Assembly (NCBI RefSeq): GCF_001279695.1
Contig: NZ_LGDD01000036.1
Span: 1-64,000 of the forward strand
Direction of reading: 5' to 3'
Length of the DNA: 64,000 nt
Source: Streptomyces sp. WM6378
Lineage (GTDB): Bacteria; Actinomycetota; Actinomycetes; Streptomycetales; Streptomycetaceae
Numbering within the stretch: the first letter of the stretch is position 1; every line of letters starts with the position of its first letter. The notes under the pieces are model-generated. The model had not been told where the DNA came from and ran no database searches. It saw nothing but the letters and a program-made list of their open reading frames with translations. A program made the position numbers and the translations under genes. Below are positions 1-64,000 of this stretch, piece by piece.

Positions 1-200
1 ACTCACCCTCTCGGGCTTTCCTCCGGGCGCTTCCCTTCGGTATTTCGTGTTTCCAGCTTAGCAGATCCGATTTCCGTTTCTGCCACCCGCTGGAGCGGGG
101 ATTTCGCTTTCCAGCCTTATCGGCTTTCCGGCGATTCAGACTCTAGCAAGTCTTTTCCGTCTTCCTGACCACCGTCTCCACAGCATGCAGAGTCAGAAAT
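1..200 (-). promoter_or_regulatory. rRNA operon leader and promoter region (16S gene lies left of the window)
   Basis: Read on the minus strand, the last 60 bases contain GGAGGAAAGCCCGAGAGGGT followed by GAGT at the window edge, which I recognise as the pre-16S leader of Streptomyces rrn operons (upstream of the BoxA/processing region). Three A/T-rich -10-like hexamers lie upstream on the same strand: TAGAGT (complement of 140-145), GATAAG (116-121) and TAAGCT (55-60). The last two are each followed by CTGGAAA, as in multi-promoter rrn leaders. The 16S gene itself is not in view, so this rests on sequence recall. Confidence 0.72.
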
Positions 201-451
201 CCGGGTTAGGATCGGGACTTGGTAGGCGCCGCCGACCGCCGAATCACAGTGTTGTGATGGGGTCAGGCAGGAGTACGACAGTACAGGCCACCGGGAGTTG
301 AGGCAAATCGTTTCCGGTGTGCATCTAGGTCCGCCAACCGTCACCTGTCGTGCGGAACTAGGACTTCTTATGACTTACCCTTCTGAACAGTACGCCGTCC
401 AGGACAGGTAGTGACGGCGACACTAGAAGCTCCGCCCCTGGGAGGCTCCCC
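201..451. other. Intergenic region between rrn promoters and crr
   Basis: No convincing gene is seen. The stretch must hold the distal rrn promoters (minus strand) and the crr promoter (plus strand). crr has a GGGAGG ribosome site ending about 7 bases before its ATG. I looked for a DasR site like those known at other Streptomyces pts genes and found only a weak CTAG-centred match near 317-332, which I do not call. Confidence 0.5.
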
Positions 452-901
452 ATGACTAGCGTGACGTCCCCACTTGCTGGAAAGGCCATCGGGCTCGCTG
501 CAGTGCCCGACCCCGTCTTCTCCGGCGCGATGGTGGGCCCCGGCACCGCTATTGATCCCGTACGTGAGCCGTCGGCGGCCGTGGCGCCCGTGGATGGCGT
601 CGTTGTGTCCCTGCACCCGCACGCCTTCGTCGTCGTCGACGCCGAAGGCCACGGTGTGCTGACGCACCTCGGAATCGACACCGTTCAGCTCAATGGCGAG
701 GGCTTCGAGCTCCTCGTCAACAAGGGCGACACCGTGACGCGCGGCCAGGAGGTCGTGCGCTGGGACCCGGCCGCCGTCGAGGCCGCCGGCAAGTCCCCCA
801 TTTGTCCCATCGTGGCTCTCGAGGCCACCACTGACTCCCTCTCCGGTGTCGTCGACAGCGGTGACGTGAAGGCCGGCGACGCGCTGTTCGGCTGGCAGTG
901 A
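452..901 (+). CDS. crr: PTS glucose-type EIIA component (EIIACrr)
   Basis: Soluble EIIA domain of 149 residues, the usual length for a free-standing EIIA-Glc/Crr. It takes phosphate from HPr and passes it to membrane EIIB/EIIC sugar permeases; in Streptomyces it serves N-acetylglucosamine uptake. The motif HAFVVVDAEGHGVLTHLGID carries the two expected histidines: His57 (matching E. coli His75) and His72 (matching the active His90). ATG 452 follows a GGGAGG ribosome site. ptsI lies 81 bases downstream on the same strand, so co-transcription is likely. In S. coelicolor crr and ptsI are DasR targets, but no clear DasR site is seen here. Confidence 0.95.
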   Translation: MTSVTSPLAGKAIGLAAVPDPVFSGAMVGPGTAIDPVREPSAAVAPVDGVVVSLHPHAFVVVDAEGHGVLTHLGIDTVQLNGEGFELLVNKGDTVTRGQEVVRWDPAAVEAAGKSPICPIVALEATTDSLSGVVDSGDVKAGDALFGWQ

Positions 902-982
902 CGCCCGCGCCGTTGCGACGGCGCGCTGGACGGACAACAACGGCGGCGGCACTGACCGCCGCGACTATCGGAGACGGGTGAG

Positions 983-2653
983 ATGGAGACAACGCTGCGA
1001 GGCGTCGGCGTGAGCCACGGTGTGGCGATCGGCGAGGTTCGGCACATGGGCACGGCGGTTCTCGAACCGCCTGCCAAGCAGATTCCGGCATCGGAGCACG
1101 AGCGCGAACAGGGGCGCGCTCGCCAGGCCGTGGAAGCTGTGGCGGCCGACCTGATGGCGCGTGGCAATCTGGCCGGCGGTGAGGCGCAGGCCGTGCTCGA
1201 GGCCCAGGCGATGATCGCCCAGGACCCGGAGCTGATGGCCGATGTCGACCGGCGCATCGTCGTCGGCAGCACCGCCGAACGCGCCGTGTACGACGCGTTC
1301 TCGCACTACCGCGAGCTGCTCGCGGGGGCCGGCGAGTACATGGCGGGACGCGTCGCCGACCTCGACGACGTGCGGAACCGGATCGTGGCGCGCCTGCTCG
1401 GCGTGCCGATGCCGGGTGTGCCGGACAGTGACGAGCCGTACGTGCTCATCGCCCGGGACCTCGCGCCGGCCGACACCGCGCTGCTCGACCCGGCCCTTGT
1501 GCTCGGTTTCGTGACCGAGGAGGGCGGGCCCACCAGCCACAGCGCCATCCTGGCGCGGGCGCTCGGTGTTCCCGCGATCGTGGCGCTGCCCGGCGCCGGT
1601 GAGCTGGCCGAAGGCACGCTGGTCGCCGTGGACGGCAGCACGGGCGAGATTTTCGTCGACCCGAGCGAGGAGAAGCAGGCCGAGCTCGAGCGGGCCGCCG
1701 CCGAGCGCAAGGCCGCGCTGTCCGCCTCGTCCGGCCCGGGTGCCACCTCGGACGGCCACAAGGTTCCGCTGCTGGCCAATGTCGGCGGTCCCGCCGATGT
1801 TCCGGCCGCGGTGGAGGCGGGCGCCGAGGGCGTCGGTCTGTTCCGTACCGAGTTCCTCTTCCTCGACGACTCCGCCAAGGCGCCGTCGGAGGAGAAGCAG
1901 GTCGAGGCGTACCGCAAGGTGCTTGAGGCGTTCCCCGAGGGGCGCGTCGTGGTGCGGGTTCTGGACGCGGGCGCCGACAAGCCGCTCGACTTCCTGACCC
2001 CGGCCGACGAGCCCAACCCCGCGCTCGGTGTGCGTGGTCTGCGCTCGCTGCTCGACCACCCCGAGGTGCTGCGTACGCAGCTGACCGCGCTGGCCAAGGC
2101 GGCCGAGGGTCTGCCGGTGTACCTCGAGGTCATGGCGCCGATGGTGGCCGACCGTACCGACGCCAAGGCGTTTGCCGACGCGTGCCGGGAGGCCGGGCTG
2201 CGGGCGAAGTTCGGTGCGATGGTGGAGATCCCTTCCGCCGCACTCCGGGCCCGCTCGATCCTGCAGGAGGTCGAGTTCCTGTCGCTGGGCACCAACGACC
2301 TCGCGCAGTACGCCTTTGCCGCCGACCGCCAGGTGGGCGCGGTGTCCCGGCTTCAGGACCCGTGGCAGCCCGCGCTGCTCGACCTGATCTCGATGTCCGC
2401 CGAGGCCGCCAAGGCCGAGGGCAAGAGCTGTGGTGTGTGTGGCGAGGCTGCCTCCGATCCACTGCTGGCCTGTGTTCTGACGGGTCTTGGTGTGACCAGC
2501 CTGTCGATGGGTGCGGCTTCCATTCCTTACGTGCGGGCGACGCTGGCGAAGTACACGCTGGCCCAGTGCGAGCGTGCTGCGTCCGCGGCTCGTGCCGCGG
2601 ACACCGCCGAGGATGCGCGCAAGGCCGCCCAGGCGGTGCTGTCCGGCGAGTGA
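983..2653 (+). CDS. ptsI: Phosphoenolpyruvate-protein phosphotransferase (PTS enzyme I)
   Basis: Enzyme I, 556 residues, a normal length. It autophosphorylates from phosphoenolpyruvate and phosphorylates HPr, feeding the adjacent EIIA. The swivelling domain has the active-site motif GGPTSHSAILAR with the catalytic histidine at residue 186. The PEP-binding barrel follows, with VGLFRTEFLF, the LGTNDLAQYAFAADR metal/substrate signature, and the catalytic cysteine segment CGVCGEAASDP near the C-terminus. ATG 983 is preceded by a GGAGACGGGTGAG ribosome-site region. A wobble-paired hairpin closes the operon at 2694-2730. ptsH (HPr) is not in the window. Confidence 0.96.
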   Translation: METTLRGVGVSHGVAIGEVRHMGTAVLEPPAKQIPASEHEREQGRARQAVEAVAADLMARGNLAGGEAQAVLEAQAMIAQDPELMADVDRRIVVGSTAERAVYDAFSHYRELLAGAGEYMAGRVADLDDVRNRIVARLLGVPMPGVPDSDEPYVLIARDLAPADTALLDPALVLGFVTEEGGPTSHSAILARALGVPAIVALPGAGELAEGTLVAVDGSTGEIFVDPSEEKQAELERAAAERKAALSASSGPGATSDGHKVPLLANVGGPADVPAAVEAGAEGVGLFRTEFLFLDDSAKAPSEEKQVEAYRKVLEAFPEGRVVVRVLDAGADKPLDFLTPADEPNPALGVRGLRSLLDHPEVLRTQLTALAKAAEGLPVYLEVMAPMVADRTDAKAFADACREAGLRAKFGAMVEIPSAALRARSILQEVEFLSLGTNDLAQYAFAADRQVGAVSRLQDPWQPALLDLISMSAEAAKAEGKSCGVCGEAASDPLLACVLTGLGVTSLSMGAASIPYVRATLAKYTLAQCERAASAARAADTAEDARKAAQAVLSGE

Positions 2654-2660
2654 ACGGACG

Positions 2661-2694
2661 GTCGTGAGACCGGTGTGGTCGTGAGACCCGTGTG
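2661..2694. repeat. 17-bp tandem direct repeat after ptsI
   Basis: Two adjacent copies of GTCGTGAGACCGGTGTG / GTCGTGAGACCCGTGTG (one mismatch) lie directly between the ptsI stop and its terminator. No function is evident; it may be a local duplication in the 3' untranslated region. Confidence 0.7.
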
Positions 2695-2730
2695 AGGGGC
2701 TTCCCGTCGCGGTGCGGCGGGGAGCCCCTC
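2694..2730 (+). terminator. Terminator of crr-ptsI
   Basis: The hairpin arms begin GAGGGGCT and end AGCCCCTC, extend to about 17 pairs with two G-U wobbles around a GGT loop, and are followed by TTCTGT. It sits between convergent genes (ptsI and the minus-strand gene ending at 2760) and may serve both strands. Confidence 0.8.
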
Positions 2731-2759
2731 TTCTGTGCCTCCCCCCCCTTGTTGTTGCT

Positions 2760-3644
2760 TCAGTGGTGGCTGTCGGGCTGGTCGATGGCGAATCCGGCGC
2801 GGTATTCGACGTCGGGTTCCGGGGCGAGGGGGTCGCCCGTCGCCGCGTCGGTGCAGTAGGCGCTGAAGACCTCGCCCGCGGTCAGTGGGTCGAGTCGGCC
2901 CTGGTTCAGGCGCCAGCCGTGCAGCCGGTCCGGGGTGCCCGATTCAGTCGTACGGAGTACCAGCCCTCCGACGCTGTGCAGGGCGATGCCCGCCGCGAGG
3001 ACGGTCACGAACTCGGCCGCGTCCCTCTCGTCGAGGCGTACCGGGTCGAAGCCCTCCCGGTCGGCGTGGAGGACTGCGATGAGCTGCTCCGCCTGGGCGG
3101 GGATGCTGCACACCAGGTGGTGGGTGCCCGGGCCGGCCACCTCCAGCAGGCTCAGGACGAGGTGCGAGGCACGGTCGAAGGCTGACCTGCCGATGTCCTG
3201 GCCGCATTCCGCGCACTCCCCCGCCTCTGCCAGGAGCAGCGTCGCGTACTCCCAAGTCGCTTTGCGGACGGCCTTGTTGATGAGTTGCGGGACCAGGCTG
3301 TCGATGGGCTGGCCCGCGTAGGCGACGCAGGCGCCGCCCGCTGCCAGTTCGGCTGTGAAGCGGGTGCGGCTGTCCGCCGTGTCCGGGTCGAGGCCCTCCG
3401 ACGCACAGAACTCGGTGAACTCGTCCGGGTCGAAGAGCGCGACCGTCGTGTGCGCGCCCTGGGCGGCAAGTGAGCGGAGCAGCCCTTCGACCTGGCGGAG
3501 GTAGGCCGTGTGGTCGTCGAAGGCGAAGGATCGGTATCTCGTCATGGCCGTGAAGTCGTGCGCGTCGGCGATCAGGCCGACGGTGCTCGGCATTTCACGG
3601 CGGAGTGTGCGCCGGATGGCCCTGATGTGATTGGCGTGCGCCAT
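2760..3644 (-). CDS. Conserved protein of unknown function, 294 residues
   Basis: I do not recognise a family with certainty. The protein is soluble, with no signal peptide or membrane segment. The N-terminal MAHANHIRAIRRTLRREMP is basic; one Cys pair (CAECGQDIG, about residues 139-147) could be a half zinc site but no second pair is seen. The middle and C-terminal parts are acidic and helical in composition. ATG 3644 follows a GGGGGAAAC ribosome site. It reads toward ptsI and away from the 25-base gap before the MFS gene stop, so it could be the last gene of a two-gene unit with that transporter. Confidence 0.75.
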   Translation of the reverse strand: MAHANHIRAIRRTLRREMPSTVGLIADAHDFTAMTRYRSFAFDDHTAYLRQVEGLLRSLAAQGAHTTVALFDPDEFTEFCASEGLDPDTADSRTRFTAELAAGGACVAYAGQPIDSLVPQLINKAVRKATWEYATLLLAEAGECAECGQDIGRSAFDRASHLVLSLLEVAGPGTHHLVCSIPAQAEQLIAVLHADREGFDPVRLDERDAAEFVTVLAAGIALHSVGGLVLRTTESGTPDRLHGWRLNQGRLDPLTAGEVFSAYCTDAATGDPLAPEPDVEYRAGFAIDQPDSHH

Positions 3645-3668
3645 GTTTCCCCCTGAGCACGGTGTTGA

Positions 3669-4943
3669 TCAATGCTCACTCACCGTAACCGAAGGCACTG
3701 ACAGCGGCGTCCGCCGGGATCCCGGCCGGGCGAGACGGTGCTGGACCAGGCAGGTTCCCGCGATGACGGTGCCGAAGGTGATCCAGCCCGCCGGTCCGGT
3801 CGCGATGGCCGCGGTCACGGCGAGGGGTCCGACGCTGCGCTGCACGGACTGGGCCAGGCCGTGCACTCCGAGGTAGGCGCCCTGTGCCGCGTCGGGCGCG
3901 AGGGCGATCGAGAGTTCCCAGGAGATCGTCGCGTGGATGATCTCGGCCAGCGTGAAGGCGGCCGTCGCGATCAGGAGGAAGGCGGTGGCGAGGGCGGCGC
4001 CGTGTACGGCGGAGGCTGCGATGGCCACGCCCGCGAGCGCGAAGATCGCGGAGAGCGGGAACAGGAGCCGCCGGGCCGCCGCCGTGGTGGCGCCGAATCG
4101 CGCGAGGGGCACCTGAAGGCCGACGACCATCACGTTGTTGAGCACCATGAGCAGCGGGACGAGGCCGTGCGGGGCGTCGGTGGCGTGCACGGTCCAGAGC
4201 GGGAGGCCGATCTTGAACACGGCATCGTCCAGGAAGAGCACCGTTTCGCTGGCCACGAAGGCCAGGTAGCGGCGGTCGCGCCAGGGGTTGGTCGGATTCG
4301 GCCTGGCCGCCGGATCGCCGGACTTGGCGACCGTGCGCGAGGGCGCCGGGGGTTCGGCGCAGAGCGCCGTGATGACGGCGGAGCCGACGAACGAGAGCGC
4401 GTTGCCCGCCAGGAGCCACTCGTAGGCGGAGACCGAGCCGATGGCGAGGGCTCCTGCGGCGGCCAGTCCGCCGACGGCCCAGCCCGCGTTGGCGACGGTC
4501 CGGCTGACGGCCTGGTAGCGGACGCGGTCGGGGCCCGCGATCCGGGCGGCGTACAGCTTGGTGAGGACGTTGGCCGAGCGGTCGCCGAAGCTTCCTACGG
4601 AGGCGATCAGGAGCAGCAGGATGAAGTTGTCGGTGGTCAGGAGCGCGAACGCGGCGACGGCGCGCAGCGATTGGAGGCCGACGAGGACGCGGGTCAGCGG
4701 CAGCCGGTCGGCGATGCGGCCGCCGATGGGCGCCCCCGCGATTCCGACGGCTCCGGACGCGGCGACCAGGGTGCCGATCTGGGCGAGCGAGAGCCCGGCC
4801 ACGTAGGTGAAGTAAAGAACGGAGACGGCTTCCCAGAGGCCGCTTCCGGTCCTGTCCACGAAGGCGACCGACAGCATCCGGCGGCCGTCGAGGCCTCCCG
4901 GGATGCGTTCCCACAGTGCTGCGCGGCGGCGGCTCCAGCTCAT
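3669..4943 (-). CDS. MFS transporter, 424 residues
   Basis: Twelve-helix major facilitator. The start chosen, MSWSRRRAALWERIPGG, has a strong AAGGGGGAGC ribosome site 3 bases upstream; the open frame runs further back only as shadow of the divergent regulator. Loop 2-3 contains the MFS signature GGRIADRLPLTRVLVG. The substrate is unknown; the N-terminal domain resembles drug-efflux-type facilitators. It is transcribed divergently from a MocR-like regulator at 4989 with only 45 bases between the two starts, the usual arrangement for a transporter controlled by its neighbour. Confidence 0.88.
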   Translation of the reverse strand: MSWSRRRAALWERIPGGLDGRRMLSVAFVDRTGSGLWEAVSVLYFTYVAGLSLAQIGTLVAASGAVGIAGAPIGGRIADRLPLTRVLVGLQSLRAVAAFALLTTDNFILLLLIASVGSFGDRSANVLTKLYAARIAGPDRVRYQAVSRTVANAGWAVGGLAAAGALAIGSVSAYEWLLAGNALSFVGSAVITALCAEPPAPSRTVAKSGDPAARPNPTNPWRDRRYLAFVASETVLFLDDAVFKIGLPLWTVHATDAPHGLVPLLMVLNNVMVVGLQVPLARFGATTAAARRLLFPLSAIFALAGVAIAASAVHGAALATAFLLIATAAFTLAEIIHATISWELSIALAPDAAQGAYLGVHGLAQSVQRSVGPLAVTAAIATGPAGWITFGTVIAGTCLVQHRLARPGSRRTPLSVPSVTVSEH

Positions 4944-4952
4944 TGCTCCCCC

Positions 4953-4991
4953 TTGACGGAATTTATGTATTGGTACAGAATCATTTACGTG
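4953..4991 (+). promoter_or_regulatory. Promoter giving a leaderless transcript of the MocR-like gene
   Basis: TTGACG (4953-4958), a 17-base spacer and CAGAAT (4976-4981) place the likely transcription start 7-8 bases downstream, at the GTG codon 4989. There is no ribosome site before GTG 4989 or before the alternative in-frame ATG 4965. The overlapping region must also hold the minus-strand promoter of the MFS gene. Confidence 0.5.
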
Positions 4992-6308
4992 GCAGCACAA
5001 TATTCGATCTCTGGTACGACAGCCAAGGGGATTGCCGCGTCCGTCGAGCGCGCGGTCGCCGACGGAGGCCTGGGCCCCGGCGACGCGCTCCCTCCCGTGC
5101 GCAGGCTGGCCGATGACCTGTCGGTGAGTCCCGGCACGGTCGCCACCGCCTACAAGGAGCTGCGCCGACGCGGTGTGGTCGTGACCCGTGGGCGCGGCGG
5201 AACCGTGGTGGCCGCGGAGCCCGCCGTCGCTTCCCGGCGGCCGCCCAAAGTCCCCGAAGGGCTGCGGGACTTGGCGGGCGGCCACCCCGACTCGGCCTTC
5301 CTGCCGGATCTGCCGGGGCTCGTCGCGCCGTCGACGGGGCCCCGCTCGCACCGGTCCACGCCGCGGCTCCCGCAGTTGGAGGAGCGGGTGCGCGCGTGGT
5401 TCGAGGGTGACGGGGTGCCGTCCGAGTGCGTGACGTTCGCCCATGGGGCGCTCGACTGCATCGCACGGCTGCTGACCACGGAGCTGCGCCCCGGGGACGC
5501 GGTGGCGATGGAGGACCCCGGATACCACCATCTGCTCGATCTGCTCCACGCCATGGGGCTGCGCACGATCCCGGTCGCCGTGGACGACGAGGGCATGCGG
5601 CCCAAAGAGTTGCGGGAGGCGCTGCGCGGCGGGGCGCGGGCCGTCGTGTGCAGCCCCCGGGCGCAGAATCCGTACGGCGGCTGCTTCTCCGAGGCGCGGC
5701 GCGACGAGCTGGCCGAGGTGCTGCGGCAGGCGCCCGAGGTGCTGGTGATCGAGAACGACCATGCCGCCGAGATCGCGGGTGCGGAGCTCAACTCTCTTAC
5801 GGAGGGCGGGCTTTCGCGGTGGGCACAGGTGCGGACCGTGACCAAATATCTGGGCACGGACCTGCGGTGGGCGGCCGCCGCCTGCGATCCGGTGACGCTG
5901 GCGCGGCACGACGGGCGGCTGCTGCTCACCTCCGGGTGGGTGAGCCATCTGCTGCAGGCGGCCGTGCTGGCCTTGCTGGACGACCCGTCGGCCCAGCTAT
6001 TGGTGACGCGGGCGGAGGACACCTATGGGGAGCGTCGTACGGCATTCGTCAAGGAGCTGGCCCAGCGCGGGATTCCGGCGCACGGGGCGAGCGGGATGAA
6101 TGTGTGGGTGCCGGTGCGGGACGAGTCGGCCGTCGTCAACGGGCTGCGTACGCGCGGCTGGTGGGTGGCGGCCGGGGCCCGCTTCCGCATGGCCTCGCCT
6201 CCTGGCGTACGCATCACCGTGGCCGGCCTGGACGGCTCGGAGGCGGCGCGGCTGGCCTCGGACTTCGCCGATGTGCTTGGCGAGTCCGAGGCCACCTACG
6301 GCGGTTGA
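4989..6308 (+). CDS. MocR-type regulator (GntR winged helix fused to aminotransferase-like domain)
   Basis: About 439 residues. Residues 10-75 form a GntR winged helix (ALPPVRRLADDLSVSPGTVATAYKELRRRGVV). The rest resembles a fold-type I aminotransferase with AHGALDCIARLL, AMEDPGYHHLLDLL and CSPRAQNPYGG. At the PLP-lysine position the protein reads TVTKYLGTDLRWAA, consistent with a Schiff-base lysine in TKYLG. I start at GTG 4989 because known relatives begin close to the AQYSISG-like segment and a promoter is positioned for a leaderless start; ATG 4965 would add eight residues. It probably controls the divergent MFS gene in response to an amino-group ligand. The stop abuts the convergent acetoacetyl-CoA synthetase stop with no spacing. 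Confidence 0.85.
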   Translation: MAAQYSISGTTAKGIAASVERAVADGGLGPGDALPPVRRLADDLSVSPGTVATAYKELRRRGVVVTRGRGGTVVAAEPAVASRRPPKVPEGLRDLAGGHPDSAFLPDLPGLVAPSTGPRSHRSTPRLPQLEERVRAWFEGDGVPSECVTFAHGALDCIARLLTTELRPGDAVAMEDPGYHHLLDLLHAMGLRTIPVAVDDEGMRPKELREALRGGARAVVCSPRAQNPYGGCFSEARRDELAEVLRQAPEVLVIENDHAAEIAGAELNSLTEGGLSRWAQVRTVTKYLGTDLRWAAAACDPVTLARHDGRLLLTSGWVSHLLQAAVLALLDDPSAQLLVTRAEDTYGERRTAFVKELAQRGIPAHGASGMNVWVPVRDESAVVNGLRTRGWWVAAGARFRMASPPGVRITVAGLDGSEAARLASDFADVLGESEATYGG

Positions 6309-8297
6309 TCAGCCGCGCTTGCGGGCGACGTCCTCGTAGAAGCGCAGCAGGTCGAGATTGTCGACCGAGCCGGGGTTGACAGCCTTGTCGAGGGCCGTGC
6401 CTTGGAGGAGGCGCTTCACGGGGACCTCGATGCGCTTGCCGGTGAGGGTGTGCGGGACGCCCGGGGCCTCGATGATCTCGTCGGGGACGTGGCGGGGCGA
6501 GAGCTGCTCCCGGATCGCCTGCTTGATCCTCGTACGCAGTGCCTCGTCCAGGACCGCGCCCTCGGCGAGGTGCACGAACAGGGGCATCCAGTAGCCGCCG
6601 TCCGGCTCTTCGAGACCGATGACGAGGGACTCGCGGATCTCCGGAAGGCGCTCGACGACCTCATAGATGTCGGCCGAACCCATGCGCACGCCTTGACGGT
6701 TGAGGGTCGAGTCGGAGCGGCCGTGGATGATCACCGAGCCGTGGTCCGTGATGGTGATCCAGTCGCCGTGCCGCCATACCCCCGGGAACATGTCGAAGTA
6801 GCTGTCGCGGTAGCGGCTGCCGTCGGGGTCGTTCCAGAAGCGGATCGGCATCGAGGGCATCGGGTTGGTGACGACGAGCTCGCCGACCTCGCCGATGACG
6901 GGCCGGCCCTGCGCGTCCCAGGCCTGGAGGTCGGTGCCGAGGCAGGGGGCCTGGAGCTCGCCGATGTGCACGGGCAGCGTGGGGACCGCTCCCGCGAAGC
7001 AGGAGCAGACGTCGGTGCCGCCGCTGACGGACGCGATCCACAGGTCCTCGCGCACCTCGTCGTGGAGCCAGCGGAACCCGTCGGGCGGCAGCGGCGAACC
7101 AGTGGTCGCGACGCCCTTCACGCGGGACAGGTCGAAGTCGCGGCCCGGGTGCACATCGGCCTTGCGGCAGGCCATGACGTACGCCGCCGACGTGCCGAAC
7201 AGGGTGGCGCCGGTGCGCTCCGCCACGCCCCACTGGGCGCCGGTGTCGGGGTAGCCGGGGCTTCCGTCGTACAGCACGACGGTGGTGCCGGTGAGCAGGC
7301 CGGAGACGAGGAAGTTCCACATCATCCAGCCGGTGGAGGTGTACCAGAAGAAACGGTCCTCGGGGCCGAGGTCGCAGTGCAGGCCCAGCTGCTTGAAGTG
7401 CTCCAGGAGGATGCCGCCCTGGGACTGCACGATCGCCTTGGGCAGGCCTGTCGTGCCGGAGGAGTAGAGCACCCACAGGGGGTGGTCGAACGGCACCTGC
7501 TCGAAGACGGGCTCCACCTCGTCCGAGGTGAGGGCGGACCATTCGACGGCGCCCTCGGGGGCGGGCGTGCCGAGCAGCGGGATGTGCACGACGGCGCGCA
7601 GGGTGGGCAGCTCGCGACGCAGTTCCGCGACGACGTCGGTGCGGTCGTGCTCCTTGCCGCCGTAGCGGTAGCCGTCGACGGCGAACAGGACGACCGGCTC
7701 GACCTGCTGGAAGCGGTCGAGGACGCTGCGGGCGCCGAAGTCGGGGGCGCAGGAGGTCCAGACGGCGCCGACGGCCGCCGAGGCGAGCAGCGCGGTCACC
7801 GCCTGCGGGACGTTGGGCAGATAGCCGCTGACCCGGTCGCCGGGGCGTACGCCGAGGGCACGCAACTGGGCGGCGAGCGAGCCGACTTGGCGGCGGAGTG
7901 CGGACCAGCTGATCTCGACCGGTTCGTGGGTCTCGTCGACGTGCAGCAGGGCCGGGTCACCGGCCCGCGCGGGGTCCTCGGCGGTGCGCAGCGCGTGTTC
8001 CGCGTAGTTCAGGGTGGCCCCCGGGAACCACTGCGCGCCGGGCATCGTTCGATCAGCAAGGACAGCTTCGTAGGGGGAGGAGAAGCGGATGTCGAACCAA
8101 TCGGCGACGGCTTGCCAGAAGGTGTCGAGTTCGGCGACCGACCAGCGGTGGAGAGCCGGGTACCCGCCCTCGGCCGGTGCCCCGTAGCGCTCGGCCGCCC
8201 AGGCCTGGAAGCGGGTGATCCGCGCGGCGGCGATGCGGTCTGAGTCCGGCTGCCACAGGGGCGCGGGCTGCGGAGCGGGGTTCGCTGCTGAGGTCAT
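6309..8297 (-). CDS. Acetoacetyl-CoA synthetase (acetoacetate-CoA ligase)
   Basis: 662 residues, the normal length of the acetoacetate-CoA ligase subfamily of the ANL superfamily. It activates acetoacetate to acetoacetyl-CoA through an acyl-adenylate. The N-terminal ACAS-type extension is present, followed by the AMP-binding P-loop LYSSGTTGLPKAIVQS, the A5-like block GSRYRDSYFDMFPGVWRHGD, and the C-terminal LTGKRIEVPVKRLL with the catalytic lysine. Start is ATG 8297 (MTSAANPAPQPAPLW); the longer open frame upstream is shadow of the GH31 gene. The gene converges on the MocR-like gene with zero intergenic bases, so their 3' untranslated regions overlap. Confidence 0.93.
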   Translation of the reverse strand: MTSAANPAPQPAPLWQPDSDRIAAARITRFQAWAAERYGAPAEGGYPALHRWSVAELDTFWQAVADWFDIRFSSPYEAVLADRTMPGAQWFPGATLNYAEHALRTAEDPARAGDPALLHVDETHEPVEISWSALRRQVGSLAAQLRALGVRPGDRVSGYLPNVPQAVTALLASAAVGAVWTSCAPDFGARSVLDRFQQVEPVVLFAVDGYRYGGKEHDRTDVVAELRRELPTLRAVVHIPLLGTPAPEGAVEWSALTSDEVEPVFEQVPFDHPLWVLYSSGTTGLPKAIVQSQGGILLEHFKQLGLHCDLGPEDRFFWYTSTGWMMWNFLVSGLLTGTTVVLYDGSPGYPDTGAQWGVAERTGATLFGTSAAYVMACRKADVHPGRDFDLSRVKGVATTGSPLPPDGFRWLHDEVREDLWIASVSGGTDVCSCFAGAVPTLPVHIGELQAPCLGTDLQAWDAQGRPVIGEVGELVVTNPMPSMPIRFWNDPDGSRYRDSYFDMFPGVWRHGDWITITDHGSVIIHGRSDSTLNRQGVRMGSADIYEVVERLPEIRESLVIGLEEPDGGYWMPLFVHLAEGAVLDEALRTRIKQAIREQLSPRHVPDEIIEAPGVPHTLTGKRIEVPVKRLLQGTALDKAVNPGSVDNLDLLRFYEDVARKRG

Positions 8298-8514
8298 GGG
8301 TCGGCTCCCGGGCTGTAACGCGTGATGTGCGTGTTTCCCGCGCACACGCGAGGGGTGTGCGCGTGAGGCGGCTGACAGGGACGATGCCATGTGATCGTCT
8401 TCCGCACCAGGGTCCCCCACCCATAGTCGGCTGCCCGGGCATGTGGCGCGACCACGGGTGAACGGCAGTTGAACGATCCGCACACGGGGCCGTCCGGGTG
8501 GCAGGGTGAGCTGC
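8298..8514. other. Divergent promoter region
   Basis: It separates the acetoacetyl-CoA synthetase gene (minus) from the GH31 gene (plus). It contains a short GC-rich palindromic stretch (CGCGCACACGCGAGGGGTGTGCGCG around 8339-8363, partly self-complementary through GCGCACAC/GTGTGCGC) that could be an operator. No gene is seen. Confidence 0.4.
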
Positions 8515-10869
8515 ATGAACGGCGATGACCTGGTGCGCTCGGTGAAGGCGGTCGGCTCGGTGCGGGGGCTGCGGGCGATGCGCTCGGCCCTGCGGCGGCG
8601 CCGGGCGGACGCGCGGGACCTGCCCGCGCGCAGACCGGAGCGGGCCCGGGTGCCGGGGGCGGTGACCGAGGCCGAGCCGCGCGCCGGCGGCGGTGTGGTG
8701 CGGTTCGCCCGCTCCGAGCTGGAGGTGCGGGTGGCGGTGGGCGGCGCGGTGTTCTGGGGCTGGGACGGGGCTGGTCCGGAGCCGTCGTACGCCCTGAGCG
8801 GCCGGGCGCCCGAGCCGGATCCGCGGGCGGTCCTCGAACCGGACAAGGACGGCGGCTGGCGGGTCGTGTCCGAGCGGCTGACCGTGGTCGTCTCCCGGCA
8901 CGGCGCGGTGGAGGTGAGCACACCGGGCGGAGTGGTGCTGCGGCGCGAGCTGCCGCCGCGCTGGTGGGAGCCGGTCGGCGGCGGTCCTGCCCGCTGGCTG
9001 CAGCGGTCCGAAGTGGCCGCCGACGCCCGGTTCTTCGGCCTGGGAGGGCGGGCGCACGGGCCCCGGCTGCGAGACGGTGCGTACCGGCTGTGGAACACCG
9101 ATCCCGGGGGCGGGTTCGGTCCGGGTGACGATCCGCTGTACATCACGATGCCCGTGCAGCTGGTCGTGGCGGACGCGGGGACCCACCTCGCGTTCTACGA
9201 CAGCACGTGGGACGGGCGGGTGGTGCTGCGCGAGGGCGAGGAGGGCGCGGGGTCCGGGCACGACCGGCCCGGCGGCAGCGAGCTGCGCATGGAGGGCGGA
9301 CCGCTGCGCTGCTGGGTGGTGGCGGGCACACCGGCCCGGGTGCTCCAGGGCTGGACGGCACTCACCGGCGCGCCCGCGCTGCCTCCGTCGTGGGCGCTCG
9401 GCCCCCAGCACGCGCGCTGGGGGTTCGGCAGCGAGCGCGAGGTGCGGCGGATCGTCGGCGGGTACACCGAGCGCGGCCTGCCGCTGTCCGCGCTGCACCT
9501 GGACATCGACCACTACGACGCCCACCAGGTCTTCACGGTCGACCGGGAGGCCTTTCCCGATGTACCGCGTCTCGCGAAGGACCTGGCGGAGGAGGGCGTA
9601 CGGCTGGTGTCGATCGTCGATCCGGCGGTCAGGGCGGAGCGCGGGAATCCGGTGTACGAGAGCGGCGTCGCCGCCGGGGCCTTCGTGAAGGACGCCCACG
9701 GACAGGAGGTGCACGGCGAGGTGTGGCCCGGGGAGTGCGCCTATCCGGACTTCACCGACCCCAGGGCGCGTACCTGGTGGGGCGGGCTCTACCAGGAGCG
9801 GCTGGACCAGGGCTTCGCCGGGGTGTGGCACGACATGAACGAACCGGTGGCCTTCGCGCCGTTCGGGGATCCGACGCTGCCCAGGTCCGCGCGGCACGAC
9901 CTGGACGGCCGGGGCGGCGATCACCGCGAGGCCCACAATGTGTACGGCCTCACCATGGCCCGCGCCGGGTACGAGGGGCTGCGCCGGCTGCGCCCCGCCG
10001 AGCGGCCGTTCCTCTTCTCCCGCTCCGGCTGGGCCGGGATGCAGCGCTACGGCGGCACCTGGTCCGGCGATGTGGCGACCGGCTGGCCCGGGCTGCGTGC
10101 CTCGCTGTCCCTGGTGCTGGGCCTCGGCCTGTGCGGCGTGCCGTACTCGGGCCCCGACGTGGGCGGCTTCACGGGCAGCCCGTCTCCCGAGCTGTATCTG
10201 CGCTGGTTCCAGCTGGGCGCCTGGCTGCCCCTGTTCCGTACGCACGCCGCGAAGTGGGCGGGGCGGCGGGAGCCCTGGGAGTTCGGCCCGAAGGTCCTTG
10301 AGGGCGCGCGGGCCGCGCTGGCCGAACGGCAGCGGCTGCACCCGTACTTCGTGACGCTGGCCCAGCTGGCCCGGCTCACCGGGGCTCCCTATGTGCGCCC
10401 GGTGTGGTGGAGCGCGCCGGCAGACCGGGCGCTGCGCGACTGCGAGGACTCCTTCCTGCTCGGCGACGCGCTGCTGGTGGCCCCGGTCCTGGAGCGCGGC
10501 GCCGACCGGCGGGCGGTGCGGCTGCCGCGCGGGCGCTGGTACGACACCACGACCGGCGAGGCCCACGACGGCCCGGGCACGGTGCTCCTCAACGCCCCCC
10601 TGTCCCGGATCCCGGTCCTCGCCCGGGCCGGTTCGGTGATCCCGGTACGGGGCGACGGGGGCGGCCTGGAGCTTGAGGTGTGGGCGCCGGCCGCCGGACG
10701 TACCGGGGGCGGGGTCGTGGTGCGGGACGCGGGCGACGGCTGGGAGCCGGCGAGGGTCGAGCGGTTCTCGACGCGGGTGGCCAACGGCCGGGTGGTGGTG
10801 GAGCGGGTGGACGGCGGGGCGGGCGGCGACGTCGGGTACCCGGTGCGGGTGAGGGGGGCGATGCGCTGA
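8515..10869 (+). CDS. Glycoside hydrolase family 31 (alpha-glucosidase/alpha-xylosidase type)
   Basis: 784 residues, cytoplasmic (no signal peptide), retaining exo-alpha-glycosidase. The catalytic nucleophile motif GVWHDMNEP sits at about residue 438, and the acid/base aspartate in GTWSGDVATGW at about residue 517. The substrate-binding aspartate region HLDIDHYDAHQVFTVD is present, as is the C-terminal beta domain (LPRGRWYDTTTGE). ATG 8515 has an AGGGTGAG ribosome site; GTG 8506 is a less likely start. It probably trims alpha-linked oligosaccharides taken up by the cell. The exact substrate cannot be told from sequence alone. Confidence 0.92.
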   Translation: MNGDDLVRSVKAVGSVRGLRAMRSALRRRRADARDLPARRPERARVPGAVTEAEPRAGGGVVRFARSELEVRVAVGGAVFWGWDGAGPEPSYALSGRAPEPDPRAVLEPDKDGGWRVVSERLTVVVSRHGAVEVSTPGGVVLRRELPPRWWEPVGGGPARWLQRSEVAADARFFGLGGRAHGPRLRDGAYRLWNTDPGGGFGPGDDPLYITMPVQLVVADAGTHLAFYDSTWDGRVVLREGEEGAGSGHDRPGGSELRMEGGPLRCWVVAGTPARVLQGWTALTGAPALPPSWALGPQHARWGFGSEREVRRIVGGYTERGLPLSALHLDIDHYDAHQVFTVDREAFPDVPRLAKDLAEEGVRLVSIVDPAVRAERGNPVYESGVAAGAFVKDAHGQEVHGEVWPGECAYPDFTDPRARTWWGGLYQERLDQGFAGVWHDMNEPVAFAPFGDPTLPRSARHDLDGRGGDHREAHNVYGLTMARAGYEGLRRLRPAERPFLFSRSGWAGMQRYGGTWSGDVATGWPGLRASLSLVLGLGLCGVPYSGPDVGGFTGSPSPELYLRWFQLGAWLPLFRTHAAKWAGRREPWEFGPKVLEGARAALAERQRLHPYFVTLAQLARLTGAPYVRPVWWSAPADRALRDCEDSFLLGDALLVAPVLERGADRRAVRLPRGRWYDTTTGEAHDGPGTVLLNAPLSRIPVLARAGSVIPVRGDGGGLELEVWAPAAGRTGGGVVVRDAGDGWEPARVERFSTRVANGRVVVERVDGGAGGDVGYPVRVRGAMR

Positions 10870-10901
10870 GCCGACCGTCCACCGGTGATGCTGACGCCTC
10901 G

Positions 10902-11447
10902 TCAGGAACGAGGTGGCCGCCCTTGGCCGTACTCCCCCGCGAACCACTTCCGTACCGCCTCGGTATGCAGCGGAAACGTCAACTCGGCCGGTTCGCGCAG
11001 CAGTTCCCAGCCCTCCGTCTCGTCGGTGGGCCGCGCGGGCGGCAGAGCGCCGGCCGGGCGGGCGGGCAGCAGGCCGAACAGCAGCAGGTGCTCGGAGGAG
11101 CTCAGGGCGTCGGCGAGGCGGACCTCCGCGACCGGGGCCTCGATGCCGGTCTCCTCGTGGAGCTCGCGCACGACCGCGTCCTGCCAGGTCTCGCCGAGGT
11201 CGATGAAGCCGCCGGGCAGGGCCAGGCCGCCCAGCTGCGGCTCGATGGTGCGGGTGATCACGACGAGCCCGGTGCCGCGCGCGTCGACAACCGGCAGCAG
11301 CGCGATCGCGACGGGGAGCGGATTGCGGTACGCGACCGTGCCGCAGGCCGTGCAGGCGCGGGGCCAGTCGCCGTCCGGGGCGGCGTACGGTGCTCCGCAC
11401 GAAGCGCAGTGGGAGTCGTCGATGGGCTGCTTCAGGGGCACGGTCAC
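10902..11447 (-). CDS. Nudix hydrolase with N-terminal zinc ribbon
   Basis: 181 residues with a GTG start. The N-terminus has CASCGAP and CTACGTV, a four-cysteine zinc ribbon as in NudC-like and related Nudix proteins. The Nudix box GGFIDLGETWQDAVVRELHE plus ETG follows GLALPG at about residues 77-100, with the catalytic REXXEE glutamates intact. It is expected to hydrolyse a nucleoside diphosphate linked to another group; the substrate is unknown. It reads convergent to the GH31 gene. Confidence 0.9.
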   Translation of the reverse strand: MTVPLKQPIDDSHCASCGAPYAAPDGDWPRACTACGTVAYRNPLPVAIALLPVVDARGTGLVVITRTIEPQLGGLALPGGFIDLGETWQDAVVRELHEETGIEAPVAEVRLADALSSSEHLLLFGLLPARPAGALPPARPTDETEGWELLREPAELTFPLHTEAVRKWFAGEYGQGRPPRS

Positions 11448-11539
11448 GCGCGGACTCTAGTCGACACCCGTTTCTCAACCGAAAGCCCGAGCCAACTGCC
11501 CTTTCCCACCCACCAGTTGACCTGATAGAGGGTGTGCAC

Positions 11540-12391
11540 ATGACACGACGTACCGAACGGCAGGACCTCACCTCCCGGCGAACACCGTCGCGGGCGTTGC
11601 GGACTTGGCGCGGGCTCCTCGCCGGTGCTGCCGCGCTGCTCACCGTCACCGCCCTCTCCCCCGCCGCACAGGCTGCGCCGGAACCCAAGGCACCCGAGGC
11701 GTTCGTGGCGCTGAGTTCCGTCGACCCCTCGATCATTCAGGAGATGCGCTACATCACCCCCCACGACTTCGTGGGCGAGCCCATCGACGGCTACCGACAG
11801 CCCCTGTGCATCCTGACCCGGCCGGCCGCCGAGGCGCTGCACCGGGCGCAGCTGAAGCTGCTGCGGCACGGCTACTCCCTGAAGGTGTACGACTGTTACC
11901 GGCCGCAGCGGGCCGTCGACCACTTCGTGCGCTGGGCGAAGGACCTGGACGACGAGCGGATGAAGGCGGAGTTCTATCCACGTGTCGACAAGTCGAGGCT
12001 GTTCGCGGACGGGTACATCGCCGAGAAGTCCGGGCACAGCCGGGGCAGCACGATGGATCTCACCATCGTGAAGCTGCCCGCCCTGCCCACCCGGCCGTAC
12101 CACCCGGGGCAGCCGCTCGTGCCCTGTTACGCGCCGAAGGGCGAGCGGTTCCCCGACAACTCCGTCGACATGGGCACCGGTTTCGACTGCTTCGACACCC
12201 TGGCGCACACCGACGACCCGCGCATCCAGGGCGCACAGCGGGCGAATCGGCAGTTCCTGAAGAGCACCCTTGAGGCGCAGGGTTTCGTCAATCTGCCCGA
12301 GGAGTGGTGGCACTTCACCTACCAGCCCGAGACCTTCCCGGACACCTACTTCGACTTCCCCGTGGCATGGCGGTCCGTGGCCGGGCACTAA
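11540..12391 (+). CDS. Secreted D-alanyl-D-alanine dipeptidase (VanX family, peptidase M15D)
   Basis: 283 residues. An N-terminal Sec-type signal (basic MTRRTERQDLTSRRTPSR, hydrophobic LLAGAAALLTVTALSPAAQA, AXA cleavage near residue 49) exports it to the wall or medium. The zinc site is complete: SGHSRGSTMD supplies His166 and Asp173, EWWHF supplies Glu255 and His258. VanX enzymes hydrolyse D-Ala-D-Ala. This one has a signal peptide, unlike resistance VanX, and no vanH/vanA or VanRS genes lie nearby, so a role in peptidoglycan turnover or nutrient release is more likely than glycopeptide resistance. Confidence 0.92.
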   Translation: MTRRTERQDLTSRRTPSRALRTWRGLLAGAAALLTVTALSPAAQAAPEPKAPEAFVALSSVDPSIIQEMRYITPHDFVGEPIDGYRQPLCILTRPAAEALHRAQLKLLRHGYSLKVYDCYRPQRAVDHFVRWAKDLDDERMKAEFYPRVDKSRLFADGYIAEKSGHSRGSTMDLTIVKLPALPTRPYHPGQPLVPCYAPKGERFPDNSVDMGTGFDCFDTLAHTDDPRIQGAQRANRQFLKSTLEAQGFVNLPEEWWHFTYQPETFPDTYFDFPVAWRSVAGH

Positions 12392-12462
12392 ATTCCGGTT
12401 CGGCCAGTCTCGCCGTCACTGCCAGTGCGAGTGCCTGTGACGCCTGGTTCCGTTTGAAGGTT

Positions 12463-12507
12463 GAGCGGGCGTCCGGGGCCACCCCCGTGGGTCCCGGGCG
12501 CCCGCTC
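12463..12507. terminator. Hairpin terminator after the dipeptidase gene
   Basis: GAGCGGGCG (12463-12471) pairs with CGCCCGCTC (12499-12507). The interior has further GC pairing (CCGGG/CCCGG), and TGTCTT follows. It lies between the dipeptidase gene and the DUF962 gene. Confidence 0.7.
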
Positions 12508-12568
12508 TGTCTTCTCGGACGCGCAGCAGCCGTATCCGGTTCTCCGAAGAGCGATTAGGTTCTGCCGC

Positions 12569-12922
12569 ATGACGCACACGAAGCCGACGTTCGATTCGTA
12601 CGAGGAGTTCTGGCCCTACTACGTGGCGATGCACTCCAGGGCGGCCACCCGCTGGGTCCATCTGGCGGGCACCCTCACCGGGCTCGCGCTCAGCGCCTAC
12701 GGGCTCGCGCGCGGGCGCAAGCGGTACGCGCTCGCGCTGCCGCTCATCGGGTACGGGACCGCCTGGCCCGCGCACTGGTTCATCGAGAAGAACAACCCGG
12801 CCAGCTTCGGGCATCCCGGCTGGTCGCTGCGCGGGGACCGGCAGATGATCTCGATGATGCTGGCCGGGCGCGACCGCGAGCTCGGGGAGATCGCCGCCAA
12901 GTGGCTGGCCGGGAACCGCTGA
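12569..12922 (+). CDS. DUF962 / Mpo1-like membrane protein
   Basis: 117 residues, the full domain length. It begins MTHTKPTFDSYEEFWPYYVAMHS and contains the family's conserved histidines (MHS, RWVHLAG, PAHWFIEKNNPA). Two hydrophobic spans cover roughly residues 36-68. Yeast Mpo1 is an iron-dependent dioxygenase acting on 2-hydroxy fatty acids; whether the bacterial proteins do the same is inference. It stands alone between a terminator and the palindrome before the DUF35 gene. Confidence 0.85.
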   Translation: MTHTKPTFDSYEEFWPYYVAMHSRAATRWVHLAGTLTGLALSAYGLARGRKRYALALPLIGYGTAWPAHWFIEKNNPASFGHPGWSLRGDRQMISMMLAGRDRELGEIAAKWLAGNR

Positions 12923-12972
12923 TCCAGGACCCGGCCCCGACCGCCCCTCCCCAACTCCGGTTGCCCATGGCA

Positions 12973-12997
12973 CACTTCTGACGTTCCGTCAGAAGTG
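12973..12997. promoter_or_regulatory. Perfect 11-bp inverted repeat, probable repressor operator
   Basis: CACTTCTGACG, TTC spacer, then CGTCAGAAGTG. It ends 16 bases before the TTG start of the DUF35 gene, just upstream of the GGAGGGG ribosome site. The core TGACGNNNCGTCA looks like sites bound by TetR-family repressors of acyl-CoA or steroid metabolism in actinobacteria. That regulator type is inference; no regulator gene is adjacent. Confidence 0.75.
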
Positions 12998-13013
12998 AGT
13001 ACCTGGAGGGGAC

Positions 13014-13469
13014 TTGACAGACGCACGCACACGCACGCCTGTGGTCGCGGGCTGGTTCACGGACGCCGCGGGGCAGGACTTCCGGCTGCTCGGCACCCGG
13101 TGCGCCGCCTGCTCCTCCGTCTTCTTTCCGCGTGAGGACTCCTTCTGCCGCAACCCGGGCTGCGCGGGCGGCGAGCTGGAGGAGGTGCCACTCTCCCAGC
13201 GAGGCCGTGTGTGGTCGTACACCGACGGCCGCTACCGGCCGCCCGCACCTTATGTGTCCGACCCACATGTGGAGTGGGAGCCCTATGTCCTGATCGCCGT
13301 CGAGCTGGCGGCCGAGCGGATGATCGTGCTCGGCCAGGCCGCGCCAGGGGTGAGCACCGCCGATCTGGCGGTCGGGATGGAGGTCGAGGTGGTGCCCGGC
13401 GTCCTCAACGAGGACGCGGAGACCACCTGGACGACCTGGCACTGGCGGCCCGTGGAGGTGGCGGCATGA
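13014..13469 (+). CDS. DUF35 OB-fold/zinc-ribbon acyl-CoA-associated protein
   Basis: 151 residues, TTG start with a GGAGGGG ribosome site three bases upstream. The N-terminal rubredoxin-like zinc ribbon has CAAC and CRNPGC pairs (residues about 28-50). An OB-fold (GRVWSYTDGRYRPP, VEVVPGVLNEDAETTWTTWHW) follows. DUF35 proteins are obligate partners of thiolase-like enzymes (archaeal HMG-CoA synthase/thiolase, actinobacterial steroid aldolase/thiolase), where they organise the CoA site. The ATGA overlap with the downstream thiolase fits a co-translated complex. Confidence 0.9.
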   Translation: MTDARTRTPVVAGWFTDAAGQDFRLLGTRCAACSSVFFPREDSFCRNPGCAGGELEEVPLSQRGRVWSYTDGRYRPPAPYVSDPHVEWEPYVLIAVELAAERMIVLGQAAPGVSTADLAVGMEVEVVPGVLNEDAETTWTTWHWRPVEVAA

Positions 13470-14656
13470 GCGGCGACATCGCGGTCCTGGGTGCGGGAAT
13501 GCACCCGTGGGGCAAGTGGGGACGGAGTTTCATCGAGTACGGGACGGTCGCGGCCCGGGCCGCGCTCACCGATGCCGGGATCGACTGGACGGACGTGCAC
13601 TCGGTGGTCGGCGCGGACACCGTGCGCGGCGGCTACCCCGGTTATGTGGCGGGGGCGACCTTCGCGCAGGCACTCGGCTGGCAGGGCGCGCGCGTGACCA
13701 GCGTGTACGCGGCCTGCGCCTCCGGTGCGCAGGCGATCAACACGGCGCGGGCGCAGATCCTGGCCGGGATGGCGGACGTGGTGCTGGTGGTGGGGGCCGA
13801 TGCCGCGCCGAAGGGGTTCTTCGCGCCGGCCGGGGGCGACCGCCACGACGACCCGGACTGGCTGCGGTTCCGGGTGCTCGGCGCGACCAACCCGGCCTAC
13901 TTCGGACTGTACGCCCGCCGCCGCATGGCGCTGCACGGCGACAGCGTCGACGACTTCGCGCAGGTCAAGGTGAAGAACGCGGCGGCCGGCGCGCTCAACC
14001 CGAACGCCCGCTACCGCAAGGCCGTCAGCGCCGAGGAGGTCGCCGCCTCGGCCGTCGTCGCGGACCCGCTGCGGCTGCTCGACATCTGCGCCACTTCGGA
14101 CGGCGCCGCGGCGCTCGTCCTGACCAGCATGGACTTCGCCCGCCGGCACGGCGCCGCCGACCCGGTCCGCATCCGAGCGGTCTCCACGGTCACCCCCACC
14201 TACCCCAAGGCGGTGCTCGACCTGCCCGACATCGCGACCGACTCGGCGGCCGCCGTCGAGCCCTCGCCGCACTCGTTCCGGGCGTCCATCGCGCGGGCCG
14301 CGTACGAAGAGGCGGGCATCGGGCCCGAGGAACTGTCGCTGGCCGAGGTGTACGACCTGTCCACCGCGCTTGAGCTGGAGTGGTACGAGGACCTCGGGCT
14401 GTGCGGCACGGGCGAGGGGGCCAAGCTCGTGCGGGACGGGACAACGGCGCTCGGGGGGCGGATCCCGGTCAATGCGAGTGGCGGATTGGCGTCGTTCGGG
14501 GAGGCCGTGCCCGCCCAGGCGATCGCCCAAGTATGCGAGCTCACCTGGCAGTTGAGGGGCACGGCCGGAGCTCGACAGGTCGCCGGAGCCCGGGTCGGAA
14601 TCACCACGAACCAGGGTCTTTTCGGACACGGCTCCTCGGTGGTGGCGGTGCGCTGA
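13466..14656 (+). CDS. Thiolase-family protein (SCP-x/lipid-transfer thiolase type)
   Basis: 396 residues, start overlapping the DUF35 stop (ATGA). The active-site cysteine region is SVYAACASGAQAINTARAQI, and the C-terminal part reads IPVNASGGLASFGEAVPAQA where classical thiolases have the GGG and CXG motifs. The C-terminal cysteine of degradative thiolases is not obvious (HGSSVVAV), as in SCP-x-like and DUF35-partnered members. Likely reaction: thiolytic or aldol-type cleavage or condensation of an acyl-CoA. The substrate is unknown; control by the palindrome at 12973 is inferred. Confidence 0.88.
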   Translation: MSGDIAVLGAGMHPWGKWGRSFIEYGTVAARAALTDAGIDWTDVHSVVGADTVRGGYPGYVAGATFAQALGWQGARVTSVYAACASGAQAINTARAQILAGMADVVLVVGADAAPKGFFAPAGGDRHDDPDWLRFRVLGATNPAYFGLYARRRMALHGDSVDDFAQVKVKNAAAGALNPNARYRKAVSAEEVAASAVVADPLRLLDICATSDGAAALVLTSMDFARRHGAADPVRIRAVSTVTPTYPKAVLDLPDIATDSAAAVEPSPHSFRASIARAAYEEAGIGPEELSLAEVYDLSTALELEWYEDLGLCGTGEGAKLVRDGTTALGGRIPVNASGGLASFGEAVPAQAIAQVCELTWQLRGTAGARQVAGARVGITTNQGLFGHGSSVVAVR

Positions 14657-15002
14657 ACCGACATGCCCGATCACCTGGGCACGTACCGGGCATCCGGAAC
14701 GTACCCGCCCGCATTCTTCGCACCGCACGCCAACAGGCCGTGCTGTCGGCGACCTTGACGGTCCATCACGGCCGGTGAAAACTTCCCGTTGTCTCTCGGC
14801 ATCGCCGTTTTCCGGCTCCCGGCCGCGCGGCAGGCGCACGGCTGTCCGGCGCCGCCGCCACGGGTGATTTCGCCACAGGGGCACGCTCGACGCGACGCCG
14901 GCCGGCGTCCGGGTTCGCCCCTCGGCCGGCCTTGCCGCCATGGGAAACGCGCACCCTGCACGGAGACCGGGGCACCCCCCGGGCGAGGGCCTAGGAGCCG
15001 CG
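14657..15002. other. 346-bp region upstream of glpF
   Basis: No gene is seen. It must contain the glpFK promoter. TTGACG at 14755-14760 is the best -35, but its -10 is poor. No glycerol-repressor gene (gylR type) is adjacent, and I see no confident operator. GAGCCG just before ATG 15003 is the probable ribosome site. Confidence 0.4.
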
Positions 15003-15728
15003 ATGAGCAACGGGGACATATTCGTCGGTGAAGTGCTCGGCACGTCGATCCTGATCCTGTTCGGGGCCGGGGTGTGCGCCGCCGTCACCCTCAAGCACTC
15101 CAAGGCCAGGGCGGCCGGCTGGGTCGTCATCGCCTTCGGCTGGGGCCTCGGCGTGCTCGCCGGGGCCTACACGGCCGCGCCGCTCTCGGGCGGCCAGCTG
15201 AACCCGGCCGTCACCATCGGCATCGCGATCGACACCGGCAGCTGGGGCCAGGTGTGGATCTATCTCTGTGGCCAGATGACGGGCGCGCTCCTCGGCGCCG
15301 TACTCGCCTATCTCGCCTACTTCGCGCAGTTCCAGGCCAACGCCGACCAGGACGACGCGCTGCCGACGCTCGGCATCTTCGCCACGATTCCCGAGATCAG
15401 GAACCCGGTCGCCAACCTGGTGACCGAGATCATCGCGACCATCGGGCTCGTCCTGCCGGTTCTTGCCTTCGGCAACACCAAGGGCCTCGGCGAATCCGGC
15501 GTCACGGTGCTCGTCGTGGCGCTGGTCGTGGTCGGCATCGGCCTTTCGCTCGGTGGCCCCACGGGGTACGCCATCAACCCGGCACGCGACCTCGGTCCGC
15601 GCATCGTCCACGCCCTGCTGCCGATCCCCAACAAGGGGACCTCCGACTGGAGTTACGCCTGGATCCCGGTCGTCGGGCCGCTGATCGGCGGGGCGCTGGG
15701 CGGCCTCATCCACCACGCAGCCTTCTGA
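15003..15728 (+). CDS. glpF: Glycerol uptake facilitator (aquaglyceroporin)
   Basis: 241 residues, six transmembrane helices plus two half-helices. The two channel motifs are NPAV (residues 67-70) and NPARD (about 190); the aspartate after the second NPA is typical of glycerol facilitators rather than strict water channels. It admits glycerol by diffusion, and GlpK, encoded 28 bases downstream, traps it as glycerol-3-phosphate. ATG 15003 was chosen because upstream in-frame codons lack hydrophobic character. Confidence 0.94.
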
Positions 15729-15756
15729 CCCGCAGCCTTCAGAACCAGGGGTAGCC

Positions 15757-17268
<1,512 letters not shown>

Positions 17269-17281
17269 GCCCCCCACGGAC

Positions 17282-17321
17282 GCGCGGCCCGTACCCCGGT
17301 CGGTGGGGGTACGGGCCGCGC
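17282..17321. terminator. Bidirectional terminator between glpK and cvnD
   Basis: A perfect 16-bp stem, GCGCGGCCCGTACCCC (17282-17297) with GGGGTACGGGCCGCGC (17306-17321), around an 8-base loop. It sits between convergent genes. Confidence 0.85.
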
Positions 17322-17343
17322 TGCGCTCCTTGGGCACGGGGCT

Positions 17344-17949
17344 TCACGTGGTGGCGGGCTGGCGCGACTTCGCGGACATCGCCATGGCGTGCTCGACCAC
17401 CCCGACGAGGATCTCCTTGACGGACTCGCGGACCCGAGCGTCGCACATCAGGAGCGGCACCTCGGGGTCGAGGTCGAGGGCCGCGCGTACGGTGTCGACG
17501 GGGTAACGGGCCGCGTCGTCGAAGCAGTTGACGGCGACGGTGAAGGGTATGCCGCGCCGTTCGAAGTAGTCGATGCCGGCGAAGCAGTCCTCCAGGCGGC
17601 GGGTGTCGGCGAGGACGACCGCGCCGAGCGCCCCCTGCGCCAGCTCGTCCCACAGGAACCAGAACCGGTCCTGGCCCGGGGTGCCGAAGAGGTAGAGCAC
17701 CAGGTCCTCGCGGAGCGTGATGCGCCCGAAGTCCATGGCGACCGTGGTGGTGCTCTTGCCCTCCACGCCCGCGAGGTCGTCGACCGGGCGGCCCGCCTCG
17801 CTGAGGCGTTCCTCGGTGCGCAGTGGCCGGATCTCGCTCACCGCGCCGACCAGGGTGGTCTTGCCGACGCCGAAGCCGCCGGCGACGAGGATCTTGAGCG
17901 TCACCGGATCGACGTGCCGCTTCCTGCGGCTAGAGCGCCCGAAGGCCAT
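17344..17949 (-). CDS. cvnD: Conservon small GTPase-like protein CvnD
   Basis: 201 residues. P-loop GGFGVGKTTLVGAVSEI near residue 18, a switch-like TTTVAMDFGRI, and GTPGQDRFWFLWDEL in the G3 position (DXXG replaced by GTPGQ, as usual for CvnD); AVNCFDDA takes the place of NKXD. It is the last gene of a conservon and overlaps cvnC by 20 bases. Conservons work as a membrane-linked complex thought to resemble eukaryotic G-protein signalling. Confidence 0.92.
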   Translation of the reverse strand: MAFGRSSRRKRHVDPVTLKILVAGGFGVGKTTLVGAVSEIRPLRTEERLSEAGRPVDDLAGVEGKSTTTVAMDFGRITLREDLVLYLFGTPGQDRFWFLWDELAQGALGAVVLADTRRLEDCFAGIDYFERRGIPFTVAVNCFDDAARYPVDTVRAALDLDPEVPLLMCDARVRESVKEILVGVVEHAMAMSAKSRQPATT

Positions 17950-18373
17950 TGATCACCTCGCGGAGAAGGGACTCGTCCGGCAGCTCGGCCGGCGGAACGG
18001 GTCGGGTTACGTGCACCAGGGCGTCGGCGACGAGATCGCCGACCAGGACCCGGACCACCCCGACGGGGAGGTCGAGCCCGGCCGCGAGCTCGGCGATCGA
18101 CTGCGGGGAGTCGCCACAGCGTTCGACGATCTCCACGTGTTCCGGGGAGAGCGTCTGGTCGCGGCCCGGGTCGTCGGCGGCGGGTTCCGGGACGACCACG
18201 GCGATCAGGTCGAGACGGTGCTGGCCGACGCTGGTGGTGCGGCCGCGCGTCATGGCGTACGGACGCACCACCGGCCCCGCGTCGTCGTCGAACCAGTGGT
18301 GCGGCCGCCCCGGGGCCGCTGCCCCCGACGGGTCGCGCAGCCGGTCCTGGGCCCGCTGGTCTGCGTCACTCAT
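17930..18373 (-). CDS. cvnC: Conservon DUF742 protein CvnC
   Basis: 147 residues. The C-terminal DUF742 domain contains RPYAMTRGRTTSVGQHRLDL and a winged-helix-like stretch EHVEIVERCGDSPQSIAELAAGLDLPVGVVRVLVGDLVADALVHV. It acts between the roadblock protein and the GTPase of the conservon. It overlaps cvnD by 20 bases and lies 28 bases after cvnB. Confidence 0.92.
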   Translation of the reverse strand: MSDADQRAQDRLRDPSGAAAPGRPHHWFDDDAGPVVRPYAMTRGRTTSVGQHRLDLIAVVVPEPAADDPGRDQTLSPEHVEIVERCGDSPQSIAELAAGLDLPVGVVRVLVGDLVADALVHVTRPVPPAELPDESLLREVINGLRAL

Positions 18374-18401
18374 CGCGTCCCCCGCTCATGACGTACCCCA
18401 C

Positions 18402-18845
18402 TCACCCTCCGGTGTGCAGGCCGGTCCGTGGTGCGGTGGTCAGATGGACGCCGACCCGCTTGACCATCAGTGTCATCTCGTACGCGACCTGTCCGACGTC
18501 GGAGTCGGCGTCGGACAGGACTGCCAGACAGCTGCCGTCGCCGGCGGCCGTCACGAAGAGGAAGGCGTCGTCGAGTTCGACGACGGTCTGGCGGACCTTG
18601 CCCGCCTCGAAGTGGCGGCCGACGCCCTTGGCCAGGCTGTGGAAGCCGGAGGCGACGGCGGCCAGGTGCTCGCCGTCCTCGCGGGTCAGGTCGCGGGAGG
18701 TTCCGGTGGCGAGGCCGTCGCTGGAGAGCACCAGTGCCTTGCGGATGGAGCCGACGCGGTCGACCAACTCGTCGAGAAGCCAGTTGAGTTCGCCGGAACC
18801 GCTCCCTGCGTTGCGTGCTGCGGCTGAGTCCTGTGGCGCGGTCAT
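18402..18845 (-). CDS. cvnB: Conservon roadblock/LC7 protein CvnB
   Basis: 147 residues with one roadblock/LC7 domain (LNWLLDELVDRVGSIRKALVLSSDG through LAVLSDADSDVGQVAYEMTLMVKRVG). Related to MglB, a GTPase-activating partner of MglA-type GTPases; by analogy it may act on CvnD. The start codon overlaps the cvnA stop (ATGA), indicating translational coupling. Confidence 0.93.
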   Translation of the reverse strand: MTAPQDSAAARNAGSGSGELNWLLDELVDRVGSIRKALVLSSDGLATGTSRDLTREDGEHLAAVASGFHSLAKGVGRHFEAGKVRQTVVELDDAFLFVTAAGDGSCLAVLSDADSDVGQVAYEMTLMVKRVGVHLTTAPRTGLHTGG

Positions 18846-21694
18846 CGACCGTCCCCCTCCGGTGTGGTTCGTCGTGCGGTGTCGCCCCGGGCGGGCGCGG
18901 ACGGTCCTTCCGCGGTGTCCGGTGCGGCGTTCTGGCGGCGGCCGCGTTGCCAGCCGCGCTGCAGTGCGGCCATGCGGTCGCGCACCTCGTCGGCGTCGCG
19001 CTCCGGCTCGGGCCCGTCGTCGGACTCGGGGCCGGGGAGCCGACCGTCGGGGGCGCCCTTGAGCTGGGGGGCCAGGCTGGCCTGGCGGACCCGGCGGGGC
19101 AGCCCGCCCAGCGGGGTCTCGTCCTCGGGCCGCTGCGGCCCGGGCAGGCTGCCCCAGGACGGTGCGGAGCTGGGCGCGCCCGGCAGGTCGGCCGGGTTGG
19201 CGGGCCCCGACCCGGGCGGCTCGGAGAGGCCCGCGGGCTTCACCGGCGTCAGTCCTGACGGCGCGGGCGCGGGCCTGAGGGACTGCGGGGCCCCGGGAGT
19301 CGAGGACCGCGGCGGCTGGGGCGTACGGCGTTCGGGCAGCCGGTTCCCGAAGGCGCGGCCCTCCGCGGGGGCCGGGTCCGGGTCGGGGGCCGGGTGGCCG
19401 CGTCCGGGGCCGTCCACGCGCCGGCCGTTGTCGCTGACCAGGGTCGGCACCCGGTGGCGGCGCGGCAGCGGCACGGGACCCTGCTCCTCGCCCTCGTCGG
19501 CGGCCTGCTGGTGCTGCTGGCGGTCGTCGGCCGGTTCGGGCACCCGGCGGGCCGAGCGGAGGAGTCCGCCGCGGGACGCCTCGATCTCGTCGAGACCCGG
19601 GGGCGCTTCGAGAACGGAAGGCACCTCCAGGCCCAACTGGTCGAGCGGCGGCTCCAGTTCGACCGGTCCGTCCAGGACCGACTGGCCGGGGATGCCGACC
19701 GGCAGCGGGGAGAGCGCGCGGCGCGGCGCGTCCGGGACGCTCTTGCCGTCGCCCTTGGCGGCCTTGCGGTCGAGCCGGAACCCGGTGCCCTCGGTGTCGG
19801 GCGCGTCAGTGAGCAGCGTCGCCGGGATGAACACGACGGCGGTGGTGCCTCCGTACGGAGACGGCTGGAGCGAGACGCGTACGTTCTGGCGCTGGGCGAG
19901 CCGGCTGACCACGAACAGGCCGAGCCGGTCGGTGTCGGAGAGCTCGAACTCGGGGGTCTCGGCGAGCCGCAGGTTGGCGTCGAGGAGCATCTCCGGGGCC
20001 ATGCCGAGGCCGCGGTCGTGGATCTCCAGGGTGAAGCCGTTGGCGACCCGCTCGCCGTGCACCTGGACGGCGGTGTGCGGGGGCGAGAACACCGTGGCGT
20101 TCTCCAGGAGTTCGGCGATCAGGTGGGTGAGGTCGGCGACGGCCGGGCCGCCGACCCCGAGCCTGGGCAGCCTGCGCACCTCGATGCGCTCGTAGTCCTC
20201 GACCTCGGCGACCGCGGCCCGTACGACGTCCATGAGCTGGACGGGCTTGCGCCACTGGCGGGAGGGAGCCGCGCCGGACAGGATCACCAGGCCCTCGGCG
20301 TGCCGGCGCATGCGGGTGGTGAGGTGGTCGAGCCGGAAGAGGTCGGCGAGCTCGTCGGTATCCTCGGTGCGCCGCTCCATGGTGTCCAGGAGCGTCAACT
20401 GGCGGTGCAGGAGCACCTGGTTGCGGCGCGCGAGGTTGACGAACACCTCGGAGACGCCGCGGCGCATGTCGGCCTGCTTGACGGCGGCCTCGACGGCGGC
20501 GCGTTGCAGGGTGTTGAGGGCCTGGCCGACCTGGCCGACCTCGTCGCGTTCGTAGTCGAGGCGCGGCGCCTCGGTCTCGACGTCGACCTGTTCGCCGGCG
20601 GCGAGGCGGCGCATCACGCTCGGCAGCCGCACGCCGGAGACCTCGTGCGCCTCCTTACGGAGGCGGGTGAGGTCGCGGATCAGCTCGCGGCCGACGCGTA
20701 CGGACATGAACAGCGAGATCAGCAGCGCGAGGAAGCCGAGCACGCCGGCGAGCCCGGCCTTGATGAGCACGTTGAAGGCGACCGGCTCGACGCGGTCCTG
20801 GTAGCGGTTTCCGGCCTCGGTGCCCATCTGGGCGAGGTGGTCGAGGACGGGGGTTGCGGCCTGCTGCCAGCGGGCGGCGTCGATGTGCCGGGGGTCCTTG
20901 GCGGGCCCGGCGTCGATGATGGCGGCCTCGGCGGTGCGCAGGGCCTCGGTGTCGGGGCCGCGCCAGTACTGCTCGAAGACGTCGCGTTCGGAAGCGGGCA
21001 GGATCTCCAGGTTGGTGTCGTAGAGCAGCTGCCGGTTGGCCACCAGGTCGGAGATCCGGCGCAGTTCGGGGGCCGTCGTCTTCGGAGTGATCAGCGAGGA
21101 GGCCACGAGGGCGTCCTCGCGCGACAGCATCTCGCGGGCCCGGGTGATGCCGACGAGCGCCCGGCCCTGCTTGTCCATCTCCACGTTCTCCAGGGCGTGG
21201 AGATTCATGAGGAAGCTGTAGCAGGGGTCGACGAGGCGGTTGTAGAACTCCAGCGCCTGCTGCCGGTCGACACTGCCCTGGTCGATGGACTGGCGCAGCG
21301 AGGCCATGGAGTCGAAGCCGTCGAGCACGGCCTTGAGCCGGGCCTTCGCGAGGGGCTGGAGGTCGCCGCGGACGTCCGAGTCCTGTGCCGCCGCCCGGAT
21401 TTGGGCCATCTCGGTGTCGGTGGCGGAGCGGCGGCTGCGCAGCGCGGCGAGGGCGTCGGACGGGCGCTCGTCGGCGAGGTAGACGAGGGTCTGGCGGCGC
21501 TCCTGCTGGATGACGCGGACGGTGTCCTCGATGGGGTAGCCGACCTTCTTGACGATGTTCGCCACGTCCAGCAGCTCGTTGGCCTGCCGGCCGGTGAGAT
21601 AGGTGGAGAACCCCCACAGCGCGGTGAGGGAGACGAGCGGCACGAGCAGCAACGCCACGATCTTCCTGCGGATGGACTTCCCGCGAAAGCGCAT
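18842..21694 (-). CDS. cvnA: Conservon sensor histidine kinase-like protein CvnA
   Basis: 950 residues from ATG 21694, which has a GGGGGAGGCC ribosome site. A membrane helix at about 12-32 is followed by an extracytoplasmic nitrate/nitrite-sensor (NIT)-like helical domain, a second helix (FNVLIKAGLAGVLGFLALLISLFMSV) and a HAMP region. A DHp-like segment (RLDHLTTRMRRHAEGL) and a HATPase domain with N box HLIAELLENATVFSP and G box DRGLGM come next. The last 280 residues are proline-rich and probably disordered. No response regulator follows; the partners are CvnB, CvnC and CvnD. The input signal is unknown. Confidence 0.93.
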   Translation of the reverse strand: MRFRGKSIRRKIVALLLVPLVSLTALWGFSTYLTGRQANELLDVANIVKKVGYPIEDTVRVIQQERRQTLVYLADERPSDALAALRSRRSATDTEMAQIRAAAQDSDVRGDLQPLAKARLKAVLDGFDSMASLRQSIDQGSVDRQQALEFYNRLVDPCYSFLMNLHALENVEMDKQGRALVGITRAREMLSREDALVASSLITPKTTAPELRRISDLVANRQLLYDTNLEILPASERDVFEQYWRGPDTEALRTAEAAIIDAGPAKDPRHIDAARWQQAATPVLDHLAQMGTEAGNRYQDRVEPVAFNVLIKAGLAGVLGFLALLISLFMSVRVGRELIRDLTRLRKEAHEVSGVRLPSVMRRLAAGEQVDVETEAPRLDYERDEVGQVGQALNTLQRAAVEAAVKQADMRRGVSEVFVNLARRNQVLLHRQLTLLDTMERRTEDTDELADLFRLDHLTTRMRRHAEGLVILSGAAPSRQWRKPVQLMDVVRAAVAEVEDYERIEVRRLPRLGVGGPAVADLTHLIAELLENATVFSPPHTAVQVHGERVANGFTLEIHDRGLGMAPEMLLDANLRLAETPEFELSDTDRLGLFVVSRLAQRQNVRVSLQPSPYGGTTAVVFIPATLLTDAPDTEGTGFRLDRKAAKGDGKSVPDAPRRALSPLPVGIPGQSVLDGPVELEPPLDQLGLEVPSVLEAPPGLDEIEASRGGLLRSARRVPEPADDRQQHQQAADEGEEQGPVPLPRRHRVPTLVSDNGRRVDGPGRGHPAPDPDPAPAEGRAFGNRLPERRTPQPPRSSTPGAPQSLRPAPAPSGLTPVKPAGLSEPPGSGPANPADLPGAPSSAPSWGSLPGPQRPEDETPLGGLPRRVRQASLAPQLKGAPDGRLPGPESDDGPEPERDADEVRDRMAALQRGWQRGRRQNAAPDTAEGPSAPARGDTARRTTPEGDGR

Positions 21695-22036
21695 GGCCTC
21701 CCCCAGATCAACCGTCAACAAACGGCGTGAGCCTACTACTGACACACAGACAACTCGAAGGCACGTCCGGGCGATTTTCGGCCGCCGTCGCGGACGGTGA
21801 TCATGAGTTGTCCTGGTATTCCGGGAGATGACGACCCGGTCCCTGGCCGAGGACACCCGCCATGGCGGCTTTTCGACCACTGTGGCAGATGGCTGGAATT
21901 CTGCGTTCCGGGCAAATCCCGGGAATCTTCGGGGAGTTCCGTTCGTCTGTCTGTGCGGGAGGTCTGTTACGGGATGTCTGATGCGGGGGTATCTGTGGGG
22001 GGCATCGGGGCTCCGCGGGCGGGGAGGATTGAAGGC
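21695..22036. other. Divergent promoter region, 342 bp
   Basis: It separates cvnA (minus) from a small membrane protein gene (plus). No gene is supported. It is moderately less GC-rich than its flanks and must hold both promoters. A GGGGAGG ribosome site precedes the gene at 22037. Confidence 0.4.
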
Positions 22037-22438
22037 ATGAGCGTTGAGCAGCAGCCGTTGTGGGTCGAGGAACCTGCCGTGCGACCGCGGCTGCCCGACC
22101 CGGTCCGCATCGCGGCCGTGCGCGCGGTCATCATCGTCGCGGCGACGCTGATACAGGCGATGGTCGCCGTCCTGTGCACACTGGCCGGGGCGTGGCTCGC
22201 CTTCCCGATGGTGCTGAGCAGCGTCGGAAGCACCGTGCTCGCCACCTGGGGGGTGCTCGACGTCTGGGTCACCCGCCAGGTGTGGAACCAGCGCAACGGT
22301 GTGGTGTCGACGCCCAGCAGCACGGCGCGCAAGCTGCGCAAGGAGCGCCGCCGGGCCCGGCGGGCCGCCCGCACGGCCGAGCGGGCGGCGCGAATACGGT
22401 CCGCCGACGGCTCGGGGCAGCGGCTGTCCCGAGCCTGA
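22037..22438 (+). CDS. Small membrane protein, 133 residues
   Basis: Function unknown. Two hydrophobic helices lie at about residues 30-75 (VRAVIIVAATLIQAMVAVL and AWLAFPMVLSSVGSTVLATW), followed by a strongly basic tail (KLRKERRRARRAARTAERAARIR) that likely stays in the cytoplasm. The GGGGAGG ribosome site and ATG 22037 support this start over upstream ones. It converges on the SMC-like gene. Confidence 0.78.
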   Translation: MSVEQQPLWVEEPAVRPRLPDPVRIAAVRAVIIVAATLIQAMVAVLCTLAGAWLAFPMVLSSVGSTVLATWGVLDVWVTRQVWNQRNGVVSTPSSTARKLRKERRRARRAARTAERAARIRSADGSGQRLSRA

Positions 22439-22495
22439 GCCGCCCGGCCGCCGCTTCCGCCCCGGCGTGCCGCGCCGAGTGCCTCGACTCCTCGG

Positions 22496-25400
22496 TCAGG
22501 CGGGCTTCTTGAACATGCGCGTCGCGGTGATCTCGCCGTGCACGGTCTCGCCCGCGGTGTCCTGCTGGGGCAGGCCGGGCCGCAGGTGCTCCTCGACGCT
22601 GATGTACTTCAGGCCCGCCCTGAGGTCCGCGTCGTTGCGCAGCCGGATCACCAGGGGGAACTCGGCGAGCGCGGTCGTGTCGAACAGGCCCGTGGTGTAG
22701 AGGAGTTGGACACCGAGCGCGTCGGACACGGCCCGCTGGAGCTCCAGGAGGTATGTCGCATTGGCGCGGCCGATCGGGTTGTCGAGGAAGAGCGTCCCGG
22801 CGTGGCGGTGCTTGTCCCGGCCGCGGTCGTTGCTGCGCAGCGCCGCCATCGTGCAGTAGAGCGCGATCGCGGCGGTGAGCAGCTGGCCGCCGGAGAACAC
22901 GTCGCCCATCTGCCCGACGGGGACGCGCTCGGCGCGCAGCACCGCGTCCGGCTTGAGGATCTCCACGGAGATGCCGCGCGGCTCAAGTGCCGCCTGCACT
23001 CCGCGCAGCAGCAGGGACATGCCGTCCCTGCGCATGTCGGAGTTCTTCTTGACGGCGGCGCGGGTGGCCTCGTCGATGACCTCGCCGAGCCGTTCGGTGA
23101 GGGTCGCCTGGTCGGGTTCGTCGAAGCGGATCCGCAGGAATTCCTGCCCCGACCATTCGCCGAGGCCCTCGGGGAGCTGGGAGAGGCGCTGGGCGGAGCG
23201 GAGCGTGGTGAGCGCCGAGTCCACCAGGCCGCGCAGCCGGTCGACGATGGAGTCGCGGTTGCGCTCCAGCTGCTCCAGCTCGTCGGTCAGGACGCGCAGC
23301 CGGGGTTCGAAGGCGGCGGCCCAGGCGGCGGCGTGCTCGGGCAGAGCCGCGGCGGGCAGTTCGCGGATCTGCTGGCGGGCCGGGGTGCGGACCTGCTCGT
23401 AGCGGGTGGCGTTGGCGTGCCGGACCAGGATGTCGGACGCCTCGCGGACCGCGGAGTCGGCGGCCGAGAGGTCGCCGGAGCAGCCGCGCAGCGAGCGGCG
23501 TGCCTCGGCGGCGGACTGCCGGGCCTCCTCCAGGCTGCCCGGGTACGGCTCGGGGGCGCTCTCCTCGTCCGGGCCCTGGCTGTTGTCCCGCAGCAGGTCG
23601 CGCAGCAGCGCGGCCGTCTCGTCGAAGCCGCCGGCCGCGTCCTCGGCGGCCCGGTGGGCGGCGAGGAGTTCGGCATGGGCGGCGCGCGAGGTGTCCAACT
23701 CGTCCGTGCGCGCGGCCAGTTCGCTGGTCGCGGTACGCAGCAGGGCCTGGGCCTGCTCGGCGTCGGCGGGCACCTGGTCCTCGGGGAGCTCGGTGTGCGT
23801 CTCGCCGTCGGCGGGTGCCAGGCGTTCGGCTTCGCCACGCAGTCGGCCGAGCTGCTCGCTCGCCGTGGACGCCCGGGTCTCCAGCATCTGTACGAGCGAC
23901 TCGGCGCGGGCGGCGGCCGCCTGGCGGGAGGGGCCGTCCGCACCGTCGGTGCCTTCGAGGAGGGTGGCGGCGCGGGTGCGCACCTTGTTGGTGAGGCGGT
24001 CGAGCTCGGCGAGAGCCGCGCTTTCGTCGCTCTCGGCTCGGGCCTGTTCGGCTCGCAGATCGGCGCCGACGCCGACCTTCTCGTACAGCTGGGACGCGGC
24101 GCGGTAGGCCTCGCGCAGGGCGGGCAGTGCGGCGCGCGGGGCGTCCGCGTCGGGCTCCGGCAGGGTTTCGGGTGCGCCCGCGATCTCGGCGCGCTCGGCG
24201 CGCAGCGCGCGGGAGGTGCGGTGGGCGTCGTCGGCGGCGCGCTGGGCGGCGCGGCGGTCCTCGTCGGCGGCCTTGGCTCGCTCCAGGAACGTCTGGGCGC
24301 GGGCCTCCGACTCGGCCGCGTCGTCGGCGAGTTCGCGGAGTTTGACCTGCCAGCCGGCCCGCTCGCGGAGCCGGTAGGCGAGTCCGGCCAGCGCGTCGGC
24401 GGCGCGCCGGGCGCGCTGGGCGGCCTCCTGGCGCTCCTCGCGTACCCGTGCGGTGTCGGCGGCCGCCTCGTCCGCCTCGGCCCGTACGGTGCGGGCCTCG
24501 GTCAGTTCCTGTGCGGCTTGCCCGGCGGCCTCGCGGGCGCAGTGGGCGGCGGTGGCAAGCTCGGCGAGCATGCCGGGCGGGCAGTCGGCGCGCCAGGATC
24601 CGATGCGGGCGGCGAGCGAGCGGTCCCCGGTGAGCCGGGCGGCCAGCGTACGGATCTCCTCGTCGCGGGCGGTGGCGCGGGCGCGCAGCGTCTGGCGCTC
24701 CTCGTCGGCGGCGCCCTCGTCGTGCATGGCCGGGTTCGGCGGGACGAGGAAGATGCCGCTGTCACCGCCCGAGTCCGCGGCGGGAACGGGCGCGAGCAGC
24801 GCGGCAGTTGTGCCGACGGCCACCGCGGAGCGCGGCAGCAGCGCGGCGCTTGCGAGGGCCTCGCGGGCCCGGGCGTGCGAGGCGGGGTCGGTGATCACCA
24901 CGCCGTCGACGAGCTCGGGGCGGGCCGCGAGCACCGCGGCGTGGTCGGCGGGGGCCACGGCCTGGGCGAGGTAGCGCCAGCCGGGCAGCGCCGGGATGCC
25001 GTGCTCGCCGAGGTACTCGACCGTGGCGAGGACGTCCGGACTGGGCGGCAGCAGCCCGCCGTCGCCGAGGGCGCCGAGGATGCGCGCGTCGTCGGCGGCG
25101 GCCGTGCGCAGTTCGAAGAGCTGGCGCTCGGCGGAGGCGATGCCCTGATCGAGGAGGGCGCGCAGTTCATCCGCAGTTCGGTCCAACTCCTCGGCGGTGA
25201 GCGGGCTTTGGGCGCCTTCACCGTCGGGCCGGCGCGGGCCGGGCACGGAGGCCGGGGCTCCGGGCAGGCTGAGCAGTTCGGCCAGGCGCTCCTGTGACGC
25301 GATGGATTCGGCGGCGCGGCGCTCGGCGTCGTAGGCGTTCCCGGTGGCTCGGGCGGCGTCCTCGGCGCGGGCCGCTGCCAGTTCGGCGCGGGCTTCGACG

Positions 25401-27103
25401 GAGGCGGCTTCGCGGGCCCGGTCGGCGGCGGTGCGGGCGGCTTCGCGGGCCGCGTCCCAGCCGGCCACCGCGGTCTTCTCGGCGTCGCTGGCGGCGAGCG
25501 CGGCGCGGGCCGGGTCGGCGTCCGGCGCGCTGTCGTCGAGCCATCCGGCGCGTACCGCCTCGGCGGTCTCCTGCTCGACCTCCGCCAGGCGCTGGCGCAG
25601 GTGCCCGGCCTCGCTGCGGGCGCGCTGGGCCTCGGTCGCGGCGGCGGTGGCGTCGCGGTGGGCGGCCTCGCCCGCTTCCTGGAGGCCCGCGGAGCGCTCT
25701 TCTTCCTCGGCCGCCACGCGCTCGCCGTCCTCGGCGGCCGCGTGCAGGGCCCGTACGAGATCGGCGGCGGCCTTGGCGCGCGCCGCCAGGGCGGGGGCCG
25801 CGTCCCGTTCGGCCTCCTGGATGGCGGCGGCGACGCGCGCGGAGCGGTCGGCGGCGGCCCGGTGGCGCAGGACCGCCTCGGCGGCCTGCCAGGCGGAGTG
25901 CAGCGTACGGGCGTCGGCCAGTTCGCGGCGCTGCGCGGTGGCGGCCTTCTCGGCGACGGCGAGCGCCAACGAGGCGTGCCGGTAGGCGAGTTCGGAGGCG
26001 ATCAGGGAGCTGCGGCCGCGCGTCTGCTCGGCGAGGGTGACGTGGTGGGCGGCGGCGGTGACCTGCTGGGCGAGGTCGGTGGCGCGGCCCCGCTCGTCGG
26101 CGGCGCGGGCCGAGAGGCGGCGGGCGAGGGTGCGGGTGCGCCGCTCGGCCCCGGCGTGGACGTCGCGGGCGCGTGCCCGGGTCTCGGCGGCTTCGACGAT
26201 GCGGTTCAGCAGGTCCACCGAGCCCGCGGTGAAGTCGCGTTCGGCGGTGAGTTCGGCGCGGCGGCCGAGCTTGTTGCCGAAGCCGCTGACCAGGTCGGCG
26301 AGCCCGTCGGTGTCGCGGGTGTCGGTGACCGCGCGAAGCAGCAGGTCGGTGAAGTCGGAGTCCTTCTTGACCGCGAACAGGCCCGCGGCCTCGCCCTCGT
26401 CGGCGTTCATCTCCCGCTGGTAGCGGAAGAGTTCGGGGTCCAGACCCAGGTCGCCGAGGTGTTCGTTCCAGCGGTCGTGGATCTCCTCCCAGTACACCTC
26501 CAGGTGCGGGTACGCCTTGGTCGCCTCCGTGATGGCGTCGCGGAAGCCCTTCATGGTGCGGCGGCGGCCCTGGGCGCCCGAGGCACCTTCGGCGGACGGC
26601 CGCATCGCGCTGGACTCGGCGACCGGCAGCGAGTCCAGGCTGAGCCCGGGGCCCGGCCGGAACGAGTACCAGGCCTCGGCGAACTTCCGCGGGTCGTTGG
26701 AGACCTGGCGGCCGCGCCATTCGCTGACCTTGCCGACCACGACGAGCTCGCCGGTGAGGGTGTGCTGCCACTCCAGGGCGACGTGCCCGCAGTCGTCGGC
26801 GAGCAGGAACTTGCGCAGCACGCCGGAGCTCGCGCCGCCCAGGGTGTTGCGGTGGCCGGGCAGCATCACCGAGAAGATCAGCTTGAGGAGTACGGACTTG
26901 CCGCCGCCGTTCTCCAGGAAGAGCACGCCCGCGGGCGCCGGGCGGCGCGGCGGGCCGACCGGCTCGTCCTCGAAGAACTCGGCCTGCGCGGGGGCCGGGT
27001 TGGGCACGGGCGCGCCGACTCCCCGCAGGTCAAGCACGGTGTCGGCGTAGCGCGCACCGGCAGGCCCGATGGAGTAGAGGCGGACCCGGGACAGCTCGTA
27101 CAT
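22496..27103 (-). CDS. SMC/MukB-like ATPase of a three-gene condensin-type system
   Basis: 1535 residues. The N-terminal head contains LFLENGGGKSVLLKLIFS: Lys69-Ser70 are kept, but the first P-loop glycine is Leu63. Very long alanine/glutamate/arginine-rich coiled coils cover roughly residues 300-1370. The C-terminal head has the ABC signature FSGGQ (1403-1407) and Walker B TLFLDNPIGRAN, where the usual catalytic glutamate after Asp1441 is Asn1442. Expected role is DNA loop extrusion or plasmid/chromosome handling with the two upstream genes. Classical Smc and RecN lack this head layout. Whether the Asn abolishes hydrolysis cannot be told from sequence. It lies 40 bases after the KITE-like gene. 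Confidence 0.85.
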   Translation of the reverse strand: MYELSRVRLYSIGPAGARYADTVLDLRGVGAPVPNPAPAQAEFFEDEPVGPPRRPAPAGVLFLENGGGKSVLLKLIFSVMLPGHRNTLGGASSGVLRKFLLADDCGHVALEWQHTLTGELVVVGKVSEWRGRQVSNDPRKFAEAWYSFRPGPGLSLDSLPVAESSAMRPSAEGASGAQGRRRTMKGFRDAITEATKAYPHLEVYWEEIHDRWNEHLGDLGLDPELFRYQREMNADEGEAAGLFAVKKDSDFTDLLLRAVTDTRDTDGLADLVSGFGNKLGRRAELTAERDFTAGSVDLLNRIVEAAETRARARDVHAGAERRTRTLARRLSARAADERGRATDLAQQVTAAAHHVTLAEQTRGRSSLIASELAYRHASLALAVAEKAATAQRRELADARTLHSAWQAAEAVLRHRAAADRSARVAAAIQEAERDAAPALAARAKAAADLVRALHAAAEDGERVAAEEEERSAGLQEAGEAAHRDATAAATEAQRARSEAGHLRQRLAEVEQETAEAVRAGWLDDSAPDADPARAALAASDAEKTAVAGWDAAREAARTAADRAREAASVEARAELAAARAEDAARATGNAYDAERRAAESIASQERLAELLSLPGAPASVPGPRRPDGEGAQSPLTAEELDRTADELRALLDQGIASAERQLFELRTAAADDARILGALGDGGLLPPSPDVLATVEYLGEHGIPALPGWRYLAQAVAPADHAAVLAARPELVDGVVITDPASHARAREALASAALLPRSAVAVGTTAALLAPVPAADSGGDSGIFLVPPNPAMHDEGAADEERQTLRARATARDEEIRTLAARLTGDRSLAARIGSWRADCPPGMLAELATAAHCAREAAGQAAQELTEARTVRAEADEAAADTARVREERQEAAQRARRAADALAGLAYRLRERAGWQVKLRELADDAAESEARAQTFLERAKAADEDRRAAQRAADDAHRTSRALRAERAEIAGAPETLPEPDADAPRAALPALREAYRAASQLYEKVGVGADLRAEQARAESDESAALAELDRLTNKVRTRAATLLEGTDGADGPSRQAAAARAESLVQMLETRASTASEQLGRLRGEAERLAPADGETHTELPEDQVPADAEQAQALLRTATSELAARTDELDTSRAAHAELLAAHRAAEDAAGGFDETAALLRDLLRDNSQGPDEESAPEPYPGSLEEARQSAAEARRSLRGCSGDLSAADSAVREASDILVRHANATRYEQVRTPARQQIRELPAAALPEHAAAWAAAFEPRLRVLTDELEQLERNRDSIVDRLRGLVDSALTTLRSAQRLSQLPEGLGEWSGQEFLRIRFDEPDQATLTERLGEVIDEATRAAVKKNSDMRRDGMSLLLRGVQAALEPRGISVEILKPDAVLRAERVPVGQMGDVFSGGQLLTAAIALYCTMAALRSNDRGRDKHRHAGTLFLDNPIGRANATYLLELQRAVSDALGVQLLYTTGLFDTTALAEFPLVIRLRNDADLRAGLKYISVEEHLRPGLPQQDTAGETVHGEITATRMFKKPA

Positions 27104-27143
27104 GTCGGCGGACTCTCGTGGTGGTGGGGGGCGGGAAGCGGGG

Positions 27144-28052
27144 TCAGGAGTGGAACGGCAGCCCGGCGTCGGCCGCCAGTTCCAGGTCGTCGGCGTCGGT
27201 CGGCGGGAGCAGGGTGGCGCCGCCGTCGGTGACCGCGACCACGCCGAGCTCGATCAGCTCGGACAGGGCGGCGCTGCCCGCCATGTCGCGGACCTGCAAC
27301 TGGTAGCGGGCGGTGGTGCGGTAGGCGCCGCCCGCGTCGTCTCCGGTCCGCTGGAGGAAGCCGGACTCGGTGAGGAAGGCGACGGCCTTGGCGACGATGC
27401 CGGTGGTCGATCCGGCGAGCCGGCGGGCGTCCTTGGTCGCGCCGGTGGAGCTGCGCCGCGCGTAGATCCGCCAGGCCGCCTCCAGGCCGGGGGCGCCGCT
27501 CTCGGGGTCGGTGTTCTCGCCCACCTCCTCGGCCCGTTCCTCCAGGCGGCGGCAGGCCTGCCGCACGAAGGCGTCCACGCCGTTGACGGTGATCCGGCCG
27601 ATGTAGCCGTCGTCGGCGAGGTCCTCGGGCCGGGGGTACGCCATGGCGGCGACGGCGAGATGGGCCAGGCCGTGCAGGAAGCGGTCGGCGGAGTCGGGGG
27701 CGGCGGCGCGGCGCGCGTAGTCGCCCATGCGGACGGCGAAGACCGAGTCCTCCGCGGCCGTCACGGCCATGCCGGCGCGGGGCGACACCTCCAGGACGAT
27801 CAAGCCGAGGCCGGCTGCGACGGCGTCCGCGAGGCGGGCGAACGCGGGGTCCTCGCGGTGGCGCCTCAGCAGCTCGCTGTACTCGGCGTCCCTGGCCGGG
27901 AGCAGCTTGGGCTGGAGGCCGAAGGCGACGAGCCGCGCGGCGTCGGCGGCGTCGGCGGGGGTGATCCGGCCTTCGCCGCCGGTGCCGGTCGCGGCGGGCG
28001 CCGGGGCCTCGGCGTCGTCGCCGAACGCGGGCTCGGGGTGGTGGTCGGTCAC
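27144..28052 (-). CDS. KITE-like winged-helix subunit (MukE/MksE/JetB-like), 302 residues
   Basis: GTG start with an AAGGAGA ribosome site 8 bases upstream. A short acidic N-terminus precedes a helical region. The C-terminal part looks like winged helices: TGIVAKAVAFLTESGFLQRTG, then YRTTARYQLQVRDMAGSAALSELIELGVV. By position between a kleisin-like and an SMC gene, and by size, it matches the MukE/MksE/JetB role of bridging SMC heads and kleisin. The family call is inference from context plus fold-like pattern. I do not recognise a named domain. Confidence 0.7.
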   Translation of the reverse strand: MTDHHPEPAFGDDAEAPAPAATGTGGEGRITPADAADAARLVAFGLQPKLLPARDAEYSELLRRHREDPAFARLADAVAAGLGLIVLEVSPRAGMAVTAAEDSVFAVRMGDYARRAAAPDSADRFLHGLAHLAVAAMAYPRPEDLADDGYIGRITVNGVDAFVRQACRRLEERAEEVGENTDPESGAPGLEAAWRIYARRSSTGATKDARRLAGSTTGIVAKAVAFLTESGFLQRTGDDAGGAYRTTARYQLQVRDMAGSAALSELIELGVVAVTDGGATLLPPTDADDLELAADAGLPFHS

Positions 28053-28179
28053 GGGTGCTTCTCCTTGGTGCGTACGTTGCCGAGCGGGGCGGGGTGGGCG
28101 CCTGCGGCGGGGTTCTCCCCCACCCCGCCCCTTCCCGCTGTGACACTCAGCGGCTCCGCCACGGGCCTCCGGCGGTTAG

Positions 28180-28340
28180 TGGGAAAAGGGAGGGTGTTCG
28201 TTCTGGGGGCTCCGCCCCCAGAACCCCGCGGGGGCTGCGCCCCTCGACCCCGCTGCGGGGTCAGATCCAGCCCCTCCGGCGTTTGAGGAGCGGGTGTTCG
28301 GGGGCCGAGCCCCCGGAGCAGGGGTGCAGGCGGCGCAGTC
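28180..28340. repeat. Dispersed GC-rich hairpin repeat, copy A
   Basis: It fills most of the 310-bp gap between the KITE-like and kleisin-like genes. Hairpins: TTCTGGGGGC/GCCCCCAGAA (28201-28223), GGGGC/GCCCC (28231-28243), GACCCCGC/GCGGGGTC (28246-28262) and CGGGGGC/GCCCCCG (28299-28315). Between the last two lies the core CAGCCCCTCCGGCGTTTGAG (28268-28287). The same core occurs in opposite orientation at 54645-54666 with the same flanking hairpin layout. This is a common Streptomyces intergenic repeat. Inside this operon it could act as an attenuator or mRNA stability element. Confidence 0.85.
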
Positions 28341-28362
28341 CCCGCCGGGTCCGGGGCGAACC

Positions 28363-29889
28363 TCACGCCGCCTCCGTCCGGCCCGCTGCCATCCCCGCCG
28401 CGTCGAGCAGCGCCGTGCCCACGATCAGGTCCGCGCCGCCGAACTCCGGGTCGTCCAGCTGGGTTCCGTCGTCCACGGCGAACAGGAGGCGTTCTTCGCC
28501 CTGGCGGTACGCGGTGCCGACCGGCGGGCTCGCCGCGTGGACCGCCAACAGGGCGACCAGGTACGGCAGTTCGGGGTCGAGGCGGCGGGCCTCGGCCAGC
28601 AGGCCCGAGAGACGGCGCGGGGCGTCGTGCTCCAGGTCGAGCAGTTCCATGGCGGCGGCGAGCTGCTCCTCGCTGAACCGGCTGTCGTCCGGGGTGGCGA
28701 TCAGGTCCGGCTCGGGCATCTCCGCGCCGAGGTGCTCGCGCTCCATGGGCGGCGTGAGCAGTATGTCCACCAGGTCGCCGACCCGTACGGACACCGGGGT
28801 GCGCAGGCCCGTGCCGCGGGCGAAGAAGGCGTCGGTGACGCGGATCGCCTGTTCCACCGGGAGCGGCAGCACGGGCGCGACCAGCTGTCCGTACAGGTCG
28901 AGGCCGGAGCGGGCGGCCGGGCGGGCGAAGGCCTGGCGGTCCTGTTCCGCGCGGAAGAGCGGGCCGGCCTCCAGGAGGCGGGACTGGAGCTGGGTGTGGC
29001 GGCGGATGCAGTCCTTGACGATGTCGACGAGCTCGGCGGCGCGGCGCTTGTGCTCCGGGTCCTCCGCCTCGTCGCGCGCCTTGCGGATGTTGGTGAGGAT
29101 CGCGTTCTCGTGCCGGTAGCGGTCGGCGACGTGGTCGAGGGCCTCGGCGATCATGTCCGGCACGGCGTTGAGCCAGTCGACCGCGCGCACGTTGCGCCGC
29201 GTGGCCTCCAGGGTGCGCCGCAGCGTCTCGGCGTACTGCACGGTGCGGTAGCGGGCCTGTTCGGCGGCGAGCTGGGCGTCGGCCAGGCGGCCGCGGCTGA
29301 TGAGGACCTCCAGCTTGACCTCGGCCGCGATCTGGGCGCTGGTGACGTCGGTGTCGAGGGCGCCCACCAGGACGTTGACGGCCTCGTCGGTGGTGCGCAG
29401 GTACACGGCGCCGCCGTAGCCGGGGACCTCTTCGAGGAGCTTGAAGTCGTAGTCCCTGCGGACGTAGACCCCGTCCGGGTTGAACGTGCCGTACACCGCG
29501 CGGAAGCCGCGGTCCACGCTGCCCACGTTGATCAGGTTCTCCAGGACCCAGCGGGCCACCCGCTCGTGCTCGGCGGCGGGCCGGGCCGGCGCCTGGGCGG
29601 CCACGCGCGGGATGAGCCGGGCCACGATCTGGTCGTGGTCGGCGCCCGTGTCGAAGTCCATGTTCAGCGTGACGAGGTCGATGGAGGCCAGGGCCACCTC
29701 CGCCATCGCGTACACCGAGTACTCGCCCGCGAGGTTGGCCTTGCGCACGTCGAGGTCGTGCAGCGGCGCGGTGCACGCCAGCGCGCGCAGACGCCGCGCG
29801 AGCCCCTCGTCGGCGGCCGGGCCCGGTGCGGGGCGCGCCGCCGCGCTGAGCTGGGGCGGAACGGGTTCCGTCGAGGCAGGCGAAGTCAC
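28363..29889 (-). CDS. Kleisin-like subunit (MukF/MksF/JetA-like) of the condensin-type system
   Basis: 508 residues from GTG 29889. Residues about 20-200 could hold winged-helix and helical segments (VARWVLENLINVGSVDRGFRAVYG). A long helical middle (AEQARYRTVQYAETLRRTLEATRR, then AILTNIRKARDEAEDPEHKRRAAELVDIVKDCIRRHTQLQSRLLEAG) matches the helical bundle seen in MksF/JetA proteins. A mixed C-terminal domain ends LIVGTALLDAAG. GTG 29889 is preferred to TTG 29919 because TAATCT (29899-29904) could be a -10 giving a leaderless start; this is uncertain. First gene of the SMC-like operon. The kleisin assignment is contextual. Confidence 0.72.
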   Translation of the reverse strand: MTSPASTEPVPPQLSAAARPAPGPAADEGLARRLRALACTAPLHDLDVRKANLAGEYSVYAMAEVALASIDLVTLNMDFDTGADHDQIVARLIPRVAAQAPARPAAEHERVARWVLENLINVGSVDRGFRAVYGTFNPDGVYVRRDYDFKLLEEVPGYGGAVYLRTTDEAVNVLVGALDTDVTSAQIAAEVKLEVLISRGRLADAQLAAEQARYRTVQYAETLRRTLEATRRNVRAVDWLNAVPDMIAEALDHVADRYRHENAILTNIRKARDEAEDPEHKRRAAELVDIVKDCIRRHTQLQSRLLEAGPLFRAEQDRQAFARPAARSGLDLYGQLVAPVLPLPVEQAIRVTDAFFARGTGLRTPVSVRVGDLVDILLTPPMEREHLGAEMPEPDLIATPDDSRFSEEQLAAAMELLDLEHDAPRRLSGLLAEARRLDPELPYLVALLAVHAASPPVGTAYRQGEERLLFAVDDGTQLDDPEFGGADLIVGTALLDAAGMAAGRTEAA

Positions 29890-29968
29890 GGTGGACAGAT
29901 TAGGTCCTCGCACTGACAACGGTCGAAACGGCGCAGAACAGCCCGCTGCCCACGGCCTCTCGCAGTGG

Positions 29969-30676
29969 CTACGCGGGGGCGTGCGCGACCAGTTTCCCGT
30001 ACGCCTCGACGAGCTGGGCGCGCGAGTCGTCGAGGTAGTCGGCGAGCAGCCCCTCGGCCGGCACCCGCTCCCCCGCGCGCAGCGCTTCGAGGATCTCCCG
30101 GTTGCGTACGAGGTAGGGCTGGTGGAGTCGGCGCGGGTCGTCCACCACGTGGAAGGCCAGGCGGAGTTCGGCGAGCACGCCCCGCATCAGTTCGTCGGTG
30201 CGGGCGCTGCCCGCGAGGCGCACGAGTTCGCGGTGGAAGTGGATGTTGGCGGTGGAGACGCCCTGCCAGTCGCCCTCCTCGGCCGCGCGTTCGCCGCCCG
30301 AGACGGCCGCGGCGAGCCCGTCGAGCGGGTAGGGCGGCTCGCCGAGCCCCTGGACGACGGCGCATTCGACCAGGCGCCGGGTGCGGTAGATGTCGGCGAC
30401 GTCCTCGACGGCGAGCACCCGGACGAAGACCCCTCGGTTGAGTTCGTGGACCAGGAGCCGTTCGTGGGTGAGCAGCCGGAACGCCTCGCGCAGGGTGTTG
30501 CGCGAGACCCCCAGGGCCTTGCCGATGGCGTCCTCCGCGAGGCGCTCCCCCGGCGGGAAGAAGCCTTCCGCGATCCGGCTGCGCAGGATGTCCGCGACCC
30601 GCTCCGCCGTGCTGGTGCGGCCGAGCAGCGCGCGGTCCTCGGCGAGTCCGCCGAGTCCGGAGTCCGTTGTCGCCAC
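29969..30676 (-). CDS. GntR-family regulator, FadR/FCD subfamily
   Basis: 235 residues from GTG 30676, which follows a GGGAGAGAGGG ribosome site. N-terminal winged helix (RVADILRSRIAEGFFPPGERLAEDAIGKALGVSRNTLREAFRLL). C-terminal all-helical FCD ligand domain with the metal-site pattern (TRRLVECAVV, HFHRELVRLAGS, LVRNREILEALRAG). It is divergent from the MFS-pxpABC operon and most likely represses it, binding the palindrome at 30789-30805. An organic acid such as 5-oxoproline is the plausible ligand. Confidence 0.9.
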   Translation of the reverse strand: MATTDSGLGGLAEDRALLGRTSTAERVADILRSRIAEGFFPPGERLAEDAIGKALGVSRNTLREAFRLLTHERLLVHELNRGVFVRVLAVEDVADIYRTRRLVECAVVQGLGEPPYPLDGLAAAVSGGERAAEEGDWQGVSTANIHFHRELVRLAGSARTDELMRGVLAELRLAFHVVDDPRRLHQPYLVRNREILEALRAGERVPAEGLLADYLDDSRAQLVEAYGKLVAHAPA

Positions 30677-30783
30677 AGCGCCCTCTCTCCCCCGCCGGCC
30701 GCTCCGGCCGACGCGTGGGCCCATCGTAGAAGCATCGCGAGGACGTGAGCACGTGAGGAAGCAGGAACGTCTCGACATGAGTC

Positions 30784-30813
30784 TTGTCGGATCGTTCAAC
30801 AATCCCCTACGTT
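30784..30813 (+). promoter_or_regulatory. Promoter with embedded FCD-GntR operator before the 5-oxoproline operon
   Basis: TTGTCG (30784-30789), an 18-base spacer and TACGTT (30808-30813) form a plausible promoter. The spacer holds GGATCGTTCAACAATCC (30789-30805), a 17-bp palindrome with one mismatch centred on C (GTT-C-AAC), typical of FadR-like GntR operators. Binding there would block RNA polymerase. Confidence 0.75.
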
Positions 30814-30944
30814 GAGGGAACGACACACCGACACTGCGCTCCGGAACCGCACCCCGGATGCGCGCTCAAGGAACCCCACGACCGGACCCCGCTCCGGCCC
30901 CGCACGGTCTCGGCAGCCCTCTCGTCCCCTCCTGCGAGGTGCAC

Positions 30945-32234
30945 ATGAGCACGACCAAGGCACAGCCGCAGCACGGTCAACACCCGCACGACAACGGCCC
31001 GTTCGGATGGCTGCGCGCGCTCGGCCCCGATGGTCGCCGCGCCTTCTCGGGCGCCTTCGGGGGCTATGCCCTCGACTCGTACGACTTCTTCACGCTCCCG
31101 CTCACCATGGTCGCGATCTCGGCGTACTTCGGGCTCGACACCGGCCAGACCGGGCTGCTCACCACGGTGACGCTGGTGGTGTCGGCCGTGGGCGGCGCGT
31201 TCGCCGGGGTGGTCGCGGACCGGATCGGCCGGGTCAAGGCGCTGATGATCACCGTCGGCACCTACGCGGTCTTCACGGTGCTCTGCGGATTCGCCCCCAA
31301 CTACGAGACGCTGCTGGTGTTCCGCGCCCTCCAGGGGCTCGGCTTCGGCGGCGAGTGGGCGGTCGGCGCGATCCTGGTCGCCGAGTACGCCTCGGCCAAG
31401 CACCGCGGGCGGACCCTGGGCGCGGTGCAGAGCGCGTGGGCGGCCGGCTGGGCGCTCGCCGTCGTCGTGTACACGCTGGTGTTCCAGTACGTCGACGCGG
31501 ACACCGCCTGGCGCGTGGTCTTCTGGACCGGCGCGCTCCCCGCCCTGCTGCTCGTCTACGTACGCCGCAACGTCAGTGACGCGCCCCAGGCGACCGAGCA
31601 GCGCCTCGCCACGGCCCGCACCACGAGCGGCGGCGCCACCTTCGCCGCCATCTTCCGGGGCCCGCTGCTGCGCACGACGCTCTTCGCGGTGCTGCTCTCG
31701 GCCGGTGTCCAGGGCGGCTACTACACGCTCGCCACCTGGGTGCCCACCTTCCTCAAGAGCGACCGACACCTCACGGTCGTCGGCACCGGCGGCTATCTGG
31801 CGTTCCTCATCTCCGGCGCCTTCATCGGCTACCTGACCGGCGGATACCTCACCGACCGGCTCGGCCGGAAGAAGAACATCGCCCTGTTCGCGGTCCTGTC
31901 GGCCGTCTGCATCCTTCTCTACACCCACCTTCCGTCCGGGGCGAACACCCTCCTCCTGGTGCTCGGCTTCCCGCTCGGCTTCTGCATGTCGGCGATCTTC
32001 AGCGGCTTCGGCTCGTTCCTCAGCGAGCTGTACCCGACCGCCGTGCGCGGCACCGGTCAGGGCTTCACGTACAACACCGGGCGGGCCGTGGGCGCGTTCT
32101 TCCCCACTCTGGTCGGCTATCTCGCCGACAGCTGGGGCGTGGGCGGCGCCCTGGTGTTCGGCGCGGTCGGCTACGCCATCGCCGTACTGGCCCTGCTGGG
32201 ACTGCCCGAGACGCGCGGACAGGAACTCCTGTGA
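30945..32234 (+). CDS. MFS metabolite transporter, likely 5-oxoproline or related acid importer
   Basis: 429 residues, twelve predicted helices. It begins MSTTKAQPQHGQHPHDNGPF; the MFS loop signature GVVADRIGRVKALM, FRALQGLGFGGEWAVGAILVAEY and GGYLTDRLGRKKNIALF are those of the metabolite:H+ symporter branch (aromatic acid, sialic acid and shikimate type carriers). First gene of an operon with pxpA, pxpB and pxpC, so the substrate is probably pyroglutamate (5-oxoproline); this is inference from context. Confidence 0.88.
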   Translation: MSTTKAQPQHGQHPHDNGPFGWLRALGPDGRRAFSGAFGGYALDSYDFFTLPLTMVAISAYFGLDTGQTGLLTTVTLVVSAVGGAFAGVVADRIGRVKALMITVGTYAVFTVLCGFAPNYETLLVFRALQGLGFGGEWAVGAILVAEYASAKHRGRTLGAVQSAWAAGWALAVVVYTLVFQYVDADTAWRVVFWTGALPALLLVYVRRNVSDAPQATEQRLATARTTSGGATFAAIFRGPLLRTTLFAVLLSAGVQGGYYTLATWVPTFLKSDRHLTVVGTGGYLAFLISGAFIGYLTGGYLTDRLGRKKNIALFAVLSAVCILLYTHLPSGANTLLLVLGFPLGFCMSAIFSGFGSFLSELYPTAVRGTGQGFTYNTGRAVGAFFPTLVGYLADSWGVGGALVFGAVGYAIAVLALLGLPETRGQELL

Positions 32235-32380
32235 ACACGTGAACGCGGCGCCGCCCACCTCCTCAAGGCCGGCGAGCGGGGCCCGCGCCCCGTTCCCGAG
32301 CGTCCTCGCCCCGCCCGGGGCAGACTGCATCACAGGGCCACGAACACTTCGCACCACCCCGAACAGGAGATCCCACCCCC

Positions 32381-33154
32381 ATGACCCGGTCCGCGACGAC
32401 GTCGATCGACCTCAATGCCGACCTCGGTGAGGGCTTCGGCCACTGGCGGTTGACCGACGACGAACAACTCCTGTCCGTTGTCACCAGCGCCAATGTGGCC
32501 TGCGGCTTCCACGCGGGCGACCCGGCCATCATGCGGCGGGTCTGCGCCCTGGCGGCGGAGCGCGGCGTACGCATCGGCGCCCAGGTCTCCTACCGGGATC
32601 TGGCGGGCTTCGGCCGCCGCTCGATGGACGTGCCGCCCGATGAGCTGGCCGCCGAAGTCGCCTACCAGATCGGCGCGTTGGAGGTCTTCGCGCGCGCCGC
32701 GGGCAGCCGGGTCTCGTACGTCAAACCGCACGGCGCGCTCTACAACCGCGTCGTGCACGACGAGGAGCAGGCGGCCGCCGTCGTCGAAGGGGTGCTCCTC
32801 GCGGGCGGGGCGCTGCCGGTCCTCGGGCTGCCGGGCTCCCGGCTGCTTTCGGCGGCCGAGGCGGCCGGGCTCGGCGTCGTCACCGAGGCGTTCGCGGACC
32901 GCGCCTACACCGCGCGGGCCACCTTGGTACCGCGCGGCCGGGACGGCGCCGTCGTCAGTGACCCGGACGCCGTGGTCGCGCGAGCGGTCGCGATGGCCCT
33001 GGACGGCACGGTCGTGGCCGAGTCCGGCGAGCCGGTCCCCGTCGGCGCGGGCTCGCTGTGCCTGCACGGCGACACCCCGGGCGCGGTGGACCTGGCCCGC
33101 CGGGTGCGGGCGGCGCTTGAGTCGGCGGGCGTCCGGGTCGCGGCGTTCTCGTGA
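32381..33154 (+). CDS. pxpA: 5-oxoprolinase subunit A (LamB/YcsF family)
   Basis: 257 residues, full length. Family signatures: IDLNADLGEGFGHW, SANVACGFHAGDP, GAQVSYRDLAGFGRR and YVKPHGALYN. With PxpB and PxpC it forms the ATP-dependent prokaryotic 5-oxoprolinase converting 5-oxo-L-proline to L-glutamate. An AGGAGA ribosome site lies upstream of ATG 32381. It lies 146 bases after the MFS gene and overlaps pxpB by 4 bases (GTGA). Confidence 0.94.
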   Translation: MTRSATTSIDLNADLGEGFGHWRLTDDEQLLSVVTSANVACGFHAGDPAIMRRVCALAAERGVRIGAQVSYRDLAGFGRRSMDVPPDELAAEVAYQIGALEVFARAAGSRVSYVKPHGALYNRVVHDEEQAAAVVEGVLLAGGALPVLGLPGSRLLSAAEAAGLGVVTEAFADRAYTARATLVPRGRDGAVVSDPDAVVARAVAMALDGTVVAESGEPVPVGAGSLCLHGDTPGAVDLARRVRAALESAGVRVAAFS

Positions 33155-33780
33155 GCACCCCGCGCACCCTGCCGGTCGGGGAACACGCCCTGCTGGTCGA
33201 GCTGGAGGACGGCGAGGCGGCCGGCGCGCTGCACGCCGAGCTGCTGCGCCGCCGCGCCGCCGGAACGCTCCCTCCGGTACGGGAGATCGTGCCCGCGGCC
33301 CTCACCGTACTGCTCGACGGCGTCACCGATCCCCAGGCGCTCGCCGCCCAGTTGACGAGGTGGCGCATCCCTCCTTTGGAGGCGGGCGCCCAGGAGGCGG
33401 TCGAGATCCCCGTGCGCTATGACGGTCCCGACCTCGCGGACGTCGCGGCCCTGTGGCAGGTCTCGGAACAGGAGGCGGTGCGCATCCACTCCTCGGCCGA
33501 GTTCCGGGTCGCCTTCTGCGGGTTCGCGCCCGGTTTCGCCTACCTCACCGGGCTCGGCGAGCGGTACGCCGTGCCGCGCCGGGACACCCCGCGCACCTCT
33601 GTCCCGGCCGGCTCGGTGGCCCTAGCGGGCCCGTACACCGGTGTCTATCCGCGCTCCTCCCCCGGCGGCTGGCAGCTGATCGGCAGCACGGACGCCGCCC
33701 TGTGGGACCCGCACCGCGACCCCGCCGCCCTGCTCGGCCCGGGCACCCCGGTGCGATTCGTGCCCCGGGCGGCACGATGA
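33151..33780 (+). CDS. pxpB: 5-oxoprolinase subunit B (KipI/allophanate hydrolase subunit 1 family)
   Basis: 209 residues, GTG start overlapping the pxpA stop. The signature region FCGFAPGFAYLTGLGERYAVPRRDTPRTSVPAGSVALAGPYTGVYPRSSPGGWQLIG is intact. This subunit is thought to phosphorylate 5-oxoproline together with PxpC. It overlaps pxpC through ATGA, so the three subunits are translationally coupled. Confidence 0.94.
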   Translation: MSTPRTLPVGEHALLVELEDGEAAGALHAELLRRRAAGTLPPVREIVPAALTVLLDGVTDPQALAAQLTRWRIPPLEAGAQEAVEIPVRYDGPDLADVAALWQVSEQEAVRIHSSAEFRVAFCGFAPGFAYLTGLGERYAVPRRDTPRTSVPAGSVALAGPYTGVYPRSSPGGWQLIGSTDAALWDPHRDPAALLGPGTPVRFVPRAAR

Positions 33781-34646
33781 CCGACCGGGCCCTGTGCGTC
33801 GTACGGGCCGGAGCGCTCACCTCAGTACAGGACGAGGGGAGACACGGCCACGCGCACCTTGGGGTGCCGCGTTCGGGCGCGCTCGATCTGCCCGCGAGCC
33901 GTCTCGCCAACCGCCTGGTCGGCAATGCCATGGGGGCGGCCGTGCTCGAAACGACCCTCAACGGGTGTGCGGTACGGCCCCTTTGTGCGGTCACCGTGGC
34001 GGTGACCGGGGCGCCCTGCCCGGTCACGCTGGACGGCCGGCCGGTGGCGTGGGGCGCCCCGGTGCGGGCGCCTGCGGGGGCCGTGGTCGAGGTGGGCGCG
34101 GCGACGCACGGGGTGCGCTCCTACCTCGCGTTCGCCGGTGGCATCACCGTCGAGCCGGTGCTCGGCAGCCGCTCCACCGACCTCCTGTCGGGCCTGGGCC
34201 CGGCGCTGCTCAGGGACGGCGCCGTGCTGCCGCTGGGCAGCCCGGCCGCCGCGTACCCGCCCGTGGACGAGGCGCCCGCGCCCGGCGTGCCGCAGGAGCT
34301 GGTGCTGCGGGTGCGCCCGGGGCCGCGCGCGGACTGGTTCACGGCGGACGCCACGGCCGTTCTGGCGGGCGGGCACTACCGGGTGTCCTCGGCGAGCAAC
34401 CGCATCGGGCTGCGCACCGAGGGGCCCGCGCTGCGGCGCGCCGTCGACGGTGAACTCCCCAGCGAGGGAATGGTGTTGGGCGCGGTCCAGGTGCCGCCGG
34501 ACGGACGTCCGGTGGTCTTCCTCGCCGACCACCCGACGACCGGCGGCTACCCGGTGATCGGCGTGGTCCCCGAACCCGACCTGGCGGCCGCGGCTCAGGC
34601 CACCGTGGGCATGCCACTGAGGTTCGCGCCGGTGGGCCGGCCCTGA
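33777..34646 (+). CDS. pxpC: 5-oxoprolinase subunit C (KipA/biotin-dependent carboxyltransferase-like family)
   Basis: 289 residues. Family motifs: VRAGALTSVQDEGRHGHAHLGVPRSGALD, RSYLAFAGGI, SNRIGLRTEGPAL and DHPTTGGYPVIGVV. Third subunit of the 5-oxoprolinase complex. Its last 52 bases overlap in antiparallel fashion the end of the convergent SGNH esterase gene, so there is no intergenic terminator between the two. Confidence 0.93.
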   Translation: MTDRALCVVRAGALTSVQDEGRHGHAHLGVPRSGALDLPASRLANRLVGNAMGAAVLETTLNGCAVRPLCAVTVAVTGAPCPVTLDGRPVAWGAPVRAPAGAVVEVGAATHGVRSYLAFAGGITVEPVLGSRSTDLLSGLGPALLRDGAVLPLGSPAAAYPPVDEAPAPGVPQELVLRVRPGPRADWFTADATAVLAGGHYRVSSASNRIGLRTEGPALRRAVDGELPSEGMVLGAVQVPPDGRPVVFLADHPTTGGYPVIGVVPEPDLAAAAQATVGMPLRFAPVGRP

Positions 34647-35500
34647 CCCGGCGAGACGGCCGCCAGCGCGGACGTCAGGGCTTCGGCGGCCCGCACATCG
34701 AGCCGCGCCGCGTGGCGCAGCTCCTCACCGGCCAGCCGGAGCAGTTGGGGCAGCAGGTCGGTGGAGCGGCGGGCCAGCCAGGCGGTGCCCGAGGTGGCCA
34801 GCCAGAAGAGCGAGGCGGCGGCACTCGGCGGCGGCTGTTCCGGTTCGACCGGGGGTGGGGCGCCCGGTGCCAGGCCGCGCTCGGCGAGCAGCACGTGGCA
34901 GCGGGCCGCGATCAGCCGGTGCCCGCGCTCGCCCGGGTGCAGCCGGTCCGCGCTCCACAGGGCGCGGTCCTCGACCCAGGCGGGGTCGGCGAGGTGCAGA
35001 TGGACCGCTCCGTAACGCGCGGACAGGGTGTGCACCACGGCGTTGACGGCCCGCTGCCTCCTGGCGAGCGGGCGGGCGAGCGGCCCCGGCAGCCCGAGCA
35101 TGGCGCCCGGGTCGGGCAGGCAGGCGGTGAGCAGCACCGCTCCCTGCCCGGTGAGGCCGCCGTACACCGCGTCCAGGCGGACCGCGACGCGGTGGATGTC
35201 GAAGGAGCGGCGAAGTGTGTCGTTGACGCCGACGACGACCGAGGCGAGGTGAGGGGCGAACTCCTTTGCCATAGGCGCCTGTTGCTCCGCGACGTCTAGG
35301 GTGAGCGCTCCGCTGGCGGCGAGATTGCGGAACTCCCAGCCCGGCTGGTGACCGGCGAGCAGCGCCGCCCAGCCGCGCCACCCGCCGGCCACCGGGTCGC
35401 CGACACCTTCGGTGAGCGAGTCGCCTAGGGCGGCGAACCGCAGGTCCCGGAGGGGACGTTCAACCGCTTCACCGGCGGGGGCGGGGGCAGGGGCGGTCAC
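34595..35500 (-). CDS. SGNH/GDSL hydrolase
   Basis: 301 residues from GTG 35500. The blocks are clear: FAALGDSLTEGVGD (catalytic Ser), NLAASGALTLDV (Gly), VVVGVNDTLR (Asn) and SADRLHPGERGHRLIA (Asp and His). No signal peptide is seen, so it probably acts in the cytoplasm or at the inner membrane. GTGA overlap with the upstream glycosyltransferase gene suggests removal or transfer of acyl groups on the glycoconjugate made by that pair. Its 3' end overlaps pxpC by 52 bases. Confidence 0.9.
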   Translation of the reverse strand: MTAPAPAPAGEAVERPLRDLRFAALGDSLTEGVGDPVAGGWRGWAALLAGHQPGWEFRNLAASGALTLDVAEQQAPMAKEFAPHLASVVVGVNDTLRRSFDIHRVAVRLDAVYGGLTGQGAVLLTACLPDPGAMLGLPGPLARPLARRQRAVNAVVHTLSARYGAVHLHLADPAWVEDRALWSADRLHPGERGHRLIAARCHVLLAERGLAPGAPPPVEPEQPPPSAAASLFWLATSGTAWLARRSTDLLPQLLRLAGEELRHAARLDVRAAEALTSALAAVSPGQGRPTGANLSGMPTVA

Positions 35501-36663
35501 ACGATCACCCCCGGCGTCGTCCGGCCGGTGCCGGGCCGCACCACCGGCGCCTCGTGTGCGGCGAGGAAGGCCGCCACCGAGGCGTCCCAGCCGAACAGTT
35601 CGGCCCTCGCCCGCGCGTCCGCCCGGCGATCCCGCTCGGGCCTTGCGAGCAACTCCCTTACCGCTGTGGCGAATTCCCCGCCCGTGCTCCCGGCCGCGAG
35701 CCCCGCGTCGCCGATGACCTCCGGCAGGGCGGACGACGCGCTGCACACGACGGGGGTCCCGCAGGCCAGCGCTTCGAGGGCCGAGAGGCCGAACGTCTCC
35801 GCCGGGCCCGGCGCCAGGCAGATGTCGGCGGCGGCCTGGAGGTCGGCGAGCGTTTCGCGGTCGGCGACATGGCCGAGGAACTCGACCGGCAGCCGTTCCG
35901 CGGCCGCCCGGCGCTCCAGGCTCCCCGCCAGCGGGCCGTCCCCCGCGACCACCAGCGCCGCGCGCACGCCCGCGTGCCGCAGCGCCGCGAGCGCGTCCAG
36001 GGCGAGACCCGGCCGCTTCTCGACCGAGAGCCGCGAGCACATCAGGAGCAGCACCCGGGCGCCGCGCGCGTGCCGGGCCCGCAGCACCGTCGAGCGCCGC
36101 CCCGGCCTGCACTGCGCCAGATCGACCCCGAGCGGGGCCCTGACCACGTTGCGCGCGCCGATCCGTACGAACTCGCGCTCCGCCCACTCCGTGGTGCACA
36201 CGATCCGTGAAAACGCCCAGCCCGTACGCCGGTTGAGCCGGTCGGCCGCGCCCGCGGCCACGGCTTCGGGCAGGCCCCAGGTGCGCAGGACGCCGTCGGC
36301 CGTCTCGTGCGAGACCATCACGGAGGGGACCCGGGCGCGGCGCGCCCACTCCCCGGTCCAGCGCAAGGTGGTGCGGTCGGACACCTCGATGCGGTCGGGC
36401 GCGAGGTCTTCGAGGATCCGGCGCACCCGGCGCCGGTCGGCGAGCACCCGGTAGCCGCCGGTGCCCGGCAGCACGACGCCGGGCAGGGTGATCACCCGCC
36501 CCTGCTCGGCGAGTTCGTCCCGCGCCCGCTCGCCCGGCACGACGAGCACGGGGTCGTGCCCGGCCGCCAGATAGCCCCGGCCGAGCTCGCGCAGCGCGGT
36601 GCGCAAGCCGCCGGAGGCGGGGGTCACGAAGTTGGCGAGCCGCACGATCCTGAGGCCGCTCAT
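35497..36663 (-). CDS. GT4-family glycosyltransferase
   Basis: 388 residues from ATG 36663, overlapping the preceding gene (ATGA). GT-B fold: N-terminal LRIVRLANFVTPASGGLRTAL; C-terminal nucleotide-sugar site LLMCSRLSVEKRPGLALDAL, with the GPAETFGLSALEALACGTPVV motif containing the E-X7-E pair. Closest in style to mannosyltransferases acting on phosphoinositides or glycolipids (PimB/PimC/MgtA-like). The acceptor is unknown. Together with the next GT gene and the SGNH esterase it forms a three-gene coupled operon. Confidence 0.9.
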   Translation of the reverse strand: MSGLRIVRLANFVTPASGGLRTALRELGRGYLAAGHDPVLVVPGERARDELAEQGRVITLPGVVLPGTGGYRVLADRRRVRRILEDLAPDRIEVSDRTTLRWTGEWARRARVPSVMVSHETADGVLRTWGLPEAVAAGAADRLNRRTGWAFSRIVCTTEWAEREFVRIGARNVVRAPLGVDLAQCRPGRRSTVLRARHARGARVLLLMCSRLSVEKRPGLALDALAALRHAGVRAALVVAGDGPLAGSLERRAAAERLPVEFLGHVADRETLADLQAAADICLAPGPAETFGLSALEALACGTPVVCSASSALPEVIGDAGLAAGSTGGEFATAVRELLARPERDRRADARARAELFGWDASVAAFLAAHEAPVVRPGTGRTTPGVIV

Positions 36664-37769
36664 GCCGCCACCACCGCGCGTGCGCCGAGCACCTCGGCGT
36701 AGTGGTCCAGGAGCAGATCGCCGACGGCGGCCCAGGTGCGGCTCCGCACGGCGGCCCGCCCGGCGTGCCCGTAGGCGGCCCGCAGCGCCGGATCGGCGAG
36801 CTTCAGGACGGCGTCGTGGACGGCCCCGGCATCCCCCGGCGGCACAAGGAGTCCGGTGCGTCCGTGGCCCACGAGATCGAGCGGGCCGCCCGCCGCGGGC
36901 GCGATCACGGGCACTCCGCTCGCCATGGCCTCCTGCACGGTCTGGCAGAACGTCTCGTAGGGGCCGGTGTGCGCGAAGACGTCCAGCGAGGCGTGGATCC
37001 GGGCGAGTTCGTCGCCGGTGCGCCGCCCGAGGAAGACGGCACCGGGCAGCGCGGCGCGCAGGGCGGGCGCGCTCGGCCCGTCGCCGGTGACGACGACGCG
37101 TACGCCGTCCAGGGCGCAGACGTCCGCGAGGAGCTCCACCTGCTTCTCCGGGGCGAGCCGACCGACGTAGCCGACCAGGAGTTCGCCGTGCGGGGCGAGT
37201 TGGCGGCGCAGGGCGGCGTCGCGCCTTTCCGGCCGGAAGCGGTCGGTGTCGACGCCGCGCGGCCACAGGCGCACCCGCCGCACTCCGTGCTCCTCCAGGT
37301 CGCGCAGGGCCGAGGTGGAGGGTGCGAGGGTGCGGTCGGCGGCGGAGTGCACGGCTCTCAGGCGCCGCCAGGCGGTGCCTTCGCCGGTGCCCACGTAGGT
37401 GCGGGCGTACCCGGCCAGGTCGGTCTGGTAGACGGCGACGGCGGGAACGTTCAGGCGGGCCGCGGCGGCCATGCCGCGTACGCCGAGGACGAAGGGGCTC
37501 GCCAGGTGGACGAGGTCGGCCCGGTGGGCCGCGATCGCGGCGGCGACCCGGCGGCTGGGCAGCGCGAGGCGGACCTCCGGATAGCCGGGCAGTGGCAGCG
37601 AGGGCACCCGTATGACGGGGCACGGCGCGTCAGAGCCCTCCCCCGTGGCCGGGGCTATGACGAGCGGTTGGTGACCGCGTGCGGCGAGATGCCGGGCGGT
37701 CTGCAGGGCGCAGTGGGCAACGCCGTTGACGTCGGGCGGGAAGGATTCGGTGACGATGACGACACGCAT
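36660..37769 (-). CDS. GT4-family glycosyltransferase (MgtA/PimB-like)
   Basis: 369 residues. It begins MRVVIVTESFPPDVNGVAHCALQTARHLAARGHQ, with the GVAH/GV acceptor loop of GT4 mannosyltransferases. The C-terminal half has VGYVGRLAPEKQVELLADV and TGPYETFCQTVQEAMASGVPVIAPAAGGP. It resembles MgtA-like GDP-mannose-dependent enzymes of actinobacterial lipoglycan synthesis. First gene of the operon; its start is 128 bases from the HEAT gene stop, so it has its own promoter or depends on readthrough. Confidence 0.9.
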   Translation of the reverse strand: MRVVIVTESFPPDVNGVAHCALQTARHLAARGHQPLVIAPATGEGSDAPCPVIRVPSLPLPGYPEVRLALPSRRVAAAIAAHRADLVHLASPFVLGVRGMAAAARLNVPAVAVYQTDLAGYARTYVGTGEGTAWRRLRAVHSAADRTLAPSTSALRDLEEHGVRRVRLWPRGVDTDRFRPERRDAALRRQLAPHGELLVGYVGRLAPEKQVELLADVCALDGVRVVVTGDGPSAPALRAALPGAVFLGRRTGDELARIHASLDVFAHTGPYETFCQTVQEAMASGVPVIAPAAGGPLDLVGHGRTGLLVPPGDAGAVHDAVLKLADPALRAAYGHAGRAAVRSRTWAAVGDLLLDHYAEVLGARAVVAA

Positions 37770-37860
37770 ACCCGTGTTGTCGTCGCGCCGGAAGTGGCCC
37801 GGCCGACTTGGATCTTTCCGCCCGGGGAACGTCCCATGAGCGTTGTCTCACCGGGGTCCG

Positions 37861-37907
37861 GCCGTGGATCGCACGGCCCTGCCCCGGTTGCCGTGGATCA
37901 CACGGCC
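37861..37907. repeat. Two tandem hairpin-forming direct repeats at the HEAT gene 3' end
   Basis: GCCGTGGATCGCACGGCC (37861-37878) and GCCGTGGATCACACGGCC (37890-37907) differ at one base and start 29 bases apart. Each is self-complementary (GCCGTG/CACGGC). The second covers the stop codon of the HEAT-repeat gene. They may work as a weak double-hairpin terminator. Confidence 0.7.
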
Positions 37908-39316
37908 GTGGGGTCCGGGCCGAGCCGGTCGTGGATCGCGCTCTGCACCTCGGCCTCCTCGGCCGGGTCGGCGGCGAGCCTGCGCAGCCGCTCCGCGACA
38001 CGGGCGTCGACGAGCTCGGCGTACTGGGCGGCCACTTCTCTGGTGGTCTCCTCGCAGTCCCACAGGCATTCGACGGCGAAGCCGGTGGCGAAGGAGGGGT
38101 CGGTGGCGGCGAGCGCGCGGGCGGTGCGGCCGCGCAGCTGGGAGGAGGCGGTCTCGCGGTAGACGTGCCGCAGAACGGGGGCGGCGCAGCAGATGCCGAG
38201 CCTTCCCGCCCCGTCGACGAGCGCCCGAAGGAGCGGCGCGTCGGGGCCTTCGGCGCGTACGGTCTCGCGGAGCGCGCCGAGCACCAGCTTCTCGTCGCCG
38301 GCCTCGCCGCGTGAGGCGAGCACGCTGGCGGCGGAGGCACCGAGTTCGTCGGGGCGCTGGACCCAGCCGCGGGCCCGGTCGACGGCCTCGGGGCCGCACA
38401 TCCGCTCGAAGGCGTGCACGGCGGCTTCGGCGGCGAGGCGTGAACCGGTGGAGACGGCGGATTCGATCAGGTCGAGCACGCGGGCGTCGCGGGACTCGGC
38501 GAGATAGTGCAGGGCGGCGCCGCGCGCTCCGTCGGTGCCGGAGCGGGCCGCCTCGATGATGGCGTCCCGGTCCTCGGGCCCGGCGACGGCGCCGAGGCAC
38601 CTGGCCGCGGGGAGGTGCAGGACCGCGCCGCGTTCCAGTCCTTCGTCGGCCCAGTCGAAGACGGCCTGGACGCTCCATCCGGGGCGGGGTCCCGACGGCC
38701 GCATCTGGCGCTGCCAGCGGTCGAAGGAGCCGGTCTCCTGGGCGGCCCGCACCCGGGCGCCCACGCTCTCGCGCGGGTCCTCGGCCCACAGCCGCCAGGG
38801 CCGCGGCTCATAGGCGTCACGCACGGTGGCGGCGAGCTCGGCGTCGCCCTCCGCCGTGGCGGGGAACCGGCCGAGCACGGACGTGGCGAGGCCGCGCAGG
38901 CCCGCGTCGTCGTCGCGCAGCGCGAGCTCGTCGAGGGCCCAGGCCCAGTTGGCGCCGGTCGCGGCGTAGCGGCGGAGCAGCGCGAGCGCGTCGTTCCTGC
39001 CGTACGAGGCGAGGTGGCCGAGGACGGCGAGGGCGAGCCCGGTCCTGGAGTCCTCGGTGTCGAGGATGTCCTCGGGGCCGAAGAGGTGGCGCTCGATCTG
39101 GTCGAGCCCGCCGTCGAGATCCAGGAAGAGGCGCGCGTAGTACAGCGAGCGGTTCTCGACCTGCCAGTCGTGGCGGGGGTCGCTCAGTACGCAGTGGTTG
39201 AGGGCCGCCAGGGCCTCGTCGCGCGGGGCGGCCAGCGCGTGCAGGGTGCCGTCGCCACGGCCCCTCTGCAGCAGACCGAGCAGCGTGCCGCTCGGCGCTA
39301 TGACTGGATCGAACAT
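37898..39316 (-). CDS. HEAT-repeat-type protein, 472 residues
   Basis: Alpha-helical solenoid of repeated 25-35-residue helix pairs: GALVLAVLGHLASYGRND-like N-terminal units, then EDRDAIIEAARSGTDGARGAALHYLAE, ARVLDLIESAVSTGSRLAAEAAVHAFERM and LRGRTARALAATDPS. It is soluble. Such proteins are scaffolds; no catalytic motif is seen. ATG 39316 follows GTGAGG. A possible 18-residue Cys-rich peptide gene lies 52 bases upstream on the same strand, the most informative neighbour. Confidence 0.85.
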   Translation of the reverse strand: MFDPVIAPSGTLLGLLQRGRGDGTLHALAAPRDEALAALNHCVLSDPRHDWQVENRSLYYARLFLDLDGGLDQIERHLFGPEDILDTEDSRTGLALAVLGHLASYGRNDALALLRRYAATGANWAWALDELALRDDDAGLRGLATSVLGRFPATAEGDAELAATVRDAYEPRPWRLWAEDPRESVGARVRAAQETGSFDRWQRQMRPSGPRPGWSVQAVFDWADEGLERGAVLHLPAARCLGAVAGPEDRDAIIEAARSGTDGARGAALHYLAESRDARVLDLIESAVSTGSRLAAEAAVHAFERMCGPEAVDRARGWVQRPDELGASAASVLASRGEAGDEKLVLGALRETVRAEGPDAPLLRALVDGAGRLGICCAAPVLRHVYRETASSQLRGRTARALAATDPSFATGFAVECLWDCEETTREVAAQYAELVDARVAERLRRLAADPAEEAEVQSAIHDRLGPDPTAV

Positions 39317-39368
39317 GGAAATAGCCTCACATCAAGCTGTCGACGCAACCGGGGATTCGTGCCTTGCC

Positions 39369-39425
39369 CTAGGCCGCGCAGCAACATGAGGGGTCGCCCG
39401 CCGTCTTCTGCTTGGTGTAGACCAT
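39369..39425 (-). CDS. Possible 18-residue Cys-rich peptide
   Basis: ATG 39425 to TAG gives MVYTKQKTAGDPSCCCAA. An AAAGG ribosome site is spaced 7 bases from the ATG, and two copies of CCCTACATCGGGG lie just upstream (20-base period). It is on the strand of the HEAT-repeat gene and ends 52 bases before it. It could be a leader peptide, a metal- or redox-responsive peptide, or a modified-peptide precursor. Short length means chance cannot be excluded, but site, repeats and triple cysteine together make it worth listing. Confidence 0.5.
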   Translation of the reverse strand: MVYTKQKTAGDPSCCCAA

Positions 39426-39446
39426 CTTCCTGCCTTTCGTCGCGGT

Positions 39447-39480
39447 CCCCGATGTAGGGACCCTGCCCCCGATGTAGGGG
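39447..39480 (-). promoter_or_regulatory. Tandem 20-bp-period repeat upstream of the Cys-rich peptide
   Basis: On the minus strand CCCTACATCGGGG occurs twice, exactly 20 bases apart (two helical turns), starting about 22 bases before ATG 39425. The outer CCCC/GGGG arms are complementary. The spacing suits cooperative binding of a regulator on one DNA face; no known consensus is recognised. Confidence 0.6.
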
Positions 39481-39583
39481 TTCGACGTCATGATGACCCA
39501 GCCATTTCGCCATCGCGACCACATTTACGGCGCCCCTCTCAGCGGGCTCTTCGGTGGATCCCCCGTAAACGCTTGGTGGACGC

Positions 39584-39976
39584 TCAGTTGGCCCCGAACT
39601 GGGCGAGCAGGTCCGTCTTGCCGAACATCCTGGCCGTGTCGACCGCGGAGGGCGTCCCGGCGGAAGGATCGGCTCCGCCGGCCAGGAGGGCCTTGATCAC
39701 GGCGTCCTCGCCCTTGAAGACGGCGCCGGCGAGCGGGGTCTGGCCGCGGTCGTTGGCGCGGTCGGCCTCGGCGCCGCGGGCCAGCAGGGCGGCCACCGCC
39801 TCGGCGTGCCCGTGGTAGGCGGCCAGCATCACGAGGGAGTCGCCGCGGTCGTTGGTGAGGTTCGCGGGCACCCCGGCGTCGACGTACGCGGCGAGCGCCT
39901 CGGCGTCTCCCCGGCGGGCCAGCTCGAAGATCTTGGCCGCCAGCTCGACCACCTCGGGATCGAGTTCCTCGCTCAT
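39584..39976 (-). CDS. Ankyrin-repeat protein
   Basis: 130 residues, about four ankyrin repeats: ELARRGDAEALAAYVDAGVPANLTNDRGDSLVMLAAYHGHAEAVAALLARGAEADRANDRGQTPLAGAVFKGEDAVIKALLAGGADPSAG. AAGGAG ribosome site 8 bases before ATG 39976 fixes the start. Cytoplasmic. In Streptomyces such small ankyrin proteins often accompany catalases or act as binding partners; no catalase is nearby here. The partner is unknown. Confidence 0.9.
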   Translation of the reverse strand: MSEELDPEVVELAAKIFELARRGDAEALAAYVDAGVPANLTNDRGDSLVMLAAYHGHAEAVAALLARGAEADRANDRGQTPLAGAVFKGEDAVIKALLAGGADPSAGTPSAVDTARMFGKTDLLAQFGAN

Positions 39977-40272
39977 CGAAAACTCCTTAGGGGCAACGGA
40001 ACAAACCCGCACGGCGACAGAGCCGTACGAGTGAATCGACAGGGTACTGCCCGAGGGGGGACATGACGCGGCCCTGCGGCGGCAAAGATCACCGCGAGTG
40101 ACGGTTTCGCGTCCCTGCGGCCGCACAGTGTGCCGCTCCGGGCCGCTTTTCATATCCGCCGCTCCAGTGAAATTGGCAAGATTTCACCCGTTTGCACCTT
40201 TTATCGCATAGATACTTCCTGTGAGCCTGGAAGAACTCATGGTGACCGTCCCCTCGACCAGGAGATCCCCAA
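39977..40272. other. Divergent intergenic region, lower GC
   Basis: It separates the ankyrin gene (minus) from a small membrane protein gene (plus). Around 40150-40225 the sequence is clearly A/T-richer than its surroundings (TGAAATTGGCAAGATTTC, TTTTATCGCATAGATACTT). TTGGCAAGATTTCACCCGTTTGCACCTTTTATCG could hold the promoter. No gene is seen. Confidence 0.4.
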
Positions 40273-40467
40273 ATGATCCTCTCCATCTCAGGCGTGGTGC
40301 TGCTCGGAGTCGTCTGCTTCCTCTTCTTCAAGAAAGACGGACTCAAGGCGTCGCACGCGCTCGTGTGCGCGCTCTTCGGCTTCTACCTCGCGGGCACCGC
40401 CATCGCCCCGAGCATCACCGCCGGGGGCGCGAGCCTGGCCAACATGCTGGGCGGGATCAAGTTCTGA
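40273..40467 (+). CDS. Small membrane protein, SpdD-like, 64 residues
   Basis: One N-terminal helix (ILSISGVVLLGVVCFLFF), a KKDGLK loop, a second helix (HALVCALFGFYLAGTAIAP), then a short tail. Size and layout recall the small Spd-type membrane proteins found before FtsK-like Tra genes of Streptomyces integrative elements. GGAGATCCCCAA precedes ATG 40273. It lies 73 bases before the FtsK-like gene, and both may be relics or domesticated parts of a transfer module; the comparison is from memory. Confidence 0.75.
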   Translation: MILSISGVVLLGVVCFLFFKKDGLKASHALVCALFGFYLAGTAIAPSITAGGASLANMLGGIKF

Positions 40468-40540
40468 CCTCCCGCCGTCCTGCGAACGGCAGCAGACAGG
40501 GCCGCGGACACCGCCGCGGACACAACTCCAGGAGAACGAT

Positions 40541-42088
40541 GTGGCCCGGCGACCGCTCCCCCGCATTCTGAGCAGCAGCGCACCCGTCGTTCGCAGCCGC
40601 GAGATCGCGCGCACGGCCGCCGACAACGCCACCGACGTTCTCCATCCGCTCATCACGATCAGCCGCGGCCTGCGGCTGATCGTCGCCGCCCTGCACGCCA
40701 AATGGGCCGCCACCCCCAAGGAACGGCGTGGTCCCGCACTGTTCCTGACGGCGGCCGTCGTCCTGGTCGTCGCGCTCATCCCGTACGGGCCGCTCCTCGC
40801 CCTGATCACGGCGATGGGCGCGGCCGGCTGGATGGGCCGCGAGCGGCCGGTCGTCAAGACCGGCCCCGACGAGGCCGAACTCGCGCGCCTCCAGGCCCTC
40901 TACGAGGCGCTCGTGCCGTACTTCTCCGTCCCGGAGGACCCGAGCCCGCTGTTCTCCTACTCGGGCGAGTGGGAGACGGCCTTCAGCGAGTTCGAATTCG
41001 ACGACGACGGCCGGCTCACCCGGCTCCAGGTGCGCTACCCGGCGTACTTCACCGACAGCGAGGCCGACGCGCGCGCCCGCATCGAACAGCTTCTGCACGC
41101 CAAGTCGGGGCGTGGCCGCGAGTACCACTTCGCCTGGGACGAGGAGGGCAGCCAGCTCGTCATGAGCGTGCTCGGCGCGCTGCCGACCTCCATCGCCGCC
41201 CAGCGCTTCGTGACGTCGCCGGGCGAGACCGTCCTCGGCTTCACCGACGCGGACGCCGTGCGGCGGACGGTGCCGGTGACCGCGGACGAGGAGCACCAGG
41301 ACGCCCCGCCGGTGATCTGGCGCACCGGGCCGCGCTCCACCGAGCCCCACCTCCTGGTGGTCGGCCGGCCCGGTACGGGCACCACGACCCTGCTCCGCTC
41401 CATCGCGCTCCAGGTCCTCCAGAACGGCGACCTGCTGGTCGTCGAGGGCAGCGGAACCGGTGAGTACGCCTGCCTCGCGGGCCGCTCGGGCGTCCTCGCC
41501 GTCGAGTGCGGGCTCACCGGGGCGCTCGCCACCCTGGAATGGGCCTCGCACGAGACGGAGCGTCGCCTGATCGCCGCGAACCGGGCCCGCCAGGCGGGCC
41601 ACCCGGCGCCCGAGGACACCAAGCGCCCCCTGTGGATCCTGCTCGACCGGCCCAGCGTGCTGGCCGACCTGGCCGCGGCCGACGGCCGGATCGACCCCCA
41701 GCACCTGCTCCAGGTCCCGCTGCGGCACGGCCGGGCCGCCGGGGTGACGGTCGTGGTCGCCGAACAGTTCGACACCCTGGACGACCTGTCCGAGCCCGTG
41801 CTCTCCCACACCCGGGCCCGGGTGGTCCTGGGCCCGGCCTCGCCGGGCGAGGTCGAGTCGGTGCTCGGCGTCCCCCCGCACACCACCCCGACCCCCGACG
41901 TCCCCCCGGGCCGCGGCTACGCCCGCCTGGGCACGGGCCCCGTCCTGCGCCTTCAGGTCCCGGCCACCCCGGACCCTTACGACGACGCGACGACAGAGGC
42001 CCACCGGCAGGCGGTCCTGGACCTCCTCCCGGCGCGGGAGGCGGCGGTGGAGGCGGTGGAGGCGGCGGCGGTTCCGGCGGAAGGGTAG
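40541..42088 (+). CDS. FtsK/Tra-like membrane ATPase homologue lacking the P-loop lysine
   Basis: 515 residues, GTG start with an AGGAGAACGAT ribosome site. Two membrane helices at about residues 65-95 (ALFLTAAVVLVVALIPYGPLLALITAMGAAGW) precede a RecA-like motor. The Walker A position reads GRPGTGTTTLLRS (residues 275-287), with Thr281 where Lys should be. Walker B region is RPLWILLDRPS. C-terminal VVAEQFDTLDDL, RARVVLGPAS and GRGYARLGTGPVLRLQVP follow FtsK/TraB-type domains. It probably binds nucleotide weakly or not at all. Likely a chromosomal, conserved, transfer-derived protein of unknown role. Confidence 0.82.
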   Translation: MARRPLPRILSSSAPVVRSREIARTAADNATDVLHPLITISRGLRLIVAALHAKWAATPKERRGPALFLTAAVVLVVALIPYGPLLALITAMGAAGWMGRERPVVKTGPDEAELARLQALYEALVPYFSVPEDPSPLFSYSGEWETAFSEFEFDDDGRLTRLQVRYPAYFTDSEADARARIEQLLHAKSGRGREYHFAWDEEGSQLVMSVLGALPTSIAAQRFVTSPGETVLGFTDADAVRRTVPVTADEEHQDAPPVIWRTGPRSTEPHLLVVGRPGTGTTTLLRSIALQVLQNGDLLVVEGSGTGEYACLAGRSGVLAVECGLTGALATLEWASHETERRLIAANRARQAGHPAPEDTKRPLWILLDRPSVLADLAAADGRIDPQHLLQVPLRHGRAAGVTVVVAEQFDTLDDLSEPVLSHTRARVVLGPASPGEVESVLGVPPHTTPTPDVPPGRGYARLGTGPVLRLQVPATPDPYDDATTEAHRQAVLDLLPAREAAVEAVEAAAVPAEG

Positions 42089-42099
42089 GAAGCCCGCGC

Positions 42100-43602
42100 T
42101 CAGGCCACGAACGTCCGAGGCGGCTCCGCGCTCCCCGAGCCTCCGCCCGTCTCCACGAGACGCGCGGCCGCGGCCAGCCGCACCGCGGCCTCCTCGGCGA
42201 CCGGGCCGCCCACCGTGAACGGCAGGCGCACGTAGCCCTCGAAGGCGCCGTCCACTCCGAAGCGGGGGCCGGACGGCACCCGCACTCCGACGCGTTCGCC
42301 GACCTCCGCGAGGCGTGATCCCGACAGGCCGCCCGTACGGACCCACAGCGTGAGGCCGCCGCGCGGCACGTGGAACTCCCAGTCGGGGAGTTCGCGGCGC
42401 ACCGCCGTGACCAGGGCGTCGCGGTTGTCCCGGGCCTGGGTACGCCGGAGCTCGACCGCCTGCTCCCAACCCCCCGTCGCCATCAGCCAGTTGACGGCGA
42501 GCTGCTCAAGGACCGGGGTGCCCAGGTCCGCGTACGCGCGGGCGGCGACCAGCGAGCGGATGATGTCGGGGGCGGCCCGCACCCAGCCGATGCGCATGCC
42601 CGCCCAGAACGCCTTGCTCGCCGAGCCGACGGTGAGCACCGTGGCCCCGGCCGGGTCGAAGGTGCACACGGGGCGCGGCATGTCGAGGTCCTCGTCCAGC
42701 CACAGCTCGCTCATCGTCTCGTCGACGACGAGCACCGTGCCGGCCGAGCGGGCCGCGTCCACGAGCTGGCGGCGCTGGTCCTCGTCGGCGAGCGCACCCG
42801 TGGGGTTGTGGAAGTCGGCGACGACGTACGCCAGCCGGGGCGCGGCGTCCCGCAGCACCTGTCGCCAGCGCGGCAGGTCCCAGCCGGTGAGCCCCTCGGC
42901 CATGGCGATCGGCACGAGGCGGGCGCCCGCCTCCCGCATGAGCTGGAGGATGTTGGCGTACGAGGGTGATTCGACGGCGATGCGTTCACCGCGTCCGGCG
43001 AACAGATGGCAGATGGCGTCCATCGCCCCCATCGCGCCCGTCGTCACCATGATCTGCTCGGGCATCGTGGGGATGCCGCGCGCGGTGTAGCGGTCGGCGA
43101 GCATCTGGCGCAGCGCGGGCAGGCCCGCGGGGTAGTCGCCGTGGGTGTGGGCGTACGGCGGAAGCTCTTCGAGCGCGCCCTGTACGCCCCGGGTCAGCCA
43201 GGGCTCGGGGGCGGGCAGGGCCGCGCAGCCCAGGTCGATCATCGAGCCGAGCGACTCGGGCGGGAGCGGTTCGAGGCCGCGGCCGGGCAGCGGATGCCCG
43301 GCGGGCACGGCGGTCCAGCTGCCCGCGCCGCGCCTGGATTCGAGGAAGCCCTCGCCCCGCAGCGCCTCGTAGGCGGCGGCGACCGTCGTGCGGCTCACCG
43401 ACAGGGCGACGGCCAGTTCGCGCTCGGCGGGCAGCCGGGCGGCGGCCGGGACGCGGCCTTCGAGGACGAGCAGCCGGATCCCGTCGGCCAGCGCCCGGTA
43501 GGCGGGCGGCTTGCGCAGTCCGGCGCCGACCGGGCGGGGCTGCTGTGCTTGGAGTTGACGGGCGAGCTGGGCGGGCCCGATCGCCGAGGTCCACTGAGCC
43601 AT
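42100..43602 (-). CDS. MocR-type PLP-dependent regulator
   Basis: 500 residues. GntR winged helix at about 35-100 (LADGIRLLVLEGRVPAAARLPAERELAVALSVSRTTVAAAYEALRGEG), then an aminotransferase-like domain with TTGAMGAMDAICHLF, VVADFHNPTGALADEDQR and the PLP lysine in SASKAFWAGMRIGW. Divergent from a YczE-like membrane protein, the same pair as ycxD-yczE in Bacillus. Three AGTCCA cores in the intergenic region (43610-43678) are the likely operator. Confidence 0.92.
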   Translation of the reverse strand: MAQWTSAIGPAQLARQLQAQQPRPVGAGLRKPPAYRALADGIRLLVLEGRVPAAARLPAERELAVALSVSRTTVAAAYEALRGEGFLESRRGAGSWTAVPAGHPLPGRGLEPLPPESLGSMIDLGCAALPAPEPWLTRGVQGALEELPPYAHTHGDYPAGLPALRQMLADRYTARGIPTMPEQIMVTTGAMGAMDAICHLFAGRGERIAVESPSYANILQLMREAGARLVPIAMAEGLTGWDLPRWRQVLRDAAPRLAYVVADFHNPTGALADEDQRRQLVDAARSAGTVLVVDETMSELWLDEDLDMPRPVCTFDPAGATVLTVGSASKAFWAGMRIGWVRAAPDIIRSLVAARAYADLGTPVLEQLAVNWLMATGGWEQAVELRRTQARDNRDALVTAVRRELPDWEFHVPRGGLTLWVRTGGLSGSRLAEVGERVGVRVPSGPRFGVDGAFEGYVRLPFTVGGPVAEEAAVRLAAAARLVETGGGSGSAEPPRTFVA

Positions 43603-43604
43603 GA

Positions 43605-43680
43605 AGTCAGTCCACCTTCCTCGAATTGGCCATGGTTGGAGTCCATTTCCCCGCCACAGAGTGTCATGAGTCAGTCCACC
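43605..43680. promoter_or_regulatory. Triple direct-repeat operator for the MocR-YczE pair
   Basis: AGTCAGTCCACC occurs exactly at 43605-43616 and 43669-43680, with GGAGTCCATTT at 43638-43648 between them. The GTCCA cores start at 43610, 43641 and 43674, that is 31 and 33 bases apart, about three helical turns. Direct repeats are what MocR dimers bind. The first copy abuts the MocR start codon, suggesting autoregulation. Confidence 0.7.
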
Positions 43681-43715
43681 ATCACCACACCGGATCCACC
43701 CAAGGGGGAATCACC

Positions 43716-44411
43716 TTGTCCACGCACCTCACGCGGAGGCTGCTGCAGCTCTACGTCGGCCTCGCGCTGTACGGCGTCAGCTCGGGGCTGCTCGTCCGCG
43801 CCGGGCTCGGTCTCGAACCGTGGGGGGTGCTGCACCAGGGTCTCGCCGAGCACACGGGTCTCTCCATCGGCGTGGTGTCGATCATCGTCGGGGCCGCGGT
43901 GCTGCTCCTTTGGATACCGATCCGGCAGCGTCCGGGGCTCGGCACCGTGTCCAACGTCTTCGCGATCGGCATCTTCATGGACGCCACGCTCGCCGTCGTC
44001 CCCGATGTACACGGTCTGCTGGCACAGGTTCCGCTGACGGCCGCCGCGATCGTCTGCAACGGGGCCGCGACGGGCCTCTACATCTCGGCCCGCTTCGGGC
44101 CGGGCCCGCGCGACGGCCTGATGACGGGCCTGCACAAGGTGACGGGCCGCTCAATTCGCCTTGTCCGCACGTCACTTGAGGTGATCGTGGTCGCGACCGG
44201 GTTCCTGCTCGGCGGCTCGCTCGGCATCGGCACGGTCCTCTACGCGCTGGCGATCGGACCGCTCGCCCAATTCTTCCTGCGCATCTTCGCGATCCCCGAA
44301 GCGGCGCCGCGGGAGAAGGCGGAGCAGGCCCTGGACGTCACGTCCCCGGCACTCGCGCGCGGCACGGCCGTCGCGGAGCCGACGCCCCGGCGCGCGATAC
44401 TTCCCCGGTGA
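43716..44411 (+). CDS. YczE/YitT-like integral membrane protein
   Basis: 231 residues from TTG 43716, which has an AAGGGGGA ribosome site 8 bases upstream. Six hydrophobic helices: LLQLYVGLALYGVSSGLLV, LSIGVVSIIVGAAVLLLWI, VFAIGIFMDATLAVV, LTAAAIVCNGAATGLYI, SLEVIVVATGFLLGG and TVLYALAIGPLAQFFL. Signature GPRDGLMTGLHK is typical of YczE proteins. Its function is unknown; the Bacillus relative is linked to lipopeptide/siderophore production. Controlled by the divergent MocR. Confidence 0.88.
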   Translation: MSTHLTRRLLQLYVGLALYGVSSGLLVRAGLGLEPWGVLHQGLAEHTGLSIGVVSIIVGAAVLLLWIPIRQRPGLGTVSNVFAIGIFMDATLAVVPDVHGLLAQVPLTAAAIVCNGAATGLYISARFGPGPRDGLMTGLHKVTGRSIRLVRTSLEVIVVATGFLLGGSLGIGTVLYALAIGPLAQFFLRIFAIPEAAPREKAEQALDVTSPALARGTAVAEPTPRRAILPR

Positions 44412-45172
44412 CTCGCGTACGCCACCCCTATCTGGACCATCCGTCGCCGATCCCGTTCGCCCACCGCGGCGGGGCGGCGGACGGCATCGAGAACACCGCG
44501 GCCGCCTTCGCGCGGGCCGCCGAGGCCGGGTACCGCTACTTCGAGACCGATGTGCACACCACGGCCGACGGGCGCGTGGTCGCCTTCCACGACGCGACGC
44601 TGGACCGCGTCACCGACGCCCGGGGAAGGATCGCCGAGCTGCCCTGGGCCGAGGTCAGTCAGGCCCGGGTGGCCGGGCGCGAGCCGCTGCCGCTGTTCGA
44701 GGAGCTCCTCGAAGCCTTCCCCGAGGTCCGCTGGAACGTCGACCTCAAGGCCGAGTCCGCACTCCTCCCGCTGATCGACCTGATCCGCCGCACCGACGCC
44801 TGGGACCGGGTCTGCGTCGGCTCGTTCTCGGAGGCCCGGGTGGCGAGGGCGCACCGGCTCGCGGGCCCGCGCCTGGCCACCTCGTACGGCGTGCGGGGAG
44901 TCGCCGCGCTGCGGCTTCGCTCGTACGGGATCCCCGTGCCGCTGCGCGCGGGCGCCGTCAGCGCCCAGGTTCCCGAGAGCCAGAGCGGCATCCCGGTTGT
45001 GGACCGGCGCTTCGTCCGGACCGCGCACGCCCTTGGCCTGCAGGTCCACGTGTGGACCATCAACGATCCCGCTCGGATGAGGGCTCTCCTGGACCTGGGA
45101 GTGGATGGCATCATGACCGATCATCTGGAGACGCTGCGCACGGTACTGACCGACCGGGGAGTCTGGCACTGA
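44408..45172 (+). CDS. Glycerophosphodiester phosphodiesterase
   Basis: 254 residues, GTG start in a GTGA overlap with the previous gene. GDPD TIM barrel: FAHRGGAADGIENTAAAF (His, Arg and Glu of the active site), YFETDVHTTADGRVVAFHDATLDRVT (Glu-Asp metal pair and catalytic His), VHVWTINDPARM and DGIMTDHLETL. No signal peptide, so cytoplasmic. It cleaves glycerophosphodiesters to glycerol-3-phosphate and an alcohol. Coupling to the YczE-like gene suggests co-expression. Confidence 0.93.
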   Translation: MTRVRHPYLDHPSPIPFAHRGGAADGIENTAAAFARAAEAGYRYFETDVHTTADGRVVAFHDATLDRVTDARGRIAELPWAEVSQARVAGREPLPLFEELLEAFPEVRWNVDLKAESALLPLIDLIRRTDAWDRVCVGSFSEARVARAHRLAGPRLATSYGVRGVAALRLRSYGIPVPLRAGAVSAQVPESQSGIPVVDRRFVRTAHALGLQVHVWTINDPARMRALLDLGVDGIMTDHLETLRTVLTDRGVWH

Positions 45173-45221
45173 CCACCCGGCAGCCACCGCTCGCGTACGG
45201 GGACGAGCAAGGGGGCGCGGG

Positions 45222-46592
45222 TTGAGCACTGAGATCGCTGACATCACGGACCGGGCGGAACAGCCGGTGAACACGGCCGACCGCAAGCGGGAGCAACGCG
45301 GCTGGTACTTCTACGACTTCGCGTGCTCGGTGTATTCGACGAGCGTGCTCACGGTGTTCCTGGGCCCGTATCTGACGTCGATAGCCAAGTCGGCGGCGGA
45401 CCCCGACGGGTTCGTGCATCCGCTGGGCATCCCGGTGCGCGCGGGCTCGCTCTTCGCCTACGCGGTCTCCGCCTCGGTGATCCTCGCGGTGGTCCTGATG
45501 CCGATCGTGGGCGCCGCGGCCGACCGCAGCGGCCGCAAGAAGCCGCTCCTGGCGGCCGCCGCGTACACGGGCGCGGCCGCGACGGCCGGGATGTTCTTCC
45601 TGGACGGGCACCGCTATCTGCTGGGCGCGGTGCTGCTGATCGTCGCGAACGCGTCGCTCTCGGTGTCGATGGTCCTCTACAACGCCTATCTGCCGCAGAT
45701 CGCGGGCCCCGAGGAACGCGACCGGGTCTCTTCGCGGGGCTGGGCCTTCGGCTACACCTCGGGCGCGGGCGTCCTCGTCCTCGACCTGGTCCTCTATTCG
45801 GGCCACGACAGCTTCGGGGTATCGGAGTCGACCGCGGTGCGGATCTGTCTGGCCTCGGCCGGGATCTGGTGGGGCGCGTTCACGCTGGTGCCGCTCAGAA
45901 GGCTGCGCGACCGCAAGGCGGCCGCCGTGGCGGCGGCCGAGGGGAGGGTCGGCGCGGGCTGGCGGCAGCTGATCTCCACGCTGCGGGACATGCGGGCCCG
46001 CCCGCTGACCCTCGCCTTCCTGGCGGCGTACCTGATCTACAACGACGGCGTGCAGACGGTGATCTCGCAGGCCTCCATCTACGGGTCCGAGGAGCTCGGC
46101 CTCAATCAGGACACGCTCATCGTGGCCGTGCTCCTCGTGCAGCTCCTGGCGGTGGCGGGCGCGCTGGGGATGGGGCGCCTGGCCCAGACGTACGGCGCGA
46201 AGCGGACGATTCTGGGCTCGCTCGCCGTGTGGGCGGTGATCCTCGGGGTCGGCTTCTTCCTGCCGGCCCGCCAGCCGGTGCTCTTCTTCGTGCTCGCGGG
46301 CGCGATCGGGACGGTGCTCGGCGGCAGCCAGGCGCTTTCACGGTCGCTTTTCTCACACATGGTGCCGAGCGGCAAGGAGGCCGAATACTTCTCGGCCTAC
46401 GAGATGAGCGACCGGGGCCTGAGCTGGCTGGGGCCATTGGTGTTCGGTCTCGCGTATCAGCTGACCGGCAGCTACCGGGATGCGATCATCTCGCTGGTGG
46501 TCTTCTTCGCGGTCGGGTTCGTGCTGCTCGCCCGGGTCCCGGTGCGGGCCGCCGTGGCGGCCGCCGGGAACCCGGTTCCGGCGCGGATTTAG
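45222..46592 (+). CDS. MFS transporter, UMF1/Atg22-like
   Basis: 456 residues from TTG 45222 with AAGGGGGCG upstream. It starts with a hydrophilic segment (DITDRAEQPVNTADRKREQRGWYFYDFACSVYSTSVLTVFLGPYL); WYFYDFA...Y is the UMF1 family hallmark. Loop 2-3 reads AAADRSGRKKPLLAAAAYTG. About twelve helices follow. Yeast Atg22 exports amino acids from the vacuole; the bacterial substrate is unknown. It lies 49 bases after the GDPD gene and may belong to the same operon. Confidence 0.9.
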   Translation: MSTEIADITDRAEQPVNTADRKREQRGWYFYDFACSVYSTSVLTVFLGPYLTSIAKSAADPDGFVHPLGIPVRAGSLFAYAVSASVILAVVLMPIVGAAADRSGRKKPLLAAAAYTGAAATAGMFFLDGHRYLLGAVLLIVANASLSVSMVLYNAYLPQIAGPEERDRVSSRGWAFGYTSGAGVLVLDLVLYSGHDSFGVSESTAVRICLASAGIWWGAFTLVPLRRLRDRKAAAVAAAEGRVGAGWRQLISTLRDMRARPLTLAFLAAYLIYNDGVQTVISQASIYGSEELGLNQDTLIVAVLLVQLLAVAGALGMGRLAQTYGAKRTILGSLAVWAVILGVGFFLPARQPVLFFVLAGAIGTVLGGSQALSRSLFSHMVPSGKEAEYFSAYEMSDRGLSWLGPLVFGLAYQLTGSYRDAIISLVVFFAVGFVLLARVPVRAAVAAAGNPVPARI

Positions 46593-46758
46593 ACGTTGAA
46601 GTGAAAGGCCGGTAGTGTACGCCTTTGGCCTGCCAGGCGGACCGTTACTGCGTGCTCAAGTAGTGAAGACGCTGGGTGACATCTGCTGTCAGATGTGACA
46701 AACCGGTCACTGGTGGGTACAACAAGGGGCGGCACGACGGCGACGCATGACCCAGAAC

Positions 46759-46785
46759 GGGAATCTTTACCGCCGACCGGACGTT
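46759..46785 (+). promoter_or_regulatory. SigR-type promoter of rbpA
   Basis: GGGAAT (46759-46764), exactly 18 bases, then GTT (46783-46785). This equals the SigR consensus GGGAAT-N18-GTT, and rbpA is an established SigR target in S. coelicolor. Transcription would begin roughly 55 bases before the rbpA ATG. Confidence 0.92.
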
Positions 46786-46846
46786 GACCGGATGACGACG
46801 ACAGTGACACCTGTCCTGTGGGCGACAAGCCCGGGAGGCACGATTC

Positions 46847-47221
46847 ATGAGTGAGCGAGCTCTTCGCGGCACGCGCCTCGTGGTGACCAGCTACGAGACC
46901 GACCGCGGCATCGATCTGGCCCCGCGCCAGGCCGTGGAGTACGCATGCGAGAAGGGACATCGCTTTGAGATGCCCTTCTCGGTGGAGGCGGAGATCCCGC
47001 CGGAGTGGGAGTGCAAGGTCTGCGGGGCCCCCGCACTCCTGGTGGACGGCGACGGTCCTGAAGAGAAGAAGGGCAAGCCCGCGCGTACGCACTGGGACAT
47101 GCTCATGGAGCGGCGCACCCGCGAGGAGCTGGAGGAGGTTCTGGCCGAGAGGCTGGAGGTCCTTCGTTCCGGCACCATGAACATTGCCGTGCATCCGCGC
47201 GACAGCCGCAAGTCCGCCTGA
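46847..47221 (+). CDS. rbpA: RNA polymerase-binding protein RbpA
   Basis: 124 residues, full length. It begins MSERALRGTRLVVTSYETDRG (N-terminal tail and core), has a zinc-binding-like core (YACEKGHRFEMPFSVEAEIPPEWECKVCGAP), the basic linker KKGKPARTHWDMLMERR and the sigma-interaction domain REELEEVLAERLEVLRSG. It binds the primary sigma factor HrdB and RNA polymerase and stabilises open complexes. A GGGAGG ribosome site precedes the ATG. SigR promoter upstream, perfect hairpin terminator downstream. Confidence 0.97.
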   Translation: MSERALRGTRLVVTSYETDRGIDLAPRQAVEYACEKGHRFEMPFSVEAEIPPEWECKVCGAPALLVDGDGPEEKKGKPARTHWDMLMERRTREELEEVLAERLEVLRSGTMNIAVHPRDSRKSA

Positions 47222-47245
47222 TCGCACAATTCGGCGATACAGCGC

Positions 47246-47299
47246 ACAACAGCTGAGGGCCGGTCACACCACCTGGTGTGACCGGCCCTCAGCTGTTGT
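47246..47299. terminator. Perfect 26-bp inverted repeat between rbpA and fxsA
   Basis: The left arm starts ACAACAGCTGAGGGCCGG (47246) and the right arm ends CCGGCCCTCAGCTGTTGT (47299). All 26 pairs match around a two-base CC centre. It separates convergent genes and should stop transcription in both directions; the stem is unusually long and perfect for a terminator. Confidence 0.9.
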
Positions 47300-47314
47300 C
47301 TGCCGTCTCTGTGT

Positions 47315-47899
47315 TCAGGGAGTCAGCGGCGGGCGCGGGCCCCGGTCCTCGCGTGGCGGCGGGTACGAGGACGGGCTGTCCTCGCGGATGACCTCGCCCG
47401 GCACGACCTTCCCGTCCGGGTAGTGGATGCGGGCCTGCTGGAAGGCGTCGCCGAAGCTGCCGGGAGTGGCCGCCCGCATCCGCCTCTGCAGCGAGCGCTC
47501 GGCGAGGCGGGCCGCGGACTTCCGCACCGGCGGGAGCAGACAGAGCAGCCCCAGCGCGTCCGAGAGGAACCCGGGGACGATCAGCAGCAGCCCGCCCAGC
47601 ATGGTCAGCGCGTTGCCCTCGCTACCGGGCTTGGCGGTGGCGGGGGCGGCTCCCGACTGCTGCTCCTTGAACGTCTCCGTGAGATTGCGGAAGGCGCGGC
47701 GCCCGGCCCGCTTGATCACGTAACTGCCGAGCAGTAGGCCGCCGACGAGCAGCAGCACGACCGTGAGCCCGCTGGTGGCGCCGGCCACCACGGTGAGCAG
47801 CCAGATCTCCAGGACCAGCCAGGCGGCGATCCCCAGGGGTACGAAGGTGCGGGCGCGCGAGCGCTTGGGAACTGTCGGAGGCGGAGTGCCGGTCGTCAT
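47315..47899 (-). CDS. FxsA-family membrane protein
   Basis: 194 residues. The FxsA core has helices LGIAAWLVLEIWLLTVVAGAT, GLTVVLLLVGGLLLGSYVIKRAG and ALTMLGGLLLIVPGFLSDALGLLCLLPPVR. Its E. coli relative limits F-exclusion of phage T7 when overproduced; a general role is unknown. The C-terminus is polar and proline-rich (DSPSSYPPPREDRGPRPPLTP). ATG 47899. It converges on rbpA and lies downstream of the mannosyltransferase gene (82 bases), so these two probably share a transcript. Confidence 0.92.
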   Translation of the reverse strand: MTTGTPPPTVPKRSRARTFVPLGIAAWLVLEIWLLTVVAGATSGLTVVLLLVGGLLLGSYVIKRAGRRAFRNLTETFKEQQSGAAPATAKPGSEGNALTMLGGLLLIVPGFLSDALGLLCLLPPVRKSAARLAERSLQRRMRAATPGSFGDAFQQARIHYPDGKVVPGEVIREDSPSSYPPPREDRGPRPPLTP

Positions 47900-47981
47900 G
47901 CTCCCAGTGTGCCTGGGAGCCGATCCGGACGGCGTAAGGAGGTGATCAGTACGCCCTGCTCATGACACCCCGGGTTCCCGC

Positions 47982-48749
47982 TCAGGAGGGCTTGCGGCCC
48001 AGGAGCTTGTTGGCGCGGGAGCCGACGCCCCAGGCGGTGACCCGCCAGAGCGCCTCGACCAGGATGTCGTTGCTCATCTTGGAGTCGCCGCGTTCGCGCT
48101 CGACGAACGTGATGGGCACCTCGACCACGTGGAAGCCCGCGCCGACCGCGCGGCGGGCCAGGTCGACCTGGAAGCAGTAGCCGGCCGAGGCGACCTCGTC
48201 GAGGCCGAGGCCTTCGAGGGTCTCGCGACGGAAGGCCCGGTAGCCGCCGGTGACGTCGCGGATCGGGACGCCGAGGAGCAGCCGGGAGTAGGTGGAGCCG
48301 CCGCGCGAGATGAACTCGCGGTACTTGGGCCAGTTCACGATCCGCCCGCCGGGCACCCAGCGGGAGCCGAGCACCAGGTCGGCGCCCTTGAGGGCGGTGA
48401 GCAGCCGGGGCAGCTCCTCGGGCTGGTGGGAGCCGTCGGCGTCCATTTCGACGAGGACGCCGTAGTCGTGCTCGATGCCCCAGCGGAAGCCGGCCAGGTA
48501 GGCGGCGCCGAGGCCTTCCTTGCCCTTGCGGTGCAGCACGTGCACCTGGTCGTCCTCGGCCGCGATCTCGTCCGCGAACTTGCCCGTGCCATCGGGGCTG
48601 TTGTCGTCGGCGACCAGAACGTGGGCCTGGGGGACCGCCGCTCTGACGCGGGCGACGATCGGCTTGATGTTCTCCGCCTCGTTGTAGGTCGGAATGATCA
48701 CCAAGGCCTTGCCCAGCGGGCCGTACCGCCTCTGACCGCCGTCGTTCAC
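47982..48749 (-). CDS. ppm1: Polyprenol-phosphate mannose synthase (GT2, DPM1-like)
   Basis: 255 residues, GTG 48749 with AAGGGGCAGCA ribosome site. GT2 motifs: ALVIIPTYNEAENIKPIVARV, LVADDNSPDGT, EMDADGSHQPEEL (DXD) and DLVLGSRWVPGG; GYCFQVDLARRAVGAGFHVVEVPI follows. It transfers mannose from GDP-mannose to polyprenyl phosphate on the cytoplasmic membrane face, supplying protein O-mannosylation and lipoglycans. No fused apolipoprotein N-acyltransferase domain (as in some actinobacterial Ppm1) is present. Confidence 0.93.
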   Translation of the reverse strand: MNDGGQRRYGPLGKALVIIPTYNEAENIKPIVARVRAAVPQAHVLVADDNSPDGTGKFADEIAAEDDQVHVLHRKGKEGLGAAYLAGFRWGIEHDYGVLVEMDADGSHQPEELPRLLTALKGADLVLGSRWVPGGRIVNWPKYREFISRGGSTYSRLLLGVPIRDVTGGYRAFRRETLEGLGLDEVASAGYCFQVDLARRAVGAGFHVVEVPITFVERERGDSKMSNDILVEALWRVTAWGVGSRANKLLGRKPS

Positions 48750-49387
48750 TGCTGCCCCTTATTGTCCGTACGCAGGGGTCCACCATAGCGAGCGGTCGTG
48801 ATCAGCCCGTACCGCGAGGGTGTGTGGTGTCGGATGCGCCCGGATGGCGGCGGGGATCGGCCGGAATGCCGGATGTCGGGACGATGTCTCAAAGGGAGGT
48901 CGGGTCGGCTTCGTGAAGGGACCTCTGGACGGTGTCGCGCGGGAGCCGTATCGGTACCGGGGCCCGGCGCCCTTCGGGCCGACCTGGGACCCGCTGGCTG
49001 CGGGTCGACCGAGAGCCGTTGTCTACTGAGCGTCCGGGCCCCACCCGGGTCGCACCTTCCCCCGGGCCCGACGGGGCAGGGGGGACACCCTCGCGGCTGA
49101 AACCTTCCCTCGCCCCCGAGGCGCGGGCGCTGAACCTGGCTCCCAGTGACGGTGTGCCGGTGCGGCACACCGCCCCATGACCCAGCGGCGTTCGACGACT
49201 GCGTGGAGGTTTTAACCGGTCGGACGTCCTGTGGTGGACTCGGCCGAACCTACCGGCCCCCGCACGCTTTCTGTCAACAGCCGTTTGAGCTGCGACGTTT
49301 TTACGAATCGCCAGGTCAGCGCCGAAGATCCGCAGGTCGTGGCGATGCCGTGACGGCTGCCCGCCGATGGTGCGAAATGCCCCTATG
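48750..49387. other. 638-bp intergenic region
   Basis: This gap lies between the mannosyltransferase start and the amidohydrolase stop. It has no well-supported gene except a possible 38-codon frame at 48913-49029. The right half (about 49200-49390) is A/T-richer. No tRNA or strong hairpin was recognised. Confidence 0.5.
48913..49029 (+). CDS. Possible 38-residue peptide
   Basis: GTG 48913 would give VKGPLDGVAREPYRYRGPAP followed by FGPTWDPLAAGRPRAVVY. AAAGGGAGGT lies 12 bases upstream, rather far for a ribosome site. The frame extends upstream without a better start. Composition (Pro, Tyr, Arg) is not that of a membrane or DNA-binding peptide. It may be spurious; listed because it fills a long gap and ends cleanly. 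Confidence 0.25.
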   Translation: MKGPLDGVAREPYRYRGPAPFGPTWDPLAAGRPRAVVY

Positions 49388-51034
49388 TCACTCGTTCGGG
49401 CGCGCGAATACCGTTTGTCCGAACACCACGGTGCGCAGACAGACCGGCAGCGCGGTGCCCGGCGTGAGGTCGGGCAGGCCCGGGGTGCCCGAGCGCGGGT
49501 CGGTGGACCAGCGGGCCACCCGATCGTCCGGGGCCTGGACCACGAGGTCCTGGGCGCGCCAGACCGCGTAGTCGGCCGGAGCGCCGGGCACCAGGATGCC
49601 CGCGTCGTCCCGGCCGAGGGCGCGCCAGCCGCCCCGGGTGTGGGCGGTGAAGGCGGCTCGGGCGGAAATACGGTGCTCAAGGGTGCGGTGGAAGGCGGCC
49701 GCGCGCACGGTCCCCCACGGGTCCAGCGGGGTCACCGGGGAGTCGGAGCCGAAGGCGAGCGGCACTCCGGCCCTCAGCAGGTCGGCGTACGGGTTGAGGG
49801 TGCTGGCCCGCTCGGCGCCGAGCCGCTCGGCGTACATGCCCTCCTCGCCGCCCCACAGCGCGTCGAACGCGGGCTGCACGGAAGCGGTGAGGCCGAGCTC
49901 GGCGAAGGCGGCGATCGTGCGCGGGGTGAGCATCTCGGCGTGCTCGACGCGGTGCCGGGCGGCGCGGATCCGGGCGAGGCCGACCCGCTCGGCGGCGGCC
50001 CGCACGCCCTCGACGACGGCGGTGACGGCGGCGTCGCCGATGGCGTGGAAGCCGGCCTGGAGTCCGGCCTCGGTGCAGGCGGCCACATGGTCGGCGACGT
50101 CGGCCGCGTCGAGGTGGCCGGTCCCGGTGTGCGGGGCGTCGGCGTAGGGGGCGTGCAGGCAGGCGGTGTGGGAGCCGAGCGAGCCGTCCACGAAGAGGTC
50201 GCCGGCCGCGCCGACCGCGCCGAGTTCGCGGATGCGATCGGCGTCCTTGGCGCCGGCGACGCGCTCGGCCCAGTAGCCGTAGACCCGTGGGCCGGCTTCG
50301 TCGCGGGCCAGGGCGAGCAGCGAGGTGAAGTCGTCCTCGTCGGAGATGTCGGGGCCGCCGCACTCGTGGACGGTGCCGATGCCGAGCGAGGCGGCCTCGC
50401 GCAGCGCCGCGCGCTGGGCCTCGGCGCGCTGGCGCGGGGTGATCGCGCCGTGGGCCGCGGCCCGCACGGCGTGGTGCGCGGCGCCGGTCAGCGGCTCGCC
50501 GTCGCGGAATCCGGCCAGCTCGCGCACGCCGGGGACCAGGTCGAGCAGGGCGGTGGTGACTACGGCCGAGTGGACGTCGATGCGGGGCAGGTAGAGCGGG
50601 CGGCCGCCGGTGGCCGCGTCGAGTTCGGCGCGCGAGGGGTGGCGCCGCTCGGGCCAGCGGGCGGCGTCCCAGCCGTTGCCGAGCAGCACCTTGTCGTCGG
50701 GGCGGGCGGCGGCGTGGGCGCGTACGGCGTCGAGGGCCTCGGCGAGCGTGCGGGCCGAGGAGAGGTCGAGGCCGGTCAGGGCGAGGCCGGTGGCGGTGGT
50801 GTGCACATGTGCGTCGGTGAACGCGGGAGTGACCAGGGCGCCTTCGAGGTCGACGACCTCGTCGACACCACTGGCGAAGGCGTCCGCGGCGCCCTCCGAG
50901 CCGACCCAGGCGACGTGTCCGCGTTCGACGACCATCGCGGTGGCGAAGGGGTCGGCGGGGCTGTGCACGTCGCCGCCGCGCAGCAGGACGGTGCGGTGGG
51001 CGGTCTCTTGGGGTGCGGAACTCGCGGAACTCAT
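49388..51034 (-). CDS. Metal-dependent amidohydrolase (YtcJ-like)
   Basis: 548 residues, full length. Metal ligands in VTPAFTDAHVHTTATGLAL (HXH), then AVSTVHECG-like GIGTVHECGGPDIS, FHAIGDAAVTAVVEGVR (His) and HRVEHAEML (His), and the aspartate in FGSDSPVTPLDPWGTVRAA. YtcJ-like amidohydrolases are a broad group; the substrate cannot be predicted. It ends at 49388 and starts 11 bases... after the stop of no same-strand gene; the Lrp gene just upstream (stop 51045) is on the same strand and likely co-transcribed. Confidence 0.9.
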   Translation of the reverse strand: MSSASSAPQETAHRTVLLRGGDVHSPADPFATAMVVERGHVAWVGSEGAADAFASGVDEVVDLEGALVTPAFTDAHVHTTATGLALTGLDLSSARTLAEALDAVRAHAAARPDDKVLLGNGWDAARWPERRHPSRAELDAATGGRPLYLPRIDVHSAVVTTALLDLVPGVRELAGFRDGEPLTGAAHHAVRAAAHGAITPRQRAEAQRAALREAASLGIGTVHECGGPDISDEDDFTSLLALARDEAGPRVYGYWAERVAGAKDADRIRELGAVGAAGDLFVDGSLGSHTACLHAPYADAPHTGTGHLDAADVADHVAACTEAGLQAGFHAIGDAAVTAVVEGVRAAAERVGLARIRAARHRVEHAEMLTPRTIAAFAELGLTASVQPAFDALWGGEEGMYAERLGAERASTLNPYADLLRAGVPLAFGSDSPVTPLDPWGTVRAAAFHRTLEHRISARAAFTAHTRGGWRALGRDDAGILVPGAPADYAVWRAQDLVVQAPDDRVARWSTDPRSGTPGLPDLTPGTALPVCLRTVVFGQTVFARPNE

Positions 51035-51044
51035 GGAGGACAGC

Positions 51045-51485
51045 CTAGATATGCGGCGGCCGTGCCTCGTACGGGGTGGACAGGACGACGGTCGTACGGG
51101 TGGAGACGCCGGCCAGGGTGCGGATGCGGGTCAGCAGGTGCTCCAGCTCCAGCGGGGTCGCCACGCGCACCTTGAGGATGTAGTTCTCGTCCCCGGCGAC
51201 GCTGTGGCAGGCCTCCAGCTCGGGTACGCCCGCCAGGCGCTCGGCGATGTCGTCGGGGGCGCTGGGGTCGAAGGGCTTGACCGAGATGAACGCGGTCAGC
51301 GGCAGGCCCACCGCCTCCGGGTCCACGACGGCTGCGTATCCGCGGATGACCCCGCGCTGTTCGAGACGGCGTACCCGCTGGTGCACCGCCGAGGTGGACA
51401 GGCCGGTGGCCTTGCCCAGGTCGGTGTAGCTCATCCGCCCGTCCTTGACGAGCAGATCCACAATCTGACGGTCCAGCTCCTCCAT
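51045..51485 (-). CDS. Lrp/AsnC-family transcriptional regulator
   Basis: 146 residues. N-terminal HTH: MEELDRQIVDLLVKDGRMSYTDLGKATGLSTSAVHQRVRRLEQRG. C-terminal RAM/ACT-like domain: PLTAFISVKPFDPSAPDDIAERLAGVPELEACHSVAGDENYILKVRVAT. It forms octamers or dimers sensing amino acids. It sits 10 bases upstream of the amidohydrolase gene on the same strand, pointing to amino-acid-linked control of that enzyme and probable autoregulation. Confidence 0.93.
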   Translation of the reverse strand: MEELDRQIVDLLVKDGRMSYTDLGKATGLSTSAVHQRVRRLEQRGVIRGYAAVVDPEAVGLPLTAFISVKPFDPSAPDDIAERLAGVPELEACHSVAGDENYILKVRVATPLELEHLLTRIRTLAGVSTRTTVVLSTPYEARPPHI

Positions 51486-51688
51486 GGCGATCAACCTATT
51501 GCCCCGGGTCGCTTCCGGCACAGTCGGGCGCCACCGGAATGGGCAGTTGCGGGCGGCATGTGACGAACGCCACAGGTTTGCGGACGCCTCGGTGGGGGTC
51601 GCGCGGTTATCGCCGGGACTTGGCGGGAAGTGCTTGCTTTGGTCGCGGCCGCGGCGCAATGCCGGCCCACCCGAGGGGGAGTGTCCCA

Positions 51689-52111
51689 ATGCAGAATCCC
51701 AAGCGCACCGGACGTACGGAACGTGAACGTGACGAACCGGAGCCTGTCGATAACACCGACCTGATCGACGCGGAGGACTCGCTCGACGCGTACGACACGT
51801 TCGAGATGTACCGGGTGATCTGCCCGGACTGTGCCCAGCCGATCGCGCTGCTCGCCGACGAGGACGAGCTGCCCGAGCACGCGCTGTGCCCGAGCAAGTG
51901 GAACCCGTTCGTCCTGACGGTGTGTGCCGGGACCGGGCGCTCGGCCTCGGACGCGAAGGCGGCGGACGAGTCGCTCGACGTCCAGGAGCAGGACACCGCG
52001 CTGCTGCTCACGCTCCCGCAGGGGCTCGACTGGCGCACCCAGCCGTTCTCGCACGTCGGCGGCCCGGGCTCGCGCCCGCTGCGCGTGCCGGGGATGCGCC
52101 GCGCCGCCTGA
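51689..52111 (+). CDS. Zinc-ribbon-like protein of unknown function
   Basis: 140 residues. GAGGGGGAG ribosome site 7 bases before ATG 51689. A polar acidic N-terminus (NPKRTGRTERERDEPEPVDNTDLIDAED) precedes CPDCAQPIALLADEDELPEHALCPSKWNPFVLTVC, whose four cysteines (CPDC, C, C) could bind zinc. The remainder is acidic. Widely seen in Streptomyces as a short hypothetical protein, from memory. Divergent from the Lrp gene with about 200 bases between. Confidence 0.8.
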   Translation: MQNPKRTGRTERERDEPEPVDNTDLIDAEDSLDAYDTFEMYRVICPDCAQPIALLADEDELPEHALCPSKWNPFVLTVCAGTGRSASDAKAADESLDVQEQDTALLLTLPQGLDWRTQPFSHVGGPGSRPLRVPGMRRAA

Positions 52112-52174
52112 CCCGAGCGCGCAGAGCCTCCGTACGGGCCGGACGCCACAGGGGGGCGTCCGGCCGATGACCGC

Positions 52175-53275
52175 TCAACTCCAGTACGTGCCGCGCACCA
52201 TGGCCTCCAGGCTGTCTCGGTGCATGATCAGCGCGTCCGGGTCTGCGGGCGGTTCGACCTCGCCGAAGTGCAGCTGGCGGTAGGCGATCCGGAGCATGAC
52301 CACCGCGTGCCGCAGTGCCGCGTACAGGGTGTGGAATTCCATGTCGCGCGGGGTGTGGCCGGTGAGTTCGGCGTAGCGGCGCTCGATGTCGTCGCGGCGC
52401 AGGAAGCCGGGAAGGCCGGGCTGGCCGAAACCCACCGTCAGGTCCTGGAAGAAGCGGTGCAGATAGACGGTCCAGCCGAGGTCGAGTTCGCGGGGGCCGC
52501 AGGCGGCCATCTCCCAGTCGAGGACGGCCGCCGGTTCGAAACCGTCGTAGATGATGTTTCCGATGCGGGCGTCGCCCCAGTTGAGGACCGAGGGGCCCTC
52601 GTCGTCGGGCCAGTGCGCGTCGAGCCAGTCGAAGGCCGCCTCTATGAGGGGCGAGCGCGGAACTTTGTCAACCACCCATTCGTAGTAGTCCCGTTGGGCG
52701 GCGACATGCCGGCTCAGGGCCGACCCCTTCGGAAAGCGGTCCGGCAGCAGGAACTCGGCTTCCTGGGGCGGGAATTGGTCGTGCAGCCGGGCGACGACGC
52801 CGACGGTGGCGTCCTGGAGGCGGGCGCGTTCGGCGTCGGTGGCAGAGTGCAGCCAATTGCCCTCGTACGTATAGGGCATGACGTCCGGCGGTACGCGCCC
52901 CTCGGCCCGGTCCATCACGAAGAACGGGGCGCCGAGCGGGGCCGGGTCCTCTTCGAGCCAGCGGACGCGCGGCACGGGGATGTCGGTGTGCTCGGCGACC
53001 AGGCGCATGACGCGGTGCTGGCGGCCCATGTCGTACACGGGGAAGACGGTGTAGGCGGCCGGGTCGGCGGCGAGCCGCAGGGCGCAGGCGCGGACGGGAG
53101 CTTCGGGGTGCTCGATGTCGAAGAGGAGGGTCTCGCTCGACATGCCGTTGGAGGACGGGACCCGGACGTCGTTGATGCGGACGCCCGGCAGGCGGGCAGC
53201 GAGCCAGGCGGTGAGCCGGCGGCCGACGTCCTCGGGGTCACGGGTGGAGGTGCGGGGGCGTGGCGCGGTGGCCAT
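52175..53275 (-). CDS. APH-like phosphotransferase family protein
   Basis: 366 residues from ATG 53275. Kinase-like fold: N-lobe SNGMSSETLLFDIEH, hinge FFVMDRAEGRVPPD, catalytic VLNWGDARIGNIIYDGFEPAAVLDWEMAACGPRELDLGW, where Asn replaces the usual His of HXDXXXXN but the Asp and Asn are kept. This subfamily travels with acyl-CoA dehydrogenases and lipid catabolism genes. A catabolic or CoA-related kinase role is likely; the substrate is unknown. It follows the unknown gene at 53302 by 26 bases, same strand. Confidence 0.9.
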   Translation of the reverse strand: MATAPRPRTSTRDPEDVGRRLTAWLAARLPGVRINDVRVPSSNGMSSETLLFDIEHPEAPVRACALRLAADPAAYTVFPVYDMGRQHRVMRLVAEHTDIPVPRVRWLEEDPAPLGAPFFVMDRAEGRVPPDVMPYTYEGNWLHSATDAERARLQDATVGVVARLHDQFPPQEAEFLLPDRFPKGSALSRHVAAQRDYYEWVVDKVPRSPLIEAAFDWLDAHWPDDEGPSVLNWGDARIGNIIYDGFEPAAVLDWEMAACGPRELDLGWTVYLHRFFQDLTVGFGQPGLPGFLRRDDIERRYAELTGHTPRDMEFHTLYAALRHAVVMLRIAYRQLHFGEVEPPADPDALIMHRDSLEAMVRGTYWS

Positions 53276-53301
53276 GGCGGTGCTCCCTTCACGAGCGGCT
53301 C

Positions 53302-54423
53302 TCAGGGGGCGACGGAGGTGTAGTCGGCGAAGCCGCTGGGGTCGTGGCGGCCGAAGCTGCCGTGCTCGAAGATCCCGTAGCCGGTCTGCCCGTCGAGCGT
53401 GAAGCGGGCGGCGTGGTCGGTGACGCCGTACGCGGCCATGGGGTGGGCGGCCGGGTCGGACAGGTCGTAGACCTGCCGGTCGGTCCAGCCGCGACCCTGC
53501 CAGGTGCCGTGCTGCCAGCCGTCGGCGGGCGGGTAGCCGGCACCGACCGCGAGGGGCGAGGAGGCGAGGACCTCGACGCCGAGTTCGAGGGGTTTGCGGG
53601 ACTGGTCGGTGAGGTGGATGACGGCGCGTTCGGGGTGGCGGGTGCCGGGACGGTAGGTGATGTCGGCCTGCGGCCAGCCGAGTTGGGCGTCGGGGTGGCC
53701 GTCGCGCACGAGCACGGCCTCGTTCAGGGTGCGGTAGCCGTGGGCGTCCTCCTGGGCGATGACCATGACGAACCGGTCGTCGAACCGGGCCGGCACCCAG
53801 AGCCAGTGGAAACCCTCGGGCCGGTACTCGTCGCCGCGCCCCGCCTCCTCGCCGGGGATCGGCCGCACGCCCCAACTGCGGTCGCGCGTCCCGGTCCACT
53901 CCCCCGCCGTGACGGGTATCTCCTCGCCGCCGACGCGGATGAGCCCGGTGCAGTGGCCCGCCTGCACGAACCGGCGCCCCTCCAGCGTGAGCCGGTCGCC
54001 CCTGCGCTGCACATGATGGGGTTCCCACAGTGCGGGGAAGTCCGCGTTCCAGACAATGTCGTACGAGAGTGAATTCGGGTCGTCCGGATCGGGAGCGCAG
54101 TGCAGTGTGAGGCGGCGCAACGGGGTGTCGACGGTGATCCGCAGCGGACCGACGCCGAGGTTCATACGGTCGTCCGTGAGCGCGTCGGAGGCCCGGACGG
54201 CGTGCAGCCGGTCGCCTACGCGCAGGGTGGCGTAGGCGTCGATCACCCCGGTGTTGGGATAGACGCCGAGGCCCGCGATGAGCAGGGCGCGGCCCTGGTG
54301 GTCGAAGACGTGGAAGATGCAGCGGTCGTAGGCGTTGCGGTCGCCCGTCGCGACGTGCTTCATCGAGAGCGGGGTCTGGTGGATGGGGTACTCGTCGAGG
54401 GGGATGGGGCGGTCCTGCGGCAT
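53302..54423 (-). CDS. Conserved protein, 373 residues, of a phosphotransferase-linked type
   Basis: ATG 54423 is preceded by GGAGG at 7-base spacing. It is mostly beta-strand in composition with many Trp/Tyr/Arg/Asp (TGTRDRSWGVRPI, WLWVPARFDDRFVMVIAQED). It resembles the two-domain DUF7064/DUF7065-type proteins that accompany APH-like kinases in actinobacteria; I recall this pairing but cannot verify it. No signal peptide. Operon with the phosphotransferase gene (26 bases apart). Function unknown. Confidence 0.72.
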   Translation of the reverse strand: MPQDRPIPLDEYPIHQTPLSMKHVATGDRNAYDRCIFHVFDHQGRALLIAGLGVYPNTGVIDAYATLRVGDRLHAVRASDALTDDRMNLGVGPLRITVDTPLRRLTLHCAPDPDDPNSLSYDIVWNADFPALWEPHHVQRRGDRLTLEGRRFVQAGHCTGLIRVGGEEIPVTAGEWTGTRDRSWGVRPIPGEEAGRGDEYRPEGFHWLWVPARFDDRFVMVIAQEDAHGYRTLNEAVLVRDGHPDAQLGWPQADITYRPGTRHPERAVIHLTDQSRKPLELGVEVLASSPLAVGAGYPPADGWQHGTWQGRGWTDRQVYDLSDPAAHPMAAYGVTDHAARFTLDGQTGYGIFEHGSFGRHDPSGFADYTSVAP

Positions 54424-54875
54424 CGGCAACCTCCGTATGAGCAGCGGAAGTTGACGGTACGTCAGCTCGGCTTGCCTCGCCATACCCCGGGCGGGGGTGG
54501 GGGCCCCTGGGGCTCCGCCCCAGACCCCGGGGAGTTGCCCCCCGCCCGTGCAGGGAGTTGAGAAGGTCGAGCCCCGGGGCTGCGCCCCGGACCCCCGGCG
54601 GGGGCTCCGCCCCCGAACCCCCGTTCGCGGCTTAATGGCGCTCGTCCTCAAACGCCGGACGGGCTGGGAATGCCTGCTGAGCGGCGTGCGAAGCGCGGGG
54701 CGTGACATCGTGCGGCTCCGCCGCGTGGGCGCGATCAGCCACGCACGGTCCGCGGTCGAAGGGCGTCGCAGGCTCGGGGCGCAGCCCGGAATGCCCGCAC
54801 CGCACCCCGCCAGGGGCGCAGGGAACCGCGGAGCCGACCACCCGGGGCCCGCACCGGCACCCGCGCCCCCTGGGG
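54424..54875. repeat. Repeat-rich intergenic region including dispersed repeat copy B
   Basis: 452 bases without a gene. Hairpins TGGGGC/GCCCCA (about 54508-54522), CCGGGGC/GCCCCGG (54575-54590) and CGGGGGC/GCCCCCG (54599-54615) flank the core at 54645-54666, which on the minus strand reads CAGCCCGTCCGGCGTTTGAG and matches copy A (28268-28289) at 21 of 22 bases. Further right, around 54800-54880, is CCAGGGGCGCAGGGAACCGCG, close to another common Streptomyces intergenic repeat. Confidence 0.82.
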
Positions 54876-56048
54876 TCAGCGGGTCTCCGGGCCCGCTAGG
54901 TGGCGGGCGATGACCATGCGCTGGATCTGGTTGGTGCCCTCGACGATCTGGAGGACCTTCGCCTCGCGCATGAAGCGCTCGACCGGGAAGTCGGCCGTGT
55001 AGCCGTAGCCGCCCAGGACCTGGACCGCGTCCGTGGTCACCTTCATCGCCGCGTCCGTGCAGAACAGCTTGGCCATCGCGGCCTGGCGGGAGAAGGGGCG
55101 CCCCGCGTCGCGGAGCCGGGCGGCGGCCAGGTACAGCGCGCGGCCCGCCTCGATCTGGGTCGCCATGTCGGCCAGCATGAAGCGCAGGCCCTGGAAGTCG
55201 GCGATGGGCCGGCCGAACTGCTCGCGCCCGGTGGCGTACGCGAGGGCCTCGTCGAGGGCGGCCTGGGCGACGCCGATGGCGCAGGCCGCGATGCCGAGCC
55301 GCCCCGAGTCGAGCGCGGACAGCGCGATCGCGAAGCCCTGGCCCTCCTCACCGATGCGGCGCGCGTCGGGGACGCGTACGCCGTCGAAGTGGAGCTGGGC
55401 GGTGGGCGAGCCCTTCATGCCCATCTTCTTCTCGGGGGCGGCCGCGCTGAGCCCTTCGGCATCGCCCGGGACGAGGAAGGCCGTGATGCCACGGGCTCCT
55501 TCGCCGCCGGTGCGGGCGAGGACGGTGTAGAAGTCGGCGATGCCGCCGTGGGTGATCCAGGCCTTGGTGCCGGTGATGACCCAGTCGGCGCCGTCCCGTA
55601 CGGCCTTGGTGCGCAGCGAGGCCGCGTCCGATCCCGACGAGGGCTCCGAGAGGCAGTACGCGCCGAGCAGTCCGCCGCCGAGCATGGCGGGCAGGTGCTC
55701 GGCCTGCTGCTCCTTGGTGCCGTAGCCCGCGAGCGCGTGGCAGGCGAGCGAGTGGACGCTCACGCCGAGGCCGACCGTGAGGCGGGCCGAGGCGAGCTCT
55801 TCGAGCACCTGGAGGTAGACCTCGTAGGGCTGGTCGCCGCCGCCGAACTCGGAGTCGTACGGGAGGCCGAGGAGGCCGGATTCGGAGAGCAGGGTGAAGA
55901 TCTCGCGCGGGAAGTGCCCGGCGTCCTCCTGCTCGGCGGCGCGAGGCGCGATCTCCCGCTGGACGATGTCGCGCACCAGCGCGACAAGGTCCCGGGCCTC
56001 CTCGGTGGGCAGCTGTCGTTCCACCGGCTGTGGGGCACGGTCGGGCAT
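54876..56048 (-). CDS. Acyl-CoA dehydrogenase
   Basis: 390 residues, standard length. FAD and substrate motifs: AYCLSEPSSGSDAASLRTKA, WVITGTKAWITHGGIADFYTVLAR, GSPTAQLHFDGVRVPDARRIGEEGQGFAIALSALDSGRLGIAAC, and the C-terminal QVLGGYGYTADFPVERFMREAKVLQIVEGTNQIQRMVIARHLAG with the catalytic glutamate in IVEGTNQI. Alpha,beta-desaturation of a short or medium acyl-CoA feeding electrons to ETF. It is separated from the phosphotransferase group by the repeat region. Confidence 0.95.
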   Translation of the reverse strand: MPDRAPQPVERQLPTEEARDLVALVRDIVQREIAPRAAEQEDAGHFPREIFTLLSESGLLGLPYDSEFGGGDQPYEVYLQVLEELASARLTVGLGVSVHSLACHALAGYGTKEQQAEHLPAMLGGGLLGAYCLSEPSSGSDAASLRTKAVRDGADWVITGTKAWITHGGIADFYTVLARTGGEGARGITAFLVPGDAEGLSAAAPEKKMGMKGSPTAQLHFDGVRVPDARRIGEEGQGFAIALSALDSGRLGIAACAIGVAQAALDEALAYATGREQFGRPIADFQGLRFMLADMATQIEAGRALYLAAARLRDAGRPFSRQAAMAKLFCTDAAMKVTTDAVQVLGGYGYTADFPVERFMREAKVLQIVEGTNQIQRMVIARHLAGPETR

Positions 56049-56427
56049 GGCGGCGCTCTCCTCCCTGTCGGGCGCTTCGGCGGACGCACGCGCAGGGTGT
56101 GGCGGCGCCGCCGGTGACTCTGCTCTACGGCCGATACCTTCCCTCCCGGGTCACGGAAGTAGCAGGCGGGCGGCCGTGGCGCTGTGAGTATGCCCGATCG
56201 GACGCGTCCCGTCACTGGCTCCAAGATCACGATTTACCCGCGCTCCAGGCCCGCTTCGCGCCGGGCGGCGCGCTGGAATTGAGCACTCCGGAATTGGTCC
56301 GAACCATTGACCGCACTGGTCTAGTCCTTCTAGCGTTCCCTTCAACGCCTTAGTGCGTTCATGTCAAAGAACACCTCACGGGAGTCGTGCACGGCCCCCA
56401 CTCTCCCCTCCCCACGAGGAGACCACG
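56049..56427. other. Divergent promoter region of acyl-CoA dehydrogenase and chitinase
   Basis: 379 bases. The left part holds the acyl-CoA dehydrogenase promoter (not assigned). The right part carries the chitinase promoter and two DasR-like sites listed separately. No gene is supported. Confidence 0.5.
56293..56336 (+). promoter_or_regulatory. Chitinase promoter with two DasR-like sites
   Basis: TTGACC (56307-56312), 18 bases, TAGCGT (56331-56336). The spacer holds ACTGGTCTAGTCCTTC (56315-56330), matching the DasR consensus ACTGGTCTAGACCAGT at the first ten bases. A second, palindromic ATTGGTCCGAACCATT lies at 56293-56308, 22 bases earlier, touching the -35. This is the arrangement of Streptomyces chitinase promoters repressed by DasR and induced by chitooligosaccharides. 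Confidence 0.85.
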
Positions 56428-57678
<1,251 letters not shown>

Positions 57679-57728
57679 CAAGGGAGTTGGAGGGGCGGGT
57701 GGCGAGGCCGCCCGCCCCTTCGGCATGT

Positions 57729-58355
57729 CTAGGCCGGCTCCGGGGAGGGGCAGGACGGCTCGAACTCCTCGATGGTGTCCAGGGTGCGCCGCAGCATCCG
57801 CACCAGGAGTTCGCGCACGGTGTCGCGCGGCGGCTCCATGGTGGCCAGCCAGTCCAGCGTGACGCTCTCCACGCTGCCCAGCCAGCCGAGCAGCGCGAGC
57901 CGGGCGAGCACCGGTATGCCCCGGGTGCCGTAGGCACCCTCGGCGATGGTGGCGATCAGCTCCTCCCGCACCGCGTCCCGGATGGCCTGCACCTGGGTGT
58001 CGAAGCCGACGCCGCCGGTGACGATCGTGCGGTACGCGGCCTGGTGGTGCTGGGCGTACAGGAGGTAGCCGTCGATGGTGCGGTGGACGCGTTCGGCGCG
58101 GGGCAGCTCGGTGTCGCTCCCGGCGCGGGACACCAGATCCGCGACGGAGTCCTCGACGATGGCCAGGTAGTAGCCCCGTTTGGACTTGAAGTAGTAGTAG
58201 ATCAGGCCCTTGGCGACCCCTGCGTGTTTGGCGATGTCGTCCATCGACAGCGCGTCGTACGAGGTGTCGGCGAACAACTTCCGGCCCGTTGCGATGAGTT
58301 CGGAGCGGCGGACCTGGGATCTCTCGGTCGCACCGCCCTGTTGACTATTATTCAA
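57729..58355 (-). CDS. TetR-family regulator
   Basis: 208 residues from TTG 58355 (MNNSQQGGATERSQVRRSEL...). HTH: RKLFADTSYDALSMDDIAKHAGVAKGLIYYYFKSKRGYYLAI. No ATG or GTG lies between the TTG and the HTH; the upstream GTG 58430 would add 25 unlikely residues. The ligand domain is unspecific. Divergent from a DUF6230 gene whose likely promoter overlaps the TetR start, so mutual control is plausible. Confidence 0.9.
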   Translation of the reverse strand: MNNSQQGGATERSQVRRSELIATGRKLFADTSYDALSMDDIAKHAGVAKGLIYYYFKSKRGYYLAIVEDSVADLVSRAGSDTELPRAERVHRTIDGYLLYAQHHQAAYRTIVTGGVGFDTQVQAIRDAVREELIATIAEGAYGTRGIPVLARLALLGWLGSVESVTLDWLATMEPPRDTVRELLVRMLRRTLDTIEEFEPSCPSPEPA

Positions 58356-58370
58356 ATTCGGCCCTAGTCT
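58341..58370 (+). promoter_or_regulatory. Promoter of the DUF6230 operon
   Basis: TTGACT (58341-58346), 18 bases, TAGTCT (58365-58370) in an A/T-rich patch. It overlaps the start of the divergent TetR gene. No separate palindrome clearer than ATTCAAATTCGG is seen. Confidence 0.5.
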
Positions 58371-58458
58371 CCAACTGCCACAGGATGCCCGCAGTATGGC
58401 AGACCTGCATTCGCACTCCCCCTGCACCACTGGACGACGTGTCGTACGGGAGGATCAA

Positions 58459-59073
58459 GTGAGCGCAGCCAAGCGGCCGTTGGCCGAAGGCAGAACCGCC
58501 TGGAAGAAGACCGCGGTCGTCGCCCTGCCGGCGGTCGTCGCCGTCGGGGTCATGGCCAATGTGATGGCCGAGGGCGCGCTGGCCGCGTCGTTCGCGGTCT
58601 CCGGGACCAGCTTCCAGGTGTCGTCGGGGAAGCTGACCAGTTCGGGGCTCTCCTCCTACGTGCAGACCGACAGGTCCGTCGACGGCAAGGGCCACCCGGT
58701 GGCGCTGCTCGGCATCGGCGACGCGAAGCTCAGCGACATCTGCCAGTCGGCCGAGGTCAGCACCCCCGTCGGCACCGTCGTGTTCAAGCTGACGGCGGGC
58801 GGCGACGCGGGCGAGGTCACGGCAAGCAATCTGGTCATCGACGGCGAGGACCTGGTCGGCGACGCCCAGTTCGGCACGGCCCAGATCGGCCGGGACGCAT
58901 CGACTCTGGACGCCGTCAAGGGAGTTCAGGGCGAGCCGGGCAAGTTCGGGCTGCAGGCCGGGAACATCGAGGTCAACGGCGTGAAGTCGCATGCCTGGTC
59001 GGCGACCGGCGGCAACTTCCGGCTGAAGGGGATGAAGGTCGATGTGAGCATCGGCGGCAAGAAGTGCTTCTGA
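58459..59073 (+). CDS. DUF6230-family exported protein
   Basis: 204 residues, GTG 58459 with GGGAGG ribosome site. A basic leader (SAAKRPLAEGRTAWKKTA) precedes a hydrophobic helix VVALPAVVAVGVMANVMAEGALAASF that may be a signal anchor or cleaved signal. The rest is beta-rich and Gly/Ser/Thr-rich (SFAVSGTSFQVSSGKLTSSGL). Databases often call relatives cholesterol esterase without a catalytic motif; I see no Ser-His-Asp triad here. It pairs with a DUF6114 gene, a conserved Streptomyces partnership. Confidence 0.85.
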   Translation: MSAAKRPLAEGRTAWKKTAVVALPAVVAVGVMANVMAEGALAASFAVSGTSFQVSSGKLTSSGLSSYVQTDRSVDGKGHPVALLGIGDAKLSDICQSAEVSTPVGTVVFKLTAGGDAGEVTASNLVIDGEDLVGDAQFGTAQIGRDASTLDAVKGVQGEPGKFGLQAGNIEVNGVKSHAWSATGGNFRLKGMKVDVSIGGKKCF

Positions 59074-59306
59074 GACGCCTGGGGCTGCTCAGGCTCCCCC
59101 GCGACGGCGCCGCGGCGCTCGGGCCGCCGGTCCGGGTGCAAGGTGATCCGCGAGCTCCTCGGCCGGGCGACGACGTCGGTCCGCACACCGGGTCCGGTCC
59201 CGGCGCGCGGACCGGCCAGGGTGCGGGGCCCCGCACCAGCGAGGGGACGGGGCCCCGTACCGGCGAACCGCGGCGTGCCTCCTGGGGCGAGCCGGAGGAG
59301 AGCCGG

Positions 59307-60224
59307 GTGCGGATCCCGGCCCCCGACGAGCGGCTGCCGCTGCCCGAGGCCCGGCGGGCCTTACGGGGCTGGCGGCGGACGCGGCCGTTCTGGGCGGGGC
59401 TCCTCCTCGTCCTCGGCGGTCTCGAACTGCTCGTGGTGCCGCTGTCGCCGCTGACGATCCTGGTCAGCCTCGGGCTCGGCGGGATCGCCGCGATCGGCAT
59501 CGGACTCGCCCTCGTCGCGGCCGGGCTCTTCCTCTGGTTCCTGCCGCACACCCGGCACTACGTGTCGATCAACGCCCTGATCCTGTCGGTGCTCTCCTTC
59601 GCGGCCACCAACCTCGGCGGGTTCCTGGTCGGGATGGCGCTCGGCATCGCGGGCAGCGCGATGGGGTTCGGCTGGACGCCGAAGGAGGAGGCGACGGGGC
59701 CGGTGCCGAACGTCCGCACCCAGCGCACGCTCGCCGCGGCCCTGCCGCTCGCCCTCCTCGCCACGCTCGGCGGGCAGCGCGTCGAGCAGGTGCCGCAGCC
59801 CGGCTCGGTCACCGCCCCCGCCGTGCCGCCGACCGTCACCACGACGCGCTTCGCACCCAACGGCTTCCTGCTCGCCGGGGTGACGACCGTGCCCACCGCG
59901 CACGGCCCCCTCAAGGTGATGGTCCTGAAGATGGACTCGGCCTCGCTCACCGACTACCGCCTTGCCACCCGCGACGGCCACGACGGCCACGACGAACTCG
60001 CCCTGGGAGCAAGCTCGTTGGACCTCAGCGGTCATGTGACGCTCTACCTCACCAAGTTCAGCGGCTGCCTCGAAGGGCTGCTCTGCATCACCTTCGACCC
60101 CGACACCCTGCCGGTGCCGCCGATCGTCCCGCCGTTCGTCTTCATGACCGACGTGACGGCCGAACAGGCCCTCGTCACCTCGGATTCCATCGTCGCGAAC
60201 GGACTGACGCTGGGGGCATCGTGA
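59307..60224 (+). CDS. DUF6114-family membrane protein
   Basis: 305 residues from GTG 59307, with GGAGGAG spaced 6 bases upstream. It begins VRIPAPDERLPLPEARRALRGWRRTRPFWAGLLLVLGGLE, where relatives usually start. Helices: PFWAGLLLVLGGLELLVVPLS, GLGGIAAIGIGLALVAAGLFLWFL and ALILSVLSFAATNLGGFLVGMALGIAGSAM; a beta-like extracellular C-terminal part follows. An alternative GTG at 59064 would overlap the DUF6230 stop and add an 81-residue Gly/Pro/Thr-rich tail. GTGA overlap with the next gene. Confidence 0.82.
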   Translation: MRIPAPDERLPLPEARRALRGWRRTRPFWAGLLLVLGGLELLVVPLSPLTILVSLGLGGIAAIGIGLALVAAGLFLWFLPHTRHYVSINALILSVLSFAATNLGGFLVGMALGIAGSAMGFGWTPKEEATGPVPNVRTQRTLAAALPLALLATLGGQRVEQVPQPGSVTAPAVPPTVTTTRFAPNGFLLAGVTTVPTAHGPLKVMVLKMDSASLTDYRLATRDGHDGHDELALGASSLDLSGHVTLYLTKFSGCLEGLLCITFDPDTLPVPPIVPPFVFMTDVTAEQALVTSDSIVANGLTLGAS

Positions 60225-61099
60225 TCCAGATCCAGGCCGCGCTCTTCTGGGCCTACGGAACCGGGGCGACCTTCGCGGTCTCTGCGGCCCGCCAGCTCCA
60301 GTGGTGGCAGCGCTCGGTGCACGAGGAAGGGGTACGCACCCGCAGCCGCGCCGCCAACCCGTACCTGATGCTGACCGTGCTGTTCGCGGCCGTGCTCCTG
60401 GTGCCCACGGGGCTGTTCATGATGTGGCAGAACCCGTCGTGGGCGACCATGCAGGTGGCCGGCGACCACCACGGGATCTGGGCCGGACTCGTGCTGTTCT
60501 ACGCGGGCGGCACCGTCGTCGCGGCGCTGCTCGGCTTCCTCGTGGCGCAGTCGCTCGTGCTGGTGGGGGCGGGCTACTGGGCGTATCTGCAGAGCGTGGG
60601 CGCGCATTTCCTGCTGTTCGCGGTGCTGGTCCACGGCTGGGACGGGACCGGCTACCGGCGGCTGCTCACCACGAGCCGGGGCGCGCTGCGGGACTGGCCG
60701 AAGGATAGCGTGATCAACGATCTGCTGCACTTCCTGACGTCGGGGACGTTCCTCGCGCTGCTCGTCCTCGGGGCCGCCGTCATCGGCACGATGCTGATCA
60801 CGGAGATCGGCTGGCTGATGGAGGGCTGGGAGCTGCCGGGGGCGGACGACGACCGCAGGGTGCCGCGTGTGGTGGCGGTGGCGATTGCGGCGGCGGGGGT
60901 CTACGGGCTGCCGTTCGTGGGCGCGGTCGGTGCGAGCGTGCTGGTGCACCTGGTGGGGTGGGCGGTTGGGCTCCCGGTGTTTGCCGTGCTGGCAGGGGTG
61001 GTGCTGCTGGCCCGGAGGTCGCCGGTGCGGCTGCTTTACGGGCTGGTCGGCGTTCCGAAGCGGCACTGGAAGGCCGACCTGGAGCTCACGTATGAGTGA
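60221..61099 (+). CDS. Integral membrane protein, 292 residues
   Basis: Function unknown. GTG 60221 overlaps the DUF6114 stop. Several helices: ALFWAYGTGATFAVSAARQL, PYLMLTVLFAAVLLVPTGLFMMW, GIWAGLVLFYAGGTVVAALLGFLVAQSLVLVG, FLALLVLGAAVIGTMLI and a C-terminal pair. A polar loop HHGIW. Third gene of the DUF6230-DUF6114 operon, so likely part of the same envelope system. Confidence 0.8.
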   Translation: MIQIQAALFWAYGTGATFAVSAARQLQWWQRSVHEEGVRTRSRAANPYLMLTVLFAAVLLVPTGLFMMWQNPSWATMQVAGDHHGIWAGLVLFYAGGTVVAALLGFLVAQSLVLVGAGYWAYLQSVGAHFLLFAVLVHGWDGTGYRRLLTTSRGALRDWPKDSVINDLLHFLTSGTFLALLVLGAAVIGTMLITEIGWLMEGWELPGADDDRRVPRVVAVAIAAAGVYGLPFVGAVGASVLVHLVGWAVGLPVFAVLAGVVLLARRSPVRLLYGLVGVPKRHWKADLELTYE

Positions 61100-61126
61100 G
61101 AGCGGATTATGAGTGAGAGCAGATGG

Positions 61127-61291
61127 TTACAGCAGACCCGTCTGCGTCACCAGCATCGCGATGACCACCACGAGCGTCCAGCCCAGGACGTGCTCCAGGA
61201 TCTTGGGGCCGGTGTCCTTGGGGCCGCCGGTGCGGGCGCGGAGCTCGGCCAGGGCGCGGGGGTCGTCGACGGTCGTGGCAGGCAGGGTCAT
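61127..61291 (-). CDS. Small membrane protein, SCO1431 family
   Basis: 54 residues: it starts MTLPATTVDDPRALAELRAR and ends with one helix, WTLVVVIAMLVTQTGLL. It matches my recall of the SCO1431-type membrane proteins conserved in Streptomyces in the same neighbourhood. Too short to be found by size alone; codon use and single helix support it. It converges on the membrane protein gene ending at 61099. Confidence 0.78.
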   Translation of the reverse strand: MTLPATTVDDPRALAELRARTGGPKDTGPKILEHVLGWTLVVVIAMLVTQTGLL

Positions 61292-61410
61292 GGCGACTCA
61301 CTCGGTCGTGTGGTGGTGCACGGTCCCCCCGGTGACCGTTCCACGGTGCCATCGGAGCGGGCCCCCGGGGTAGAGACGTTCGTCACTGCCCCGGGGTGCC
61401 GGCGGTCCGC

Positions 61411-62775
61411 TCAGCGGATGCCGACTGCCGCGAGCGCCTTGGCCTGCCTGGCCGTCGGGTACGCGGGCCAGTAGAGGTAGCAGACGCCTCCTGTGCCGGA
61501 GACCACTTTCCCGCTCGCGTTGTACCGCTTGGTCCGCAGCCAGATGTTCTCGAACTCCCGCCGCTTGTAGACGCGGCGCACGGCCGCGTCGTCGGGAGCC
61601 GCCGGATCGTGGGCGATCACGTCGCCGTCGGCGGTGAAGCCGGTCACCGTCATCAGGTGCCCCGCGGTGCCGTACCCCGCGCCGGTCAGCTCGGTGGCCA
61701 GGAAGGACTGGGACGTTATGGCCGGGATGCCCGCGCGGACCAGCGTCTCCACGTCGTTCAGCGACCCCAGCCGGGTCACGACGGAGCTCATGTCCCGGTA
61801 CGTGGCGGCGTACGCGGCGTTGAAGGGCCAGTTGCCGCAGCCCGCGTACTGGTAGTCGTAGGTCCGCCGGGCGGCCTGGCACACCTGCGGGTCGGTGTAG
61901 GACGGGTCGACCCAGGCGAGGTCCGCAGGGTTCGGCTTCCGCCCCCAGTGCTCGATGATCATCTGCGAGGAGGTGGGGCTGCACCAGGCCTCGCCGCCGT
62001 TGTCGTACTGCGGGTACTGGCCCTTGTGGATCTCCTGCGAGTAGCTCGGCACCTCCAGCTCGCCCGCGAAGCCGGGGGTCGATGCGTCGACCGTGAACCG
62101 GTCCGGGATGTCGGAGGCCATCGCGCCGAGCCGCCACACGGTCGGCGTGAGCCGGCTGCCCGGGAGGCGGAAGAGGGTGATCCGCAGCTGGTAGGAGGCG
62201 AGCCGCAGGCCGGTGGCGGGGGTGTCGATCGCGAAGGTGTCCGTCGAGATCGAGCTCTTGCCGTCGCCCTGGCCGTCGAGGGAGGTGCGCCGGATGTCCA
62301 TGTCGCCGTCGCCCGCCGTCCAGCGACCCATGACGTACGCGGGTGTGGCGGACCCGTCCGTGTAGGTGCCGAGCAGCTCGACCTGGAGCCAGGTGCCGGC
62401 CGGGGCGTCCGCGTTCCAGTGGGCGACGGCCTCGGTGGCGGGGACGCCGGAGCGGTGGACCGGGGAGGTCCAGGTCGCGTACTCCCAGGTGGCGGTCCTG
62501 TTGGTGTGCGGGTCGGTGTAGGAGGTGGTTCCGGCGGGCCGGTCGATGACGATGCCGGGGCGGCGGCCCCCTTCGACGCGCACGCCGTGCCCGGTGCCCG
62601 AGCACCACTGGGCGTGCGAGGTCCAGGCCTGATCGTCCACGAGCTGCTGGCCCTGCTTGGGCCGAGGCACGCCGCCGGACGCGGCCGCGGGCCCCGAGGA
62701 GGCGGTCACGACGGCACCGACCGCGGCGGCGACGGCCGCGGCGAGGACGGTTCTGCGCGAGGTTGGGCTGGTCAC
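61411..62775 (-). CDS. Tat-exported C39-like papain-type cysteine protease
   Basis: 454 residues from GTG 62775. Twin-arginine signal TSRRTVLAAAVAAAVGAVVTASSGPAAA. A beta-sandwich N-terminal half (WEYATWTSPVHRSG, FNADAPAGTWLQVELLG-like). The C-terminal domain has the C39-like set: PSYSQEIHKGQYPQYDNGGEAWCSPTSSQMIIEHWG (catalytic Cys region), GTAGHLMTVTGFTADGDVIAHDPAAPDD (His and Asp). It is secreted folded. Peptidase of unknown target, not linked to a bacteriocin ABC exporter here. Confidence 0.9.
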   Translation of the reverse strand: MTSPTSRRTVLAAAVAAAVGAVVTASSGPAAASGGVPRPKQGQQLVDDQAWTSHAQWCSGTGHGVRVEGGRRPGIVIDRPAGTTSYTDPHTNRTATWEYATWTSPVHRSGVPATEAVAHWNADAPAGTWLQVELLGTYTDGSATPAYVMGRWTAGDGDMDIRRTSLDGQGDGKSSISTDTFAIDTPATGLRLASYQLRITLFRLPGSRLTPTVWRLGAMASDIPDRFTVDASTPGFAGELEVPSYSQEIHKGQYPQYDNGGEAWCSPTSSQMIIEHWGRKPNPADLAWVDPSYTDPQVCQAARRTYDYQYAGCGNWPFNAAYAATYRDMSSVVTRLGSLNDVETLVRAGIPAITSQSFLATELTGAGYGTAGHLMTVTGFTADGDVIAHDPAAPDDAAVRRVYKRREFENIWLRTKRYNASGKVVSGTGGVCYLYWPAYPTARQAKALAAVGIR

Positions 62776-63048
62776 GGTGAGGACCCCCGGTCGGTTGCGG
62801 ATGGGACGGCGAGTGCACGACAGCGGGCCAACTATCCCGGGTCCGAGGTCCTTCGGCCAGTGATTCGGCATGCGTCCCGCTCCCAATATTGGTCTCGACC
62901 ACTTGCGTGACCTGGGCGGGAGCCGAGGCCCGGAGAACCGGCCGTGGCGGCGCCGGCATCGGGCACCTCACCCCGCGCACCGGGTACGGTCGGAACTCCC
63001 GCCCCGGGGGACATCAGTCGCAGGCCCCCGGACCACCAGGCAGGACGC

Positions 63049-63699
63049 ATGAACAGCACACCGCGCCCCGGCACCGCCGTGGCCGAACTGGCCGCCCTGG
63101 TAAGGGAGTTGCTGCCGTCGTGCGGGCCGGTACGGCTGGTCGGAGTGGACGGGCACGCGGGCTCCGGCAAGTCCACGTTCGCGGCCCGGCTCGCCGAGGC
63201 GCTGGGCGGGGCGCCGGTGCTGCACCTGGACGATCTGGCCACGCACGAGGAGTTCTTCGGCTGGACGGACCGGTTCGGCCGCCAGGTGCTCGACCCGTTC
63301 GCGCGCGGCGAGGCCGCGAGGTACGACCCGTACGACTGGCACCTGCGGCGCTTCGGGGCCGCGCGCGCCCTGGAGCCCGCGCCCGTGGTGCTGATCGAGG
63401 GCGTCGGGGCCGGACGCCGGGCGCTGCGGCCCTCGCTCGCCCTGCTCGTATGGATGGAGCTGGCCGCGGAATCCTCCTGGGAGCGGGGCCGGCGCCGCGA
63501 CGGAATCGGACTCTCCGCTTTCTGGGACGACTGGACGGCGGCGGAGATGCGCCATTTCGCCGAGGACCCGTCGAGACCCTTCGCCGACACCTTGGTACGC
63601 CAGGTGCAGGAGGGGTACGAGTGGCTCCCGGGGCCCGATTCGGCACCTCGCGCGGATCGTTTCCTCACCCACAGTGACGACCTCGCCCCACCGGACTGA
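63049..63699 (+). CDS. Uridine kinase-like P-loop protein
   Basis: 216 residues, ATG 63049 with AGGCAGGA. Walker A: VRLVGVDGHAGSGKSTFAARLAEALGG. A lid-like region and phosphate acceptor part: LHLDDLATHEEFFGWTDRFGRQVLDPFARGEAARYDPYDWHL and VVLIEGVGAGRRALRPSLALLVWME. This is the uridine kinase/PRK-like fold; many such actinobacterial proteins are annotated uridine kinase without test. Divergent from the C39-like gene. Followed by a promoter-hairpin unit listed separately. Confidence 0.88.
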   Translation: MNSTPRPGTAVAELAALVRELLPSCGPVRLVGVDGHAGSGKSTFAARLAEALGGAPVLHLDDLATHEEFFGWTDRFGRQVLDPFARGEAARYDPYDWHLRRFGAARALEPAPVVLIEGVGAGRRALRPSLALLVWMELAAESSWERGRRRDGIGLSAFWDDWTAAEMRHFAEDPSRPFADTLVRQVQEGYEWLPGPDSAPRADRFLTHSDDLAPPD

Positions 63700-63737
63700 A
63701 CAGTCGCAAAACAGCCCCCCGAGTGCCTCAACTCCGC

Positions 63738-63839
63738 TTGACCCAGGGGCCATACAGGTCTTACGTTCTCAATGTGCGGCTTTCCGAAGCCGCCGCGGAC
63801 GCGAAGCCCCCGGTTGTTCCCCCGTGATCGGGGGCTTCG
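63738..63839 (+). ncRNA. Possible small RNA with two hairpins and a strong terminator
   Basis: TTGACC (63738-63743), 18 bases, TACGTT (63762-63767) resembles a promoter with a start near 63774. The transcript would form GCGGCTT/AAGCCGC around TCCG (63776-63793) and then a perfect 11-bp stem CGAAGCCCCCG/CGGGGGCTTCG (63802-63839) with loop GTTGTTCCCCCGTGAT. About 70 bases, no coding frame. It may also simply be a terminator for the uridine-kinase gene. No Rfam family is recognised. Confidence 0.45.
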
Positions 63840-64000
63840 TTCTGCCCCTCGCCCCTCAACCGGGCCGTCACGCAGGGCATTTCACTCACCCTGCGTCACC
63901 ACCGATGCTCCCCCCGCGCCCCCTTCGGCAGCGGGCCTTCCCGCAGGTACGATGCACATCGGTGCGGTCAACTCCCGTCAATTCCGTTGTGTGAATGGGC
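63840..64000. other. Right-edge non-coding stretch
   Basis: No gene start is firmly supported. ATGCACATCGGTG near 63951 could begin a gene running out of the window, but there is no clear ribosome site and too little sequence to judge. A pyrimidine-rich tract CCCCCCGCGCCCCC precedes it. Confidence 0.3.

Follow-up and report, generated by a model that had tools for sequence, protein, structure and literature searches.

A JetABC operon assigned to type III Wadjet, without JetD, is core to Streptomycetaceae and carries a predicted DNA-damage-type promoter

According to the available sections of a review (PMC10586767), MksBEF of Pseudomonas aeruginosa has a part in organising the chromosome and is likely descended from a JetABCD system that lost JetD; that MukBEF-like condensins originated in defence systems is an open proposal. 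In Corynebacterium glutamicum, MksBEFG acts in plasmid defence, with the nuclease MksG linked through the kleisin (PMC10123090, available in part). Here, we describe a kleisin-KITE-SMC trio from Streptomyces sp. WM6378, located in a window of 64,000 nucleotides that was analysed as a whole (contig NZ_LGDD01000036.1, positions 1 to 64,000; Table 1). Like MksBEF and MukBEF it consists of kleisin, KITE and SMC with no nuclease, and MukE and MukF are its nearest folds. It differs from them in that its parent appears to be a type III Wadjet, so that its loss of JetD would be independent of that of MksBEF, and in that it coexists with a canonical SMC and lies behind a DNA-damage-type promoter. It resembles C. 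glutamicum MksBEFG as an actinobacterial kleisin-KITE-SMC system but, unlike it, has no nuclease. With type III Wadjet JetABCD it shares the A-B-C gene order, full-length matches to JetA3 and JetC3, a homologous JetB and the LDNP Walker B, whereas the absence of JetD, a core rather than patchy distribution and a GLPFH tail on JetB set it apart.

Table 1. Positions of the jetABC genes, JetC motifs, JetB tail and upstream elements in the window.
Feature	Position	Strand	Remark
jetA-like gene (kleisin, 508 aa, GTG start)	28363..29889	-	PADLOC JetA3 624.3 bits; MukF-like fold matches
jetB-like gene (KITE, 302 aa)	27144..28052	-	
jetC-like gene (SMC ATPase, 1535 aa)	22496..27103	-	PADLOC JetC3 1394.9 bits, residues 1-1534
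JetC Walker A, NGGGKS	26894..26911	-	
JetC ABC signature, FSGGQ	22883..22897	-	
JetC Walker B, LFLDNP	22775..22792	-	
JetB C-terminal tail DLELAADAGLPFHS	27147..27188	-	conserved GLPFH
Predicted RecA-NDp/PafBC-type promoter, TTGTCAGTG-N8-TAATCT	29897..29919	-	exact consensus match
Conserved block GCGCCGTTTCGACCG	29920..29934	-	directly upstream of promoter; alignment of 30 core upstream regions

Judged by their sequences, the three genes correspond to the jetABC part of a type III Wadjet, without jetD. PADLOC identifies a JetC3-type SMC and a JetA3-type kleisin (Table 1), and the gene order is that of type III. PADLOC JetB3 profiles did not match JetB of the trio, and for JetB from the JetD-bearing Streptomyces loci their matches were likewise missing or marginal; by BLASTP, this JetB matches those of five JetABCD loci with E values of 1e-49 to 1e-57, as expected of the type III KITE. 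The best fold matches were MukE and JetB for JetB and MukF-like kleisins for JetA, all with E > 0.001, and are suggestive support for the assignment. The preliminary description had inferred a kleisin and a KITE from gene context and had held that a lack of such folds would speak against its reading; kleisin and KITE proteins came out on top. None of the three proteins had a Pfam or NCBIfam match above cut-off, and by sequence JetC was not placed in the MukB/MksB family, its best PADLOC family being JetC3. A PDB search with the single JetC sequence returned only a flagellin match (E 0.11), and PDB profile searches with JetB and JetA returned no SMC-related match. In the Walker B motif of JetC, Asn replaces the usual Glu, and the same is true of the JetD-bearing copies. 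A canonical SMC is encoded in the same genome besides JetC.

JetD was absent next to the trio in every one of the 21 core loci of Streptomycetaceae whose sequence covers the end of C and runs on for 1.5 kb or more, and it was not found anywhere in the WM6378 genome, including by the survey for a distant JetD-like gene that had been proposed as a check. The Toprim nuclease of a type III Wadjet is therefore missing at both operon and genome level, and the trio would be derived from a Wadjet without being a complete one. PF09983 and PF11795, both found in the C. glutamicum control, were not found in this genome. The lack of a nuclease partner claimed at the outset was thus borne out, and JetD did not prove to be routinely adjacent in close relatives. 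In the neighbourhoods of 20 Streptomycetaceae and ten Frankiaceae loci, only A-B-C is common to all (A was called in 29 of 30), and a fourth gene replacing JetD beside it was sought and not found. In one Frankiaceae locus (L047, one of seven counted as D-less), about 0.4 kb of sequence downstream of C is masked. The genes flanking the trio are not the same in Streptomycetaceae as in Frankiaceae. A neighbouring conservon was not accepted as an obligate partner, since none was seen in several Streptomycetaceae loci.

Full JetABCD systems do occur in Streptomyces, as rare second copies elsewhere in the genome. A strong JetD3 match (E<1e-40) was found in 11 of 150 Streptomyces genomes, not counting ten further genomes, out of 21 with any JetD3 match, in which the matches were weak and covered part of the profile (E 2e-7 to 8e-4). 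All 11 carry a second jetA, and their JetD is either on a different contig from the core copy or 0.3 Mb or more away from it. More than one jetA match was present in 13 Streptomyces genomes, two of them (G119 and G128) without a JetD3 match.

The trio is core in Streptomyces and in Streptomycetaceae, in line with the core-chromosome setting first proposed: jetA matches were obtained in 147 of 150 Streptomyces genomes (one weak) and in 120 of 121 Streptomycetaceae genomes (one weak) from 17 of 17 genera. The patchy, accessory distribution expected of a defence system was not observed in either set. In the jetA tree, for which no root was inferred, one clade with support 97/92 holds 48 of 49 nuclease-less rows amid JetD-bearing branches, so that loss of JetD, rather than its never having been gained, would be the simplest history. 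This tree was built without five duplicates (L085, L095, L102, L106, L109), L042 (with D on another contig), three core rows omitted for no good reason (L088, L096, L098), L001-L040 and rows of fewer than 300 matched residues. Residues invariant in JetD-bearing rows, the six most divergent of these being left out of the definition, were retained at 259 of 277 positions (82/85 in A, 36/37 in B and 141/155 in C).

The RecA-NDp promoter consensus is given as tTGTCRgtg-8 nt-TannnT in the accessible part of PMC5656591, and the sequence before jetA matches the regulon pattern TTGTCRGTG-N8-TANNNT exactly. The GTG start codon of jetA follows 7 bp past the match, a leaderless arrangement. The exact pattern occurs at 36 sites in the genome, compared with none for the reversed-pattern control. 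Thirty of these sites had loci and were read: nine precede recA, uvrB, radA, recD2, ung, dnaX, a YoaA/DinG-family helicase, a RarA-like ATPase and an AlkZ-like glycosylase, and some others precede genes without a known repair link (PrsW, HAD, DUF4253, amine oxidase and an X-Pro peptidase-like protein). By eye, the block GCGCCGTTTCGACCG was not seen before the other genomic promoter sites displayed.

The motif scored at least 10/12 in 34 of 42 core jetA upstream regions and below that in the other 8, against 0 of 840 shuffles. It reached the same score in 9 of 23 non-core loci, which comprise the JetABCD copies (L042 included) and L114, a Cellulomonas copy without D, and in none of 13 Frankiaceae copies without D. 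Ten loci were omitted from this scoring as duplicates or by thinning (L085, L088, L095, L096, L098, L100, L102, L106, L109, L113), together with identical or too short upstream stretches. A jetA-specific pattern, derived from the alignment of 30 core upstream regions and thus not independent of it, was found once each in 111 of 150 genomes, with none for the reversed control, and was missing in its strict form from 39. When coordinates were compared by eye, 110 of the 111 matches abutted the core jetA start, the exception (in G028) lying on another contig. Many core jetA promoters have TGTCAGACC instead of TGTCAGTG.

By sequence, jetABC is a predicted member of the RecA-NDp/PafBC regulon. A PafC-type protein is encoded in the genome (PF19187, 110.4 bits, cut-off 32); because the model exceeds its cut-off in 3 of 14 control genomes too, orthology to PafC is not proved. 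Streptomyces genes with this type of promoter are UV-inducible according to the portions available of PMC5087735 and PMC2375139, and disruption of one of them, SCO6735, gave no clear damage-sensitive phenotype (PMC5087735). An older study (PMC2375139, seen in part) reports the motif in S. coelicolor, and the jetA orthologue may be within its list of 67 S. coelicolor genes. None of the regulon members mentioned in the available parts of the literature was an SMC complex.

The JetB tail is a second feature of the core copies. GLPFH, usually within the longer form LAADAGLPFH, is present in all 120 best-listed JetB homologues and in 40 of 40 Streptomycetaceae core loci, and in none of 17 Frankiaceae loci or 23 other (JetD-bearing and Cellulomonas) loci. 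On these counts it is taken to be specific to the core Streptomycetaceae clade. A role as an SSB-tip mimic was rejected: the last residues of the SSB-like frame next to rpsF are DEPPF, but JetB continues past its Phe with His and further residues. A JetD-contact motif is described at the N-terminus of type I JetB in the review sections at hand (PMC10586767); sought by eye at the type III JetB N-terminus, it was not traced. The N-terminal extension is variable in core JetB, and JetD-bearing JetB mostly starts near the domain.

The explanation we favour, at a probability of roughly 0.6, is that a defence SMC has been turned into a damage-responsive chromosome-maintenance complex, the trio being a nuclease-less descendant of type III Wadjet fixed in Streptomycetaceae. 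An ancestral type III Wadjet would have lost JetD and become the fixed chromosomal JetABC. Single-stranded DNA exposed by damage may lead PafBC to turn the operon on, and the JetABC dimer would then extrude loops of chromosomal DNA with ATP, as do MukBEF and MksBEF, and help in holding damaged chromosomes, segregating them or repairing them, with no DNA cleavage, while the GLPFH tail might dock a partner in place of JetD. Of the two roles suggested in the preliminary description, housekeeping DNA organisation is thus favoured over a stripped-down plasmid-restriction system. It is also conceivable, although doubtful, that the plasmid-defence SMC has become one dedicated to DNA repair and is thereby the functional counterpart of Smc5/6 in bacteria: after JetD loss it would act as a damage-controlled loop extruder, and the invariant JetB tail would recruit a new partner, possibly a repair enzyme, in JetD's place.

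Rather unlikely, in our judgement, is that the trio still acts against plasmids or foreign DNA, sensing circular DNA by loop extrusion and delivering it, perhaps via the JetB tail, to a nuclease or silencing factor encoded elsewhere, with the promoter as an alarm for incoming single-stranded DNA. The retention of residues invariant among JetD-bearing copies would fit this, as does the same promoter at 9 of 23 non-core loci, nearly all of them full JetABCD: promoter and defence can go together, and control by damage would not be confined to the form without a nuclease and may serve defence. However, the genome has no JetD, the near-universal presence is unlike that of a defence system, and each of the 11 Streptomyces genomes with a strong JetD3 match retains core jetA, so core trio and JetABCD are not substitutes for one another. 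Less probable still is that the complex is a second, constitutive condensin that serves ordinary folding of the chromosome or sporulation, and that its promoter motif is incidental. Its core status under purifying selection and the P. aeruginosa MksBEF precedent (PMC10586767, in the part available) speak for this, but the promoter is exact, positionally fixed and common to recA, uvrB, radA and other repair genes. As for a decaying remnant of Wadjet after nuclease loss, jetC is split between frames in a few relatives (L057/L106, L136, L144), which may be sequencing error; we rejected operon decay, a very improbable reading, on the intact ATPase motifs of JetC (Walker A, FSGGQ, Walker B) and on dN/dS between core pairs of 0.08-0.33, well below 1, and the core jetA matches listed are 82-94% identical.

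The results suggest that Streptomyces has, in addition to the canonical SMC, another SMC complex behind a putative damage-type promoter; the parts available of two Streptomyces SMC papers gave no mention of it. The damage-type promoter before jetA and the clade-specific GLPFH tail are new here, and both, like the coexistence with true JetABCD copies, go beyond the preliminary description. One genus contains both the core nuclease-less JetABC and the rare full JetABCD, and it is tractable; therefore the proposed defence origin of MukBEF-like condensins becomes testable there. An initial search with the M. smegmatis PafBC motif suggested its non-conservation in S. venezuelae (PMC9380542, available in part), whereas copies of the RecA-NDp/PafBC motif are abundant in the present Streptomyces genome at least.

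The JetABC trio sits on the core chromosome and not on an island, as the preliminary description had proposed. A jetA match was found in 147/150 Streptomyces genomes (146/147 among the high-quality ones) and in 120/121 Streptomycetaceae genomes, representing 17/17 genera. The best match reached E ≤5.2e-180 in 146 Streptomyces genomes and merely 7.9e-70 in one (G121); in the Streptomycetaceae set, the match of G395 is weak and is part of an accessory JetABCD locus (L132). Across the class, PDLC00588 matched 35/246 genomes and 6/103 genera, namely Streptomyces, four Frankiaceae genera and one with a marginal match (E 6.9e-4). JetD3 was detected in 21/150 Streptomyces genomes at E ≤0.001, and strongly (E <1e-40) in 11/150 Streptomyces and 10/121 Streptomycetaceae genomes. 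All 11 Streptomyces genomes with strong JetD3 carried at least two jetA matches, and their jetD was either 0.3 Mb or more distant from the core copy or placed on a different contig. In locus L124 (genome G323, locus positions 10011-11924), a JetD3 gene stands beside what was detected only as a short jetC remnant; this accessory Wadjet has apparently decayed, while the genome retains the core trio.

The proposed lack of a nuclease partner held across the whole host genome (9,485,127 bases, 361 contigs), where JetD_C (PF09983), DUF3322 (PF11795) and JetD3 (PDLC00594) had no match, either near the trio or as a distant JetD-like gene. PDLC00594 is a suitable probe, since in other Streptomyces it picks up the JetD encoded after jetC at accessory loci (three proteins, 317-409 bits). 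Among core loci that include the end of jetC and at least 1.5 kb beyond, jetD followed jetC in 0/7 from Frankiaceae and 0/21 from Streptomycetaceae, so that the routine adjacency in close relatives that would have spoken against the claim was not seen. By contrast, all 21 retrieved loci of accessory or foreign type that span jetA to jetD have it after jetC.

In the jetA tree (70 rows, 49 without JetD; root not inferred, several JetD-bearing branches long), 48/49 nuclease-less rows (34 Streptomycetaceae, 14 Frankiaceae) formed a single clade with support 97/92. The remaining one, from Cellulomonas timonensis, paired with a JetD-bearing Amycolatopsis copy (99/94), and two state changes are enough to explain the tree. 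Loss of JetD would be the simpler direction because the distant branches of this set carry it. Since Streptomycetaceae and Frankiaceae are not known to be closely related, this history calls for transfer across the two families or for many losses; when the surroundings of 20 Streptomycetaceae loci were compared with those of 10 Frankiaceae loci, jetA-jetB-jetC alone was common to both. The trio most likely goes back to a type III Wadjet that shed its nuclease and was fixed as a complex behind a promoter of the damage type. A similar route, from JetABCD through JetD loss, is considered likely for P. aeruginosa MksBEF in a passage of a review which also states that most Wadjet research to date concerns type I (PMC10586767).

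Features in and around the core jet operon
Feature	Window position	Strand	Detail
RecA-NDp/PafBC-type promoter	29897-29919	-	TTGTCAGTG-CGAGGACC-TAATCT, then 7 bp, then GTG
Conserved upstream block	29920-29934		GCGCCGTTT
jetA-jetB spacer	28053-28362		310 bp
JetC Walker B	22775-22792		LFLDNP
Conservon-like cluster	17930-21880		sensor kinase-like, roadblock-like and DUF742-like ORFs (named by eye)

Alignment of 30 upstream regions revealed conserved sequence that stops a few bases short of the start codon of jetA; in the window it is the promoter sequence listed above. Scored out of 12 against the RecA-NDp/PafBC motif (RecA-NDp consensus tTGTCRgtg-8 nt-TannnT, as quoted in PMC5656591), 34/42 core loci reached at least 10, 15 of them perfectly; 0/840 single-base shuffles and 0/13 Frankiaceae loci did so. 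A strict jetA-specific pattern, built from the same 30 regions and thus not independent of their alignment, occurred exactly once per genome in 111/150 genomes (reversed control 0), and by eye 110 of the 111 matches abut the core jetA start. Immediately upstream of the promoter, a second block is conserved before core jetA and was not seen, by eye, before other promoter sites; it is possibly the site of a second regulator.

The host genome contains 36 exact RecA-NDp matches (reversed pattern 0), of which 30 could be read for the downstream gene. Nine of these precede genes of DNA repair or replication, namely recA, uvrB, radA, recD2, dnaX, ung and genes for a YoaA/DinG-family helicase, a RarA-like ATPase and an AlkZ-like glycosylase, all confirmed by family models, at 6-9 bp from the start codon save ung (53 bp); others precede genes without known repair link. 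A gene facing uvrB resembles ogt by eye, and its fragment had no NCBIfam match. A PafC-type protein is also encoded (110.4 bits). According to a passage of PMC2375139, the recA promoter of S. rimosus, which is of this type, responds to UV, and 67 S. coelicolor genes are similarly marked. SCO6735, with a promoter of the same type, rose 5-fold after UV, and its mutant was not clearly damage-sensitive according to the corresponding passages (PMC5087735). For S. venezuelae, an initial search mentioned in PMC9380542 suggested a lack of conservation of the PafBC motif known from M. smegmatis; the present host differs from that statement, the motif being abundant.

Trio composition, JetD absence, conservation, promoter and JetB tail can be read directly from the sequence. 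PafBC would induce the core operon, and the likeliest job of JetABC would be to extrude chromosomal loops once DNA has been damaged, alongside canonical SMC, in a presumed repair role for which the JetB tail may dock a partner. The main doubt about such chromosome maintenance comes from the accessory JetABCD copies, which often have a similar promoter, a pattern that would also fit defence: 9/23 loci of the JetD-bearing group, in which the Cellulomonas copy is counted, scored at least 10/12 (L041, L042, L119-L122, L126, L130 and L131, all type III). Wadjet itself may thus be damage-induced in Streptomyces. Passages of PMC10482375 report Wadjet in 42% of actinobacterial genomes, a count that may or may not include the core trio, and place it towards Streptomyces chromosome ends. 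Among the titles, abstract openings and passages of the papers listed by the literature searches, most of which gave the top-ranked part of their matches, none describes a core nuclease-less Streptomyces JetABC or a damage-regulated JetABC.

Core JetC copies have their ATPase motifs intact (Walker A, NGGGKS; signature, FSGGQ; Walker B, LFLDNP). Walker B has Asn at the usual catalytic Glu of ABC/SMC ATPases, and this LDNP occurs in most type III JetC examined, although a scan did not find it in a few divergent JetD-bearing copies; since other JetD-bearing copies share it, it looks like a family trait. Core proteins retained 82/85 (JetA), 36/37 (JetB) and 141/155 (JetC) of the positions at which at least 90% of the JetD-bearing rows used agree, and dN/dS of core pairs was 0.08-0.33. 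The C-terminal JetB tail GLPFH was present in 40/40 Streptomycetaceae core loci and in the 120/120 best-listed of 1203 homologues, and in 0/17 Frankiaceae and 0/23 other loci, of which 22 are JetABCD systems and one is the Cellulomonas copy; judged from these proteins, it is a new feature of the Streptomycetaceae core.

Core-type jetC is split across reading frames in L057/L106 (Frankia sp. QA3), L136 (G397) and L144 (G010), through decay or sequencing error. The jetA-jetB spacer is longer in the window than in three other loci (L050, L051, L053), where it measures roughly 100-155 bp, and holds GC-rich palindromic-looking sequence, possibly an intergenic repeat element. The conservon-like cluster adjoins jetC in many, not all, Streptomycetaceae loci.
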